This document shows, in pieces, positions 1-64,000 of a DNA stretch of 64,000 nucleotides. This DNA is from Polytrichum commune (Eukaryota; Streptophyta; Polytrichopsida; Polytrichales; Polytrichaceae). Position numbers and translations under genes: made by a program. Within the stretch, counting starts at the first letter, position 1. Every line of letters starts with the position of its first letter. The notes beneath the pieces were generated by a model. The model had not been told where the DNA came from. It made no database searches and saw only the letters and a list, made by a program, of their open reading frames with translations. The stretch covers positions 54,982,429 through 55,046,428 of the forward strand of contig OX485804.1 in assembly GCA_950295325.1 (NCBI GenBank), written 5' to 3'.

Positions 1-57
1 TCTTGGCTGGAAAAATTGGTGAAAGGGGATTAATGAATTTCTGAATTTTGTGAACAG

Positions 58-3000
58 GGTAATGGAGCAAATGGACTCACAACATTTGAGCTCCGAGGAG
101 GTTAGTTATTGTTGTATTATGTTGTGTTGTAATGTGTATATTGTGGTAATTGGATTTTGGGTATCGCGTCAATATCTAACATCATTATGATATGCAGGGT
201 TTATCACTGTCTGAAGCGGTGTTCACGGAAGACGAGAACGATGTTCGCAATGAGGACGTTGATGTGGATTGCATCGGGCTTGGAAGGGAGGAATGGCTGA
301 ACATTCCAGTGATGCTTGTGAATGCAGTCAGACAAAATGTGGCAAAAGGAATTTGCCGTAATGTCGATCCAATGGATTGTGTGGAAGACAAATGTCTTGG
401 AGTAGATAATGTTGGTGTACTTATTATGGAGCCATTGGAGGGAATGATGGACATGGGGTGGATGTTCTCCCTGCGCATGTGGCATGTTACTCGTGTTTTC
501 CACCAGAGATATACTCTTGCACACCATCTCCTAGTTAGTACACGTAGGTTGCGTCCGTTAACCACGGATCTAGAAAGACGAAGGAAAGAGGGCAAGAGGG
601 CATATGTCACATCACGCATAACATCGCAGACTAGACCGACAAAAAAATCACAGATACTCAATAATAATAGCATCTATCAACTATCTTCCAGTGTGTGTTG
701 TGAACGTGAGTGTACAAGATATTTTCCGAGGGATGAGGCACTTGCACTACGAATTGAGTTCTACACTTGTTCTACACGGATGAGACATGCTAAACAACTC
801 GAGGTCCATGGCCAATTGCATGTAATTCCGGGAGGCTCCGCGAAGGTGGTCACCTTGAGTGGCCGCAATGTGTGTGAAAAAGCTTGGAGACACATATTTG
901 CCGTCTCTAAAACGACGTTCTATAGGAACCGGTCAGAATTCAAGTGTGGTATGCGTCCACGCGACCATGGTAACCTAAACATGAAAAGGAATCGAATATC
1001 CACCCTACAAGCTACCGCGACACTTTCGACGTTATTGGAAGATAAAGCAGATATGATGCCTCACAAGGCCCGCATATTGCCAAATGGTACACGTGTCGTT
1101 GAAATGGTCTTGCCTCGTGGAACAAAATGGAAGAAGTTCCTGGTTACAATTAACGAGGTAAGAAAAAACATGTACTCCACTTATGTGTTTTGTATGTCTC
1201 GGCCACAAAATTGCGAGCCTTTGGTCGTTGGCAATTAACACATTAATGGGTAATTATGAACGTATCATATGAGTTGCATTGAGGTTCGTGTGAGATATTA
1301 TTGATGTTTTGTTCCTCGTATATATGCAGGTGAATGACAAATGCGGTGTGCTACCAATCTCTCTGTCAACTCTTAGCAAGATTCGGAACAATTACTTTAA
1401 GCACTACATAAAGAAGAGGGTTGGTGACAATTTTGCTTGTTGTGGGAAGTGTGATTCGTTTTCTGCCATTATTCTCCAACATGTTAAAGGTTCAGCTGCC
1501 CACACAGGATTTTCGAAACAATTGGAGAATCACCAAGCGCAGCAAGAATCTGCTCGCAATGCTTACCGTTGCATGAGGGCTCTTTCAATCTCGCATCCCC
1601 GAAAGGTGTTGACGATTATTCACGACAAAATGGACCATGGCAAAACTGCATCTCCTTGCTTTGCAGCCAAGAACAAAGATACTGATATGTTCACCAAGCT
1701 ACCACTTTCTGTAACAGGCATGATGGCGCATGGACATGGAGATGAAAGGTACGCCCACTATGCATTGGACATGTACCCTGGAGATTGCAATCACACTGTA
1801 GGTTCATTCGCACGACTTCTACGCGATTTGGAGGAACCCCCAATGTCATCATCTCGCCGTCTTTTTCATGGTACTGGGCGTTCACCCCTTTATCGTGCAG
1901 TTCTTCATGGGAGCGATATATGTTTGCAAGGATTGCCAACCCCACCCACGGGCCCGTCCGGCAGTTCCTCTTCCACCCACTCTACATGTTCAGCTTGATA
2001 ATTGTTGGAAGGACAACAAGTGTAGATTTGTAAAGGCATTTTGGTCCATGCTCATGGCGAAAGGAATATTTACGGAGGTACATGTATCTTATTTATTGGT
2101 TGACCATACCCACGACGATATCGATGCATCATTTGGAAGATGGAGTATGGACCTACGCAAACACGACTACCCTAGTATCCCCCTCATGATGAAATCTTAC
2201 ATGGACATGGAAAAGGTTCCTGTCATTCCACATATGATAGAGGAGCTGCCAGATTGGAGAGCATATGTTAGTGACCATATCCCAAGTGGTAAGGAGAAAC
2301 TAATTGGACACGTGAAGGCTCAACAATTCAAATTCTTCGTCCGAGATGATGGTTGGCCTGTTATGCAATACAAAGTGCTTAGCACGCACGAGGAGTGGTT
2401 ACCCAAAGATGGCATCAAGATGTGGAAATCCAATATAAAAGGGGAGCCGTGTCTTCCCTCCGGGGACCCATTTCCTGCACCACCGTGAGGTATGGCCAAA
2501 CTGGACGAAGTTCTTGTGGGACTGCAAGGATTCATTGACTATTGGCAATCAATATGTGACCATGACACGACAGGAACATATATGGGTTCACACTCGCATA
2601 TTTTGCAATATTGGATGGGCGTGAGGGAGGCATTGGAAACACCTCTTACAGAAGTATACACTGTTGGGAAGCCATTATGTGAGGGATTTTGGCCACGGAG
2701 CAGGGTCGAAGCAGATGCCCATCCATTCACCCACAATGGAGAGCTTCGGGAAGAGCACCAACCGGATGACCATTATGTTGGTCTAGCAAACCTTCGTCCT
2801 GCAGCTGCTTTCCGCATCGCGGAACATGTGCACGAGGGACATATGCTTATATTGCGTCCCCAAGAACAAGATATAGGTAGACCCATTTGGGTTTGCCGTG
2901 CATTGTCTGGGCCCAACTTGGCGGTCACGGGAGAGCATCCACGTCAAATTCTTGTACAATGGTTCACTCCCACTTCAACGGCCAGAGACCTAGCAAAGAA

Positions 3001-3310
3001 GTGGAATGGCTGGGACTCAAACCCCAACTTCAAGTGGAAACGCGATTTGAAATACTCCATTCCTGACTGGCAACCAATCAACTGCATATTGGCAGCTTGG
3101 CCTCTACCGGAACATCAAGATGTTGAGCCATTGAAGGTTACTATTCCCCCAGAGCAAATTGGATTTGCCAAAGATAATCTTCGACGTTGCTCAACTGCCG
3201 AGCGGGGAAGGCGGGTGGCTGGGGTGGATGTCGGGGAGTCTAGTGGCCAACATGGAGTCCATGGACATGTAAGTGGCAGGGGTGAGTCTAGTGGACGCGC
3301 TTCCCGTTGA
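58..3310 (+). pseudogene. DUF7869-like, transposase-resembling gene, broken
   Basis: This is a multi-exon gene, 5'-incomplete in the window. Visible exons are 58-100, 198-1157 and 1330 onward. The introns are GT-AG (101-197 and 1158-1329), and exons 2 and 3 join in phase 0. Exon 2 encodes a Cys-rich segment around 690-720 and a block ending in VCEKAW and TTFYRNR. Exon 3 carries an IHDKMDHG segment (about 1617), an LDNCWKDNK segment (about 1995) and HTHDDIDASFGRW (about 2107). Spaced Asp-rich blocks of this kind are typical, as I recall the family, of plant DUF7869 proteins, and they resemble an RNase H-fold DDE nuclease; the enzymatic role is inference. Two lesions are seen: the frame shifts between about 1945 and 1977, and an in-frame TGA lies at 2486-2488, after which the same frame runs open to 3308. 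The C-terminal part (2492-3310) is hydrophilic and unrecognised. It is probably a decayed transposon-derived gene. Confidence 0.6.
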
Positions 3311-3325
3311 TCAAGGACAGGGGAA

Positions 3326-3350
3326 TAGAGAGAGAGAGAGAGAGAGAGAA
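3326..3350. repeat. (AG)n microsatellite
   Basis: This is a pure AG dinucleotide run just after the last codon of the broken DUF7869-like gene. It makes a spurious reading frame that I do not treat as coding. Confidence 0.9.
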
Positions 3351-3501
3351 GACAAATGTGGTCGGCACATTTTTTGTAGGTGATAGGGTGTGCCATTGTT
3401 GCATCCAAATGAAGAAATTATTGTGCATACTCGCAATATTGCTTTACGTGCACATTGCGACCATTGTCATGCCTTCATGTGTGGCGTACACACAATTTTA
3501 A

Positions 3502-4927
3502 TGTAAGGTTTTTCAAAGAAGTGTCATCCATATGTTTCCATATGGGCAGTGTAATCGTGTACATAGCCAAGTTATAATGAATATTATAAGTATTGTATGC
3601 AAGCGGTGTACATGATGCATGTTATGGAGTTCGGCAAGGGATCTAGTTGGTAGCAGGTCCATTCCTCACCTTGTGCAGAGAATCCTGTGAGCCATTCCCA
3701 TGTACCCATGCTTGGCACCAACAACAAGTTCCTCCACACGTGTATGTGCTCCCAAAGACGTTCCCCCACCGATTCACGTGTTTTCATGTTCCCATGTTCC
3801 CTTCACGTTCCCATCCATGATCACATGTTCCCAATGCATTCCCATACATGTTTGCATGTTCCCAAAGCGTTCCCACACATGTTCCCAACAGTGTGCTCGA
3901 ACATGCTCCCATCCACGAACCCTAACCCCCCATACATGTTCCCCTCAACGTTCCCATGTTCCCTCTTGGCCGAAGTGTACCTCAGTTCCAATTTTGGGAC
4001 TCCCAAAAGTCCCAAAATGTTTAATATGGTGTTTTTTGCTTTAAAAAAACACTGGCATGAAAACCAAATCAAAAACGGTATTGACTCTCAAAATGACTTG
4101 TGAATTTGATGAATTTTGTTGACTAACGTATGTAGCCCTTTTGTGGACACTTCCAACTCCACAAACAAGTATGACCCTTGGATCGGATCACAAATTGTCT
4201 CATATGGTCAGGGATTGCGAGACCTACATACTGCCATTTCATATTTCATGTAGAGGTGTAAAGTTCAATAGGATGTCAAATGAAGATCACATAGCACTAG
4301 AAGTAAACTTGTCCATTACAACCATCCATTGCGACTTGGCCATTGTGCCTCATGGCAAGAAAATGCATAAACAAACCGTTGTGGTTGTCAACCGCAGGGT
4401 TTTAATGAAACCATCGTCCAAAAACCGCAATCAAACACCTTTGATCGACAAGCAAAATGATTTATTCATGCATTTTCTTGCCACGAGTCGCAGTGACCAA
4501 GTCATAACGAACGGTTGTAATGGACAAGCTTTCTTCTAGCAGAGACCGTCCCAGTTGTACTGATTATGAAACCTAGAATGATATCTATGTTTTGAAAACA
4601 TAATCCAATCTCATCGTGACACGTGTCGTCTTGAGAACGAACCTTGACATATACCACTACTCGAATGTAGTTGTGATCCGTAAATCTCGCCTACCTTACT
4701 TTCCTTGTGACACCGTCACAAAAAGTCATGATTGGGTGTCCTTGAACACCCGAATAATGCCTGAAAGCTCAGATGTTGCCAACCAACACGAACTGAGGAT
4801 GATAAATAATGGAGTGGGTGTGGGGAAACACCAAGTCACAGTAACAGCATGGAGTAGTAGTATACACTCCTTGGAACAAGGAAGGATCCCATTGAAAAGC
4901 ATATGCTCGGAAGTTATCCCTCAAATC
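3502..4927. other. Gene-free stretch with GTTCCCA-rich repeat
   Basis: I see no gene here. Between about 3685 and 3975 short units containing GTTCCCA or ATTCCCA and CATG recur many times with irregular spacing. They create long open frames in two phases that are composition artefacts. The remainder to 4927 is AT-rich, with scattered short ORFs that I cannot match to anything. Confidence 0.6.
3685..3975. repeat. Irregular short tandem repeat, GTTCCCA/CATG units
   Basis: The heptamer GTTCCCA or close variants recur at roughly 10-25 bp intervals, usually preceded by CAT or ACA. The unit length is not constant and no spacer is conserved, so this is a degenerate minisatellite. It is not a CRISPR-like array. 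Confidence 0.7.
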
Positions 4928-4935
4928 ATTTGGTG

Positions 4936-5178
4936 CACTGTCCCGGGAGAACTGTCAGTTATTAGTTACAGATGATGCGGTCGAGTTCGAGAAATAACCA
5001 ACCGGTTGAAGTTCGAGACTTCAGGAGAATTACTGATCATGTTCGAGGAATCTATGGTGGAATATACCTCAAGTGAATGAAAAGCAAAACGGGAAGATGT
5101 TGTCAACATGTAACCGGCTGGATTTAGAATCACTAAGATCTTGACCGACTATATATGCCCAAAAACTTCCCGGGCACT
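4936..5178 (+). mobile_element. hAT-type MITE, copy 1
   Basis: The element is 243 bp. It starts CACTGTCCCGGGAGAA and ends TTCCCGGGCACTG, so the termini are inverted repeats. It is flanked by 8-bp near-identical duplications, ATTTGGTG (4928-4935) and ATTCGGTG (5179-5186). An 8-bp duplication with CAGTG-like ends is the signature of hAT-superfamily elements. It has no coding capacity. Related copies lie at 14.3 kb, split across 30.0/40.3 kb, at 52.8 kb (inverted) and split across 57.4/58.4 kb. Confidence 0.8.
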
Positions 5179-5369
5179 GATTCGGTGGTTCTTTGGAAAT
5201 TTCCAAAAACCTCAGCCCAGTAAGTTCAACTTGGAATGGAAAACTCTCAGGCACCTGTAGATTTTCCCCCGAATCCGATTGAGTGTCTAGCTTGGAGACG
5301 CCCAATGGCAATTTTTTCCTCTCCAACGTTGTGGGCGGTGTGTATGTTTGACGAAGTTTTTGCAAGTTT

Positions 5370-5640
5370 TTGACATTTGACATGCAGAAACTTGCACAAC
5401 AATAAAATGCACGTCAATTGACATGCACGATGTGGAATTTGACATGTGGTGTGACTCGTGAAGAAAAAAAAAAAAAAAAAAAAACCCACACGTCAATCGA
5501 CATTTAGAAATTGAAATGACACGTACCCCTAGGCATGTGACATTGAGGTGACATTTTAAAAGGAAATGTAGATGTCAATTGACATTCCTTTTGTGTTTTT
5601 GAAAATGTCACGTGACACTTTGGATTTGAAGTTGAATGTC
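5370..5640. repeat. Cluster of GTCAATTGAC / GTCACGTGAC palindromes
   Basis: The motif TTGACAT and its complement recur at least six times, several times as near-palindromes (GTCAATTGACAT, GTCACGTGAC). A 21-base A run interrupts the cluster. This is a degenerate repeat of unknown origin, possibly relics of a small inverted-repeat element. Confidence 0.4.
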
Positions 5641-6084
5641 AAATGAAATTTGTCAAACTTGCACATTGGTTGTGGGCCTTGTTTCATTTGGGTAATTTGT
5701 GTGGAGAGCCCATTGATAATTAGAGATAGAATATTAACAAACATTAAGAATAAGGGGTGATGATGGGTGATAGGGTACAAATAAGACTAGAAGAATTCAT
5801 GTAGGGGCTTGTTTTAGGTCAATGTGTGAGCATGATTTGGAGAATCATTGGATGATCAAGGCAGTCAATGTCATGTTTCTTGTGTTTGTTGGATGGTGCT
5901 AATGCTAACAACCTTACAAAATTGGTCGCCTATGTACCTTCCAGTCACTTAGTCTCAGTGGGTCTTAATAGTTGCATGTTCTATTTTTCTTTTGTCTTTT
6001 TTTTCACTTTTTGTATGCATTTGTGTTGTTTTTTTTTGGAACATATAGTCGTAATCTTGGAACATATCAAAGCTCCGATGAATG

Positions 6085-6086
<2 letters not shown>

Positions 6087-6148
<62 letters not shown>

Positions 6149-6192
6149 ATTTGTGTGTTTGTGTGTTTGTGTGTTTGTGTGTTTGTGTGTGG
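6087..6192. repeat. (TA)n followed by (TTTGTGTG)n microsatellite
   Basis: About 60 bp of pure AT alternation is followed directly by several TTTGTGTG units. Long open frames of Tyr-Ile or Val-Cys repeats here are artefacts. Confidence 0.95.
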
Positions 6193-7182
6193 ACAAGGGA
6201 AGGACGAGGCAAGCTAGGAAGAAAGGAAGAAAAGGAAAGAAGGAAGGTTGATTAAGTTGTTGTGTTTTGGTAAATCTTGCAAATCAAAGCTAACATACAC
6301 TAACCCCCTCCCCCTCCCACACAATGTACTTCATAACACATATGGCCACGATGGACAACCCTAGAAAACAAACATAGAAAATATGGCACATTAATGGACA
6401 TGTACTAAAACACGATAGATGGAAAGTAAACCCCGTAATGATCATTACCATAGGATTAAGAGGCGTCATACACAAACATTCATGTGAAACTCAACAGCCT
6501 AAATATCCCTAAGACTACTATAATTTTTTTAATGAAACTCTGCACCAAAATGCCACAAACTACCTCGTGTACCCAATTCTAAAAAGGAAAAATACTTCAA
6601 CAACTACCTATCCCACATGGCAAAAATTGAGATTGTGTTTGCATGATTTTGGTGGAGATTTGAGAAGGAAATATTTGTTGCCATGTACCTTTGTGTCTTC
6701 CTTGTAATGCTTTTGCCTATCTACATGAGGGTGATGGCATATGCATGTTTTTATTATAGTGTTTATTTGTTTTCAGTTTGAATAGCCCTTTGTTGTGTTG
6801 TTTGTAATTCTCTTGTGATACTTGGAAGCTCAAGCGATTGTTGGCACCGAACTGGCACCACACCACACATGCATATTTTGTTGTATTTTTCAACATATGA
6901 TAGAATCTTTTTGTACGAATTATACGGTACCAATTAAAAAAACAAGAGAGAGAGAGAATGAGAGAGATTATTATGCACCTTGAAGTTGCTATTGAAAAAT
7001 ATTGACACTATATATATATAAATATACTCTTCATGCACACAATACTAACTACTAATTTGAAATGCATATGTGGAGATCATCAAGGTTATGGTTCTTGATT
7101 CCCTTTTCTTTGATACATTTTTAACTACTATCAATCGTCCAATTAATCCACTTGACTTTTTTCAATTTGCACCCAAAATAGA

Positions 7183-7184
<2 letters not shown>

Positions 7185-7218
<34 letters not shown>
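7185..7218. repeat. (CA)n microsatellite
   Basis: This is a pure CA run of about 17 units in AT-rich intergenic DNA. Confidence 0.95.
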
Positions 7219-7219
<1 letters not shown>

Positions 7220-8084
7220 TTATATATAAATATAAGTTCAAGAGAAGGGACTCAAGGAAAATAAGGAAAGGATAAGTTACCCACATACATTTTAATCTGA
7301 AGCTTAAGTGCAACCTAAAACAAAGACTGAGGCACCAACACAACACACAAAATGCTATTATGATGGTCCAAATTGCAACTGAAAGATATCTACACTCTAT
7401 ATAATTAATGTATAGAGTAAAATTTGCTAAATTAAAATGTACACATGGAGATCATGAGACTAAGGCTCGTATGTCATTTACTTTTACACATTTACATTTC
7501 CTATTGATCCTTAATAGTTGGGTCCCCTTCTATGCATTAGTGTGTCGTCACGCACATTAAACCGAGGGCGCCAAGGTGGAATTTCCTTGTAAAGGAATCT
7601 ACCAATTGGCCATGAGCTAGGTTAGGGTGGCAAGGTGGGAGCACGTGGACAATTGGCTAGGTGGTGGTAAGAGTAGCGAGGTGGCCAAAGGGGGAGGCTC
7701 TAGCAATAGAAGGTGGTGGGTCTTGGCAGTAGTGCCCTGCCGACTCCATGGCCTCCATACCATGTTTATTTTTTTATTTAAAGTTTTAGTTTAGTTTGTG
7801 TTGTCATTTTCATCATATTCTCTTTGGTATGTTCATAATGTGTGAGCGCAAATCTTTTTGTGTAGTTGAATGATTGTGGTTGTCATTTATGTGAGCAACA
7901 CATATGAATAGAACTATTAGTTATTGTGAAGTTTGAAGACATTATGCCTCGTAGAATGCATGCAACCGCTCGTGCTCAAGCCCAAGAGTGCTCATGTGCT
8001 TGCTTGAAGTATTTTGAACTTGAAGTTGTTTGAAGCATTTAATACGGTTGGCCATTGTTCAACTACACTTGCATATCTTGTAAA

Positions 8085-8436
8085 TGAATATGATATTTAG
8101 TGTCACTATGGTGACTTTTCAGATGACACTTCTCATGAATAAGTGAACAAATACGATCATGGATGATAGATGAGTTCATCCATTGGCCAAAACCCTACCT
8201 TCTCTTGTCAACAACTTGTGATGAAATATTGTCATGGATGATTGAATTTTGGATGAAAAATCACTTGGTAAGTGACAGTAATTGCAACACTGTAAACCTA
8301 AAATCCCCCAGAAAATTTACAAGGAACGACAAATAATGTTGGGTGAACATTTAGTGTTGGTGACACTATATTGCGGTTTACAGTTAGCATTGAGCAAGAC
8401 AATTAGAATTGGTGACACTAAGTATCATATTTAGTG
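8085..8436. mobile_element. TA-target MITE-like repeat (TTTAGTGTCAC family)
   Basis: The left end contains ATATGATATTTAGTGTCAC and the right end its inverted counterpart (GTGACACTAAGTATCATATT followed by TAGTG). The interior is non-coding. The ends resemble those of the better-preserved element at 50485-50707, which has TA target duplications. The boundaries are approximate because the outermost bases have drifted. Confidence 0.5.
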
Positions 8437-8622
8437 AAGTGATGTGCTTTTTGGTGATGGCCGGATTTTGGTGTTTTTGGGGCGAGTGGCCACTTCAATA
8501 ATGAAACACCCAAATAAACTACAACCAACAACCATTGTCTCAGAAACAAAGCAAAACAAATAGTATGTCAAGACTCGAAGGGGCTCAAGAAAAGGTAAAA
8601 ATCTCCACGCACATTCTTACCC

Positions 8623-8624
<2 letters not shown>

Positions 8625-8664
<40 letters not shown>

Positions 8665-8675
8665 CACACACACAC
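8625..8675. repeat. (AG)n/(AC)n microsatellite upstream of PMM
   Basis: An AG run is followed by a short AC run, about 250 bp before the PMM start codon. GA-rich tracts are common in plant promoters and leaders and can bind GAGA-type (BPC) factors. A role here is inference. Confidence 0.85.
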
Positions 8676-8920
8676 CCGCCACCCACAAAACACAGCAACA
8701 TGCTATTATTCGCCTTCAAGCTGCTCCCCTCCTTCAATTTCTTCCTCCTGAAAGGTGAAGCTTCACCCCTTCGTGCTCACGTCGCACAGTCAGTGACAAC
8801 AAGTGCCTTCCACTACCACTCGCCTGCTTCGTATTATCAAATCTTTTAGTGGGCTGGTCGAGTTTTGTGTTGCGAGAGAGCAGGGCAGAATCGAACAGAG
8901 TAGATCTGGGGTTAGCCGAG

Positions 8921-11900
8921 ATGGGTCGCAAGGCGGGCGTCATTGCACTCTTCGACGTCGATGGCACACTCACTCCTGCCAGAAAGGTAGTTGCGTTCTA
9001 TGCTACATTTTCTAAGTTCTGGATTTGGTGTTGTTTGTTTCCATTTTTGTTTTTTTATTATTGTCGGGAAAGTTTATGTGGGGAGTGGATCTCTCGGTTT
9101 GTGAGATCCGGCTATGAATAAGCGGATGACTCCACCATTTGCATTGGCTGTGCTACATGTAGAGGCCAGGCTGGGATTTTGCAGAAACTGTTGAATAATT
9201 AGGGGATTTAGATCTGAGGTTTTTTAGTTTTTTTCGTCATTCCTTCAAATGTGTTTGGCGGGTGGTGTATCGATCGTGTTACTCTGGTGTCAGGAGCATG
9301 TGGATTGTAGTTCTGTTGTCTTCGTTCGGGGAAAATTGTGTTTTTGAGCAATTTTATGGGTTAGTTTTGTTGTGGTGGAGAGCGGAATGCAGAAAGTTAT
9401 GCAGCTGTTGGAGGGGACAATTCGAAGTGGACAGAATGTTAGTAGCACAAGACATTGGTTTCTTATTTGATGGTGAACAAGTGAAGAGATTTGGGGCAGG
9501 GGTAATTTATGAAGAGTTTAGGAATTTTTTTAAGGGAATTTTGGCTGTGTATTGTTCTATCGTTTAAACTGTTTTGGGGGATATTGGGTGGGTAACAGGG
9601 TGTGTCCCCGGAGATGGTGAAGTTTCTTCAGGAGCTCCGTAAGGTATCATTTTTGCTGTGAACTTAGTCTCTCATTTAACTTGCACTTTTAATTTCAAAA
9701 TGAAATTGTAGATTTAGTAGGTGATGTGGTAAGCAAGGTGTGGGCATCTTATAATTCTTGTTGCCTCAGCTCTTCACAGAAGTAATGCTCATCATGTGGA
9801 CGGAATGCATAGGAAGGTGGGTTACCAATGGCATTTTTTTATTCTTTTTTTTTAAGAAATATTATGTGTGCTCTGTCGCATTGACACTGAATTCTCTTTA
9901 TCTGGTGGTTGCAGGTGGTAACTGTGGGTGTTGTGGGAGGCTCAGATCTTGTCAAAATCTCTGAGCAGCTCGGGGAGTCTGGTATACACTTCTTCTTGTC
10001 TGGACTATATGTACACTTTAAACTACAATAATTGATTGGTGTTCCTTCTCTGATTAAGAGACAGGAACACCTTGCCTCATTATTTTGTTGCTTCAGTAAT
10101 TAATTAGTCAGGCCATGGAGCTCACATATGATTTTTGTGACTGTGATGCAGCGACATTGGAATATGACTATCTATTTTCAGAGAATGGGCTGGTTGCCTA
10201 CAAGGAGGGAAAGCTTATTGGAAACCAGGTTATTGCTGCATCTCTCAAGGGTTTCATCTTTATGTTTACTAAGCATCTTTATTGCTGCAAGTGGTTGTTT
10301 GGTTGTTTTAGATGTTGGAACCCAATGTTGTGTTTGTAATAATGGGTTATGTTGGGGGTGCAGAGTTTGAAAGCCCATCTTGGTGAGGAAAAGCTGAAGG
10401 TATTAAACCCTTTATATCTCCTCTTTTTACATTGTAACCTGTGCATTTGCATCCTACATTTCTTATAAGTCACCTTTCCGGTATGAAGACTTTTCTATAT
10501 ATTCCTTTCAAAATTGTGTCAACAGTCATTTGTTGTGGAGAATTATGATTATGATACATCTCTATATTTACTTGGGAACTACTCGTCGTGAAAACTAGGT
10601 GATGCATCTGATTTGACTGGAATTCTTGACATCGTTCATGCATACAGGAGTTCATCAACTTTGCCCTGCACTACATTGCTGACCTTGACATTCCTATCAA
10701 AAGGTCAGTAACACCTTGATTTCTCTCCTAATCTTGTCCTCTAAGAACAGCTTGGTAAATGATCAAGAGCTTCTGGAATCTGCCTTTATATGAATGGCAT
10801 TCATGTATTATTCATTCATATGTGTGGAAGCTATCTCCTTCAAAAGGTAATAGAATGCCAGAGCTAGCAACTTCATACCTTGTATATGGAATGTCTGATT
10901 AGAATGTCCACTGGGTGTAATACAATGTTATTCTGCTATGCCAGTCTGGAAGACTTGTGTTACAACAATTAGGTTATTCTATTGAAGTTGCACAAAAGTT
11001 TTTACACAATATCTCAGTGGAGACCCATATGGTTGAGATTAATAGATTTCATGTAATTTCTGCATCAAGATTTTGCCTACTTGAGTTGAATCCTGGCTGT
11101 AGTGTTATGACTCAATGGCAAAAGTCAGGTAATTGTATTTTGTGGAACCCAGTCATTGGTGACTGTGGTCATGTGTTTACAGTCCTTCGTTACTAGGTGG
11201 ACATCTTTCAAATATTTTCTTGTGGGCTTCACGTTAATGCTTGGTTGTTGGCTTGACAGAGGAACTTTCATTGAGTTCCGCATGGGCATGTTGAATGTGT
11301 CCCCCATTGGCCGAAACTGCAGCCAAGAGGAGCGTGAAGAGTTTGAGCGATATGATAAGGTACGACATATTTTGCAAATAAGTTCTTGATGGTAGGGTTT
11401 GTTTTTAGTGTACATTAAGTGCTGCTGTGGAACGATGTATATTCAAGTTCAATCCTTGAATTTCATTTGCAGGTGCACAATGTGAGGAAAACCTTTGTTG
11501 AGGTTCTGAAGGAGAAATTCAAGGATTACAGCCTTACATTCTCAATTGGTGGACAAATCAGTTTTGATGTGAGCCTTGTTCATTCTTTGCTTTAGAGCCT
11601 CTTTTGTTCCTATGGCCAGGTTTGTTTAGGAGCAATGCTTTATGGACCTACATTCCTTTTGTTCAGCCTACTTGTTCCCTTGATTGTCCTGTGCTGCAAG
11701 AAAACCTTGAATTTTTAAATGTATTTCTTCCAACAAGCTGAATTTCTTTGTGGCTGAGGCCACTTTGATTGGCAATCAGGTGTTTCCTTGTGGATGGGAC
11801 AAGACTTTCTGCCTCCAGTTTGTTGAGAATGAATTTTCTGAGATTCATTTCTTTGGTGACAAGACCTACCCAGTAAGTCTGAGCCTCTTCCTTTGCTCCT

Positions 11901-12565
11901 TCAACCAGAAAACATGTGCTTGGCAACCCACTTCTTTTGTTTGCACTGTTTCTGAGTACTGTATGTTACGGTCAGTTTTGGCCATGCAATGAAATAATTA
12001 ATTTTCAAGGTGCCACATAGGATTTATAACCACTCTTAAGCAATGATAACATGAGATGTGGCGCCTAGAAGTATAGGCATTCATGGTGCTATATCTACTG
12101 GGTTCAGTAACAACATGGCTTTAGGTGTACAAATGTCCAAACCCAGAACTGTGTACCACAATCATATGTTTTGGGGCTTCAAATGTGTGACAATGGTACA
12201 TGGTGTCAGTTTTAGGTCATTTGTTGGTTTTGGGTATACATACCTTTCAATTAAAATTCACCAATGTACATTGCCTGTTCTTTACTAATTTCGTGGTTTG
12301 ATGTGACAGGGTGGCAACGACCACGAGATTTTTGAGTCAGAAAAGACCATTGGCCATACAGGTGTGTTCTTGCCTCATGTACCACTTCCAAGTTGTAATT
12401 ATCCTATGCTACATATCTTGATTGTGGTCATGGGGATATAAGTTTAGGGTGTTTTTTTTTTCTATCTTTTTACAGTTTATAATTTCATAATTGGTGGGGC
12501 TTTGTGCAGTGACAAGCCCAGAGGACACCATGAAGCAGTGCACAGAAATCTTCCTCTCAAGTTAA
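8921..12565 (+). CDS. PMM: Phosphomannomutase, eleven exons
   Basis: The enzyme interconverts mannose-6-phosphate and mannose-1-phosphate in the cytosol, supplying GDP-mannose for glycosylation and, in plants, ascorbate. Exons: 8921-8986, 9599-9643, 9915-9981, 10152-10228, 10364-10399, 10648-10703, 11260-11359, 11473-11568, 11780-11872, 12310-12361, 12510-12565. All introns are GT-AG. The spliced CDS is 744 nt (247 aa), the usual family length. The HAD-phosphatase signature DVDGT is at residues 12-16, with Asp12 the expected phosphoryl-accepting residue. Further family blocks seen are [62 protein letters not shown] and the C-terminal VTSPEDT. The ATG is the first codon giving the conserved N-terminus. 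No frameshift or stop is seen, so the gene appears functional. It is the only clearly intact host gene in the window and stands alone. Confidence 0.96.
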
Positions 12566-14303
12566 CACTTGGACATTAACACTCTGACTTGAAAAGTAGA
12601 CCCATAATTGTATTTAGTTTAAAACTGACATGATATTGGCAGGCGAGACCCTTGGTAATTTGCACTTGATATTTTCCTTCATTCTACTCTGAACTGCAAA
12701 CTGCAGCCTAGCTCATTTTTTCTCACCTGTAATATAATAACATGTTGCAAATTGGCCAAGTGCTGTTGGTTACTGTTGATCTAGTTCTGTTTCAAGTCAT
12801 ATGTGCTTTGGCCAACCAGGTGCTTTGAGGAACTAAATTCAAAGTTATGTGACATGATTTGACTTAGTTTGATAGGTGGATGCTATGGCCTATCCCCTAT
12901 CCCACTCAATATGTGTGACCCGGTACCTTCACATCACTCTTTGCTCGATTAAATGCTGTACGATAAACTAATTGAGAATTTCATACTCAACGAATCAGGA
13001 CTCAAGCATAAGAGATGAATGATGCATGCGCAGTTTGAGCTTCTAGGTTACACTATCCAGCTGCAGGATTATGAAATAATGTGTTTCCACATTCCATAAT
13101 GTCACTCTCTTCAAGGTTTGTGAATTATTGTAGAAAGTAGGACATTCGTGAATATTCTTGAGCTGTCCTAGGTAAGCTGCAAGAGTATGGAACATGTCCT
13201 ACTTTCCCATGCTTGCTTGAAGATGTCAAGGCTACAAAATTCCTGTACAAAATTTTGTAACGAAGGTTGTCAAATTCTAGTACGAATTTTTGAAGCACTT
13301 TTGAGCTCTCCTAGGTGACATGCAAGAGCATGAAATGTGTAATTTGTTTCACATCCTATAATGTTACTCTCGTATTCTTGCATGAAAATCTTGTAAAAAG
13401 TAGGGCCATTCTTGTATTATTTTTGAGCTCTTAGGTGACCTGTCAGAGTGATATATGTAATGTTTTTTACCATTCCATAATGTTACTTCGAATTTTGTTT
13501 GAAAATGTGAAGGTGATCGTATTCTAGTAGAAAGTAGGACAATCATGGAATGAAATGAAATCGAATTTATAGTTTGGGAAGCCAAAAGGCTTATGGGGGT
13601 AAAAGTTACATCAGGATGGTGTCAAATCAATTAATTTGCTAGAGTGGAGTGGAGTAGCCTCCGTGAGATAGAGGCTATTATTGGCTTGATAGACCAATTA
13701 AAAGAAAGACTTGAGACTCCTTAATACTACATATTCAAAAAGTGATTGAACCCATCCCCGATGGAGTTATATAGGGGACACAAAGTGTGCCTCAGTTTCA
13801 ACTACATTATAAGAGCAAATGTAGCATAATCTATTATCTCTAGAGATAGGAAGCATCAATCATTGTTCGGTTTCAATGGCAAGTCTTATTCGAAGTACAA
13901 TAAGTAAAATTGATCTTGAGTCCAGTATCAGTAGCTGCTTTAAGTATAATTCATGTTCGTATTTGAGAAATCCTCGAGAAATGAAATTCTCGTCATGTAA
14001 TTCAGTGAAGTTGCAATTTCTGAAGCCAATGTTGGACTAGGATCACTAACCAAGCTTGCTGTGTGTCTGCAATAGACAAAGGAAGAAAACAAAATTACTG
14101 TTTAGCTGTAGTACTCTGTTCAGATGTTTCTGTCCAGGTGACTGACTTGTGTTATTTAATCAGCTCTGTGCACACTCTTGCACACCTGGACCATGTTACT
14201 TTGATTTGTGGAGAAAACAGGATCTCATATATTGGTCAATCCTCTATGTCAACTCTCATGCATCTTCTTACTTACAATGACTAACTCTCTGGTGTCATTC
14301 TGA
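12566..14303. other. PMM 3' flank, no further gene seen
   Basis: The first few hundred bases presumably hold the PMM 3' untranslated region. From about 13075 to 13560 there are three to four degenerate copies of a repeat. I see no gene in the rest. Confidence 0.6.
13075..13560. repeat. Degenerate tandem repeat, about 120-260 bp units
   Basis: The phrase CCATAATGTCACTC or CTATAATGTTACTC recurs at about 13097, 13357 and 13478. Each is followed by GTAGAAAGTAGG-like and GAGCTCTCCTAGGTGA-like phrases. The copies are strongly diverged and partly overlapping. Confidence 0.5.
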
Positions 14304-14529
14304 ACTACGAACGGGGAGATTGGACCGCTAGTTACAGATGGGCCGGTTAAGTTTGAGAAATGATTGGTTCAAGTTCAAGACTTTCGGCAATTCACTGATC
14401 ATTTTGGAGGAATCTATAGAATATACCTTAAATTGATAAGGAAAACCGAAAGATATCAACATGTTAGTGGTTGGACTCGGAAACACTTTGGATATCAACT
14501 GATTGTGCCCAAAATCTCCCCGAACATTG
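14304..14529 (+). mobile_element. hAT-type MITE, copy 2 (decayed ends)
   Basis: It aligns along its length with the copy at 4936-5178 and shares GTTACAGATG, GTTCAAGACTT, GAGGAATCTATAGAATATACC and CCCAAAATCTCCCCGAACATTG. The left terminus is damaged, and I cannot find a matching 8-bp duplication. Confidence 0.65.
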
Positions 14530-14879
14530 TTTTTATGCTCTCAATGTACTTGGGCCATGGAGATGAATGAGGGTTGGTTAATCGAGGAGTTCTGACATGC
14601 ACGAGGGATGACTTTCTTACATTTGCATGCCCCATCTTTTGTTTGCCTTTTTATTTTATTATTATTATTTTATGGTTTTTGTTCTCAACATGTTTATTTT
14701 TGGGTGGGTTGACTAGATTTCATTAAGTTTTTTTTCTTTCTTTATAAGAGTAAGTTTTCTTGGATTCATGCCATGAAAGCATCTTAGATAATGGTTGATC
14801 GGTCCATCAAGGAGGGCTTTTAGAGTCAAGAGGTCTTGGGTCCCATAACCCACAACCTTAATTTTTGGCGAAGTTATGA

Positions 14880-15500
14880 AGAGCTTAGTAACTGGAGGGT
14901 TGTGATTGGCCCCTTTATCTGTCACAAAAAGAACTTTGTAACCATGAGGTTGTTACAAAAGGTTGTAAGCAAAAGTTGTAAGTTGTAACAAGAGGGTTGC
15001 ATTTAAAAAAACTAGAGGTTGTAAGTCATGATAAGAAGCTTGTAACTTGAGGTTGTAACATGCTCAATTTTGACTAAGTTGTAGAGATGAATTTTGAACT
15101 AGAAGGTTGTAACTAGTTCATTCTTTTATTAAGTTAGGTGACTAATTTCGTAATAAGAGGGTTGTCACATGCTCACAAGGCCATTAGATATTGAAATTGA
15201 AACCCCAAGATTGTGTTATGTGGCTAGGCTATAAATATGTTGTAACCAAATAGTTGTAATGTGTTCACATTCCATGTACATTGTTAGGACATTCTAACAA
15301 AGTTAGAATTCAATATGTAATTTGTGATATCAAAGAACTTGCTTTTGATTGAATTGTAAAGAGTTTTGCAATGAAAGAGTGTGCCTTGCTCTAGACTCTC
15401 ATGTACATTGTTACAAGATTTGTGATTTGTAGTTTTTTGATGTTCAAGCATAACTTGCAACATTCAACATGGTTGTAACCATCTCATTTTTGTCTTGTCA
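14880..15500. repeat. Irregular GGTTGTAA repeat region
   Basis: GGTTGTAA or GTTGTAAC recurs many times, separated by 10-40 bp and often with AGAGGGTTGTAAC context. There is no coding potential. It is a degenerate low-complexity region of unknown origin. Confidence 0.5.
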
Positions 15501-16179
15501 ACACTTAGAAATCCTTAAATGTCTCCAATAGTGGGGTGTTTTGTATGAATAGGAAAATAGAAGATTTTAACTAGGGTACAATATGATTATGTTACATTAC
15601 TCAATCAACTTCTGAGCAGGTCATGACCTTGTACTTAACCTTCACCACTCAAGTAAGATATTGTTTGTTGAAATAATAGAAGGAACGTCAATGTTTATTA
15701 CATCTTATGTGTGATGTTTGTTTATCATTTCCCAACCTTGCCCATGTGGGCAAGGGTTATAGAGATGGTTTAGTACCTATTGTTAGTAGGTTGACCAAGG
15801 GCTAATGTTGTACAAGTGGTGGGGGGAGGTTTTAGTCTAGTGAAACCGATGATTGTTTTGTCTCAAGTTTGCGTATGTTAAGTATGACGTGTGTTAGGTA
15901 TCTTATGGCTATTTGGAAGAAGGATTCCATTAGTTTATGAGTGGTATGGGGGGTAATTTTAAGGTCTTTAAGGCTTGGTATGGTGTGGTTGTGTATGCTT
16001 CCTCTTATTCCTGCAGTGAGGATTATGGGTGGTAGTGTGTCTCAACCTTTTTGGGCTATTAGTGGTTGGAGTGCAACATATTTGTTTAATTTGTGTGAAT
16101 TTGCGACTGTGGGAATCTATCGTTACAATATGTGAATTAAAATTTGTTTTAATTTTTTGTTTCAAATTGATTTTTTTTT

Positions 16180-16198
16180 GGGGGGGGGGGGGGGGGGG
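16180..16198. repeat. G19 homopolymer after T run
   Basis: Ten T bases (16170-16179) run directly into 19 G bases inside the LINE remnant. The exact length may be unreliable in any assembly. Confidence 0.85.
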
Positions 16199-16695
16199 AA
16201 GGTTGGGGTGAAGGGTGGTTTGTCCGAGGGGGGTGCTCTTAAGACACAAAGTATATTTGGATGTTATTTGGTCGGACATTGGCATCATGGAAGGAAGCAA
16301 GTACAAAGGAGTAGCCTTGAGGGTATTGTGTTGTCCCCGGTGTAGTCTTCAAATTTACTAAAGTTAATTAGTGTGAAGCATCGCGTCATGGGATGGGCTA
16401 ATAGTGTGTTGGTGGGGTGCGTAGACCGTTTTATTATGTTGGTTGGTTCTTAGAGTATTTATGTGTTTGCTTTTGCAACAAGATAATAAGTGGAGGCAAT
16501 TGTCATTGTGGTTGGTGGGTGGTGCATAGATTGCAAAGTGGGCATTTCGTCTTGTTTGAGGGCGTGCTTTTTACAGTAGTTACCAAGGTACCTTCCATAT
16601 TTGAATTTGAGGACTTGTGTGATTTGGGCATTTGTGATCCAAGGTGCACCCCAAAAAAGGTTGGACCATTTTAGGTGAAGATCATTAGTGTCGAG

Positions 16696-16926
16696 CTAAT
16701 TATTAACATTTGGTATTGTACTTGTGACATGTGATATGTGGGCACTTTTGTATTCTTTTTCGATGTAGGATTTGAGGTTTCGGACCGAGCCATCATGTTG
16801 GGTGGAGGTTGGAAGGATTGAGGGCCCGCATGGTGTTGGGTGTCCAATGTGGTGGTAGGGGGTGTGCATGATATGCGGCCCTTCGCCTCCTTTTTTGGCT
16901 AGATTGTCAGCTTCATCATTACCCAA
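16696..16926 (-). pseudogene. LINE RNase H C-terminal fragment
   Basis: The minus-strand frame begins GNDEADNLAKKGGEG. This matches the RNase H signature in which a gly-asn-acid-x-x-ala-asp block precedes LA and the final helix. The rest of the frame is unremarkable. It lies downstream of the RT remnant in the same orientation, as expected for RNase H-bearing LINEs. Confidence 0.65.
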
Positions 16927-17668
16927 GATATTTGTGTGCGCTCTAACTTTTTAAATAGTGATGTTGCGTGGTGAGTTTTTTTTACTGTATGTACAATCTA
17001 TGTTATGAGGAGTTTATCCAGGTGGTTGTATTGGGAGGAGGCATTTCTAATGTGGTTGAGTACTAGGCATATACTATCTAGGTTGTTTGTGAAGTTGTAT
17101 GTGTTGGTAGTGAGTGTTTTGGTATGCTCTACCGCGAGGAACAGGGTGCATGATCTGGCTATGAGGATATTTAGGTGGTTGGGAAGTTTCTCTACGATAT
17201 TGATGTGGAGGGGGTGTTGAATACGCCTAAGCTTGCGATGTTTCCGTTGCCTTCGCCATCTAGAGGGTTGAAGGAGCTATCTGTGTAGTACGATTAGGCA
17301 GGTGGGAAATGTAAGGGGAGGATGTTTGTGAAGGATGGCAGGAGGGGTAGGGGGTTAGTGTGTGGAGATATTTTTGGTGGTAAGTTGGCTATTGTACTAT
17401 GCTTTGGGGATTTTTGTGGGTGGTATGTTTGATTGTAATTGGAGGGTGGCAGGTAGGTGGTACATAGAGGGTTGAGTGTGTTTGGGAGAGTGTGTATAAA
17501 GGAGGGTATTATTGTTTGATTGGATGTGTGGGGGGAGAGTTAGGATGGATGTGAGTATCAGTTCTTTGCGGCTATAGTATGTAGGAAGGGTCGGTGTTGG
17601 GGTGTATTGAATGGTGAGTGGCGGCATGGTGATTATTGCGGTGATGTTGGTATGTTATAGAGGGCTAA

Positions 17669-17982
17669 TCATGTTGTTGGATCAATTATCATGATTGATG
17701 ATGATAATTGTTGGATTGGGGGTATATTTGTGCCGCTATTTGTGCCCATTTTATGACTTTTGTAAGGAGGTTGAAGTCTACTATGTGAGCTAGACCTTGG
17801 CCTTTCCTTTGAGTGGAGAAAGCAAGGGCTAAGGAGCCAAATAGTATGTCTCTTTTGTGTGGGTACTTCCAATGGCATTGGAGGTTAAACATGCAATTTT
17901 TGGCACCCCATTTATCTTTTCTATGTACGGTTTTGATGGTAGAGATGTGTGAGATGGGTATACCTAGTGCTTGTGTAGGCAT
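17669..17982 (-). pseudogene. LINE ORF2 fragment downstream of the RT core
   Basis: The minus-strand frame contains ALGIPISHI, LFGSLALAFSTQRKGQGLA and KVIKWAQIAAQ. I place it in ORF2 between the RT core and the RNase H remnant from its orientation and position. I recognise no catalytic motif in it. Confidence 0.45.
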
Positions 17983-19079
17983 GTTATGTTCCAGTGCCGG
18001 TGGGGGTTGTAGTGAGCGGGATGTGAGCGGGATGTGAGTGGTGATGGGGGTGGGGAGTTTTGGGTGTTGAGCGGTGTGTAGTATGTAATGCCTAGGAAGA
18101 CAATTGTGGCTTGTAGGTGGGCAAGTTTTATTATTTTAGATTTGGTTTAGTATTTTAGTTGAAATTCTTGGATGGTTAATATTCAGGAAATGCTAGTGTT
18201 GTCTTGAGTTTGGGGGAGGGGAGTGATGTTGAAGGTGGCTGGTTTGTTGAGGAATTGTTTTGTGTTAGAATTTTGGTGGTGGGGAGGGGGGTGAGGGAGG
18301 TGGAGGATGGCTTTTTGTAGCAATTGTCATGTAGGAGGGAGTTTGTTAGGGGGGAGATGGTGTCTATGGAGTCAATGTGGATGTTAAAATGTATTTTTCA
18401 AGATATATAGGGCTCTTGAGGTTGGTGAATGGGAACATGCTTGATATTTGAGGAAGGAAAGGTATTCGGCTCCTCCGTATTTATTGACTACGAATTTCAC
18501 TAAACCTTGCTATATTTGTCCAAGTGGTCCTAAATCATTGAGTGTACATGTGACTTGTTCATTGAGTGTGGTAGCATATCTAGGTAGGAGGGAAAATATT
18601 TCAATACTAAATGTTTCTATGGGAAGTTGTGTGAAGATGTTGGGTGAGTCTATGGGATTGTTGCAAATGGATAATGTGAGTTTAATTAGAAGTTTATCTA
18701 GTTTTCTAATTTTATGTACCGAGAAGGGTGTGTGCCTAGACGGATGATGGTGTTTAGAATTTTAATTTTTTGTTGGAGTGAGGCAGGGGAGTTGAGTAGG
18801 GTGGCACTTTGCTTTTGTTTTTTTCAATGGTAACTTCTTCTTGGATAGGCCATTTGAGGGATGGGATCAATCTTATGCCCAAGTAGGTGTATGGTTCATT
18901 TTGCGAAAGGATGGGGAGTGGTTGGTTTTCGTATTGGATGTTTTGAGATTTTAGAAATGTAGTGAATGCTAAGGATTGGATTTTTGATTTGTTGGGGCAG
19001 CATGTGATTGCACATTTGTTTATGCTAAGGTTCGTGTGTGCCCAATTTGTGTTGTAGCTTGTTTAGTTATGGTTGTAAA

Positions 19080-19938
19080 TTATGTATGATGTTTGAGAGG
19101 ATGGCGAGGTCATTTACATTTGTCGAGGTAGTTATGGAATTTGGTGACGTGTTAAAGTGATAGCCTAGTTGGTCTAGTCTAGCCATCAAAGTAGAGATTC
19201 CAAGAAGATGATAACTAGGTAGGGGCTTAAGGTATCACCTTGTATGGTTCTTCAACTAATTTGGGGTGGGTGGTGTGGGGGTAAAGTGAGAGTCACAGAA
19301 GGATGTGGATGATTCAACATATGTATTGCCAATTGGTTCAATGGCATTTGGGGGGTATCCAAGGTCTATCCATGATAGCTAGTAGGCATGGGTGGTTTAT
19401 TGATACAAATGTGTTTTAAAGTCTATGTAAGTGAGAAAGATGTAAATTTGGCATCTTCACATGTTGCTATGATAGTTTTGATTTGTCTAGCCGTATTCCT
19501 CATTGGTTAGAGACCTTTTTGGCTATGGTGGAGGATTGTGTGTTGTACACTAAATGTGGTGAGGAGAGAGGTAAGTGTGCTTGTGAATACTTTGTAGATC
19601 TTGTTTGCCAGTGCTATGGGCCTATAGTTGGTGATGATGGTAGGGTTGTCTTTTTTGTGGAGTAGTATGGTGGTGCTATGTTTCCATACTTTAGGGATTG
19701 ATTTTTCGTGATAACAATGTAGGAAGAATAAGTATAGCATGTCATGGAAGTTGTTGGGGAGTACTTTGAGGATGCCATCCGGCCTTGGGGTCTTTCCTTG
19801 TGATAGATTCTTGAGCCATGTGTTATATAGGACTCTTGTGAAAAATGTGGCGAGTAGTGTAGGGTTGTGCGGAGAGTGTTCGTCTAATATAAAGTTGTCT
19901 ATAATTAACCAAGGTATTGGCAGACTGCACACATACAT
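19080..19938 (-). pseudogene. LINE reverse transcriptase core fragment
   Basis: The minus-strand frame 19938-19507 contains GKTPRPDGILK, IPKVWKHSTTILLHKKD and NYRPIALANKIYKVFTSTLTSLL, which are the N-terminal and first palm blocks of plant LINE reverse transcriptases. About 19085-19125 reads NVNDLAILSN where the catalytic YADD-LAILS block would be, so the Asp pair is already damaged. The frame then breaks. RT would copy the element RNA at the target site; this copy cannot. Confidence 0.75.
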
Positions 19939-20160
19939 TTCATAGGGTGATCAGTTGGGTCACAGTATAGTGGGGTTTGTCTATGGAATGATTCTTGTTG
20001 CGTGGAATATATAACAATTGATATTGCATCTAGGTGTGTTGCTAGGTGACCTTTTTGTTGGACATGCACTTGAGTGGTGTGGTGTCTTGTGGGTTGAAAA
20101 TCCTTTCATGAATTTTCGTAGGTTTTATTTTTTCTAGGACAAATCTATGTTTCCTTATGG

Positions 20161-20196
20161 TTTTTTTTTTTTTTTTTTTTTTTTCCCCCCCCCCCC
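20161..20196. repeat. T24-C12 homopolymer pair
   Basis: A T run is followed directly by a C run inside the LINE remnant, between the EN and RT parts. Confidence 0.85.
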
Positions 20197-20899
20197 TACA
20201 GTTTTGTGCGGTTTATAGAGTGGTGATTTTGGGCTTCCGCTTTGGCTTTTTCGACTATGTCCATGATGCTATCCAACCAATCTTGAACTTCTTGTGGGTT
20301 GTTAGGATTGTATCAGGGATGTTTTGATATTCCGTATGGTTGGTTTGAGGGGCCAATTAGTTGTGGTGGGGAATATGGTGATTATCATAGCATTTTTAAT
20401 CAGATGATGTGTTTTGAGGTAGTTTTTCCAGGGTTTTTTTTGTTGTTTGCGAGGTAGGAAGCCACCTTGGTTTTGTGTTTGTGGTGTGAAGGAGAGAGGG
20501 GGAGGTGTGGCACATGTTTGGATTACATAGTTGCTAATGGATTCTATGATTTGGTTTAATTTGTCTTGTGTTTCGGCCCATTGGTTTGAGGTAAGTGGCG
20601 TGTTGGTTTGGAGAGTGTGTGAGGTGGAGGATATTAAGGAGCTTTGGTAAGAAATGCTTGCATTTTTTCTTTTAAAATTAGGTTTATGAATGGGGGGGGG
20701 GGGATGGTTGGTTTGTGGCGTGATGGATTTACGAACCAACATTTGTTGGGGGAATTGCATGGTTACCGGAAAGTGGTTTGAGTTTAGGTGTAATTGGGAG
20801 TTGGTGTGGCATATTTGGTGCGTTAGATGTTGTTTGTAAATGTAAAAACAAAATGAGGTTGGTGTGCATATAGTTGGGCCCTCCTTGTCTTGTGAAGTT

Positions 20900-21495
20900 T
20901 GTGACTTAATGTAAGTTATGGGTTGGAGGTGTATTCTTTCCAATCCAAGTCCTCTCAAGAGGGCATGGTGGTGGTGGTTGAGTATGTCTTCCAGTGAGGA
21001 AAATACTTTGGTTAAAGTCCCCTGCAAGTATTAGGAACTGTGTTGGGTGTCTATTAATTGTAAGTGCTATGCTTAGGTGGATGAGTGGTATTAGGTGTAG
21101 GTCTTCGTCATGCATCATCATGTATATGTGTAGTATGAGGATAGAGTTTAGAGGTTTGTTTGAACTGGTAGTAATTGGAGATGGGGGGTGAGTTTAGTGG
21201 CAATTGGTAGTTTTATGATATTATTGGCGAAGGTGATTAATTTATGGACCATGGTGATAAGTCCTCCTCTTGTTGTTAGACATAAGGTTTGTAGGCATAT
21301 TAGGTTGTCTATTGTGTTGTTATATATTATTTTTGTATGTTGGGAATTGTGTATCTATATATCTTGTGGATTTTCCTTTAGGGAATTTTGCTACATGTAT
21401 AAATAAGAAAAATGTTGGGAGATTATTGATGGTGATGAGCTGATGAACATCTTGGAGGTTTGTGCTAAGGTGGCCACGATTCCATGTGAGGTAGG
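20900..21495 (-). pseudogene. LINE AP-endonuclease fragment
   Basis: On the minus strand, TWNRGHLSTNLQDVHQL (about 21490-21440) resembles the start of an AP-type endonuclease. About 400 bp further on, LILAGDFNQS (about 21040) is the conserved GDFN block. The spacing and order fit the EN domain that nicks target DNA for priming. Stops and frame changes separate the two blocks. Confidence 0.65.
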
Positions 21496-21499
21496 TGAT

Positions 21500-23570
21500 T
21501 GGACCTAGAAGGGATTAATGTGGGGGTTGTTGGAGTGGGGCTATGGTGTGGGTTTTGGGAGAACCCATATACGGGTGTTAGTATTTTTGAGGGCATCTTT
21601 TATGACGTTGTGTGAGAATGCATTAAAATGTCGTTGTAGGGAGTCTTGTGAGAGTATGATAATGTTGGTGAGGTTATTTTTTTGTTCACAAAGCTCTTTT
21701 GTAAGTTGGTTGGGGATTTGAGAGGTTACAATTACTTGATTGATTGGGCAAAGGGTGGTGGGGGGTCCATTGGAAGGGGTGTCTTCTGGAGGTGAATAAT
21801 AAGGTGAGCCCTCTGGGTGCGAAGCCATTTTGAAGAGTGAGGTTGCATTTTGTGGGGAGGAGGCTTATGGGTACTATAAGGGAGAATAGAATATGGGAGG
21901 CATGGTGGTTGTTAAGGAGTTTAGAGTGGCAAATGAGATGAGGGAGATCATGGTTGGGGGGTGAGGGGATGGAATGGTGTGATCTAGGGGAGGAAGATAT
22001 CCATCAGGTGTGAATATTCAACTTTGAGAGTGGTAGAGTTATGGTGATAATATTGGGAGTGTCTATGTATGAATGCTTTGGGCATGTTGGCTAAAATTTG
22101 AAAGTTGGGGCTAGGATTGGGGGAGATGTTCCTGATCTTAGGATAAAGGTGTAATTGTTCCATATGTAGTGGTGGAGTTTTTTTACTTTTGAGATCACTG
22201 AGATGTGTATGGGATGTTATGTGTGTAATGCCAATAGAAAGTATGTATGCCATGTGTGGTATTTGTATGTTAGGTATGAGGTGTGGATGGATTGTGTGTA
22301 TGATGTTGTGTGGTATGTGTGAGGGAGAGGGTAATAATATTATGTGCGAGCCCTTGTAGGCGGAGAGAGTTTTGTTTTGGAATAGGGTAGTGCAAATATG
22401 ATGTTATAGTATGTTGTTTATATTGTTTGAGACTGCGCACATGAGTATGATAACAAAGAGGAGTATTTTGGTGGTGTGTTTGGGAAGAGGGGTTTATGGT
22501 GTGGGAGCAAGTTGGGGAGGTCACAAGTAGATGAGGGTGTGATCCATATGTTGGTTGTTTATCCAATTGCATTGTGGGAGAATTGCAAGAATCCATGGAG
22601 ACAATTTGAGCTCTTTATTGATAAGTAGGTAAAACAAACAAAGTACAATAGTAAGTAGCCATTGTTGAGTGACTAGTTGTGTTCTATTCATTAAAGGTGT
22701 CGTATCCTTGATGGTTGTAGAGCAGGGCTTGGTGTGCTTATGTGAAGCCCAAAGGCACTTGAAATTAGAGTGATGTAGCGGTTAGATGGGTGGAGTTGCA
22801 GTAGTTGGTGTGGGAGGTCCGATGGTGTGAGGTTGTTGATGAGCAATTGCAAACATTGACTAGACATTTGGAATCCGTATGCCATTGAGTTGACAAGTGT
22901 GGAATTTGTTGGTTTATTGTTGGAGTGATTCGGTTGATGCTTCCACACGGTGGTCGGTGTTGAGGTTAATTGTGGAGGCAAGTGTCACAAGTTGGCCATC
23001 TAGCTTTTCCTCCCACTCCACATGGCCTTTGTGAGTGTCTTCTCCATGACGACCGGGTTGTTGTTGTTGGCAGTGGCCATGTTTTGGATCTTCTCCACTA
23101 TAGTTCCTTTTGCCAAAGCTTGGGGGAGGCAAATAACGGTGTAGTTGGAATCCGAGCCATCTATACTACCTTTGTGAGGTATGAAATCGATTCTTCTACC
23201 CAAAATTATGCATGAGCGGTTGAGCCACTCCATGTACACCACATTGTTTAAACATTGGATGTGGCACCTCCGGAGTGTCTGTTATTCACTTGTCAAGTAG
23301 CACTTCCAAAACTCACTCCTACTATGTTGTCCTCCTCACATATCTTCTTGGTAGCCTTAGTGATCAAAGTTTGAGACTCCTTTTGGGGAGATTGTTGGCA
23401 ACTAGCATAGTGCTAATGCATATCTCGGATAGGTTGTTGGCATCCTTCTCACATCTCAAACTCTCTTTGATATTCTCACGCTCAAAGGTAATGCCGCATG
23501 ACAAGAGGTTATCTCTAGCCTCCTTGGTTGCTAGCATGAGAAAGAAAAAAAAACTTTGTTGGTTATCTTA
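21500..23570 (-). other. Unassigned minus-strand ORF fragments upstream of the LINE
   Basis: Several short minus-strand frames (22270-22596, 22691-22981, 23000-23242 and the complement of 23275-23571) suggest once-coding DNA. Examples of content are NSMAYGFQMSSQCLQLL and RSCIILGRRIDFIPHKGS. I do not recognise a family. From position and orientation it could be the LINE ORF1 and 5' region, but no zinc knuckle or RRM block is visible to confirm this. Confidence 0.3.
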
Positions 23571-26335
23571 ATGGCAAAACCCATGATATGGGAGGGAAAC
23601 ATGACAATAAGGAGTGAGATTTAAACTAAGAACATCCGTTCCCTATCATTTCGGGATATAAGAAGAGTGACAATAAGGAGGTTGATATTACAAAGTTTAG
23701 AGTGTAAATTTGCAAAGGAGAATATTGCAATCGCAAATACTAAATAATCCTATTAGTGTGGGTGGAAAATTATCGTGGAAGATATTAGTGTGGGCCACTT
23801 TCATTGTCTAGTTAGAGTGGAAATAATGTGGTCGAAGACCAAGAGTCTTTCACTTGGTCTTCCTTGAGACTTCCAGCCAATGCCTTACATAGAATAAATA
23901 TTCATCCTACATCAAAAGTAGCATTATTAAATAAAACACTCATCCACATTAGTTTTCTAGGAACCGGATTTTTAATAATGCAACTCAAACTACTTTTCAA
24001 CTAGAGATTTGGTGTGGATTGGATGTTATTGTGGGTTCTACAAATAAAATATGGCTCACACTAATAGGACTATTTAATGTAGTGTTGAGGCAATTATTAT
24101 TAGGTTTTAGAATATCATTGTTGTGTAAATGCAACCACTGCACGTGCTATGTACAACATGATAGAACTCACTATTTCCTCCAATACTTCCTTCTATTACT
24201 ATCTACTATATAATGGACAAAGTGATGGCGGTAGTGACCATCACCCTACTATTCCCCACCGTTCCTTGCAATTCATTATTGTTCAAATGAAACTTCTATA
24301 AAAAGTGGCCACATGCCGAAGACTTAGAGGATTTATTTTCAAAATTGCCGTGTGATTCAAAAAAAGAGAACAAAGGTGAAAAATTGGGTGGGGGGGCACG
24401 ATGGTGGGTCATGATGGGCTTATGGGCATGGGGACATATGCACATGCTTAGGGGGTTAGGGTGGCTTGGAATATTAATTCATATACACATGTGCAACAAG
24501 CCAAGACAACATCATCAACCTTTAGGCCAGTCACCGATTGTGGCATGTCTTCCGTGAAAGCAAATTGACCTATGTTGGTAAGCAATAAACAACTTGTACG
24601 GCAAACTCAGGTGGGGCACTTAGTGCGTTTTACAAACAACATTTAGCATAATATGAGGAGGATGAAATTCATTCACAATAAAATTTATAACTTAGAAGTG
24701 AGGAATTCCAAATAATAAAGGGTCCATTAAAAGTAGACAATCTCATTACAAGTAAAGTGAATAACTATAAAATGTGGGCCATTAATTTTTTGATAGAATT
24801 AATATAGGGGTTGAATTTTAAAACCCTAGGATTGATGTTTAGTAAGATATGTTTGTAAACATGTTGCATGTTGCATGTTGGATGAATAAAAAATGTGTTC
24901 AACGTACATGGAAGACTAAATGAAAATTTGGGATATAGTCATTGGTCACCTTCCCCACAATTTGGAGTGCCTAGGGTTTTTTCTCCCATTTATGCATTGC
25001 AATAGCAGTTGGTTTTGGCATCATTTTGGGAATTGTTGTCGCGCAACGCTAAAGCTTATAGGGTTCTTTGCTTGGAGCTTGGTTTCTCTCCAAGTTTGTT
25101 GGCTTAGGTGTTGTGAGCTTCGTTATTGGCTCCAACCTTGGTTAATTGTTGTTAAATGAGCTAGGGTTTCTTTGCTTGGAGCGGGTATAATATGGCTTGC
25201 AGATGCTTAGGGTTTGTGTCTTTGTCACCCTTGCCTACTATGAAGTTGTGTGGTTTCCCTAGAATACAAATGATCAATGGCACTCTATGTTTGAAATTGG
25301 GTTGGACTTGTGTAGGGTTAATGGAAATGCAAGTGAAGATGTGGACAATGGAAGGCAATTCAACGTAACCAAACCTTTCCCATATCCATCTACACCTTAA
25401 ATCAGCTTGGCCACAAGAGTACGTTCATAGCGATGGCCATAGTACAATAAAGATTATGTGTGTTTGGGTAACCCCTAATTGTAGATTTTGACATTGTCAA
25501 GTTTGTTGTACATGGGCATGTTTTCCGACTACATAGTTGTTCCCTAAACCCTAAAACACAGTTATTTGTTTTTCTTTTTCTTTTTCCGTATCCATATAGG
25601 ATTTTCCTCATGCTCGTATGCAACCTTCTACAAAGTTGGGTTTTTTAACAAACCACCACCATATTTTCGGAAATACACTTGTGTTTTGTAATGCATATGA
25701 ATGATATTTTAATTGTTGATATGGCTATGTATGAAATGCCAAAGTGATAGGTTTGTGTTTTGTTTGATATATTAGAAAGATATATTTGTAAGTGTATTTC
25801 TGCTTTAAGTTTTAGTTTTTGCCATTTGCAAGTATTGAGTATGTAGTCTTTATGATCGAGAGAATTTATTACGTATGATGTGTAACACATGGGGGTTTTG
25901 TTTTTGTTCTAGGATTGCATTATGTGGTCAAATAGTGTTGTTTGTCCTGTAATATATCAATCAAGCACAAGTTTTATGCAATGGTTTGTATGAACCATGT
26001 TTGCAATAGTATGTGTGGACAAGATTTATGTACGTATGCAATGGTATGTATGGACAGGGATTACTTTTTATTATTGAAAGAGAGTCCAGGCTACAATAAA
26101 TTGCATTGGCATGGGAAATATAAGTAAATTTAGGGTGCAAACAAATAAGTCGCTTTAGATAATTAAAGTAATTATAGAGAACCTTTAATTCATGCCTTTA
26201 AAGTAAATAGCCTTCAAACAATTATCCCTCTGCTGCACATGGTGCACATAAATCCTATAGGATGTCCCACCTATGATGGTAAACAAGCGGAATGGCCTCC
26301 AACACCATCAAGTACACCCTTCAACAACAATTGTG
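23571..26335. other. Gene-free AT-rich stretch
   Basis: I read this on both strands and see no gene, RNA gene or clear transposon boundary. Only short non-conserved frames occur. Confidence 0.5.
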
Positions 26336-26866
26336 CTATGTTGATTACGGTATTTAGTGTCACATAGACTATCTACAAAGGGCCTAAATTACATGCCTAG
26401 AGGTCTCAAAGTGTCACGCCTGCTAATTGCCAATATGATTCCTTCATCAACATAAGTAACTTCTTGAAGTGAAAATTTATCTACGTCATGACATTTAGCG
26501 TAGCACATTGGGATACTCTAGACGATAGTCTTGAGTTTTACCATGCAAGGGGAAAATATTAGTGAGCATACTAATGGCAAATGTCATGGGTTTACATTTT
26601 AGTATGCAAGTAGAAGATATTCTTGAGCATATCAATGCCATGTGTCCATTGTGTACACTTCAGTCAACTTGTAGACCATTGTGTAACATTGGCATACACC
26701 ACATAACATTATTGAACGTACTCATGCCAAGATATTAATAAGCACACTTGAACGCCAAGTGTCATGAGGTGATACTAATGATGAAGTTGTTGATCGTTAG
26801 TGTAACCTCAAAATAGGGTAAGTGACACTATTACTCATGTGACAATGAATACCATAAACAATGTAG
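26336..26866. mobile_element. TA-target MITE-like element, long form, copy 1
   Basis: The element is 531 bp. Its left end CTATGTTGATTACGGTATTT and right end (inverted, CTACATTGTTTATGGTATTC) align as terminal inverted repeats ending in GTGTCAC-like sequence. The right flank is TA; the left duplication has drifted to TG. It shares interior phrases (GAGCATACTAATG, CCAAGATATTA) with the element at 59391-60936. Non-coding. Confidence 0.6.
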
Positions 26867-29800
26867 TATGACTATTGGGTGATTATTGATCCACTTGTGC
26901 TGAGGGTTTGGTTGGGCAAGGGTAGGGGAAAAATGGGTTTAGAGTTGCATCTTTTTTTAGTTGTGTAATTGTTGGAGCAATCAAGAAAGAAATCTATTGG
27001 AACTACACTAAATTTGGTAAAATTGTTTGGGCATATGTATGGTGCGATCTACCTTGGGCAACCCTATAGTGTGGCCCATAGTATACACCATCACGCATGA
27101 AAATAGCATACAACCCCAAGTCACATTTTTCATGCCCTCGTGATATGCCCACCTCCTTCCCTTAGGTTGGTTGTCTTTCAAATGAACATTATATCTAATC
27201 CAATAAAACTTGTAACTTACAACGTGGACCTCTAATAGTACATATTGAGGGTTGGTAAATAATGTGCACCCACAATATTATACCCAATGTTTTTACTATG
27301 GAATTAAGCTAGATAGTGTAGCCCATATCATTTACCATAATAAATGCATTGAATATTATGCAGTCGCATTTGACTACATGATCAATTTGCATCCATTATT
27401 TCCATTGTGTTGGATGCTTTCAACTTATGATTATAATTGAGATTTTGGTTATTTAAAATGAGGTGCAATTTCCCCCAACATGTTTAAGGTAGATGAACTT
27501 TATTACAACTACTTCCAAGAGGTGTGGCCTCTTCTAATCAATATGCAAAAAAATAAATATATAGTTGGTTAGCAAGTATTATACAAATCCCTTGTCATAA
27601 GCTTATCAAACCTCTATATGTGACAAACCTTAAAGAGCATATATGTGATCTTCTTAAATGGTTATACAAGTTTGTATAGAGTGACTTTTGTTGAGCGGGT
27701 GTTGAACAATGACTCTTTGGCTATCCCAACCAATCAAAAGTGATAATAGTCCTTAGATTTATACTAGGAATGTTCATTTCAAAGTAATATTGGACCATCT
27801 TGCACCCAAAAGTAGGTGTTATAATAAGACATGTCTACTATAGGTTTAGATTGTCTACATTGTTTTGTGCAATTTGGTTGCCTTTGTGATTATGTTGCAC
27901 TTCTTTACCCATGTAAAGTACCTCGTAATCTGACTCGAAATCAAATGACAGAAACTTATAACTTTGTGTATTCATCCATATAGCAACAAGAGAAAAAATT
28001 AGTCTTATGTTTTGTTATTGTGGTAGTAAATACTCAAAATAGTGTTAAATGTCAATAAATTAGCATGAGACAACATGATTGCACATTATCCATGCCACTT
28101 CACACACAAGCCAAGAGCCATGACCATAAAATTTTGAGAGCCCAAAAGAAAGTGTCCCAAGGTCGTCCCAACACACCTCCAAAAGCATGTAGTGTGGTCA
28201 CGGACCCTCAAGTGTAGTGTGAAGTCATATGTGACTGAGCCCTCAACCAAATGCTATTTCAATTCATCTCTATTCATGCGGGCCCTCACACATGATCAAA
28301 CAGAATAAGTCAACGGTTGTGAGTGTTCAGAATGCCATGGTCTCCCAGTTTTATGTTAAGCCTACCTCCAAGAGGTGGTTTTTGAAAATAGTCCAAGCAA
28401 CCATGAAACACGATCCATTCGATGTCATGTAGGAATCCATGTAGACTCTACATCCATCTTACATTCACATACTCCGTTAGCCCCTCAAGCGTAGTGTGAA
28501 GCTCGAACTTGGACCGGCTCCGCCTTTTCCGCCAACGAGAGTGCTTGAAGTGCCATGGTCACGGGCTCTCAGTCTCGTGTGTGAAGTGGCCCTCAGTGTA
28601 CCTCTTCCACATCTGTTGAGAGACCTGACCAGTCCATTTCTGTCTAGTTAACTATTGCTTGTTGTTTTTTTTCTTTTGGTCTTATTCTAATTAGCCCTAT
28701 CCTTTTGTTTTGCATAGACGAACATGATGACGTGGACAAACCAACCCCAAGTAATTGTACAGAATTGGCACCCGAGCAGTTGGAATGACTGGCTGTTAGG
28801 AATTTTTAAAATTCAAAGGTCACTTTGAATGGCCACAACAGTGGTGATGATGTGCCCAGGGTGTGCATGTGGAGCTCGCCAACTGCACTTTCTACCAGGT
28901 CCCCTTTATTACCACAGAGAGCTCCAAAGTTAATCAATGAGATCGAAGGAAAAACGAGCCTTCCTCATTCCCGGAGAGCCCCGTTCACTCAAGTTCACTT
29001 TATACTTTGAGCTTTCGATTTGAGCTTTTGAACTTTTTACAGGGCTTGCAATGTGTAAGGTAGAAATACCATAACCCGTGAAAATAAGGTGATTCGCATT
29101 GAACATCTGGTCTGACAATCATGAGATGATTTTCCAAGATAGACGAGAAGGATTCATGAAGAATGCAAGTTGTTTCATATTTTCCCTGTCATGTACAAAA
29201 AATGCTACAATTTTTCACAGTGGAAAGTTGTCCAAACTCCCTACTCGTTCATTAGATTCTCCCTACACAGAACACGGTAATTTGCATTTCCATACATATC
29301 ATCGCCTAAATCGGTTACCGCATGAGTACATTAACACTTGACTCCCATTGGCTACACTAAGTGTGCACGCATTGAAGTTGCCGCCGAGCCATGATCTATT
29401 TCAGAAATGGCACTTCACCATTACGACGGCAGTCTAGTGTACGGCTAGAGGGTGGTTAACCGCTTCTGGTATTTCTACATTAGATGGCAATCTGATGGAT
29501 GGCATGTGAAATGCCTATGACACGCTCTCGGTTGAAATCATCAGCAACGTGATCTCATGGAGGTTGTTAACTAGGGATGTTGAGAGTTCAAGCCCTCATC
29601 TAATGGACCGTCTAATGGGGATGTCGATCATTTTCTGGATCATCATTAATAATGTATGTTTAATGTCCCCCCACCCCTTCAATGTGTCACTTTGAGCATG
29701 GTCATAAATAAATGAAATGAACTTCAATAATTTTACTGCCAACGTAATCAAGGGCATGTTCTTTCTAGAGTTTGTTGAATGGGTGTATGTCATCCGAGTC

Positions 29801-30028
29801 TAGTCCTAGAAATATTGTCCACATGTAGATAGGAGGGCTCTGTAACTAAAAATTGTAGTTGCTTAATCAGATTTGTTTGGTGGGATGGTTATGTGAGTGT
29901 GTGATTGGCAATGATTTTGAGGCACTTGTGGAGGATAGGGTTGCATCAGTATGAGGGTGGGAGTGATGAGAGGCCCGTATAAAGCACGGTCACATTACAA
30001 TTGCTCTAACTATTGAGAGAGAATGAAG
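26867..30028. other. Gene-free stretch
   Basis: I see no gene and no delimited mobile element between the MITE and the MITE/retroelement cluster. The sequence is AT-rich with scattered short frames. Confidence 0.5.
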
Positions 30029-30057
30029 ATTGGGAACAATGATCGGGGAGAACTGGC
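30029..30057 (+). mobile_element. hAT-type MITE copy 3, left part (split by retroelement)
   Basis: An 8-bp duplication ATTGGGAA (30029-30036) is followed by the MITE left terminus CAATGATCGGGGAGAACTGG (30037-30056). The last four bases (30054-30057, TGGC) are the retroelement target duplication. The rest of this MITE resumes at 40327 and ends at 40514, followed by ATTGGGAA again. Confidence 0.85.
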
Positions 30058-30163
30058 TGTCGTGTAAATAACGATCGTGTGTCACTGCAGCTCGAGTACC
30101 AACCACCACTAACAAACAAAACTAAAACATAGCAAAGTCACACATAAACAACACACCTCGACA
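30058..30163 (-). repeat. Terminal repeat B2 (outer 3' end), copy 1
   Basis: This 106-bp segment ends at the target duplication and differs from B1 (30472-30577) at one base. On the element strand it reads TGTCGAGG...CACGACA, so it carries its own short inverted ends. It directly abuts A2. Confidence 0.9.
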
Positions 30164-30469
30164 ATAGCTCTAAATCTCTTCAAATGCACACCAATTAGTC
30201 AAGCTATCTCTCACTCCACCAAGGGAGAATCCAAGAGTGTAAGTAGGGGAAGAAGAACTCAAGATTTATTGCAAAATCATGCAATCTACACCTCATACAA
30301 GCTCTCTCCACACACTAACTCACAAGACTTGACTTGGCAAGAATGCCAAGCCAAGGAGGAGGCTCCTCACTTAGGAGCCTTCCTCTCCACATCTAGATTC
30401 ATCCATCCAAATCTAGATGGATGAAACCCAACGGATACGGTGCGGCCTTCGATGCCGCATACCGTGACA
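30164..30469 (-). repeat. Terminal repeat A2 (internal copy), copy 1
   Basis: This 306-bp segment is identical to A1 (40021-40326) except for one base. On the element strand it begins TGTCACGG and contains an AATAAA polyadenylation-type signal. It is joined to B1 through the dinucleotide GC, which forms the palindrome GACAGCTGTC (30466-30475). Confidence 0.92.
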
Positions 30470-30471
30470 GC

Positions 30472-30588
30472 TGTCGTATAAATAACGATCGTGTGTCACT
30501 GCAGCTCGAGTACCAACCACCACTAACAAACAAAACTAAAACATAGCAAAGTCACACATAAACAACACACCTCGACATGCCCCCCCTC
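30472..30588 (-). repeat. Terminal repeat B1 with polypurine tract, copy 1
   Basis: On the element strand the purine tract GAGGGGGGGCA (30588-30578) is followed immediately by B1 (30577-30472), which begins TGTCGAGG. A PPT immediately before a repeat is where plus-strand DNA synthesis starts in LTR retroelements, so B1 occupies the U3-start position. Confidence 0.8.
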
Positions 30589-30861
30589 AGCTGACTATGG
30601 AGTCCCGCCAAGCAGCTAGGACCAATGCCAATCTAAAGGGAATGGATCATGAAAGATTGCTCCGCAACTAACTAGTGTGGTAAACGTTATTCCAAGGAAC
30701 TGTAGGCTGGGTGCAAGGTGAGCCCCATCCTTAATCGCCTCTGATGTTTGGCCATCAGATCCCAAAGAATTAAATCCACCGCCTCACGTTGGTTGCGTCT
30801 CTAAGCCATAACTCTTCATTTTCCATTTGGACAAGCACAAGATGATGAAAACCACACAGGA
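30589..30861 (-). other. 3' non-coding region of retroelement copy 1
   Basis: This lies between the terminal stop codon and the polypurine tract. Copy 2 has a comparable, partly similar stretch (48864-49177, shared GATTAAGGATGGGGCTCAC). No coding signal is seen. Confidence 0.6.
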
Positions 30862-32937
30862 TCATTGAGTACGATTGGTGGAAGCACCAAGTACCGAAGA
30901 TCCTCGACAGCGAGGACAACTCCACTGTCCAGATGGTAGAGAAGTCAAGGGTGGCCGCAAGCATGCCATGTGCCAACCGCGTTGACACTGATCACACAAG
31001 AGCATAGTAGCCGCTCCCTTCTTGTCTCCACACACAAAACATGGAAGACCCTCTGGTACGACGGCCAGTTCAGGATGAACTGTACCCTCAATAGGTAGAT
31101 GACATGGGGTACAGTTTTTGGAATGCTCGCGACATTCCCTGCCATCCTTGCCTTCCAAACCACTTGGCAACACCTCCTTCACCCGAAGGATAGTGCGCCC
31201 CGCCCTGACATCCAATGTCGTAGGCGCCTCACGTTGAAGATAAACATAATCCCCTTGCCGAAATCTCCGCAACTGAGGCCGGTAAGCACCACTACGAATG
31301 CGTGCATAACGCAATGTGTCACAGTGCTGAGCAATGGACAAATTCTCCATGGCCATAGGCATGGCCCTCTGGAAGAATTGAGCCCGCTCCTGCAAACACT
31401 CTGCCCAAAGGTCTGGGTCATCCAAGTTCACAACAGGAGCTAGTTTTTCCCGAATAGAACTCGGGAGTATAGGCTCACGTCCATACAATAATTGATACGG
31501 GCTGTAGGATGCCAAAGAGGCCTGCCTACTAAATCGATAGCCCATAGCAATCCATGGCAACATAAGGTCCCAATCTCGGTGGCTTCCCCGAAGTAATCCA
31601 TACTTCCTCAAGCCACGCTTGGTGGTCTGAACAACCCGTTCAGCCAAGCCATCTGCCTCCGGATGATCCCGAGAGGTGGTGCGGTGATCTATGAGAGCCT
31701 TAGTGCACAACTCCTCAAAAACACCAAGGAACTCCCTCCCTTGGTCCGTCAACACCTCAGCTGGTGCTCCAAAACGTGCTAACACATGATCCAAAAAGGC
31801 GGCCGCGGCCAACTCTGCAAAGTTCTGGGGTAGAGCAACAAGCTCAATCCATTTGCTAAAATGCTCGACCATCACCAAAACGTACTTTGCTCCACGTGGT
31901 GTAACCACCAACGGCCCTGCAAAGTCCAGCGACCAACGGTAGCCTAATCCCATGATAGGTAAGGACTGTAACTGAGGTGATAAGGTGTTAAAGCTAGACC
32001 TGACCCGGTCACAAACTTCACACCTCCCGACATATGCAGCCACCTGCTGATACATGCCAGTCCACCAATATTGGCCACGCAACATCGAATATGTCCTGCG
32101 TATGCCAAAATGGCCAAGTTCCTCGTGCACTTGTCGCACCAAGGAGGCCCTCTGATCCGGCCTAGGAACAATATGCCTTGTCCCATCCGGCCACAATCGG
32201 AATAACAAACCGTTTTCCAAACGGAACCTTGTTATTCGATGTCCAATCCTATCCCTTTCCATTGCCGAAATAGACAAAGGAAAGGTACCCTGTTGAAGCT
32301 TATGCAATACGGGAAGATCCTCCCATATATCCGCAATAGCTTGAGGCCGATCAGTCTCATCATCCGAGCCCTGTATCGGAATCTCAACAGATGCACCAGC
32401 AAATAAAGTGAGGTAGGCAGCCGCGTGCCAACCTGGAACCGCCTCTCGATCACAATCTCCATGCCACCTGGCCCCGGTCAAGTCCTCATCCAAAGGACTT
32501 GGATTGCGTGAGAGTCCATCTGCATCCATGTTGGTAATCCCAGCACGGTGTACCACCTCAAAGTCATACTCCTGGAGCAACAAAGCCCACCTGGCAAGCT
32601 TGCCAGTAAGCTTATCCGACTCCATGAGCCACCGTAACGGCTGATGGTCAGTCACCAAAGTAAAGTGCTGACCATAAAGATACGGCCGAAAATGGGCAAT
32701 AGCCCATACCGCCGCCAATGCTTCTTCCTCATAGGACGAATAATTGGCCTCCGCCGTGTTGTTGCTTCGCGACGCGTAAGCAACAACATACTCCCGGCCA
32801 ACGTCATCTTTCTGAGTAAGAACTGCTCCCAAACCCAATGAGCTCCAGTCTGTATGCAACTGGAAAGATTTGGAGACATCTGGACGTCGAAGCACTGGAG
32901 CCGTACCCAGTTTCTGCTTCAATGTCTCAAATGCCTG
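30862..32937 (-). pseudogene. Pol part 2: RNase H, integrase, C-terminal PHD finger (copy 1)
   Basis: The frame is open for 686 codons from 32922. RNase H is at about residues 15-145 (TDWSSLG, TDHQPL, NMDADGLSR). The integrase zinc site is H266-H271-C301-C304. The catalytic triad is D333, D393, E428, with 34 residues between the last two (DD35E). Residues 626-674 form a C4HC3 PHD finger (ligands C628, C631, C643, C646, H651, C654, C669, C672), with the LRPPL...W.CPRC ending typical of histone H3-tail readers. Just before it, C597, C604, C607 and H608 may make a further metal site. Integrase joins cDNA ends to the target; the PHD could steer it to chromatin, in the place where chromoviruses carry a chromodomain. 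An in-frame TAA (32940-32938) precedes this part where copy 2 has Gln, so as it stands it would not be made. Confidence 0.93.
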
Positions 32938-33210
32938 TTATTGCTCACGACCCCAAGTCCAAGGTTGGTCCTTGCTCGTGAGAATGGTGAGCGGCTTGGC
33001 AATCAAGCTAAAGTTCTTGACGAATCGCCGATAGTAATTCGCCAAGCCTAAGAAAGCACGAAGTCTCGGCACATCTACCGGTGCCGGAATCTTCTGCAAT
33101 GCGTCCACCTTAGTTTGTTGTACCCCAAGACCTCCTGGAACAATCATATGCCCCAAATATGCCAACCGGTCATGGAAAAACTTGCATTTTCCGTGGTGCA
33201 AGCGCAATCC
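32938..33210 (-). pseudogene. RT connection fragment between two stops (copy 1)
   Basis: This short open stretch encodes the end of RT and the connection (HHGKCKFF, YLGHMI, RAFLGLANYYRRFV). The same frame runs through from the RT part. The bounding stops are TAG (33213-33211), where copy 2 has TGG (Trp), and TAA (32940-32938), where copy 2 has CAA (Gln). Both are single transitions. Confidence 0.85.
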
Positions 33211-33999
33211 CTACCGCTGCAACCGTTCAAAAACGGATTGCAGATGCCTCACATGCTCCTGTGGTGTTGTGCTGAAGATGATCACATCGTCTATGTAACA
33301 CCGAGCAAAGGGCAAGCCAGAGAGAACTTGATCCATCACCCGCTGAAACTCAGCGGGTGCATTCTTCAGGCCAAATGGAAGAAACTTCCAATGATAAAGT
33401 TGATATTTCCCATCTTGATCAACTCCCCAAAATGCGGTCTTCACCCGATCTCCCGTAAGTAATGGAAGTTGGTGATATCCGGATCTCAAGTCCAAGGTGC
33501 TGAAGACCCGAAAAAATCCGATGGCATCGAACAACTCCTCCGGGATCGGCATGGGATACCGATCCGACTTGGTCTTCCGATTAACTGGACGGTAATCCCC
33601 ACACATCCGCTTCTCCGTCCAATTGCCAAAGATATCCTTCTTCGATGGCATAACCGTAGCACAAGCATACTCCCCGTTGGAAAGTTTGATTAGCCCTGCT
33701 GCCAAGAGCTCTCGGCAACGAGCCTGAACGCCAATCCGCTCGGAAACACTGAGCCTGTAAGGTCTCCGAAAAATGGGATGGTCGTCCTCCAACTGTATGT
33801 GGATGGGTTTTCCTTTATAACCTTCAAGATCTTGAAGGCTAAAAGCAAAACATCTACGGTACGAGCGAATAAATGCTCGTACCTTCCGTGCCTCAGCACC
33901 AGTGAGACGAGGGCCTAATTCAAGTGGCCAATCATCAAACTCTGTAGTCTCCCTCTCCACCAAAGGAGAACCACCTGATGCTGGCACAGACTCTAATTG
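33211..33999 (-). pseudogene. Pol part 1: reverse transcriptase (copy 1)
   Basis: This is in frame with and directly after the leaky TAG (34002-34000). Counting from the Val codon at 33987, the RT blocks are LSNGEYACATVMPSKKD, MCGDYRPVN, FSTLDLRSGYHQL (catalytic D166), FLPFGLKNAPAEFQ and CYIDDVIIF (catalytic D233, D234). The N-terminal EGYKGKP.HIQLEDDHPIFRRPYR is typical of Ty3/gypsy Pol. There is no ATG at the start, so translation presumably arrives by readthrough of the upstream TAG. A TAG at 33213-33211 replaces a conserved Trp and truncates it in this copy. Confidence 0.93.
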
Positions 34000-34002
34000 C
34001 TA
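33991..34002 (-). promoter_or_regulatory. Predicted stop-codon readthrough site TAG-CAA-TTA (copy 1)
   Basis: The methyltransferase frame ends TAG and continues in the same frame CAA TTA into RT. This matches the CAR-YYA context that makes UAG leaky in tobamoviruses. Copy 2 has TAG CAA TCA at the same position (45717-45725), although flanking protein sequence has diverged. Confidence 0.8.
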
Positions 34003-36009
34003 ATGAGAGGAGGGGGCATTAACCATGCCCCCAGTCTCGGTGCTAGTACTAGAGTCTGACATTTCTTCATCACCACCAATATGTGATGATGAAGCCACCA
34101 CCGGAGGCGAAGAAACCGAAGCAGTGTAAAAATGTTGAGCTCGAAGCTCCTCCATCACATACTGCTCGAATTGAAAAATTCGTTCGGCTTCTCCAACCAT
34201 GGCGTGAATTCCCTCCTCCATGGGTGTGGACCGCTGTGCCCCCTGACCAGAGTCCTCTGCCCCCAGAGACAAGCACTGGTCACCACGATGCCTTTGCAAT
34301 GAAAGGCATAAAGCAACAGTCCACACCATAGTATGAAGATCCATAGCTTGGCCCAACACGAAGCGTCGCTGGCCCTCAGAAAGGCCGGGAGCTGCGGTGG
34401 TGCCAGTGCGGAATCCCATGGCACGTTCCCGTTCGTCAGCCAATGGTTCGGTGTGGGTTTTGGTGTGAACATCCCACACCATACCCGGCCCCCGATCGCG
34501 GAAGGCGAATGACTGTGGAAACGTCATAAAGGTAGGAAATGCTTTCCGTGGTGTCCCCACTTTGTTGACCAATGCCAACGGGGGTAAATCATCTCGAACA
34601 ACCGGCAAAGAGGTCCGGTTTGCATCCAAGATGTCATCCACCTTCTGATCCAAAGGTAGAGGTATTGCAGAAAATGCTGCAGCTAAAGTAGATGACGGTG
34701 CGAGGTTGGTCCAAATCCACCGAGGCCGGTGGGCATAAGAACCAATGCTCGCGGCATCCACAAAAATGGGATCTCCAAGGTGTTGACGAACATAATGATC
34801 ACCTTCCAACACCTTATCCCGGGAGTCGCCCAACAATGGTACATTCTCGAATATATACCCTGGAGGAGTATGTTGGTGGGAAAACCACCACTGCATGAGG
34901 CGGATGAGGTCCCAAAACAAATTAGACCTGGGATCCTCTAGACCTCGGCCGGCTCCAGCACGTGAATGGCCTTGGCATGGCCATCCCGCAATCACCATAT
35001 CCACCGGACCTAAATGTCGTAAATCGGCCTCACTGATGAGTGTGACATCACGAGGGAGACGTGAAAAACACCCACGAATGGCAGTTGGAGGTAACTGTTG
35101 GGGGTACAATACCATCAATTGGTGAAGATGGTGACGAGCCACACAGGTGGACACTTGAGAGTTGTCCACATAGACATACCGTCTAACCGTGAGGCCAGCC
35201 TCCAATACGGCCGCTAAGCCTGTGCCGATGCCCCCAAACAGTTCCACCAAAGTAATTCCCGTGTCTGGCGGCTGCCATAAAATGGGATGTGCCAATGCCG
35301 AGAGGACACCGGGTATGACCAGTGTCCTAGGAGTGAGAGAGTGAACAATATCCTCGCACCTCCGAAATAGCTCGGCGGAATCACGCCAAGGAGGAAGGGG
35401 ATCCTTGGGATGGCGCACCAGTGCACCCTTAGGTGCCACATCCCGTTGATCGTTTGTACTCCCCATGAATGCCAATGACTCCTCCAACAATGCAGAACCA
35501 TAAGGCAATGTGTCCACCATAGCACCACATCCAAAAACCATAGATAATGGTGCTATGGTCGCGGCCGCCGCAAAAGCCACGGGAATAAGTTCTCTGCGGC
35601 CATCCCCAGCCGACCAACCTGGTCGGATCCACGCCTCCTCAGTCCAGTTGTCCAAACCAAAACCAAGAGGGTAAAGTGCTTGCTGACCAACTAAAATGTC
35701 ATAGTTGGTCGCATCCGTCACCGCACACCTAAGAAGAAGAGGTGCGGGTGAATCTCCAGGCTTCACTCGGAAGCTAAGATCTAATGGCTCCCGAGTATAA
35801 CCCATGGCCCGCTCCACGTGACCAATGGATGTGACAATGGTGAATGGACAGGGAGCCAAATCCTCGGCCTTCAACCCCAACTCTTGGGCAAGCCTCTTGC
35901 CGAGCATAACCGGTTGTGCCCCTGAATCCATCATCACACAACGGGGAGCAACCCGGGTAGCATTGCTCCCAGTACGACTGACCACCAAAATGCCGGTATC
36001 ATTCACCAT
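34000..36009 (-). CDS. Protease-DNA cytosine methyltransferase polyprotein part (copy 1)
   Basis: The frame is 669 codons from ATG 36009. Residues about 15-130 are a retropepsin-like aspartic protease (MMDSGAQPV, Asp28; NYDILVGQQALYPLG). Residues about 250-575 are a C5 DNA methyltransferase: motif I LVELFGGIGTG (254-264), motif II YVYVDN, catalytic PCQ with Cys345 in AGWPCQGHS, motif VI FENV (387-390), motif VIII RPRWIWTN (428-435), motif IX/X ERERAMGF and RRFVLGQAMDL. The target-recognition stretch is short (about 90 residues), and AASIGSYAHRPRWIW resembles the DNMT3/DRM type more than DNMT1. All catalytic motifs are intact, so the enzyme could be active. The protein would methylate cytosine in DNA, possibly element cDNA or target chromatin. 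It lies in one frame with gag upstream and RT downstream. Residues 576-669 are diverged and unrecognised. Confidence 0.93.
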   Translation of the reverse strand: MVNDTGILVVSRTGSNATRVAPRCVMMDSGAQPVMLGKRLAQELGLKAEDLAPCPFTIVTSIGHVERAMGYTREPLDLSFRVKPGDSPAPLLLRCAVTDATNYDILVGQQALYPLGFGLDNWTEEAWIRPGWSAGDGRRELIPVAFAAAATIAPLSMVFGCGAMVDTLPYGSALLEESLAFMGSTNDQRDVAPKGALVRHPKDPLPPWRDSAELFRRCEDIVHSLTPRTLVIPGVLSALAHPILWQPPDTGITLVELFGGIGTGLAAVLEAGLTVRRYVYVDNSQVSTCVARHHLHQLMVLYPQQLPPTAIRGCFSRLPRDVTLISEADLRHLGPVDMVIAGWPCQGHSRAGAGRGLEDPRSNLFWDLIRLMQWWFSHQHTPPGYIFENVPLLGDSRDKVLEGDHYVRQHLGDPIFVDAASIGSYAHRPRWIWTNLAPSSTLAAAFSAIPLPLDQKVDDILDANRTSLPVVRDDLPPLALVNKVGTPRKAFPTFMTFPQSFAFRDRGPGMVWDVHTKTHTEPLADERERAMGFRTGTTAAPGLSEGQRRFVLGQAMDLHTMVWTVALCLSLQRHRGDQCLSLGAEDSGQGAQRSTPMEEGIHAMVGEAERIFQFEQYVMEELRAQHFYTASVSSPPVVASSSHIGGDEEMSDSSTSTETGGMVNAPSSH

Positions 36010-36648
36010 CCGTACAACGCCAGGTCGAATGCCTCGACGCTCGCGAGCAGGTCAAGCAGCTACATCGGATAGATAAGTTGCGCCTGCAGAGGCTGGTGAA
36101 TGATAAGATGTGGTTGGCTCCTGGCCATCCAAGGTGTGTGCGTCAAAAGACGCAATGGCCTCCTCCGCAAGCCTCGCTCGCCGTTTGGCGGCTTCCTCAG
36201 GATCCTCCGTGGTAGGAAGGTCTGCGGTTGCTTGAGCCACAGTAAGAGAAGACGGGGTTGCCTTCCCCTCCAATATCCTACCTGCTAGGTAAAAAACCTT
36301 AGCTGGTTGGATATCGGATGACGACCAATCCATTGCTGTGAACAAAGGCGTGTGCAACACTTTGGATGCCAAAGTGTGCAGCACGTCGGTCGACGGACTC
36401 GAAGCCTCCAAGCTCGAATTGCGACCACTGACAGATTAGGCAGCATCAGCCAATCCAAAAGACAATGGAAGGCGTGCCTGACCAATCTGATCCGCGGGAC
36501 CATTGTGCCGAGCTCGTAAGCTGTCCACAGACTCTCCTGTGGTCGAAGGCGTGGCTCGTGACACGGTTTGAGCACGTGTCACAGCTGCAGAACTCACCAC
36601 CTCGCCCGAGGCTCCGAACATATAGTAATCCGGAGTGGAAGAACTAGC
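36010..36648 (-). pseudogene. Gag-protease linker region with three in-frame stops (copy 1)
   Basis: This is in the same frame as gag and protease. Stops are TAG (36651-36649), TAA (36438-36436) and TGA (36054-36052). Copy 2 is open through the homologous stretch. Conserved pieces are YMFGASGEVV, PADQIGQARLPLSFGL and VFYLAGRILEGKA. The family is unrecognised; it may be a structural or protease-proximal part of the polyprotein. The TGA can be explained as CGA to TGA. Confidence 0.8.
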
Positions 36649-38082
36649 CTAAGCTGCGGAGGAAGACGGTGAGGCCAAAATTTGGCCGGATGAAGCCAAG
36701 CTTTTGAACCTCTCCTCCATGGCTCCAATCTTCGCCTCCAACGTCTTCTCCCGGTCGGAAGAAGGACGTTTCTCAGGATGGAGAGCGAAGCAGTTCTCCA
36801 CCGCGTGATTGTTTCGCCCACAATGAGAACACTTCAATTGTTTGGGTAACTGATTACCCGTCCCCTTCGTCGAGCCCTTAGCGGGAACAAATGGTTTCCG
36901 CTTCGGAGTAGTGGCGGTCTGGGCTTGCCTATGCTTCGAAGGACAATCCTTCTTAGCATGGCCCGCCTGTCCACAAGACCAACAATGCAAGATCTTGTCC
37001 ACCTCTGCCTCCGCCAACCCCGCAGCTGCAACCGGAACCTTCCGGGATTTGCTAGAATCCACTAGCATGGACACCAAGTCAGTGGCGTCGTGCTGACACA
37101 AGGCACGATCACACTGCTCAACAATGGCGAAAGCTTCCGCAAGTGTCGCTCGGCCACCATGATCCATGATGATCCTGGGTAAAGCTAAGTCAATGAGGCG
37201 TTTGTCAAGTTTTGACAAAAACACCTTTACCAACTGGCTCTCGGCGAAAACACCTCCAGATTCTCTGGCAAACCTCGCCAACCTCGTGTACATGGTACAA
37301 GGTGTGTCATCTTTCTCCCGTCGAAAATCCTGGATACGCTGCATTTGATCGCGGCGGAAGCCTCCATATTCCGCCTCCAAATGGAGTTGGAATTCCTGTA
37401 GAGGATCAAAACCCGGCGGAGCTCCTAAAGAAGCTAATGCCGCCTGGGTAGCCTGGGCATAACGTGACAGTGGAAGAATGGGGCTCGAGGTACTCGCCGC
37501 TGCGGGAGCTTGGCCCTGAGCCGTGGGATTGATGGGAAAAGCTCCCTCCACATCCACCTCGTATACTCCCTCCTGTACCTCCGTCTTAACCTCCGGAACG
37601 GCCATCAAACTGGAAGTTGCGCCTTCCTTCAATGCGGATACCAACTCAACCCGAGTCTCCCAGTACCGCTCCACTTGGCGCAGCTCCATCCAATGAGCAT
37701 CCGTCCATTGCTCATAGGTCTGGAGAGCTTCGTGCTCTAAATGTTGTGGTAGAAGCTCGAACGCATACCAATCGTTGAAGTTGGTATTGCGTTGACGTTT
37801 CTCCCTCATCCATGTCCTGAACCGGATTTTCCAATCTTGCAAGGAAATGGTCCCTGCTCGACCAGAAAATCGGTCTCGAATGCCGCCTCTTGACTCCTCC
37901 TCCATCTCGTCGAAGGATCCCACCCAATGGACGTAAGAACGAGTGGCAGTCCCCCACGCCGAAGTAGGCTTAAAAGCCTCGTCGGGTGCTACCACTGGTT
38001 CACTGTCCAAAAGGTCTGAGGACCGACCTTGTGATGATGCTGGAGACGGCGAACGATAATGTTGGCTCCTCGTTGTAACCAT
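36649..38082 (-). CDS. Gag with two CCHC zinc knuckles (copy 1)
   Basis: This is 477 aa from the ATG at 38082-38080. The in-frame sequence further upstream lacks an ATG, so this start is chosen. A capsid-like helical part includes DEMEEESRGGIRDRFSGRAG, WYAFELLPQHLEHEAL and DFRREKDDTP.TMYTRLARFA. It is followed by two nucleocapsid zinc knuckles, C367-C370-H375-C380 and C418-C421-H426-C431. Gag packages the element RNA. It ends at TAG and the same frame continues into the linker. Confidence 0.9.
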   Translation of the reverse strand: MVTTRSQHYRSPSPASSQGRSSDLLDSEPVVAPDEAFKPTSAWGTATRSYVHWVGSFDEMEEESRGGIRDRFSGRAGTISLQDWKIRFRTWMREKRQRNTNFNDWYAFELLPQHLEHEALQTYEQWTDAHWMELRQVERYWETRVELVSALKEGATSSLMAVPEVKTEVQEGVYEVDVEGAFPINPTAQGQAPAAASTSSPILPLSRYAQATQAALASLGAPPGFDPLQEFQLHLEAEYGGFRRDQMQRIQDFRREKDDTPCTMYTRLARFARESGGVFAESQLVKVFLSKLDKRLIDLALPRIIMDHGGRATLAEAFAIVEQCDRALCQHDATDLVSMLVDSSKSRKVPVAAAGLAEAEVDKILHCWSCGQAGHAKKDCPSKHRQAQTATTPKRKPFVPAKGSTKGTGNQLPKQLKCSHCGRNNHAVENCFALHPEKRPSSDREKTLEAKIGAMEERFKSLASSGQILASPSSSAA

Positions 38083-38654
38083 AAACCCGCAATGGGTTCG
38101 GTCACTGAGCCAACAATCTAAACTAATGTGGTGTAAAGGTGAAGGGTAAAAGGCAACCTGCACCTGCAAACACCACCAAACTTATGGTCTGCTGGTCATC
38201 AACCCAGCCTCACCATAAGGAAAACAAGCACTGCCCACTTGGTGCACACACAAGGGTCTCGTCGGTCATTAATCCGACCTCACCCCCACAATACCCTATC
38301 ACAATCTAGGACAAACAAATTGGGGCAATGTTGGAAGACTCCAACACAACAAGCCCACCACAGGGGGAAGGTACCACAACAAAATACAAGGAACAATGCA
38401 AGAACAGCACTGGATCCTCTTCTCCAACACAACACTTAAGCAAAAATTCAAAGCGATTGTGACCAACCGGCACCCGCCTGCGGTTGGTGGTCAAAATATA
38501 GAGCCCCTGTTGCTCAAGTAAATAAATAGCATAACCACATCCCTCATCTAGTACTACATCATAAAATTCTCTCCTCCTTGTAGTCCCCAGAATTTGTATT
38601 TCTCAACACAATTTGTTCTACCCTTAAGCAATTTCTCAACAATATATAAACCTA

Positions 38655-38785
38655 TCCCCAAATAATTCTACACCTATCCCCAACAAATCCTACACCTATC
38701 CCCAACAATCTAATAAATTGATCCCCAAATAAATTCTACACCTATCCCCAATAAATCCTACACCTATTCCCCAAATAAATAACAA
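38655..38785. repeat. Tandem repeat in retroelement leader
   Basis: The unit TACACCTATCCCCAA with AAATTC or AAATCC spacers recurs about four times inside the leader of copy 1. It is not seen in copy 2. Confidence 0.7.
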
Positions 38786-39980
38786 TGCCCTTAATTTTCT
38801 TTTAAACAAAAGAAAATGGCAAACCCCCGCTTATGCCAAGTACCTCTATCAAGTTGTTGCAAGAGAAAATGAAGCTAGCCGCAAATTCGCCGCAATCCCA
38901 CGCCCTCCGCGTGTTGCCGGACGCCCCCGCGAACCTCTCCCGCAATGCTCCACCTTTCCCAACAAAATGATTCCGTACCAAACCTCCGACAATCCCCAAG
39001 AAACTCAAGAAGGTGCTCTCAATCCATCCTTAAAGTTTGTTATTCATAAACCCAAGAATTGCACGCTCTTGAAATTTTGAATGCCCCCAACACCCATGGA
39101 GAATGTCTCCGTCAAGATACACCTCTCTTAGATCCAAAGAATTGGTATCTTAGTTGATTGTCTATATATACATATACATATATATTTGTATTAAAAAATA
39201 CAAATAAACATGTATATATATATATCTCTCTCTACCTACACAATGATTTTTTTAAATATAAAAATAAAAATAAAAATCGACCCCCTGCCCCCCTGCAGCA
39301 GTTCTGCTGCTGCTGCTGCTATTGCTGCCGCAGCAGAGGAGGGGAGGGAGTTGGGCTTGGCGCAGGTAGGCTTGGGGGGGAGGTTAGGTGTAGGCTTGGG
39401 GGGGGGCTTAGGTGTAGGGGGGGGAAGGGTGAGAGGAAGGAGGGAGGAAGGTGAGAGGGGAGGTACGGGGGGGAAGAGAGGAAGGTACGGGAGGGAAGTA
39501 CCGGGGGAGGGGGTTACCGAGGGGGGGGGGAGAAGGAGGAGGGGGGGGAGCCGCGGGCCCGGGCCGCCGGCCGCCGCCGCGTGCCGCCCGGATGGCCGCC
39601 GCAGCTCTGCACTCCGGGACCGACCAGGAGCTCCGGCTCCAAGAGTCGGCTCCTCTCCTTTTTTTTTCTTTTTTTTTTTGATTTTGTTTTTAAATGAACT
39701 TGAACTCAAATTGGAATGAAGAATGCTCTACACAAGCTCAATGATACGAATTCAAGCTTGCAAGCGGAAAAATAACAAGGAATTCCGTAATAAATTCAAT
39801 AATTCATCACCACAATTCACCTTGATGTGGCCTTCAAAAACAAGCATTCTTCATCTTGTTGCGCCGCAAATCCGCGGTGTTCTCTCTCCAGAACTTCGCA
39901 ACTTCATCACTCCTTGTCCTCACGCCTTTTCTTGTGTGTTATATATCAAAAATGTAGAAGAAAACAACAAAAATGAAGCA

Positions 39981-39993
39981 ATTCTTGCCAAGT
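39981..39993 (-). promoter_or_regulatory. Putative self-primer binding site (copy 1)
   Basis: On the element strand, ACTTGGCAAGAAT lies 27 nt inside the A1 end and is perfectly complementary over 13 nt to ATTCTTGCCAAGT in A1 (40201-40189) and in A2. No TGG-initiated tRNA-complementary site follows A1. In copy 2 the paired sequences differ at two positions with matching changes in both arms. Confidence 0.6.
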
Positions 39994-40020
39994 GAGAAGG
40001 AAGAGAGTAGAACACTCATA

Positions 40021-40326
40021 ATAGCTCTAAATCTCTTCAAATGCACACCAATTAGTCAAGCTATCTCTCACTCCACCAAGGGAGAATCCAAGAGTGTAAG
40101 TAGGGGAAGAAGAACTCAAGATTTATTGCAAAATCATGCAATCTACACCTCACACAAGCTCTCTCCACACACTAACTCACAAGACTTGACTTGGCAAGAA
40201 TGCCAAGCCAAGGAGGAGGCTCCTCACTTAGGAGCCTTCCTCTCCACATCTAGATTCATCCATCCAAATCTAGATGGATGAAACCCAACGGATACGGTGC
40301 GGCCTTCGATGCCGCATACCGTGACA
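40021..40326 (-). repeat. Terminal repeat A1 (outer 5' end), copy 1
   Basis: This 306-bp segment begins TGTCACGG at the target duplication and is near-identical to A2. It is not followed by B, unlike A2. It contains the AATAAA-type signal at 40122-40127 (complement) and the 13-nt self-complementary arm at 40189-40201. Confidence 0.92.
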
Positions 40327-40514
40327 TGGCGGTTAGTTACAAATGAACCGGTTGAAGTTCAAGACTACAAGCAAATTGCCGATCATTTTGGAGGAATTTA
40401 TAGAATATACCCCAATTTAATAAAGGACAACCGGAGGATGTCAACATGTAACCGGTTGGACTTGCAAACACTAGGATCTCAACCGATTATGCCCAAAAAT
40501 CTCCCCAACCACTG
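40327..40514 (+). mobile_element. hAT-type MITE copy 3, right part
   Basis: It begins with the retroelement target duplication TGGC, continues the MITE started at 30037 and ends ATCTCCCCAACCACTG at 40514. It is followed by ATTGGGAA (40515-40522), identical to the duplication at 30029-30036. This shows that the MITE was present before the retroelement inserted into it. Confidence 0.88.
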
Positions 40515-40632
40515 ATTGGGAAAGCACCTTAGTGGTACGGGGAGCCTCAGCTCAATGAAGGTCAAGAGAAAACATGTTATATAAGTTAAACCGCAAATCG
40601 GAGCATGGGATTTGGGATCCTTTCACACATGT

Positions 40633-41063
40633 TGTCACGTGAGGTGACATCGGGGGGCTAAGTTACGTCAATTTAGGAGTAAATGGACTCCATTAGGAGT
40701 CCATGTGTGTTGGGATGAGTAACGGACTCCATTGGGAGTCCTAGTTAGTTGTTCATCCACTCCATGGATGAACTCCACATAGGATTGGGGTTGTATGGAG
40801 AGGAAGGCCTCTTGACTTGCCATTGTTGTCAAGTCAAGTCTTGTGAGTTTGTTTTGAGAGAGAGAGAGCTTGTTGTTGTTTTCTCATGGCTATGGTGTAG
40901 TAGATTATGAATAAAGCCTTTGCATTCTTTCTCCACCACTTGCACTCTTGGATTCTCCCTTCGTGGAGTGAGAGATAGCTTGACTCTTGTGTGTGAATTT
41001 TAGAGTTTCTTAAGCTTTGTAAGGAGACATTTTAGTTTCTTAAGCTTGGAGAGAAAAACCCTC
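40633..41063 (+). repeat. Terminal repeat A1 (outer 5' end), copy 2
   Basis: This 431-bp segment begins TGTCACGTGAGG and contains AATAAA near 40911 and the arm ATTGTTGTCAAGT (40822-40834). It is related to A of copy 1 over the CAAGTCAAGTCTTGTGAGTT and CTCTTGGATTCTCCCTT phrases. Confidence 0.92.
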
Positions 41064-41065
41064 AT

Positions 41066-41078
41066 ACTTGACAACAAT
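41066..41078 (+). promoter_or_regulatory. Putative self-primer binding site (copy 2)
   Basis: ACTTGACAACAAT, two bases after the A1 end, is perfectly complementary over 13 nt to ATTGTTGTCAAGT at 40822-40834. The homologous pair in copy 1 keeps full pairing despite two base changes. This covariation suggests that the pairing matters. Confidence 0.6.
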
Positions 41079-41378
41079 TGTTCAAATTTTTCATTTTTGG
41101 TTGTATTTCTAAGCTAGAATGGCCCAATAATGAGAGCAAATGAGTGATACAAGTGTTTGAAAGCTTAGTTCGTCATTTCTTGCAATCCTCAAGAAGATTT
41201 TGAGAGAAATCTTCCCATTTTTCTTTTGTTGTCTCTTGTATTTTCTTCAATTGTTGATGTTTGAATCTTGAGATTCCATTTAGTTTCGAGATTCTCAAGT
41301 CACATTTTCTTGCTTGCAAATTGTTAAGCAAAGTTTAATTTAAATACAAACATAAACCAAATTCAAAATCCGGTTTAG

Positions 41379-41620
41379 TTTTAATTTTGGTGGAGCTCCG
41401 GACGGATCCGGAGCTCACCGGACCCTCTTGGAGCTCCTGGAGCTCCGGTTCTGAACTCTAAGCGGCGGCGAACCGGGCTGGGCGGCGCAAACCGGGCCGG
41501 GCGGGTGCAGGCCGGGCCGGGGGCGGGCGGCACCAGCCGGGCCCCCAGACGCCGGGCCCCTAGGCCAGCTAGGCGGGCGGGCTCTGGCCAAGCCCAACTG
41601 GCTTCCCCCTTTAAAGGGGG
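41379..41620 (+). other. GC-rich, hairpin-forming leader block (copy 2)
   Basis: This strongly GC-rich leader segment lies in AT-rich surroundings. 41393-41416 is a perfect hairpin with a 10-bp stem (GAGCTCCGGA and its complement) and the loop CGGA. Palindromes GGAGCTCC follow at about 41430-41447. The copy 1 leader has a GC-rich block with the same GAGCTCC core. A packaging or dimerisation role is speculation. Confidence 0.6.
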
Positions 41621-41621
41621 C

Positions 41622-42929
41622 ACCTTACCTTGCAGGAGCCGATATTATCGATCTCCATCACCAGATTACTTGGAGGACGTGCATACCACAAATCTTGAGC
41701 CAGAGGTAGATACCAACGAGGCTTTTGAGCCTATTTCGGCGTTGGACACTACTAGTAGGCTTCGGATTTGGAGTGTCGGCACGTTCGACGAAATGGAGGA
41801 CGATCGCCACAATTCAGTGCGTGATCGGTTTTCAGGTCGAGCTGGGGGCATTTCCTTGCCCGATTGGAAACTCCGGTTTCGTACCTGGATTAAGGAGAAA
41901 CGCCAAAGGTCTTCCAATTTCAATGATTGGTATGCCTTTGAACTTCTGCCTCAACATTTGGAGTATGAGGCACTCCAAACTTATGAACGCTGGACAGAGG
42001 GTCATCAGCGACAACTTCGGGAGGTGGAGCAGTATTGGGAGGCTCGGGTTGAGCTCATTTCAGCCCTTAAGGATGGGGCGGTTGCTACCTTAGCTCCACC
42101 CACCTTAAAGGAGGAGGAATCGCCGGCGGAGTCTAAGGACACGGAACTGGCACTTGGGCCAATGGTGGCTAGCAGTAGCACGGCAACCCTTTCACGGGTG
42201 GCACGTGCTACACAGGCAGCATTGACGGATGTTGGTCCACCACCTCTGTTTAATCCCCTTACTGAATTTGTTGCACATTTGGAAGTGGAGTATGGTGGGT
42301 TTCGGCGAGACCAGATGCAGCACATCCAGGATTTCCGCCGAGAGAAGGATGATACTCCACGGACCATGTATACGCGACTCGCGCGATTTGCTGTGGAGTC
42401 GGGAGGTGTTTTTGCTGAGAGTCAGCTTGTTAAAATCTTTTTGTCTAAGATTGACAAGCGGCTACTCGAATTGACATCACCTCGGATTATCCTCGACTAC
42501 GAGGGCCGAACTACGCTTGCACAAGCGTTTGCCGTGGTTGAGAGATGTGATCGGGCTCTTTGCCAACATGATGCCACAGATATGGTATCTTGGATGACAA
42601 AGAGTCCGAAACCAAGAAGGATTGTCACAGCTACTAGTAGTTTAGTTGAGACTCAACCCGTCAAGGAGCAAAAGATTTTGCATTGTTGGGGTTGTGGAGA
42701 AGCTGGTCATTCGAAGAATGATCCCAATTGTCCTAAGAAGAAGAAAACTCAGCCTTTGGGAAAATTAAAACAAAAAATGGAACCAGTAAAGGCAGGGGAC
42801 AATTCTAAGAAGAGACAATTGAAATGTAACCATTGTGGTGGCACTAATCACGATGTGGATCATTGTTTCCAACTTCATCATGAGATGCGGCCTGCCAGTT
42901 ATGTCACTGGAAAGTCTCCAAGGGAGTAG
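41622..42929 (+). pseudogene. Gag (copy 2), start codon lost
   Basis: This is homologous to copy 1 Gag from YYRSPSP onward. The codon aligned with the copy 1 ATG reads ACC, and the in-frame upstream sequence has no ATG. The first zinc knuckle is altered (CWGCGEAGHSKNDPNC, two extra residues before the last Cys); the second (CNHCGGTNHDVDHC) is intact. It ends at TAG (42927-42929), where copy 1 reads Lys, and the frame continues into the linker. Confidence 0.88.
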
Positions 42930-45716
42930 AGTCTTGAGGCTAAGGTGGCAGAGCTTGAGCAAAAGCTCAAATCTTCTGCATATTTTGCTCAAATTTCTGA
43001 GCCGCATGTGGGTGGTGGCACCTCGGGTTCGGACATATATATGTTTGGAGCAGCTGGAGAGGTGGTGGCGGCGGCTTCTATTTGCTCACAAACATTGGCA
43101 GATGCGGTGGCTTCCACGAGTGGTGGTAGCAACGAGGTGCTACATCCTCGCCATGCCGGACCAGCTGATCAAATTGGTCAAGCACGTTTACCTCTTTCAT
43201 TTGGATTGGTAGACACCACTGCTGTTGGGGCTAAAAACCCTGTACCTTTGAGAGATGGGGATTCCATCTCGAATGATGTTACGCAGGCATTGGCATATAA
43301 AATTCTCCATATGCCAATTTTCTCGGGTTCGGAGTTTATGGCTTCGGATTTCAAGCCTGCTGCAGTTTTTTATTTAGCTGGGAGAATGTTAGAAGGTAAG
43401 GCTGATTTGCCATCCCTTCAAGTATCCCAAGCTGTGGTTGACGTACCTGTGGCTGAGGAGTTGGAGGACTTAGCCAATTTGCGAGCGAGTCTTGCGGATG
43501 CGGCGATCATTGCTTTTGGTAAGCAAACTGATATTCCTCCAGCATCAATTCCAGCAGTGGATACGTCATTTTCGAATTATGCGTCGGGAGCGGCATATCT
43601 TGCAGACATTTCTGCAAGGCCTGCTCGCGAACGGCATAATTTGCAACCTAGAATTGTACGGCTGATGAACGACAAATCTTTGTTTGTCGTTTCACGCACG
43701 GATATGCCCACTATCCGTGCTACACCACTGAGAGTTATGATGGATTCCGGTGCTCAACCGGTTATGATTGGCAAAGGACTTGCTGACAGTCTTGGATTGA
43801 CGCCAACAAGCTTGGATCCTTGTCCATTCGCTATTGTGACTTCAGTAGGGGGCACTGAACGTGCAACAGGTTACACCAAGGCACCTCTACGTTTGATTTT
43901 TCATGTGGGGGCAGGGCCTACTTACACTCATTTGTCAATGAAGTGTGTTGTTACTAATGCTACCAACTATGATATACTTGTTGGTCAGCAAGCTCTTTAC
44001 CCACTTGGCTTTGGTTTGGATAATTGGACGGAAGAGGCATGGATTAGACCGGAATGGTCCACTGGAGATGGCAGGAAGGTATTTATTCCCGTCACATTTG
44101 CAGCCACTACTATGACTATGGTTGCAGAGGCAATGTTTGGTTGCAGCGGTTCAGTTGCAGATTTGCCTTGTGCTCCAGTTTTGTTGGAGGAAACAATGGA
44201 CTACACTTGTAATGCGGCAGAACAACAATTTTTACCATCTTTTCAAATTCCTGCTCGACATTTCAAGGATCCACCTCCACCATGGCGAACTCCTAAGGAG
44301 TTATCCGACCATTGTCAACACATTATAGCGGAGTTGGAGCTTGGAGAGGCACCTCCAACTTCATCTTCATTTTCTTTTGTTCAACCCATTCGTTGGCAAC
44401 CATCACCTGAAGGTATTGTCCTTGTGGAGATCTTTGGAGGTATTGGCACAGGTTTGGCGGCAGTGTTGGAAGCTGGAATTACAGTTTGGCGATATATTCA
44501 TGTGGACAATGGGTATGCAGCCAACAGAGCCGTCCGACACCACATCCAACAATTGTTGTTGAGATATCCCGCACAATTGTCAACCTCTGCCATTCATGGA
44601 TGTTGTGGTCAACTTCCTCAAGATGTCACTATGATTAGTGATGAGGATTTGAGAAGGTTGGGCCACGTGGATTTGATTATTGCAGGATGGCCTTGTCAAG
44701 GCCATTCACGGGCAGGAACTGGCCAGGGATTGGATGACACTAGGTCTAGTTTGTTTGCGGATTTGATGCGATTGACGCAATGATGGTTTACCCACCAATC
44801 AACTCCGCCAGGGTACATTTTCGAAAATGTACCATTATTGGGTGATACCCGGCACAAAGTGGTGATGGATGGTGAGTACATTAACCAAATTTTGGGTACT
44901 CCAACATTTCTGGATGCTGCATCTTTGGGATCCTTTGCTCATCGGCCTCGTTGGTTTTGGACCAACTTGGTATCACCTCGGGTGTTTTCAGCGGCGATTG
45001 CACGCATTCCCCGCCTTATGGATCGTAAGGTGGATGACATTTTAGATGATCATCGTGTTTCCTTGGCAGTTACCAAAGATGACACCTTTTCATTTGCATT
45101 AATTAACAAGGTGGTCATTCCGAGAGGTGCACTACCTACTTTTGTGACATATCCACAGTCTTTTGCATTTCGATCTCGTGGACCTGACATGGTTTGGGAT
45201 TCAAAATCCCAAACTTATGAGGAGCCTACGACAGATGAGCGGGAACGCGCCATGGGTTTTCTTACAAGTACCACGGCTGCTCACGGGCTTCAAGAAGGTC
45301 AGAGACGTTTCCTATTGGGGCAAGCTATGGATCTTAATAGCATTGTGTGGATGATTGGAATTTGTCTTGCTGCTCAACAACGTATGGATGACCAATTGCT
45401 TATTCTGAGGGTATAGAACAATGGTCAGGGGGCAATGGAGCCGCAATTCAAGGATCACATTGAGGTCAATGACACCGAGGGATTATTTCCTTTGAAACTT
45501 CATGTTGCGGAAGAGCTTCGAGCCCAACGTGTTTTTTCGGCTTTGGCCCAAAAGTTTGGGAAGTTGAAGGCCCATAAAATGTTTCCACTTCTATTTCTTG
45601 GTGATACTTCATATGTGGGTAGCTATTTAGCTACACAAACTGATTGTAGTGGAGAGGATACGCATTTGGATTCAAGTGCAGATGAAGGGGACAAAGGTGT
45701 TGCCCTCTCCACGGAC
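42930..45716 (+). pseudogene. Linker, protease, DNA cytosine methyltransferase (copy 2)
   Basis: This is open from 42930 to a TGA at 44781-44783 (Trp in copy 1), then to TAG at 45414-45416, then to the conserved TAG at 45717. The linker (YMFGAAGEVV, PADQIGQARLPLSFGL, VFYLAGRMLEGKA) and protease (MMDSGAQPVM, NYDILVGQQALYPLG) are intact. The methyltransferase has motif I VEIFGGIGTG, the catalytic AGWPCQGHS, FENV, RPRWFWTN and RRFLLGQAMDL. The TGA falls between the catalytic motif and FENV, so no full enzyme would be made. Conservation of the same gene order in a diverged copy shows that the methyltransferase is a stable part of the family. Confidence 0.92.
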
Positions 45717-45725
45717 TAGCAATCA
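45717..45725 (+). promoter_or_regulatory. Predicted readthrough site TAG-CAA-TCA (copy 2)
   Basis: TAG CAA TCA joins the methyltransferase frame to the RT frame without a frame change. It fits CAR-YYA and is positionally equivalent to 34002-33994 in copy 1. The residues on either side are poorly conserved, so retention of the stop plus context is notable. Confidence 0.8.
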
Positions 45726-46594
45726 CAGGCTGTGCTGGCACCAAGTGGCAATCCTTCTATGAAGAAGGAAACCACGGAGTTTGACGATTGGCCAATTGAA
45801 GTGGGGCCAAAGCTGACTGGTGCCGAAACACGAAAGGTACGGGCATTTATTCGCTCTTACCGTAATTGTTTTGCCTTTAGTCTTCATGATCTTGAAGGAT
45901 ATAAAGGTAAACATGTTCGTATTCAACTCGAGGACGACCACCCTATTTTCAGACGGCCGTACAGACTTAGTACCTCTGAAAGGTTGGGTGTTCAAACTCG
46001 ATGTCAAGAGTTATTGGCAGCGGAATTGATTGAACTCTCCAATGGAGAGTATGCTTGTGTCACGGTTATGCCGTCAAAGAAGGATATCTTTGGCAACTGG
46101 ACGGAAAAACGGATGTGTGGTGATTATCGTCCAGTCAACCGCAAGACCAAGTCGGATCGATATCCAATGCCGATGCCGGAGGAGTTGTTTGTTGCACTAG
46201 GATTTTCTAGAATCTTCAGCACTCTAGATTTGAGGTCTGGTTATCACCAATTACCTTTGTTGTTGGGTGATCGGGTGAAGACCGCATTTTGGGGAATTGA
46301 TAAAGATGGCAAGGATCAACTTTATCATTGGAAATTTCTGCCATTTGGTCTCAAGAATGTACCAGCTGAATTTCAGCGGGTGATGGACCAATTATTGGCT
46401 GGTTTGCCGTTTGCTAGATGTTACATTGATGATGTTATCATCTTTAGTAACAGTCCACATGATCATGTGAGACATTTGTAAGCGGTATTTGAACGACTTC
46501 AACGGTGGGAACTCCGTTTACATCATGAAAAATGTAAGTTTTTCCATGATCAATTGCCCTATTTAGGCCACATGATTGTCCTGGCGGTCTTGGT
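45720..46594 (+). pseudogene. Reverse transcriptase (copy 2)
   Basis: This carries all RT blocks: MCGDYRPVN, FSTLDLRSGYHQL, FLPFGLKNVPAEFQ, CYIDDVIIF. A TAA at 46479-46481 replaces a Gln of copy 1. A 1-bp deletion near 46581, in the codons for the GHMIVPGG block, shifts the frame. Confidence 0.9.
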
Positions 46595-48073
46595 GTGCAA
46601 CAGGCGAAGGTGGATGCTTTGCACAAAATTCCCGCACATAGTGATGTACCACGGCTTCGTGCATTTCTAGGATTGGCAAATTATTATAGGAGGTTTGTCA
46701 AAAACTTTAGTTTGATTGCCAAACCTCTTACCATTCTCACGGGGAAAGACCAACCATGGATTTGGAGTCGGGAACAACAACAGGCATTTGATACATTGAA
46801 GCAGAGGTTTGGTTCAGCGCCAGTGCTTCGACGCCCGGATGTGTCTAGAGCTTTTCAATTGCACACGGATTGGAGTGCAGTGGAATTGGGAGCGGTATTG
46901 ACACAGAAAGATGAAGAGGGAAAGGAATATGTGGTGGCTTATGCATCTAGAAGTAATAATAGTGCTGAATCTAATTATTCTTCTTATGAAGGCGAGGCCT
47001 TGGCGGCCGTTTGGGCCATTGCACATTTTCGACCTTATTTGTATGGGCAGAATTTTACTTTGGTGACTGATCATCAGCCTTTAAAATGGCTTATGGAATC
47101 AGATAAGCTCACCGGAAAACTTGCTAGGTGGGCATTGTTACTTCAAGAATATGATTTTGAAGTTGTTCACCGAGCAGGAATTGCCAACTTGGATGCAGAC
47201 AGATTGTCTCGCAATCCAAGTCCTTCAGATGAGGATTTAACTGGAGCCAGGTGGCATGGAGATTGTGATCGTGAGGCAGTGCCGGGTTGGCATGCTGCCA
47301 CGTATCTCACAATGATGTCGGGATTGGCTGCTGAAATCCTTGTGGAAGAGCAAGATGAGGAGGTTGATAAATCTCTCGTTGTTAGTGATGTGTGGGAAGA
47401 CCAGGCGGTCTTGCACAAACTTCAACAAGGGATATTTCCTCTTGGACTATCTTCTATGGAGCGAGATAGAGTTAGTCACCAGATAACAAGGTTTCGTTGG
47501 GCAAACGGCTTGTTATTTCGTGTGTGGCCGAACGGAACGAGGCGCATCGTCTCAAGACCAGATCAAAGAGCTTCTTTGGTGCGGCAAGTGCACGAGGAGC
47601 TTGGACATTTTGGAGTGCGAAGGACACACTCTATGTTGCGCAACCAATATTGGTGGACTGGTATGTATCAACAGGTTGCCACTTATGTTTCTCGATGTGA
47701 AGTATGTGACCGGGTCATGTCAAGTTTTAATACTTTGTCACCTCAACTTCAGCCTTTACCTATTATGGGCTTGGGATATCGTTGGTCTTTGGATTTTGCC
47801 GGACCGCTTACTATCACTCCACGTGGGTCCAAGTATGTGCTTGTGATGGTGGAGCATTTTAGTAAGTGGATTGAACTCGTGGCTCTTCCCCAAAATTCCT
47901 CAGAATTGGCGGCTATGGCATTTCTTGATCGAGTTTTGGCACGGTTTGGAGCACCTGCAGAGGTGTTGACGGATCAAGGGAGAGAATTTCTTGGATCTTT
48001 CGAGGTTTTGTGTACCAAGGCTTTGATTGATCATCGGACAACTCCAGAGATCACCCTGAGGCAGATGGCTTAG
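46595..48073 (+). pseudogene. RNase H and integrase N-terminal part (copy 2)
   Basis: The open frame carries RNase H (HTDWSAVEL, TDHQPL) and the integrase zinc site (HEELGHFG...CEVCDR). The first two catalytic Asp blocks are SLDFAGP and LTDQGREF. A 1-bp deletion at about 48042, just before the HPEADGLAE block, breaks the frame ahead of the catalytic Glu. Confidence 0.9.
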
Positions 48074-48863
48074 CTGAACGAGTTGTTCAGACGGTTAAGC
48101 GCGGTTTGCGGAAGTATGGATTGCTTCATGGCAACCATCGCGATTGGGACTTGATGTTACCATGGATAGCAATGGGTTACCATTTTAGTAGGCAAGCATC
48201 TTTGGCATCCTATAGTCCTTACCAACTTTTGTATGGACGGGAACCAATTTTATCTAGCTCGGTTCGAGAGAAATTGGCTCCCGTGGTAAACTTGGATGAT
48301 CCAAATGTTTGGGCTCAATGTCTTCATGACCGAGCATCGTTCTTCCAAAAGGCCATGCCTATGGCCATGGAAAACTTAAATATTGCTCAACACCGTGATA
48401 CATTACGGTATGCCCGGATCCGCAGTGGAGCTTATCGACCTCAGGTTCGTAGATTTTCCAAGGGGAATTATGTTTACTTGCAACGGGAGGCGCCTACGAC
48501 ACTGGATGTCAAAGCTGGGCGCACGATTTTGCGGGTAAAAAAGATGTCTTGCCAAGTGGTATATTATTGCTTGAAGGCAAGGATGGACGGGATTGTCGTG
48601 AGCATTCAAAGAATTGCGCTCCATGTCATCTTCCCATCGACGGCTTTGTGCATCCCGAGTTGGCGGTTGTACCACAGGGTCTGCCTTGTTATGTTTGTGG
48701 AGAGAAGAAAGGAGCTGCAACAATGTTATTGTGCGACCAATGTCAACGTGGATGGTACATAGCATGTTTGACACCTCCCCTTTTTACTCTTCTTTCTGGC
48801 AATTGGGTTTGTCCTCGTTGTCGGAAAGCCTCTCATTCCGTGGCCGTTAATGGTCATGATTGA
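48074..48863 (+). pseudogene. Integrase C-terminal part and degenerate PHD finger (copy 2)
   Basis: This continues in a shifted frame (MLPWIAMGY, YSPYQLLYGREPI, DTLRYARIRSGAYRP). A 1-bp insertion near 48545 moves the PHD to another frame (to stop 48861-48863). The PHD keeps the Cys ligands (CYVCGEKKG, LLCDQC, CPRC), but the His ligand is Tyr (GWYIACL), a change explained by CAC to TAC. It would not fold normally. Confidence 0.88.
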
Positions 48864-49177
48864 GAATTTTGTGGATGTTTACCACATGTTTTAGTAGTGA
48901 AGTTGTTATTTAGTTGGTTGGAATTTTTATGGGATTAAGACCACATTGAAAGAGTTATCCAAGAATTCAACATTAATTGTTGAAGGCGATTAAGGATGGG
49001 GCTCACATTGCACCCAGCCTACAGTTCTTGGATTACTTTGTCAATCACGAGTTTAATTCCTTCGATTACTACTACCCAATTAAGTATGTATAGATATAGC
49101 AACAACTTCATCATGTTCAACAACTCTACCGATGAGTGTGTTTGTTCCTAGCCGATTGGAGGGGCTCCTTATCTGCT

Positions 49178-49294
49178 AGTGGGGGCACTTGAAGAGGTGG
49201 TTGTTTAGCATTTTAGTTTGCTATTTTATTTTGTAAATTGATGTTGACAACGACACTTGATCTGTTGTGTTTAATGATCTTAGTTTACACGACA
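49178..49294 (+). repeat. PPT and terminal repeat B1, copy 2
   Basis: The purine-rich AGTGGGGGCA (49178-49187) directly precedes B1 (49188-49294, 107 bp). B1 joins A2 through GC and forms the palindrome GACAGCTGTC (49291-49300), exactly as in copy 1. Confidence 0.82.
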
Positions 49295-49296
49295 GC

Positions 49297-49707
49297 TGTC
49301 ACGTGAGGTGACATCAGGGGGCTAAGTTACGTCAATTTAGGAGTCCATGTGTGTTGGGATGAGTAACGGACTCCATTGGGAGTCCTAGTTAGTTGTTCAT
49401 CCACTCCATGGATGAACTCCACATAGGATTGGGGTTGTATGGAGATGAAGGCCTCTTGACTTGCCATTGTTGTCAAGTCAAGTCTTGTGAGTTTGTTTTG
49501 AGAGAGAGAGAGCTTGTTGTTGTTTTCTCATGGCTATGGTGTAGTAGATTATGAATAAAGCCTTTGCATTCTTTCTCCACCACTTGCACTCTTGGATTCT
49601 CCCTTCGTGGAGTGAGAGATAGCTTGACTCTTGTGTGTAAATTTTAGAGTTTCTTAAGCTTTGTAAGGAGACATTTTAGTTTCTTAAGCTTGGAGAGAGA
49701 AACCCTC
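49297..49707 (+). repeat. Terminal repeat A2 (internal copy), copy 2
   Basis: This 411-bp segment differs from A1 (40633-41063) by four substitutions and a 20-bp deletion. It is followed directly by B2, whereas A1 is followed by leader sequence. Confidence 0.9.
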
Positions 49708-49814
49708 CTTGAAGAGGTGGTTGTTTAGCATTTTAGTTTGCTATTTTATTTTGTTAATTGATGTTGACAACGACACTCGATCTGTTGTGTTTAACGATCT
49801 TAGTTTACACGACA
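49708..49814 (+). repeat. Terminal repeat B2 (outer 3' end), copy 2
   Basis: This 107-bp segment differs from B1 at three bases, ends CACGACA and abuts the target duplication ATGT. Confidence 0.9.
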
Positions 49815-49818
49815 ATGT

Positions 49819-50482
49819 GGTTAGAAAGCAACCATTTCTTAGCCCTTTAGTGTGGCCTCTTTGCCACATGGCATTCACAAAATTGGCTTGGTCTTTGAAT
49901 TTTCACCAATTTATCCCATATAGTTTGACCAACAACTTTTGCACAAGGTTTGACCATGTAGTTTTTGATTGGTAACACATGAACAACATGTACATTAATT
50001 TTGTCATTATAATTTGTCCACATTGATGGACAAAACATGAGGGTCACATGGTAGCTTATCATGCACTCATGTAGGGGTATAGCCCAACTTGTTGTTCATC
50101 TATATGTTGAAGCAATTTCTCAACAAAGAACTTATGTTTGGGACAAATCAACACTTCACCCATTTCATGTTAAATTAAAAAGCACATGTTCCATCCTTGA
50201 CATGTATTGGCAACAACTACACTAACACCCCCAGAAGGAGGGCAATAGCCATAGGGCAAAGAGGCTCTACATTCATGCTTGTTTTGAAAGGAGCCGACGT
50301 TCATATCTATTTATCAATATGCAATAGCAAGGCAAACATTAAATTCGCTTTTTCTTTCTCTCCTTCTAGGTGAAAATTTGCAACATGCACATATGGAGCA
50401 TGAACTCATTCCTCTCCCTCCATATGCACCAAGGATCTAAAACTACATCAAAGCCAAATACAAGGGTACTTCCTCATGTCTT
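49819..50482. other. Gene-free stretch
   Basis: This is flanking DNA of the retroelement. I see no gene or delimited repeat before the MITE. Confidence 0.5.
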
Positions 50483-50484
50483 TA

Positions 50485-50707
50485 CTACACTAAATATGAT
50501 CTTTAGTGTCACTTACTATTTGAAATTACGCAATGCTAAACCTTTGAAATGTATATCTCATAATCTACCAACAAATGTTAAATTGGGTGTTTGGACATGG
50601 TAGACCATGAAAAACTTTACTTGGTCAAAAATTACATCAATAGTAGAAAGTTATAGCGTTGTGTAATGTCAAATAGTAAGTGACAATAAATATCATATTT
50701 AGTGTAG
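50485..50707. mobile_element. TA-target MITE, well preserved
   Basis: The element is 223 bp with long terminal inverted repeats of about 55 bp. They start CTACACTAAATATGAT and include TTAGTGTCACTTACTATT. The TA target duplication is at 50483-50484 and 50708-50709. The features fit a Tc1/mariner-type non-autonomous element. Fragments with the same ends occur near 8.1, 52.0 and 63.5 kb. Confidence 0.8.
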
Positions 50708-50759
50708 TACTCTTATCAAGGATGCATTGACATAGACGTGGACATAGACAAAAGCACCT

Positions 50760-51108
50760 TCGTGGGCCGTTGTTGGATGGTTCCAAGTAGAACCTCCAAA
50801 CAATATTAGTCCCATACCTCCAAGTTTGTTACCCAAGAGTGCACTCAAAGAACATGTGTGCCACTGACTTCGTATCCAACCTACAACAAGTGTAGATAAT
50901 TTGTATCACTCTAGTCCTATATATTATTATTTTTCTCCACCACTCCTTAACTGCACCTTCTATGTTAATGATCGACCACATGAAACCCACACCCTTTTGG
51001 AATTTGAGCTTGCACCAAACAACCTTCCAATGTAGAGCATAATTCACTAGGAGTTGATGCCTTCTAATTGGCTCAGGGAGCTCCTCTCTTGGCATCAACC
51101 AAGCGCCT
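50760..51108 (-). pseudogene. LINE C-terminal zinc-binding (zf-RVT) fragment
   Basis: The minus-strand frame contains LPEPIRRHQLLVNYALHW, GVGFMWSI, EWWRKI and CCRLDTKSVAHMFFECTLG. The last block resembles the zinc-binding tail after LINE reverse transcriptases. No other LINE part is seen nearby, so it is a short isolated fragment. Confidence 0.45.
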
Positions 51109-52765
51109 TGTGTACTACCGGTTTAAATACATGTATTAATATGTCCTATGCTACCATAGCCTCTGAGAAGAGTTGCCAACTTGGGGTGACGGGCCATACA
51201 TGCTATGCCATTGCCTAATCTTGTACCTACCAAGCACGAGGAAACCCTACAAGTGCCTGAGTCATGCAATTAACAAACACCTACCATATGTGCTACATTA
51301 GACTTCTCATAATTCACAATTTATTAGGCATGGCAAGGCCATATTTCAAGTTTATTTTTGAAAAAGAATATAATTGGATGAGGATGGATAATACTACGAG
51401 GTTTCCAAAAGCTTTTAATAGGAGTTAATGTACTCAATACCCATCTACAATGTAATATTTTCCATGTCAATTGAATAATCAAATCTTAAAAAGCAATCTC
51501 CATGTGGTTTCACAAGACACACATGTCCTTTGGCATATACAAATTGTCCTCTAGAACCCCAAAGTAACTCCGCGTGAAACACCAAAAGGTATCCCAACAC
51601 CCACTTGAAGACCTTTTTGCCATGAGTGTCTACTATACACACGTTATACACAATGCTATGTAGAGTCTTTGTACACACTCTCATAACTAGTATAACATAA
51701 CTTTTCTCACGGAAAATAGCATGTGCAATATAATATGACAAAAACCAACCATACAAAAGGAGAAAGTTATACCTATACCAAAACATGTGTTTTGTTAGAC
51801 CTTGTAGTACATGTGAGTTAGTAGGTGGCCCTAGAAGGTGCTCTACAGTGCTTACCTTAAGTTGGTAAGGCTATAAGTTAGCTAGGAACCATACTGTATT
51901 TCACGAGTCTCCAATGCCATCAGTTGATATTGGAAGTTACACAGCTTCTTCCTTGTGAATTACTAAGCAAATCATCCAATGTATTAAAAGTCTGTACACG
52001 TTGTTTATAATTTTAGTGTCACTTACTATTCAATATCTACACAAATTATAATTACCTCAAATTACTCTTCAACCCCAGGGGCCCAGTACTTTCAAAATTA
52101 GACTTTGAAACCAAGGCTTGAGTGACCTCGTAATGCCAAACTCGTCCAAATAACACATTGGTTGCTAAGTTCAGCTTTAGCCCTGCGCCTATTAACATAG
52201 GCTTAAAACCTGTAGATGATGCCCATGCCTTACCCTGAAGGGCATAAGATAGATGTGCTTAATTTGGGTTATGATCTTAAACGGACACCTTTACTTGAGT
52301 GGTGTATGGTTGGGTGTGTATCTAAGAACGATCACCAGAAAGACGTGTGTTGAAAAGAGATTATACTACATGCTCAAAATTTCTCAACCACTCTAAACAT
52401 AATAATTAACATAAGTAAGGGGGAGGGGGGTAGTTTGATCATTTATTAACTCAAAGTATCTTCAATTTGACAATGAACATGATATTCATAGCAAGCTCCA
52501 AAAACTATGCCATGAAAGTGGTCATAACATTATTCAGTTGTTATCAGCCGTTCCATTATGATAATATTGAGTGACAGTGCTTCACCCAAATCTCACTCAT
52601 TTTGCAGGTTGAATCTACTTGCAGACAAGCATCTGTAGGGTATATTTCTAACATCTTACATGACATACTTCCGGCCCCACCCAACATGGTCACTCATGTG
52701 AATGATATTAAGTCCATGGACACGATTTGGATTTGCTAATCATCTTGCACCAATTGTGTGTTTCA
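51109..52765. other. Gene-free stretch
   Basis: I see no gene. A short TTTAGTGTCACTTACTATT fragment near 52012 is a relic of the TA-target MITE family. Confidence 0.5.
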
Positions 52766-52988
52766 TAGTGTTCCAAGGAGATTTTTGGACATAATCAGTC
52801 GAAATCCTAGTGTTTCCAAGTCCAATCGATTACATGTTGTGATCTTTCAATTATCTTTAGTAATTTGAAGTATTTTCCATAGATTCCTACAATATGATCA
52901 TTAATTTTTATGAAGTCTTGAACTTCAACTGGTGATTTCTAAAACTCGCCCGGTTCATCTGGACTGGGACGAACCAACCCGAACATTG
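52766..52988 (-). mobile_element. hAT-type MITE, copy 4 (inverted)
   Basis: On the minus strand it begins CAATGTTCGGG and ends AATCTCCTTGGAACACTA, matching the other copies in the interior (GAGAAATCACC..., GTAATCGATTGGACTTGG). No matching 8-bp duplication remains. Confidence 0.7.
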
Positions 52989-54382
52989 GTTCCTTGAAGG
53001 CAAGGATTTAGGCATCCAACAAGCAACGAGTGTATGGGTTGGTTCGCCCAAATCGTTCATATGCAACTAGCAGTCAATTCTCCCCGTTCATTGCTCTTCA
53101 CGCCAGGCCAAAGCGACGGTTCCTTTCCTTTTTCCTCAAAAGAGGCATGAAACCCATGTTCGGTCCTAGGCGTTGGAGGACTTTGTGGAAAACTTTATTT
53201 GCAATGTGTTTTTGTGCTTTGTAATACATGTGCTGACTTGAACGTTGGAAAGTGGGCCCACAGGAAAAGAATCATACTCTAGTATTCCTGACTCCATAAA
53301 ATAGCACCATATATATATATATGATGGACTATACCTACATACTCCAGCGTACATATATACCACTCATACTAAAACTGAGAAAAAGCTGTAGAAGTTCCCC
53401 TCCAAAAAGGGAGCAGAATAAAACAGAATAATGCTGGAGGTTAGGCAATGCTGCATGCAGCCTTTCGGAGACACTCATAGTTGCACTTGCTGGGTTCTCC
53501 TTGGCTTGACCTAATTAAATACACTAGGATCTCCACGTCCAACTTCAACCCTCGCCTCGTATATGGACTTCCTTTGTAGTGTCAATCAAGCATATATTTT
53601 CCTAACGGTAGTTTGCATGGTATCTGCCTTCTGTGCCTCACCAAGGGTCACGCTAATCCAATAGTGGTCATAACCACGGTTAGTGGCGGTCTTATGAGCC
53701 TAGAAGATTGGAAATGAGCCAAATGGAGCATATCATTTTTATACCAAGCTAACCCATGGTTAGTGGCGGTGTTAGCCTAGGAAATTAGAAATGAGCCCAA
53801 AAAAAAACACGGAGACTGGTATATAGGGTTTTCAAGTGTACGAAGCAAGGGTGGGATAAGGGTGTCAGGTGAAGAGACACCCTATAATCCCCTGACTTTC
53901 CGCAATACTGGGGATCTTAAAATAAGCACAAAACCCTACCAGTGGAGTTTTCGAAGGGGAGGGTCCACCCGACCATTACATAGTTGGAGTAGGAGTAGTT
54001 TAGAAGGGTAGGGTGTAGGGAGTACCTACGAGGTGTGATTACATGCACTTCATTTTGATGGTGTTGTAAATAGTGCTAAATATGATGAGATTATGGTGAT
54101 TCCACAACTTTATGGCAATTGGTTTCATGTTTGCCCCTTCAAGCAAGCATGTAGGGTTTTTGCTTGTGATTTTATGGTGTCTTTTAAGTGCTTGTGGGAT
54201 TCGGGGCCATGGTGATCTACTATTGCTCAAGGTTTAGCATTTCATGCTTCCACCCTTAATAAAATTTTGATCATGGATGAGGTGGGTGCCAACTTCTTCA
54301 AAGTGTTTGTCTTCACGGATGTAGGGATACATGTGTCACTATGGAGTCGGTGTTGAAGACATAAACGACTAGCAACACCACC
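52989..54382. other. Gene-free stretch before the hAT pseudogene
   Basis: I see no gene I can name. About 53675-53800 holds two copies of GGTTAGTGGCGGTNTTA...GAAATGAGCC. A frame at about 54040-54210 (ALHFDGVVNSAKYDEIM) is open but unrecognised and may be the 5' flank of the hAT element. Confidence 0.4.
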
Positions 54383-56620
54383 TTGGTCTTTGCAGACATT
54401 GAGAACACCATAACTGAGGGGCTTGATGATGTGTTGGAGGCGGAGGAACTTGCAAGGTGGAGGGTTTGGCAAGCTCCACTAGATGAGAACAAGTGTTTTT
54501 GGCCCCCTTACCACCATACTAGTGTTTTGTGGGCCTTCTTTCACCTTAATGATTATGCCATGTCCGTGGATGTGAAGAACCCCCAAGTGATGCAATGTGT
54601 GCTCTGCCACCCCGCATTTTGTATGTGGAGTTTGCAAAGTGCAACGAGGGCATGAATGAAGCATGAGAGCACTGAAGCATGGGAGCACGAGCATGTCCAA
54701 GCACTTGGTTAATGAGCATCCCAAGGACTTTGAGCACTACAAATGCAAGAATAAATCGAAGGGGGCAACACAAATGATGGAAAACAACCTTGCAAGAAGC
54801 ATGAAGGTCCACCCCAACACCATTATGGAGTTCTTTGGCTCCAACACCTTCTACAAAAAGGGTGACCCAACTTAGGGAAGATTCCTTGAGGATATGGTGT
54901 TTTACATTGCAAAAAGCTACGTCCCCCTCTCTACAAAAGAAAATCCCATGGCTTTGAAGGTTGCTTTTGCAATGGAATGGCAGGGTCATGTTTCCCACAA
55001 GGAAAACCCTAATGAGGGAACACATTCTAGCTATGCTCACCTGCACCATGGACATATATGTCTTTCCCCTTCTCGCTAGTTGTACAGTTGTTTCTATCAC
55101 TTATGATTTGTGGATGTCTCAGTGTGGGTTTCATACATTCCACCTAGTGGTGGATCTTGTGGATGATGGGTGGATCCCTCGGCACGCCACAATAGGCATC
55201 TTCAAAGTGGCCGACACGTCTAGGGTGGCCCTAGCCAAGGTTGTCAAGCGGTTCCTCAAGGAATTTGGGCTTATTGAACAAGCAATGGCTTATGTCAAGA
55301 ATGAGGGCGCAGACCTGAACACGTTGGCCACTACCCTAAAGTATGTGGTGAAATGCAAACTACCAAAGATTGATGAGCCATTTCATGGCACATGTTTTGG
55401 CCATGTGGACTGAGAGCGTCTGGCAAGGGCATGATTGAGTGGGATAAGGTTTGTGTGGAGGCTAGGCTTTCATCACGAACACCAAAAACCCATGTAAAGG
55501 CAAGATTTGCATCTAGGGTGGTTTTGTTTCAAGTAATTGCACTTATTCATTCCATTTTTTTTTTCCTATGCTTGCATTTCATGGAAGAATTTAGAGACAA
55601 TGTGTGCTTCCGGTCTATGGGTTGACTGCACATGAAACATTGGAGTAAACCTCTACTATCAACATTTGCTACATTCGGCAAACCCTACAACTCCATAGTT
55701 GAGTTCCAAGTGACCTATCTTGGGCAGTTAGCTAGAGTTGTGACAAAGACACTAAAGCATGTAGTGCAACAATGTGTTTTCAATTAGACAAGAGGGTATT
55801 GGTTGATTTATGATGCCTTAGTGGCTTGCATTGACATATGCATGAAGCCATAAGTGGATGTGAACACAAAGGCTGCACATGTATTGCCTTACAAACTTGG
55901 GGGAGGTTGATTCAAAGTGAGAGTTTTTGTAGGCTCATATAGGATGTGAGGCATTTGGGGTTTTGGCACCATTCATAGCCTTTGCTATAGGTTTTGCAAA
56001 GGAGAAAGGTCACAACACGTTGGCATTAATGTTAAACCCTAAATTAAAGAGTTGACATGCATTACATAATTTATTGGCATAGATAGGGCCAAAATCTTGG
56101 TGCAAGAGTATAATATGAAAGTGTTGTTGGTCATGTTGGTGAAGGCAACAAAGTACCTAAACTCTCATGTGGCACAAATGCCTCCAGCACAAGCTGCACA
56201 TGCATCATAATCTATTTTTGAAGCCCACTTCCTTGGTGAGGAGGCCACAAAAGGGTTTAGTGCTATCAAAATTGAGCCTTTTTCAACGAACCCATGTGAA
56301 AATAGATGGTGATTTCCAACCTCTAGCATAGTGGAAGGAGCACCATGCTAGGTTCCCAATTTGTCTCATTCATCGCCCGTCAAATTCTTGGACTACCAAA
56401 AAACCAAATCGAGACGGAGTAGTTTATTTTGTGGTTGGAGTTTTATGTGCTTTGCGCATGTGCACGTTAGGTATTGAAAACTTGGATGTGTTGGTGATGA
56501 TCTACAAGAATTGGCCAAATGACTCTAAGGGTGGATGCATGTTCCCTAGGGGCAATGTTGCAAAATACTTCAACACCAAAGAGGACCTTATTGATGCCAC
56601 GGGGAGGATATAGAGGAGGT
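54383..56620 (+). pseudogene. Decayed hAT-family transposase gene
   Basis: Three conserved regions occur in order on the plus strand. The first is a BED-type zinc finger (CVLCH near 54600, then SMSKHLVNEH near 54690, frameshifted). The second is the catalytic-core block VSITYDLWMSQCGFHTFHLV with HATIGIFKVADTS and YVKNEGADLNTLATTL (about 55091-55340). The third is a C-terminal dimerisation block, VGVLCALRMCTLGIENLDVL and YKNWPND (about 56434-56520). hAT transposases cut and paste the element and make 8-bp duplications. At least three frame changes and several stops break this copy. Terminal repeats were not located. It could be related to the element that mobilised the local hAT-type MITEs, but that is inference. 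Confidence 0.75.
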
Positions 56621-57382
56621 TAATTTGTTTGAAGAGAAGTAGCATTTCTTTAGCATGAACTCATAGACAATCAATAATCAACTAGAACGCACTAGCAAAA
56701 TGTAAAGTTTTGAACATGTACATATGTTCTGTCACAATGAGATTTTTGGAGAACTAGCAAAATGTAACATTATGTCTTCATTTCAAACTTTGTGCAATCT
56801 CATATGCAAGTTACCAATGACCATGAAAAATTTGTACATGTACATAAAATCACTCATTCGTATTGCATTTGCTAAGTTTGGTTTGAAAATATCTAGTTTA
56901 TGACTTACATTACCATGTATTCTTCTCATAACAACTTGTAGACTTTGTAGTACCCTCCAATAAAGCACTAGCGGGATGAGTACCAGACCCTGACACACAC
57001 AAGGTTGGTATTTGCCTCATTTTTGAATCATATACCATACCATGCAATCATTTACCTTAAACCACAAAACATACCATACCAATATCCTTCCTTTGCAAGT
57101 CATCCAATGACATTACCATAATCATCGACCTCTATGTCCTCAACCCTAATACCTTTACCCTAGTCTTATTAAAGAAATCATATGCTGGTCTATCATTGTT
57201 GCAGACCTTTCCAAACCCAAGAGCCTATAGCTAGGCTATATATCCTTGTTTTGCTTTTAATTTTATTTCAAAGCAATCATTTGAGCTGCCTGATTTCTAA
57301 AGGATCATTCATGAACTGTGTATGTATCAATAATATATATTGAATGTAACTTTATTTGGTAATTATGATCCTCTATCGGCAT
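56621..57382. other. Gene-free stretch
   Basis: This AT-rich 3' flank of the hAT pseudogene shows no feature. Confidence 0.5.
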
Positions 57383-57390
57383 GCCTAAGG

Positions 57391-57576
57391 CAATGAACGT
57401 AGAGAACCAGCTGTTAGTTACATGTGAACCAGTTGAGTTTGATAAATAACTGGTTGTAGTTCAAGACATCAGGAAAACTACCCATCTTTTTAGAGGAATC
57501 TATAGAGTATACCTCAAATTAATAGAGAAAAACTGAAATGTGTTAATGGCATGTAACCGGTTGGACTTGGAAACAC
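57391..57576 (+). mobile_element. hAT-type MITE copy 5, left part
   Basis: It starts CAATGAACGTAGAGAACC and follows the family consensus to GGACTTGGAAACAC, where a LINE fragment interrupts it. The right part is 58410-58461. Flanking octamers GCCTAAGG and GCATAAAC match at five of eight positions, a possible decayed duplication. Confidence 0.7.
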
Positions 57577-58409
57577 AGTCAATATGGCACAAAGCCACTG
57601 TTGTCAATGAGTGGAGGGCTCACATTGCGTTGGCTACAATTTCCAAGCAATGTGTTTTTTTGCCTCCCTAACATGAGCGAGTCAATCAAGCATGACTTAT
57701 GGGATTGCATCCAAGCTAGGAGGGCGTGGCAATGGGCTGCATTTATTATGCATGAACTTTGCGGGGTTAGAACTGGCAATTATGATCGATGTAATTGGAA
57801 ACAAGCATTGTTTGGAGAAAGGATTCCCAAAAAATACGGCAAAAAGATTAAAATTTGACACCTCCTTAGGGGTATTACACTTTGGACCATTTGGATCGAA
57901 TGCAACGACAAAGTGTTTAATCATGAACAGTGGCACGAGTCTAAGGTCAAGCATTGGATTTGGGATAAACTCATCATTTACGCCAAAGCGGCATGAAATC
58001 GGGTGATTAAACAAATCAAGATTAGCAACTTATGTGCAACAACCATGCTCCAAGGTTTTGACGAAACCTAGGGCGCTAGGAATGTTCCTTTGCAGGAGAC
58101 AAAATTTACATATTGAGTGGAATTCAAAAAGACAGCGTAGGTCGGTAGTCAAGCCCTTGGTCGGGGGTTGTCCTTGGCCGGTGGGGTTGAGGTGGTCCTT
58201 GGCTCGGTGGGTCCAATGGGTTGTCCTTGGTGGGGGTCGGTTGTTGTTACTCTTTACGTGGCGGTGTTTCGTGTCTGAGGGGCCCCGCCTCCCCTCGGAG
58301 TGGACGCATTTTCTTTGGTTTTGAATTCATTTTTGGCGTTGGTTGTGTTGGCCTTTTGTCTCAACACCCCCCCCCCCCCCCCTCCAAACAAAGAAGAAGA
58401 AGAAGAAAA
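57577..58409 (+). mobile_element. 5'-truncated LINE fragment with zf-RVT domain
   Basis: It encodes, over shifting frames, the LINE C-terminal zinc-binding region (SIKHDLWDC, ARRAWQWA, MHELCGVRTGNYDRC, ERIPKKYGKKIKI). This is followed by a GC-rich 3' untranslated part and an AAG-rich tail (about 58386-58409). It is flanked by AAACAC (57571-57576 and 58410-58415), a target-site duplication inside the MITE. The 5' truncation and purine tail are typical of target-primed reverse transcription. Confidence 0.75.
58367..58382. repeat. C16 homopolymer
   Basis: This C run lies in the 3' untranslated part of the LINE fragment. Confidence 0.85.
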
Positions 58410-58461
58410 AAACACGACTAGAATCTCGACTAGTTATGCCCGAAAATCTCCCTAGACACTG
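58410..58461 (+). mobile_element. hAT-type MITE copy 5, right part
   Basis: It resumes the MITE after the LINE (TAGAATCTCGACT...ATGCCCGAAAATCTCCC) and ends CACTG at 58461. Confidence 0.7.
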
Positions 58462-59390
58462 GCATAAACTCTTTTTTTCTTTTTCTTTTTTCTTTTCTTT
58501 AAAAGACAGAAGGCCAATAAGCCAACGACTGGCATAAACTTATGAACCTAATTGAGGAGAAATAGGGCGAACAGACATTCTTTTATCCAAATGCACAGGC
58601 ACCAGCCTGGCTGAAGCCCCAAATCAACCAAAACAATGACATTATTGAACTTTCTTATTTAGCATCTCTCTTATTGTATACGAACAGGGTCAAGCCCCCG
58701 ATGGATCGAGCCTCTTCAAATAGCTCCCTCAGACATTTCTTAACATGGACAGGATATTCTGTCGCTTGTATTGTATTTGTCTCCATTCAAGTCACAATAG
58801 ACAAAAGAAATAAAGAAAGACTGGTACTAGGTACACCGTATTTGGAAGAGGACCAAGGGCTAGAGATTTGTGGTGTCTGTGTAAACTCATCCTTTGTGTA
58901 GTGGAAAATGCGATGCATTATATTATAACATGTAAGTGACCATTTGTAGACGATTTGATTTTGAAAATAGCATCAGAAACTCCAAATCGGTGGTGTGGAG
59001 TTTAGCTTGAATGAATCAGTCCTCAACATTATAAGGGACTTGTTTTACTAAAGCCCCTTCATTCACAAAATCATGGATAAGTTTACACAAACGCCACATA
59101 TCCCAAGCCAAGGGCCAAGGGGAGAGAGGGTGTTATCACATATGAGCATACCTCTCAACCATCCAACACAAAAACTTGACTACCTATGGGTTCATCTAAA
59201 ATAACTTGAACTAGACTAAATTGGGGTCTTTGAAGGGTCAAATCAACTTTTAAAAGTAACCTATGGGATGCATATTATTTCAAGGTTTTTATGTTGGATG
59301 AATGAGAGGTGCATTCGTATGTGATAATTCCTACTCTCTCTAGGCCAAGGATTTGTGACAAGCATGTAATTAAGTTGGAGGTGAACAAAG
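58462..59390. other. Gene-free stretch
   Basis: A short open frame at 58674-58901 (75 aa) has no recognisable features. I see nothing else. Confidence 0.45.
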
Positions 59391-60936
59391 TACACAATTT
59401 ATGGTATGTAGTGTCATTCATGCTAGGTATTGGCAAACGGTCTCAACTATATTGTTAGAGGCGTAGAAGTGTAACATCCATTGAATTATATAAAAGACAC
59501 TATTTGTCAACATAAGTAGTTTTTTGGAGTGAATAGTCATTCATAATATGATATTAAGTGTACTACATTAGAGTGCTTGAGAAGATAGTTTTACATTTAA
59601 GTACCGTATGCAAGAGGAAGATATTGTTGAGCATACTAATGCCAAGAGCCACATGTCTACACTTCTAGTCATGTTGTTGACCATTGAGTAACCTAGGCAT
59701 AGATCTCATATTTATTGAGCATACTAATGCCAAGATATTAGTAGGCACACTAGCACCAAGTGCCATGATGTTAAAGAGCCCTTCTTTCTACCCTAGAAAA
59801 CTAATTATTCCTACCTATCCCCTACCTCCTTGGTCCTTCCTACTACCGGGCAAGCTACCGGTCATGGTGCTATTGTTAGGCTTATCCGTTGTACTAGATA
59901 AGCTACCGGTGTATCTACTGCTATTGTAACTACCGGATATCTATTACTAGAGAATTATTGGCTAGAGTTCCTATAAAGGCTTGTTAACGGTCCAATTCAA
60001 TTGCCGGTACTCTCCGGTACTCCCTTACACACTACGATTACCAGCCAAATCACTTTTCCCTCTTTGGTATCCATATTACCAATAAAGGTATCCTTTATCA
60101 AACCCAGTAGCCATCTCCTCTTCCAACAATTCTTCTACCATACGGGTTACTCATAACTCTTGGGAATACCAAATTAATTACTCCGGTTATGTGTACCGGT
60201 AGTTAATTTGGTACCTCTTCCTACCGTTTGAACTATCTACCTTACTAACCGAAGGCCAATTCTCCCCACTACCCATCCATTCAAGCTTGCTTATTATCTC
60301 AAAACTCCTTTCTAATACAAGTTTCTACCGCCTACCATTACCCATATCAAAATACTACCCTCTGCCTCTAGTCTTATCTCGACTTTATAGACTTCTTGAA
60401 ATAACACATTGTCAATAATACGGACCTTGTTTCCAACTCTTAAGGTCTTTAATATGGCTAACTACGTACGCTTCATCTAAACATGGTCAAGTACCTAAAT
60501 AATCTTGAACTCAACACACATCCTAATAAGGAATTCCAACAACATCCTCATTCTCTTTATTAAAAAATGGTAACCACACCCAAACCCTTCACAACATTTG
60601 GTTACACTTGACACTTATTCAATTCACTTTAAATATTTTCTTCCTACTCTAATCTAATCTTCCTACTTTTAGTCCTAACCATACCTCCAACAATGATTAT
60701 TATTCGCTAATATCTTCTCCATTATCCTTATATGATCCCATTTCCGTTATTAACCCTTATCCTTGCCAATCAACTTCTACTTCCTAGTTGATTCCAAACA
60801 AGTTACTTCCATCTACCATTAACACATGAGGACACACTAATGGTCGAGTTGTTGGTCATTAATGTAACCTACATATACCCTCGTAATAAGGTAAGTGACA
60901 TTATTGGGGGTGACATTAAATACCATAAACCTTCCA
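59391..60936. mobile_element. TA-target MITE-like element, long form, copy 2 (split by solo LTR)
   Basis: Left end TACACAATTTATGGTATGTA and right end (inverted, GTTTATGGTATTTAATGTCA) match the element at 26336-26866, with the same internal phrases (GAGCATACTAATGCCAAGA, GTTGTTGGTCATTAATGTAACC). Removing the 1,056-bp LTR and one CATGA restores the alignment. Confidence 0.65.
59769..60824. mobile_element. Solo LTR
   Basis: This 1,056-bp insert starts TGTTAA and ends TTAACA, with a perfect 5-bp duplication CATGA (59764-59768 and 60825-60829). It lies inside a MITE whose uninterrupted relative is at 26336-26866. It has no coding region, is pyrimidine-rich and contains recurring TACCGGT motifs. 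TG...CA ends plus a 5-bp duplication identify an LTR left by recombination between two LTRs. The orientation and parent family are unknown. Confidence 0.85.
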
Positions 60937-63700
60937 ACCAATGTTACCAATGTGTTCTACCAGTTTCACAAGCCTTCTTAATTAGTTCAAGACTATTCTA
61001 AACTGAGTTGGCACGAGGCACATCTCAATCTCATGACTATGGACCTTCACCTCTAGGAACATCATGAATCTTCCAAACCGAATTCATAAATCATTTCACA
61101 CTATGTGGTTTTCGTATTCTCAACTTCTCGCCTCCGTGTTTTGCATTCTTTTGCCTTCTCATTGTTCATTAGACCCCTCTTTGTTCTATGTTTACTTGGG
61201 GAGTCTCCAGCCTTGATGTCGAATTTTCTTTGGTCTTTCATTATTGTACCTCAAAGCAAGAAGCAAGCAATGTCGGTTCTTCTCTGGTCTTTAATTATTG
61301 TACATTGAAGCAAGCAACACAAACCCAATGCGTGCATTCACGGTTGGGGTACTACTTTTGGGTGTCTAACGGTTAAAAGACTAAATTAGATAACTTTACA
61401 TAGTTGGTGTGCTTAGATTTGTATTGTGGAGCATATTTTGGATCATACCTACATTTAATATTCCATATTGAGTACACCGACAGTTAATTTATAAGGAATA
61501 GGATTATCTAAGATATCATTTTGATTCCTTAACGGACATCCATGGGTGTTGTTGACCTTAGGATCAAGGAATGAAAAGGACAACAAAAATTAATTGAAAT
61601 GATCCCAATTTTTTTCCTCATAATTATCGTTCAATTGTGTACCAATAGAACTAAAAATGTATTGCATACCAATTGTATAGCTTTACATATGACAACAAAC
61701 ACGGCCAATAATACACAAGAACATGGCTACATGAAAAATGAACATTTCGTATTAGAATTAAACATAAAAATATATATATGTATGGACACATGACACTTAC
61801 ACCAAGGTACTAGAATGGAAAACATGAAATAATTCACCTCCGATGTACACTTCAATAATGAAATTGTTATTGATGTGGCCCAAACAAGTCATATGACCTC
61901 TTTACAAGTCCTATGACCTATCTACTCATTTCATAAAGGATTTATCTATTATTGGTGTTTGTTTAATAATAAATAATATATTTCCTAATAAGTCCTATGA
62001 CCTATCTACTTATCTATTTAAAAATTATTGATCAAATAATAATAAATCATAATAAATGCTAAGATCCAATGTAACATAGTCCTTAATTCCTTTGTCCCAA
62101 AAGTAGTACCCCAATTGTGAATGGCCCCCAATATAGTTGGAGTGAGCAATCTCATGGATTTGAGAGTGGAGTGTGGTTATGGGTTTGATTGTGGGAAAAA
62201 AAGTTGATTGCATGAGCAAAGCGCTGAACATGTTTGGAATGTGGTGTCTTGTTGTGCGGCATTTGGTTGTTGCAACATCCAGTCATTGGTGAGAGCCTCC
62301 AAACATTGTCTTCATACTAGATCTAACACTAGAATCGATTTGGAAGTGATTCATGAAATAATATTTGAAGGGTTTGTTTCAAGTTCAATTCAAATTGTTA
62401 TCCAATGAATTTAATTCATGGTTCCAATGAAATTGGTAGAACCTATTGCTAGATTGGTTTATAATATCATGAAATTGAGTTTGCGATCTCCCCCCTCCCC
62501 CGCGGCGCCCCAAAATGCAGGGCCTGCTTGTATGCATGGAAAGGGTTTTCTCCTACTACAACCTCTTAAAACCAAGCAAATTGTTCCACATAATATTGAC
62601 AAGCATTTTAGCATGCAATTTATATTGATAAAATATTTACTTTATTTTTCTATTTTCAAACAACTCACAACATAGAACTATATGCGTGACAAGCCAATTG
62701 TAGTAGGAAGGATACTGACTCCTAGGAGAAAAAAGTTTTAAAAAAGAAAAGAAAAGAAAAAAATCATTTACCCACATGCTACTGTCCCTTTTTAAAAGGG
62801 TTTGCGCTTTCCATGGTAACCAGGAAACACATGAGTGGCATGTTGGGGTTAGGGCCACAAATTGGAGATAAAAGTCGAATGTGTTTAGGAACAGAGTCAA
62901 CTCAGTGGTGTGTGGGAAAGTGGAAAATGACAAGCCATATTCACTTAATTTGCTGAATATGTCTCCAAGCATATTAGAGTTATTTGTGAAGTAAAGCAGA
63001 TGAAACCATGGGTTTAGTCCCAGACCTTGAGTTCATGAGAATTGACACAAAGTCGTCCAATTTTTGTTAATGTTTAAATTATCATACACAAAGAGTGGTG
63101 TTAGGTTATTAAAAATCAATTTTCTAGGTTGTCCTACTAGGTTGGGTGGATTAAGCTCGCCTTGCATAAGTCGATTTGGGATTTAGGACAGTCAATTCCA
63201 AGAGCATACCTTATTTTAGATCCTAAAGTTCTCTTAGCATTTGAGAGATGAGAAGAGGAGGTCTCAAAAGTTTCACCCAACTTTCAAACTAGGCTTCGAA
63301 ACATGACAAGCTACCAAGCTCTTAATAAACAAAATTCTCAATGAATGATCAGACCCACGGTTTCATCCTTCTTTCAAGGACTTTACAGATAACTCTATCA
63401 TATTCCATCTTCTCCCATGGACAAGCCTCCGAATCCCCACATGATTAGCTAGGTATCTAGACTATTTATCCCAATTAAAGTGTGTTACTATTCGAAATTA
63501 CGCAATGCTATAACTATTCGATAAGAATGTAACACTTTACCCAACTAAATCATTACTGTTCTATAATATCCAAACAACCTATTGATTTTTCGTCAGTAAA
63601 AACTGAACTCATGATAAAGAAGTTCTTGCACTGTGCAACTCCGGATAGTTAACACACACTAATTGGGATAATCAGTGTAGTCTACCCAGAAACCCCCACC
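60937..63700. other. Gene-free stretch with small duplications
   Basis: I see no gene. About 61220-61318 holds two copies of a TGGTCTTTxATTATTGTACxT...AAGCAAGCAA unit. The phrase GGGGTACTACTTTTGGG at 61343 recurs inverted near 62090, suggesting the ends of an unresolved element. A TTACTATTCGAAATTACGCAA fragment near 63490 belongs to the TA-target MITE family. Confidence 0.4.
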
Positions 63701-63862
63701 ATGGCTGGACATGCCTTGGAACGTGAGAAGCGGAATAAGGAATTGGGTCCCTTTGTGAGAAACCACAAGTCTCAACTATTAACAAACCGGAGGCTTGATG
63801 ATGCTAACATAATTTCTCCGTCAAGGAATGAGTGCAGGGAATGTGTGGCCGAGTCTTTCTAA
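63701..63862 (+). CDS. Possible small ORF, 53 aa, unrecognised
   Basis: An ATG in good plant context (CCACCATGGC) opens a 53-codon charged frame (MAGHALEREKRNKELG..., ending CRECVAESF). It could be a first exon of a gene beyond the window or a chance frame. No family is recognised. Confidence 0.2.
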   Translation: MAGHALEREKRNKELGPFVRNHKSQLLTNRRLDDANIISPSRNECRECVAESF

Positions 63863-64000
63863 GCTTCGAGGAACCAAGCCTGCATGACTTGTGAGTTGTT
63901 TTGGAGCTTCTGCTTCGAGGTCTGCATTCTTATTATTTGATGACCTCGTGTATGGTGTGGCATTTTCCTTCCTCGTATGACCACTTCTAAAAGGACTTAT

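Follow-up and report, generated by a model that had tools for sequence, protein, structure and literature searches.

The window, a 64,000-nt stretch of the Polytrichum commune genome (assembly GCA_950295325.1, contig OX485804.1, positions 54,982,429-55,046,428 of the forward strand), contains two retroelements whose terminal repeats are split and shuffled in the order A1-internal-B1-GC-A2-B2, and we confirm that this arrangement exists as described and is how the family is normally organised. We propose, with a probability of about 70%, that it belongs to a Ty3/Gypsy-type retrotransposon that would prime its own reverse transcription, have the attachment site of its integrase inside the LTR and insert via an opened two-LTR circle. 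The anatomy, the target duplications, the complementarity of primer and primer-binding site, and the position and scars of the repeat joint are read directly from the DNA.

Element 1 occupies positions 40326-30058 of the minus strand, runs from TGTC to GACA and is flanked by a GCCA duplication, which reads TGGC on the plus strand at 40327-40330 (A1 end) and 30054-30057 (B2 end). Its 333-nt A1 (39994-40326, minus strand, as are all features of this element; outer end TGTCACGG) has its limits set by the target duplication and by the primer-binding site ACTTGGCAAGAAT (39981-39993) directly 3′ of it, while the self-primer ATTCTTGCCAAGT (40189-40201, A positions 126-138) marks the predicted 5′ end of the RNA. 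Towards the other end, the polypurine tract GAGGGGGGGCA (30578-30588) adjoins the start of the 106-nt B1 (30472-30577), followed by GC (30471-30470), a 306-nt A2 (30164-30469) and a 106-nt B2 (30058-30163; outer end ACACGACA). A2 lacks 26-27 nt where it meets B2; none of the other 18 complete-looking copies shows this deletion. B1 and A2 meet in the palindrome GACA-GC-TGTC (30466-30475), the proposed cutting site of the integrase, which is unchanged in 15 of the 16 B-A-B loci checked and is also present in element 2 and in a related contig, L060. The sequence bearing this palindrome, and the proposed integrase target, is GACAGCTGTC. A sequence-only reading had already described for element 1 the order A1...B1-A2-B2, TG...CA outer ends with a perfect 4-bp duplication, the limits of B2 and an internal B1-GC-A2 after the polypurine tract; all of this holds, and the order proves typical of the family. 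Its A1 (40326-40021) had the right outer end and the wrong length, 306 nt instead of 333.

The family encodes Gag, protease, a C5-DNA methyltransferase, reverse transcriptase, RNase H, a DD35E integrase and a PHD finger. In element 1, these are distributed over a Gag frame with a CCHC zinc knuckle slightly under the Pfam cut-off (36649-38181), a frame with a weak aspartyl-protease match and a C-5 cytosine DNA methyltransferase (34000-36051), the first part of the reverse transcriptase (33211-33999), and a frame comprising RNase H, integrase (H2C2 and DD35E core) and a C-terminal PHD finger (30862-32937). The domains follow one another as in the pol of Ty3/Gypsy elements (protease, RT, RNase H, then an integrase with H2C2 and a DDE core), the protease match being weak and the methyltransferase standing between protease and RT. 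Pfam and sequence analysis bear out the DD35E integrase claimed earlier, and the frame matches by sequence the Ty3 and PFV integrase chains, with Ty3 7q5b as the best PDB match. The Pfam scan covered the eight longer frames of the window elements and two L060 frames, and detected in them no tyrosine recombinase; nor did it detect a chromodomain at the integrase C terminus, where the PHD finger stands instead.

Element 2, on the plus strand at 40633-49814, has diverged from element 1 and displays the identical repeat order between ATGT duplications at 40629-40632 (A1 end) and 49815-49818 (B2 end). Its 433-nt A1 (40633-41065) contains the primer (40822-40834) and is followed by the primer-binding site (41066-41078). 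Interrupted gag, protease, methyltransferase, reverse transcriptase, RNase H and integrase frames extend over 41385-48762, and the terminal block (49188-49814) consists of B1 (49188-49294), GC (49295-49296), A2 (49297-49707) and B2 (49708-49814), with 2 nt lost at the A2/B2 joint.

Across the genome, we scored the best 40 of 944 candidate A matches, reading mostly 1.5-kb stretches around A and little of the interiors; 34 of these 40 show the split-repeat order and represent 19 copies. For 14 of these 19 complete-looking copies, the reading covered just the two ends, which were paired by strand, spacing and target duplication. Exact 4-bp duplications flank the shuffled ends in 17 of the 19, vs 1 of 342 mis-paired flanks, and the end positions are therefore not due to chance. 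This mapping of copies and duplications had been suggested by the sequence-only reading, which named full repeats at both ends as evidence against itself. Among the best 40 of 944 matches, none has identical complete LTRs at both integrated ends, and none shows the B-A start without a following B that a conventional B-A...B-A copy would display. Exact duplications also flank two A-internal-B copies (L018/L050, ATAC; L036/L053, GAAT) and a solo A-B copy (L041, ATGT), so that the 17 copies, both A-internal-B copies and the solo copy all carry the short, 4-bp duplication expected of a DDE integrase. Two complete-looking pairs, L023/L037 and L033/L024, are devoid of one, the latter two loci lying 13.9 kb apart. 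In 15 copies, A1 and A2 differ by 1.80 mismatches within copies vs 7.31 between copies, and B1 and B2 by 0.93 vs 2.00; to judge from these mismatch counts, the A1/A2 and B1/B2 pairs look as if they were remade together within each copy. Against this, the nearest match, ties allowed, is the copy's own partner in only 12 of the 15 for A and 11 for B.

The primer-binding site has a 13-nt exact complement inside A, the sequence of which differs among three families: three positions have changed, each with a compensating change. In family 1, the complement is perfect in 20 of 23 A1 loci and has one mismatch in the other 3. The primer site is paired in the predicted RNA fold of all three families, and matched primer/site pairs are computed to be more stable than swapped ones. 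Against this, 6 of 2000 shuffles did as well as the L060 complement, and in copy 1 the final three base pairs of the primer have predicted pairing probabilities of 0.30-0.48. A tRNA 3′ end was set aside as the primer in favour of this complement; the site after A1 is not known to match any usual tRNA. A tRNA anticodon loop as the pairing partner of TTATGAG, which lies at the truncated end of A, was likewise given up when other copies revealed where A really ends.

Since the self-primer site adjoins A1 and the polypurine tract adjoins B1, ordinary reverse transcription would generate an LTR of the form B-GC-A, with the cDNA ends predicted at the A|primer site and tract|B boundaries. The actual integrated ends fall at the palindrome GACA/GC/TGTC, within this predicted LTR. 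In 17 of 20 family-1 copies, the A2|B2 joint is as long as the predicted cDNA ends would make it; the deviating ones are element 1, with its loss on the A side, L024, with one additional A, and L041, which lacks 26 nt on the B side. These features favour an A2|B2 joint formed from the predicted cDNA ends, with private indels in a few copies; the joint of L037, which ends in T at a position where its own A1 has C, speaks against it.

We infer the RNA ends, the circle and its cutting as steps of the following cycle. Transcription would start in A1 at the self-primer and end in A2, so that both RNA ends would share the same part of A. The RNA 5′ end, annealed to the primer site after A1, would prime minus-strand DNA and the polypurine tract plus-strand DNA, leading to an ordinary cDNA with B-GC-A at each end. 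Joining of the cDNA ends (the A end and the B start) would produce a two-LTR circle in which the LTRs meet at an A|B joint. The DD35E integrase would then open this circle at one of its two GACA-GC-TGTC palindromes, cutting both strands directly after CA so that 2 nt (GC) overhang, and insertion of the product, duplicating 4 bp of the target, would result in A-internal-B-GC-A-B, whose uncut B1-GC-A2 would keep the attachment site for the following round. A one-LTR circle is predicted to give A-internal-B, which is found in two copies; these could also have arisen if B1 and B2 recombined once the element was inserted, and the solo A-B copy if A1 and A2 did. The reopened two-LTR circle with LTR = B-GC-A, already put forward by the sequence-only reading, is favoured by the agreement of the self-primer site, the polypurine tract and the A2|B2 joint. 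For retroviruses, insertion through the cutting of two-LTR circles is disputed, and the circle route is usually considered a dead end for this class of elements. We lean towards a further proposal, that of a DDE-integrase lineage in which integration would have to proceed from the two-LTR circle, because the palindrome used for attachment sits inside the LTR, and in which the split order would be a heritable footprint of this route, independent of DIRS.

An identical circle would be obtained by a DIRS/PAT-like replication in which A2|B2 is copied from the parent RNA, the A1 and B2 ends are joined over a B1-A2 splint and a DDE integrase has taken over from the tyrosine recombinase; the repeat order matches that of PAT/Ngaro/VIPER elements, as given for VIPER in a passage of PMC6681497. 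We consider this unlikely: it leaves unexplained both the position of A2|B2 at the primer-site and polypurine-tract boundaries and the single-copy indels at this joint, and B1 and B2 do not resemble separate lineages (between-copy mismatches of 2.34 for B1-B1, 1.66 for B2-B2 and 2.00 for B1-B2). The structure, the joint scars and the target duplications would be the same if linear cDNAs were joined end to end and the integrase cut two palindromes one unit apart with no circle. This seems quite unlikely, as two molecules must join, and no multi-unit copy came to light in the loci that were read, for the most part 1.5 kb centred on A, in a search not designed for it. As the circle is itself deduced, end joining could also be dispensed with altogether, if unconventional reverse transcription gave a linear cDNA ending directly at TGTCACGG and ACGACA; this is very unlikely, given that the primer site and polypurine tract predict different ends and that A2|B2, where some copies have lost nucleotides, looks like cDNA ends that have been joined. 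Later rearrangement of ordinary Gypsy copies by recombination between neighbours can practically be dismissed, for although such repeats do recombine and two pairs lack a duplication, the order is common to two diverged families, the duplications at the shuffled ends of 17 of 19 complete-looking copies contradict it, and the best 40 of 944 matches include no conventional copy.

Relatives were not found with the integrase frame in the viral contigs searched; by alignment, these contigs gave 22 loci, all at 23-29% identity. Among 17 loci from the search of genome contigs, L060 alone is close (86%), the rest showing 26-43% identity over short stretches. L060 (CADCWO010000201.1) is a closed contig of 9285 nt with 127-nt identical ends and one B-GC-A, which immediately precedes the internal region, an adjacency missing from the split-repeat copies. 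It is set aside as direct proof of the circle because closed contigs can be an assembly product of high-copy elements.

Split repeats on a Gypsy element have been known since 2018, when the Fig. 4 legend of de Mendoza et al. (PMC5890265) stated a DIRS-like repeat arrangement for KnitGypsy-Dnmt3 of Klebsormidium nitens. By its description, that element resembles ours in its Gypsy domains, the Dnmt in its polyprotein and its DIRS-like repeats; the main-text passages on it mention neither target duplications nor a primer site, and give no analysis of the joint and no mechanism (PMC5890265). A K. nitens integrase-PHD protein (P0038) shares 55% identity with the query across 45% of its length; in a separate search, none of the 30 matches listed, most of them nameless, carries the name of this species. 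Besides PMC5890265, our literature search recognised no title or abstract start describing split repeats on a DDE-integrase element, and found no target duplications, self-primer covariation, joint scars or circle model for such an element. This precedent, together with the self-priming, the methyltransferase and PHD finger, and the palindrome as proposed cutting site, goes beyond the sequence-only reading. That reading had rightly pointed to the order A1-internal-B1-A2-B2 of PAT, Ngaro and VIPER (for VIPER, a passage of PMC6681497); those elements use a tyrosine recombinase, whereas here there are a DD35E integrase and 4-bp target duplications, and the likeness is limited to the order because these duplications are present and Pfam detected no tyrosine recombinase in the frames scanned. 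If our proposal is correct, the two groups would share the split order by convergence, and such elements would be overlooked by annotation that demands a matching pair of terminal LTRs. Tf1/sushi and Tj1 also have a primer site complementary to the predicted RNA 5′ end within the repeat (for Tj1, a passage of PMC4600332), and the present family differs from them by its split repeats and by a PHD finger, with no Pfam chromodomain, at the integrase C terminus. The closest parallel to the proposed cutting comes from in-vitro work on PFV and HIV, part of the debate on whether two-LTR circles can be integration substrates for retroviruses: PFV integrase cuts the two-LTR joint after CA on both strands, with 2-nt 5′ overhangs, which is the geometry proposed here (PMC1180852), and in HIV-1 the palindrome at the joint of the two-LTR circle is likewise cut after CA on both strands (PMC1905944). 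In those viruses the palindrome is the new LTR-LTR joint, whereas here it is a fixed internal sequence of the LTR and the LTR-LTR joint lies elsewhere; the integrated copies bear a joint that integration of an ordinary linear cDNA would not leave, which makes the circle question testable on a natural element.

Element 1, the window copy, occupies 40326-30058 on the minus strand and runs from A1 to B2 in the split order A1-internal-B1-GC-A2-B2, A and B being the two parts of its repeat. On that strand, A1 (40326-39994, 333 nt) is followed by a primer site (39993-39981) and then by gag, a protease/methyltransferase frame, reverse transcriptase, RNase H and an integrase carrying a PHD finger; a polypurine tract with its last base at 30578 leads into B1 (30577-30472), the GC dinucleotide (30471-30470), A2 (30469-30164) and B2 (30163-30058). 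The outer ends, TGTCACGG...ACACGACA, are flanked at either side by GCCA (minus-strand reading). The sequence-only reading had ended A1 at 40021 instead of 39994, since this copy's A2 is truncated by 26-27 nt where it joins B2, a loss seen in none of the 18 remaining complete-looking copies. The leader between A1 and gag holds a 22/46-nt tandem repeat array (38650-38780).

Element 2 (40633-49814, plus strand) lies head to head with element 1 and has the same split order, with ATGT duplications. The two A regions are similar (75%) along just some 190 nt, and the elements therefore belong to different families. The spacer between them (40347-40504) is about 80% complementary to 52777-52933, 12 kb away, so that both seem to sit within an older repeat. 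Elsewhere in the window, DUF7869 frames at 1294-2488 (best E 4e-33), perhaps a transposon relic, lie among other open frames (180-3310) without a Pfam match. Inverted-repeat pairs of 97-110 nt with 77% complementarity and short loops, at 4297-4539 and 50483-50709, are possibly hairpin or MITE-like elements. Very strong strand bias marks 16001-22000 (GC skew 0.48-0.53, AT skew -0.21 to -0.26), where the plus strand is rich in G+T over 6 kb; the region has one tiny tandem array and a 242-codon frame with no Pfam match.

The 408-Mb assembly (64 contigs) was searched with 300 nt of A, and the best 40 of 944 candidates were scored and all examined with 600 bp at either side. Within these flanks, 23 matches had no adjoining B, 16 read B-A-B and one had A with a partial B; for the 10 partnerless matches, eleven further 10-kb stretches were retrieved. 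In this set of the best 40, 34 matches resolve into 19 complete-looking A-internal-B-GC-A-B copies: 15 match pairs, of which the window copy alone was read end to end and the others were paired by strand, spacing (7.9-13.9 kb) and target duplication, and four whose partner repeat was in the retrieved stretches. Two further copies have the form A-internal-B (L018/L050 and L036/L053) and one is a solo A-B (L041); in L013/L049 similarity ends after the integrase, and the retrieved 10 kb did not reveal the far end of L035 or L044. The check for copies with full repeats at both ends, B-A...B-A, found none among the best 40 of 944 matches, in agreement with the split order first read from the window.

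Exact 4-bp duplications adjoin TGTCACGG and ACGACA in 17 of the 19 complete-looking copies, both A-internal-B copies (ATAC, GAAT) and the solo A-B (ATGT), vs 1 match in 342 mis-paired flanks; these ends were therefore joined to the target. The exceptions are L023/L037 and L033/L024, the latter 13.9 kb apart and perhaps not one copy.

The encoded proteins match Pfam C-5 cytosine DNA methylase, RVT_1, RNase H, H2C2, rve integrase and a C-terminal PHD finger, with a weak aspartyl-protease match and a zinc knuckle just under the cut-off. The integrase frame has a D-D35-E triad (D338, D398, E433) that is invariant among 20 aligned sequences; the best solved structure by sequence is Ty3 (chain 7q5b), followed by prototype foamy virus (PFV) integrase, and eight frames scanned with Pfam contain no tyrosine recombinase. 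The copy 1 pol frame is broken between 33211 and 32937, and element 2 frames are likewise broken. Named protein relatives come from liverworts (Riccia, Calypogeia, Marchantia) and streptophyte algae (Klebsormidium, Closterium). A closed copy of a relative, contig L060 (1-9285), is filed under the cyanobacterial bin AVDCRST_MAG81; its gag-methyltransferase frame stays open across the closing point and its pol frame is open for 1047 codons. A similar misbinning may account for P0128, a methyltransferase assigned to Obscuribacterales.

Directly 3' of A1 lies ACTTGGCAAGAAT, which is perfectly reverse-complementary to ATTCTTGCCAAGT (positions 126-138 of A). The corresponding pairs of element 2 (ACTTGACAACAAT/ATTGTTGTCAAGT) and L060 (ACTTGACAAAGAT/ATCTTTGTCAAGT) are equal in place and length, with three changed positions, each compensated, and each pair is the longest inverted repeat found in its region; shuffles attained 13 nt in 0, 0 and 6 of 2000 cases (copy 1, element 2, L060). 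Twenty of 23 family-1 A1 loci (element 1's genomic copies) have perfect pairs and three have one mismatch. Folded from the predicted RNA start, primer and site strands pair in all three families (probabilities 0.30-1.0, 0.63-1.0 and 0.45-1.0, respectively), and matched duplexes reach -16.1 to -18.4 kcal/mol vs -5.4 to -11.9 for swapped ones. Self-primed elements such as Tf1 and Tj1 share this layout. B1 begins directly after GAGGGGGGGCA, and primer site and polypurine tract together define a predicted LTR, B-GC-A, of about 441 nt. The cDNA ends would thus lie at the B start and A end, and neither coincides with an integrated end.

B1 and A2 meet in the palindrome GACAGCTGTC, unchanged in 15 of 16 family-1 B-A-B loci checked (L024 has one change) and also present in element 2 and L060. 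Cutting after CA on each strand would produce 2-nt 5' overhangs of sequence GC, the dinucleotide that the integrated ends lack and the internal joint retains. PFV integrase cuts its own two-LTR joint in this manner, after CA on both strands with 2-nt 5' overhangs (PMC1180852), and HIV-1 integrase likewise cuts the palindrome at its own LTR joint (PMC1905944).

We propose that self-primed reverse transcription of the ordinary kind would be followed by joining of the cDNA ends into a two-LTR circle, which integrase would open at one of the internal palindromes and insert with a 4-bp target duplication. RNA ends, circles and cutting are our reconstruction from sequence, and we give this route, the simplest path through all the evidence, a probability of roughly 70%. 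It would account for the repeat order, for the GC being internal but not terminal, and for where the joint lies and how it is scarred. Complete-copy transcripts would begin and terminate inside A, as strand transfer requires, and B1-GC-A2 would have to be kept because it is the sole template for the next attachment site.

The A2|B2 joint is the A end plus the B start; 17 of 20 family-1 copies (the 19 complete-looking copies and the solo A-B) have the predicted length there, among them L037, which has a base change at the joint. In the window copy the A side has lost 26-27 nt and one base is shared, L024 has a single extra A and L041 lacks 26 nt on the B side; these three altered joints are what end joining would leave. 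Element 2 has lost 2 nt, and L010/L014, among the nearest copies by A, carries no scar at this joint. In 15 copies, A1/A2 differ by 1.80 mismatches within vs 7.31 between copies and B1/B2 by 0.93 vs 2.00, and, with ties counted, the closest repeat is the copy's own partner in 12 of 15 cases for A and 11 of 15 for B; the repeats therefore look remade together, though not in every copy. The A-internal-B copies, whose transcripts would have no second A, would be explained by insertion of a one-LTR circle, though recombination after insertion would do as well. A concatemer of linear cDNAs in place of the circle would be nearly equivalent, and we consider it improbable.

The split-repeat arrangement on a Gypsy element is not new, because the Fig. 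4 legend of de Mendoza et al. 2018 (PMC5890265) describes KnitGypsy-Dnmt3 of Klebsormidium nitens as having repeats structured as in a DIRS retrotransposon and the domain composition of Gypsy. The main-text passages found in that paper on KnitGypsy, on circles and on target sites give neither a mechanism nor a target duplication for it. To this known arrangement, the present analysis adds target duplications, a self-primer, an examination of the A2|B2 joint and the proposed circle model.
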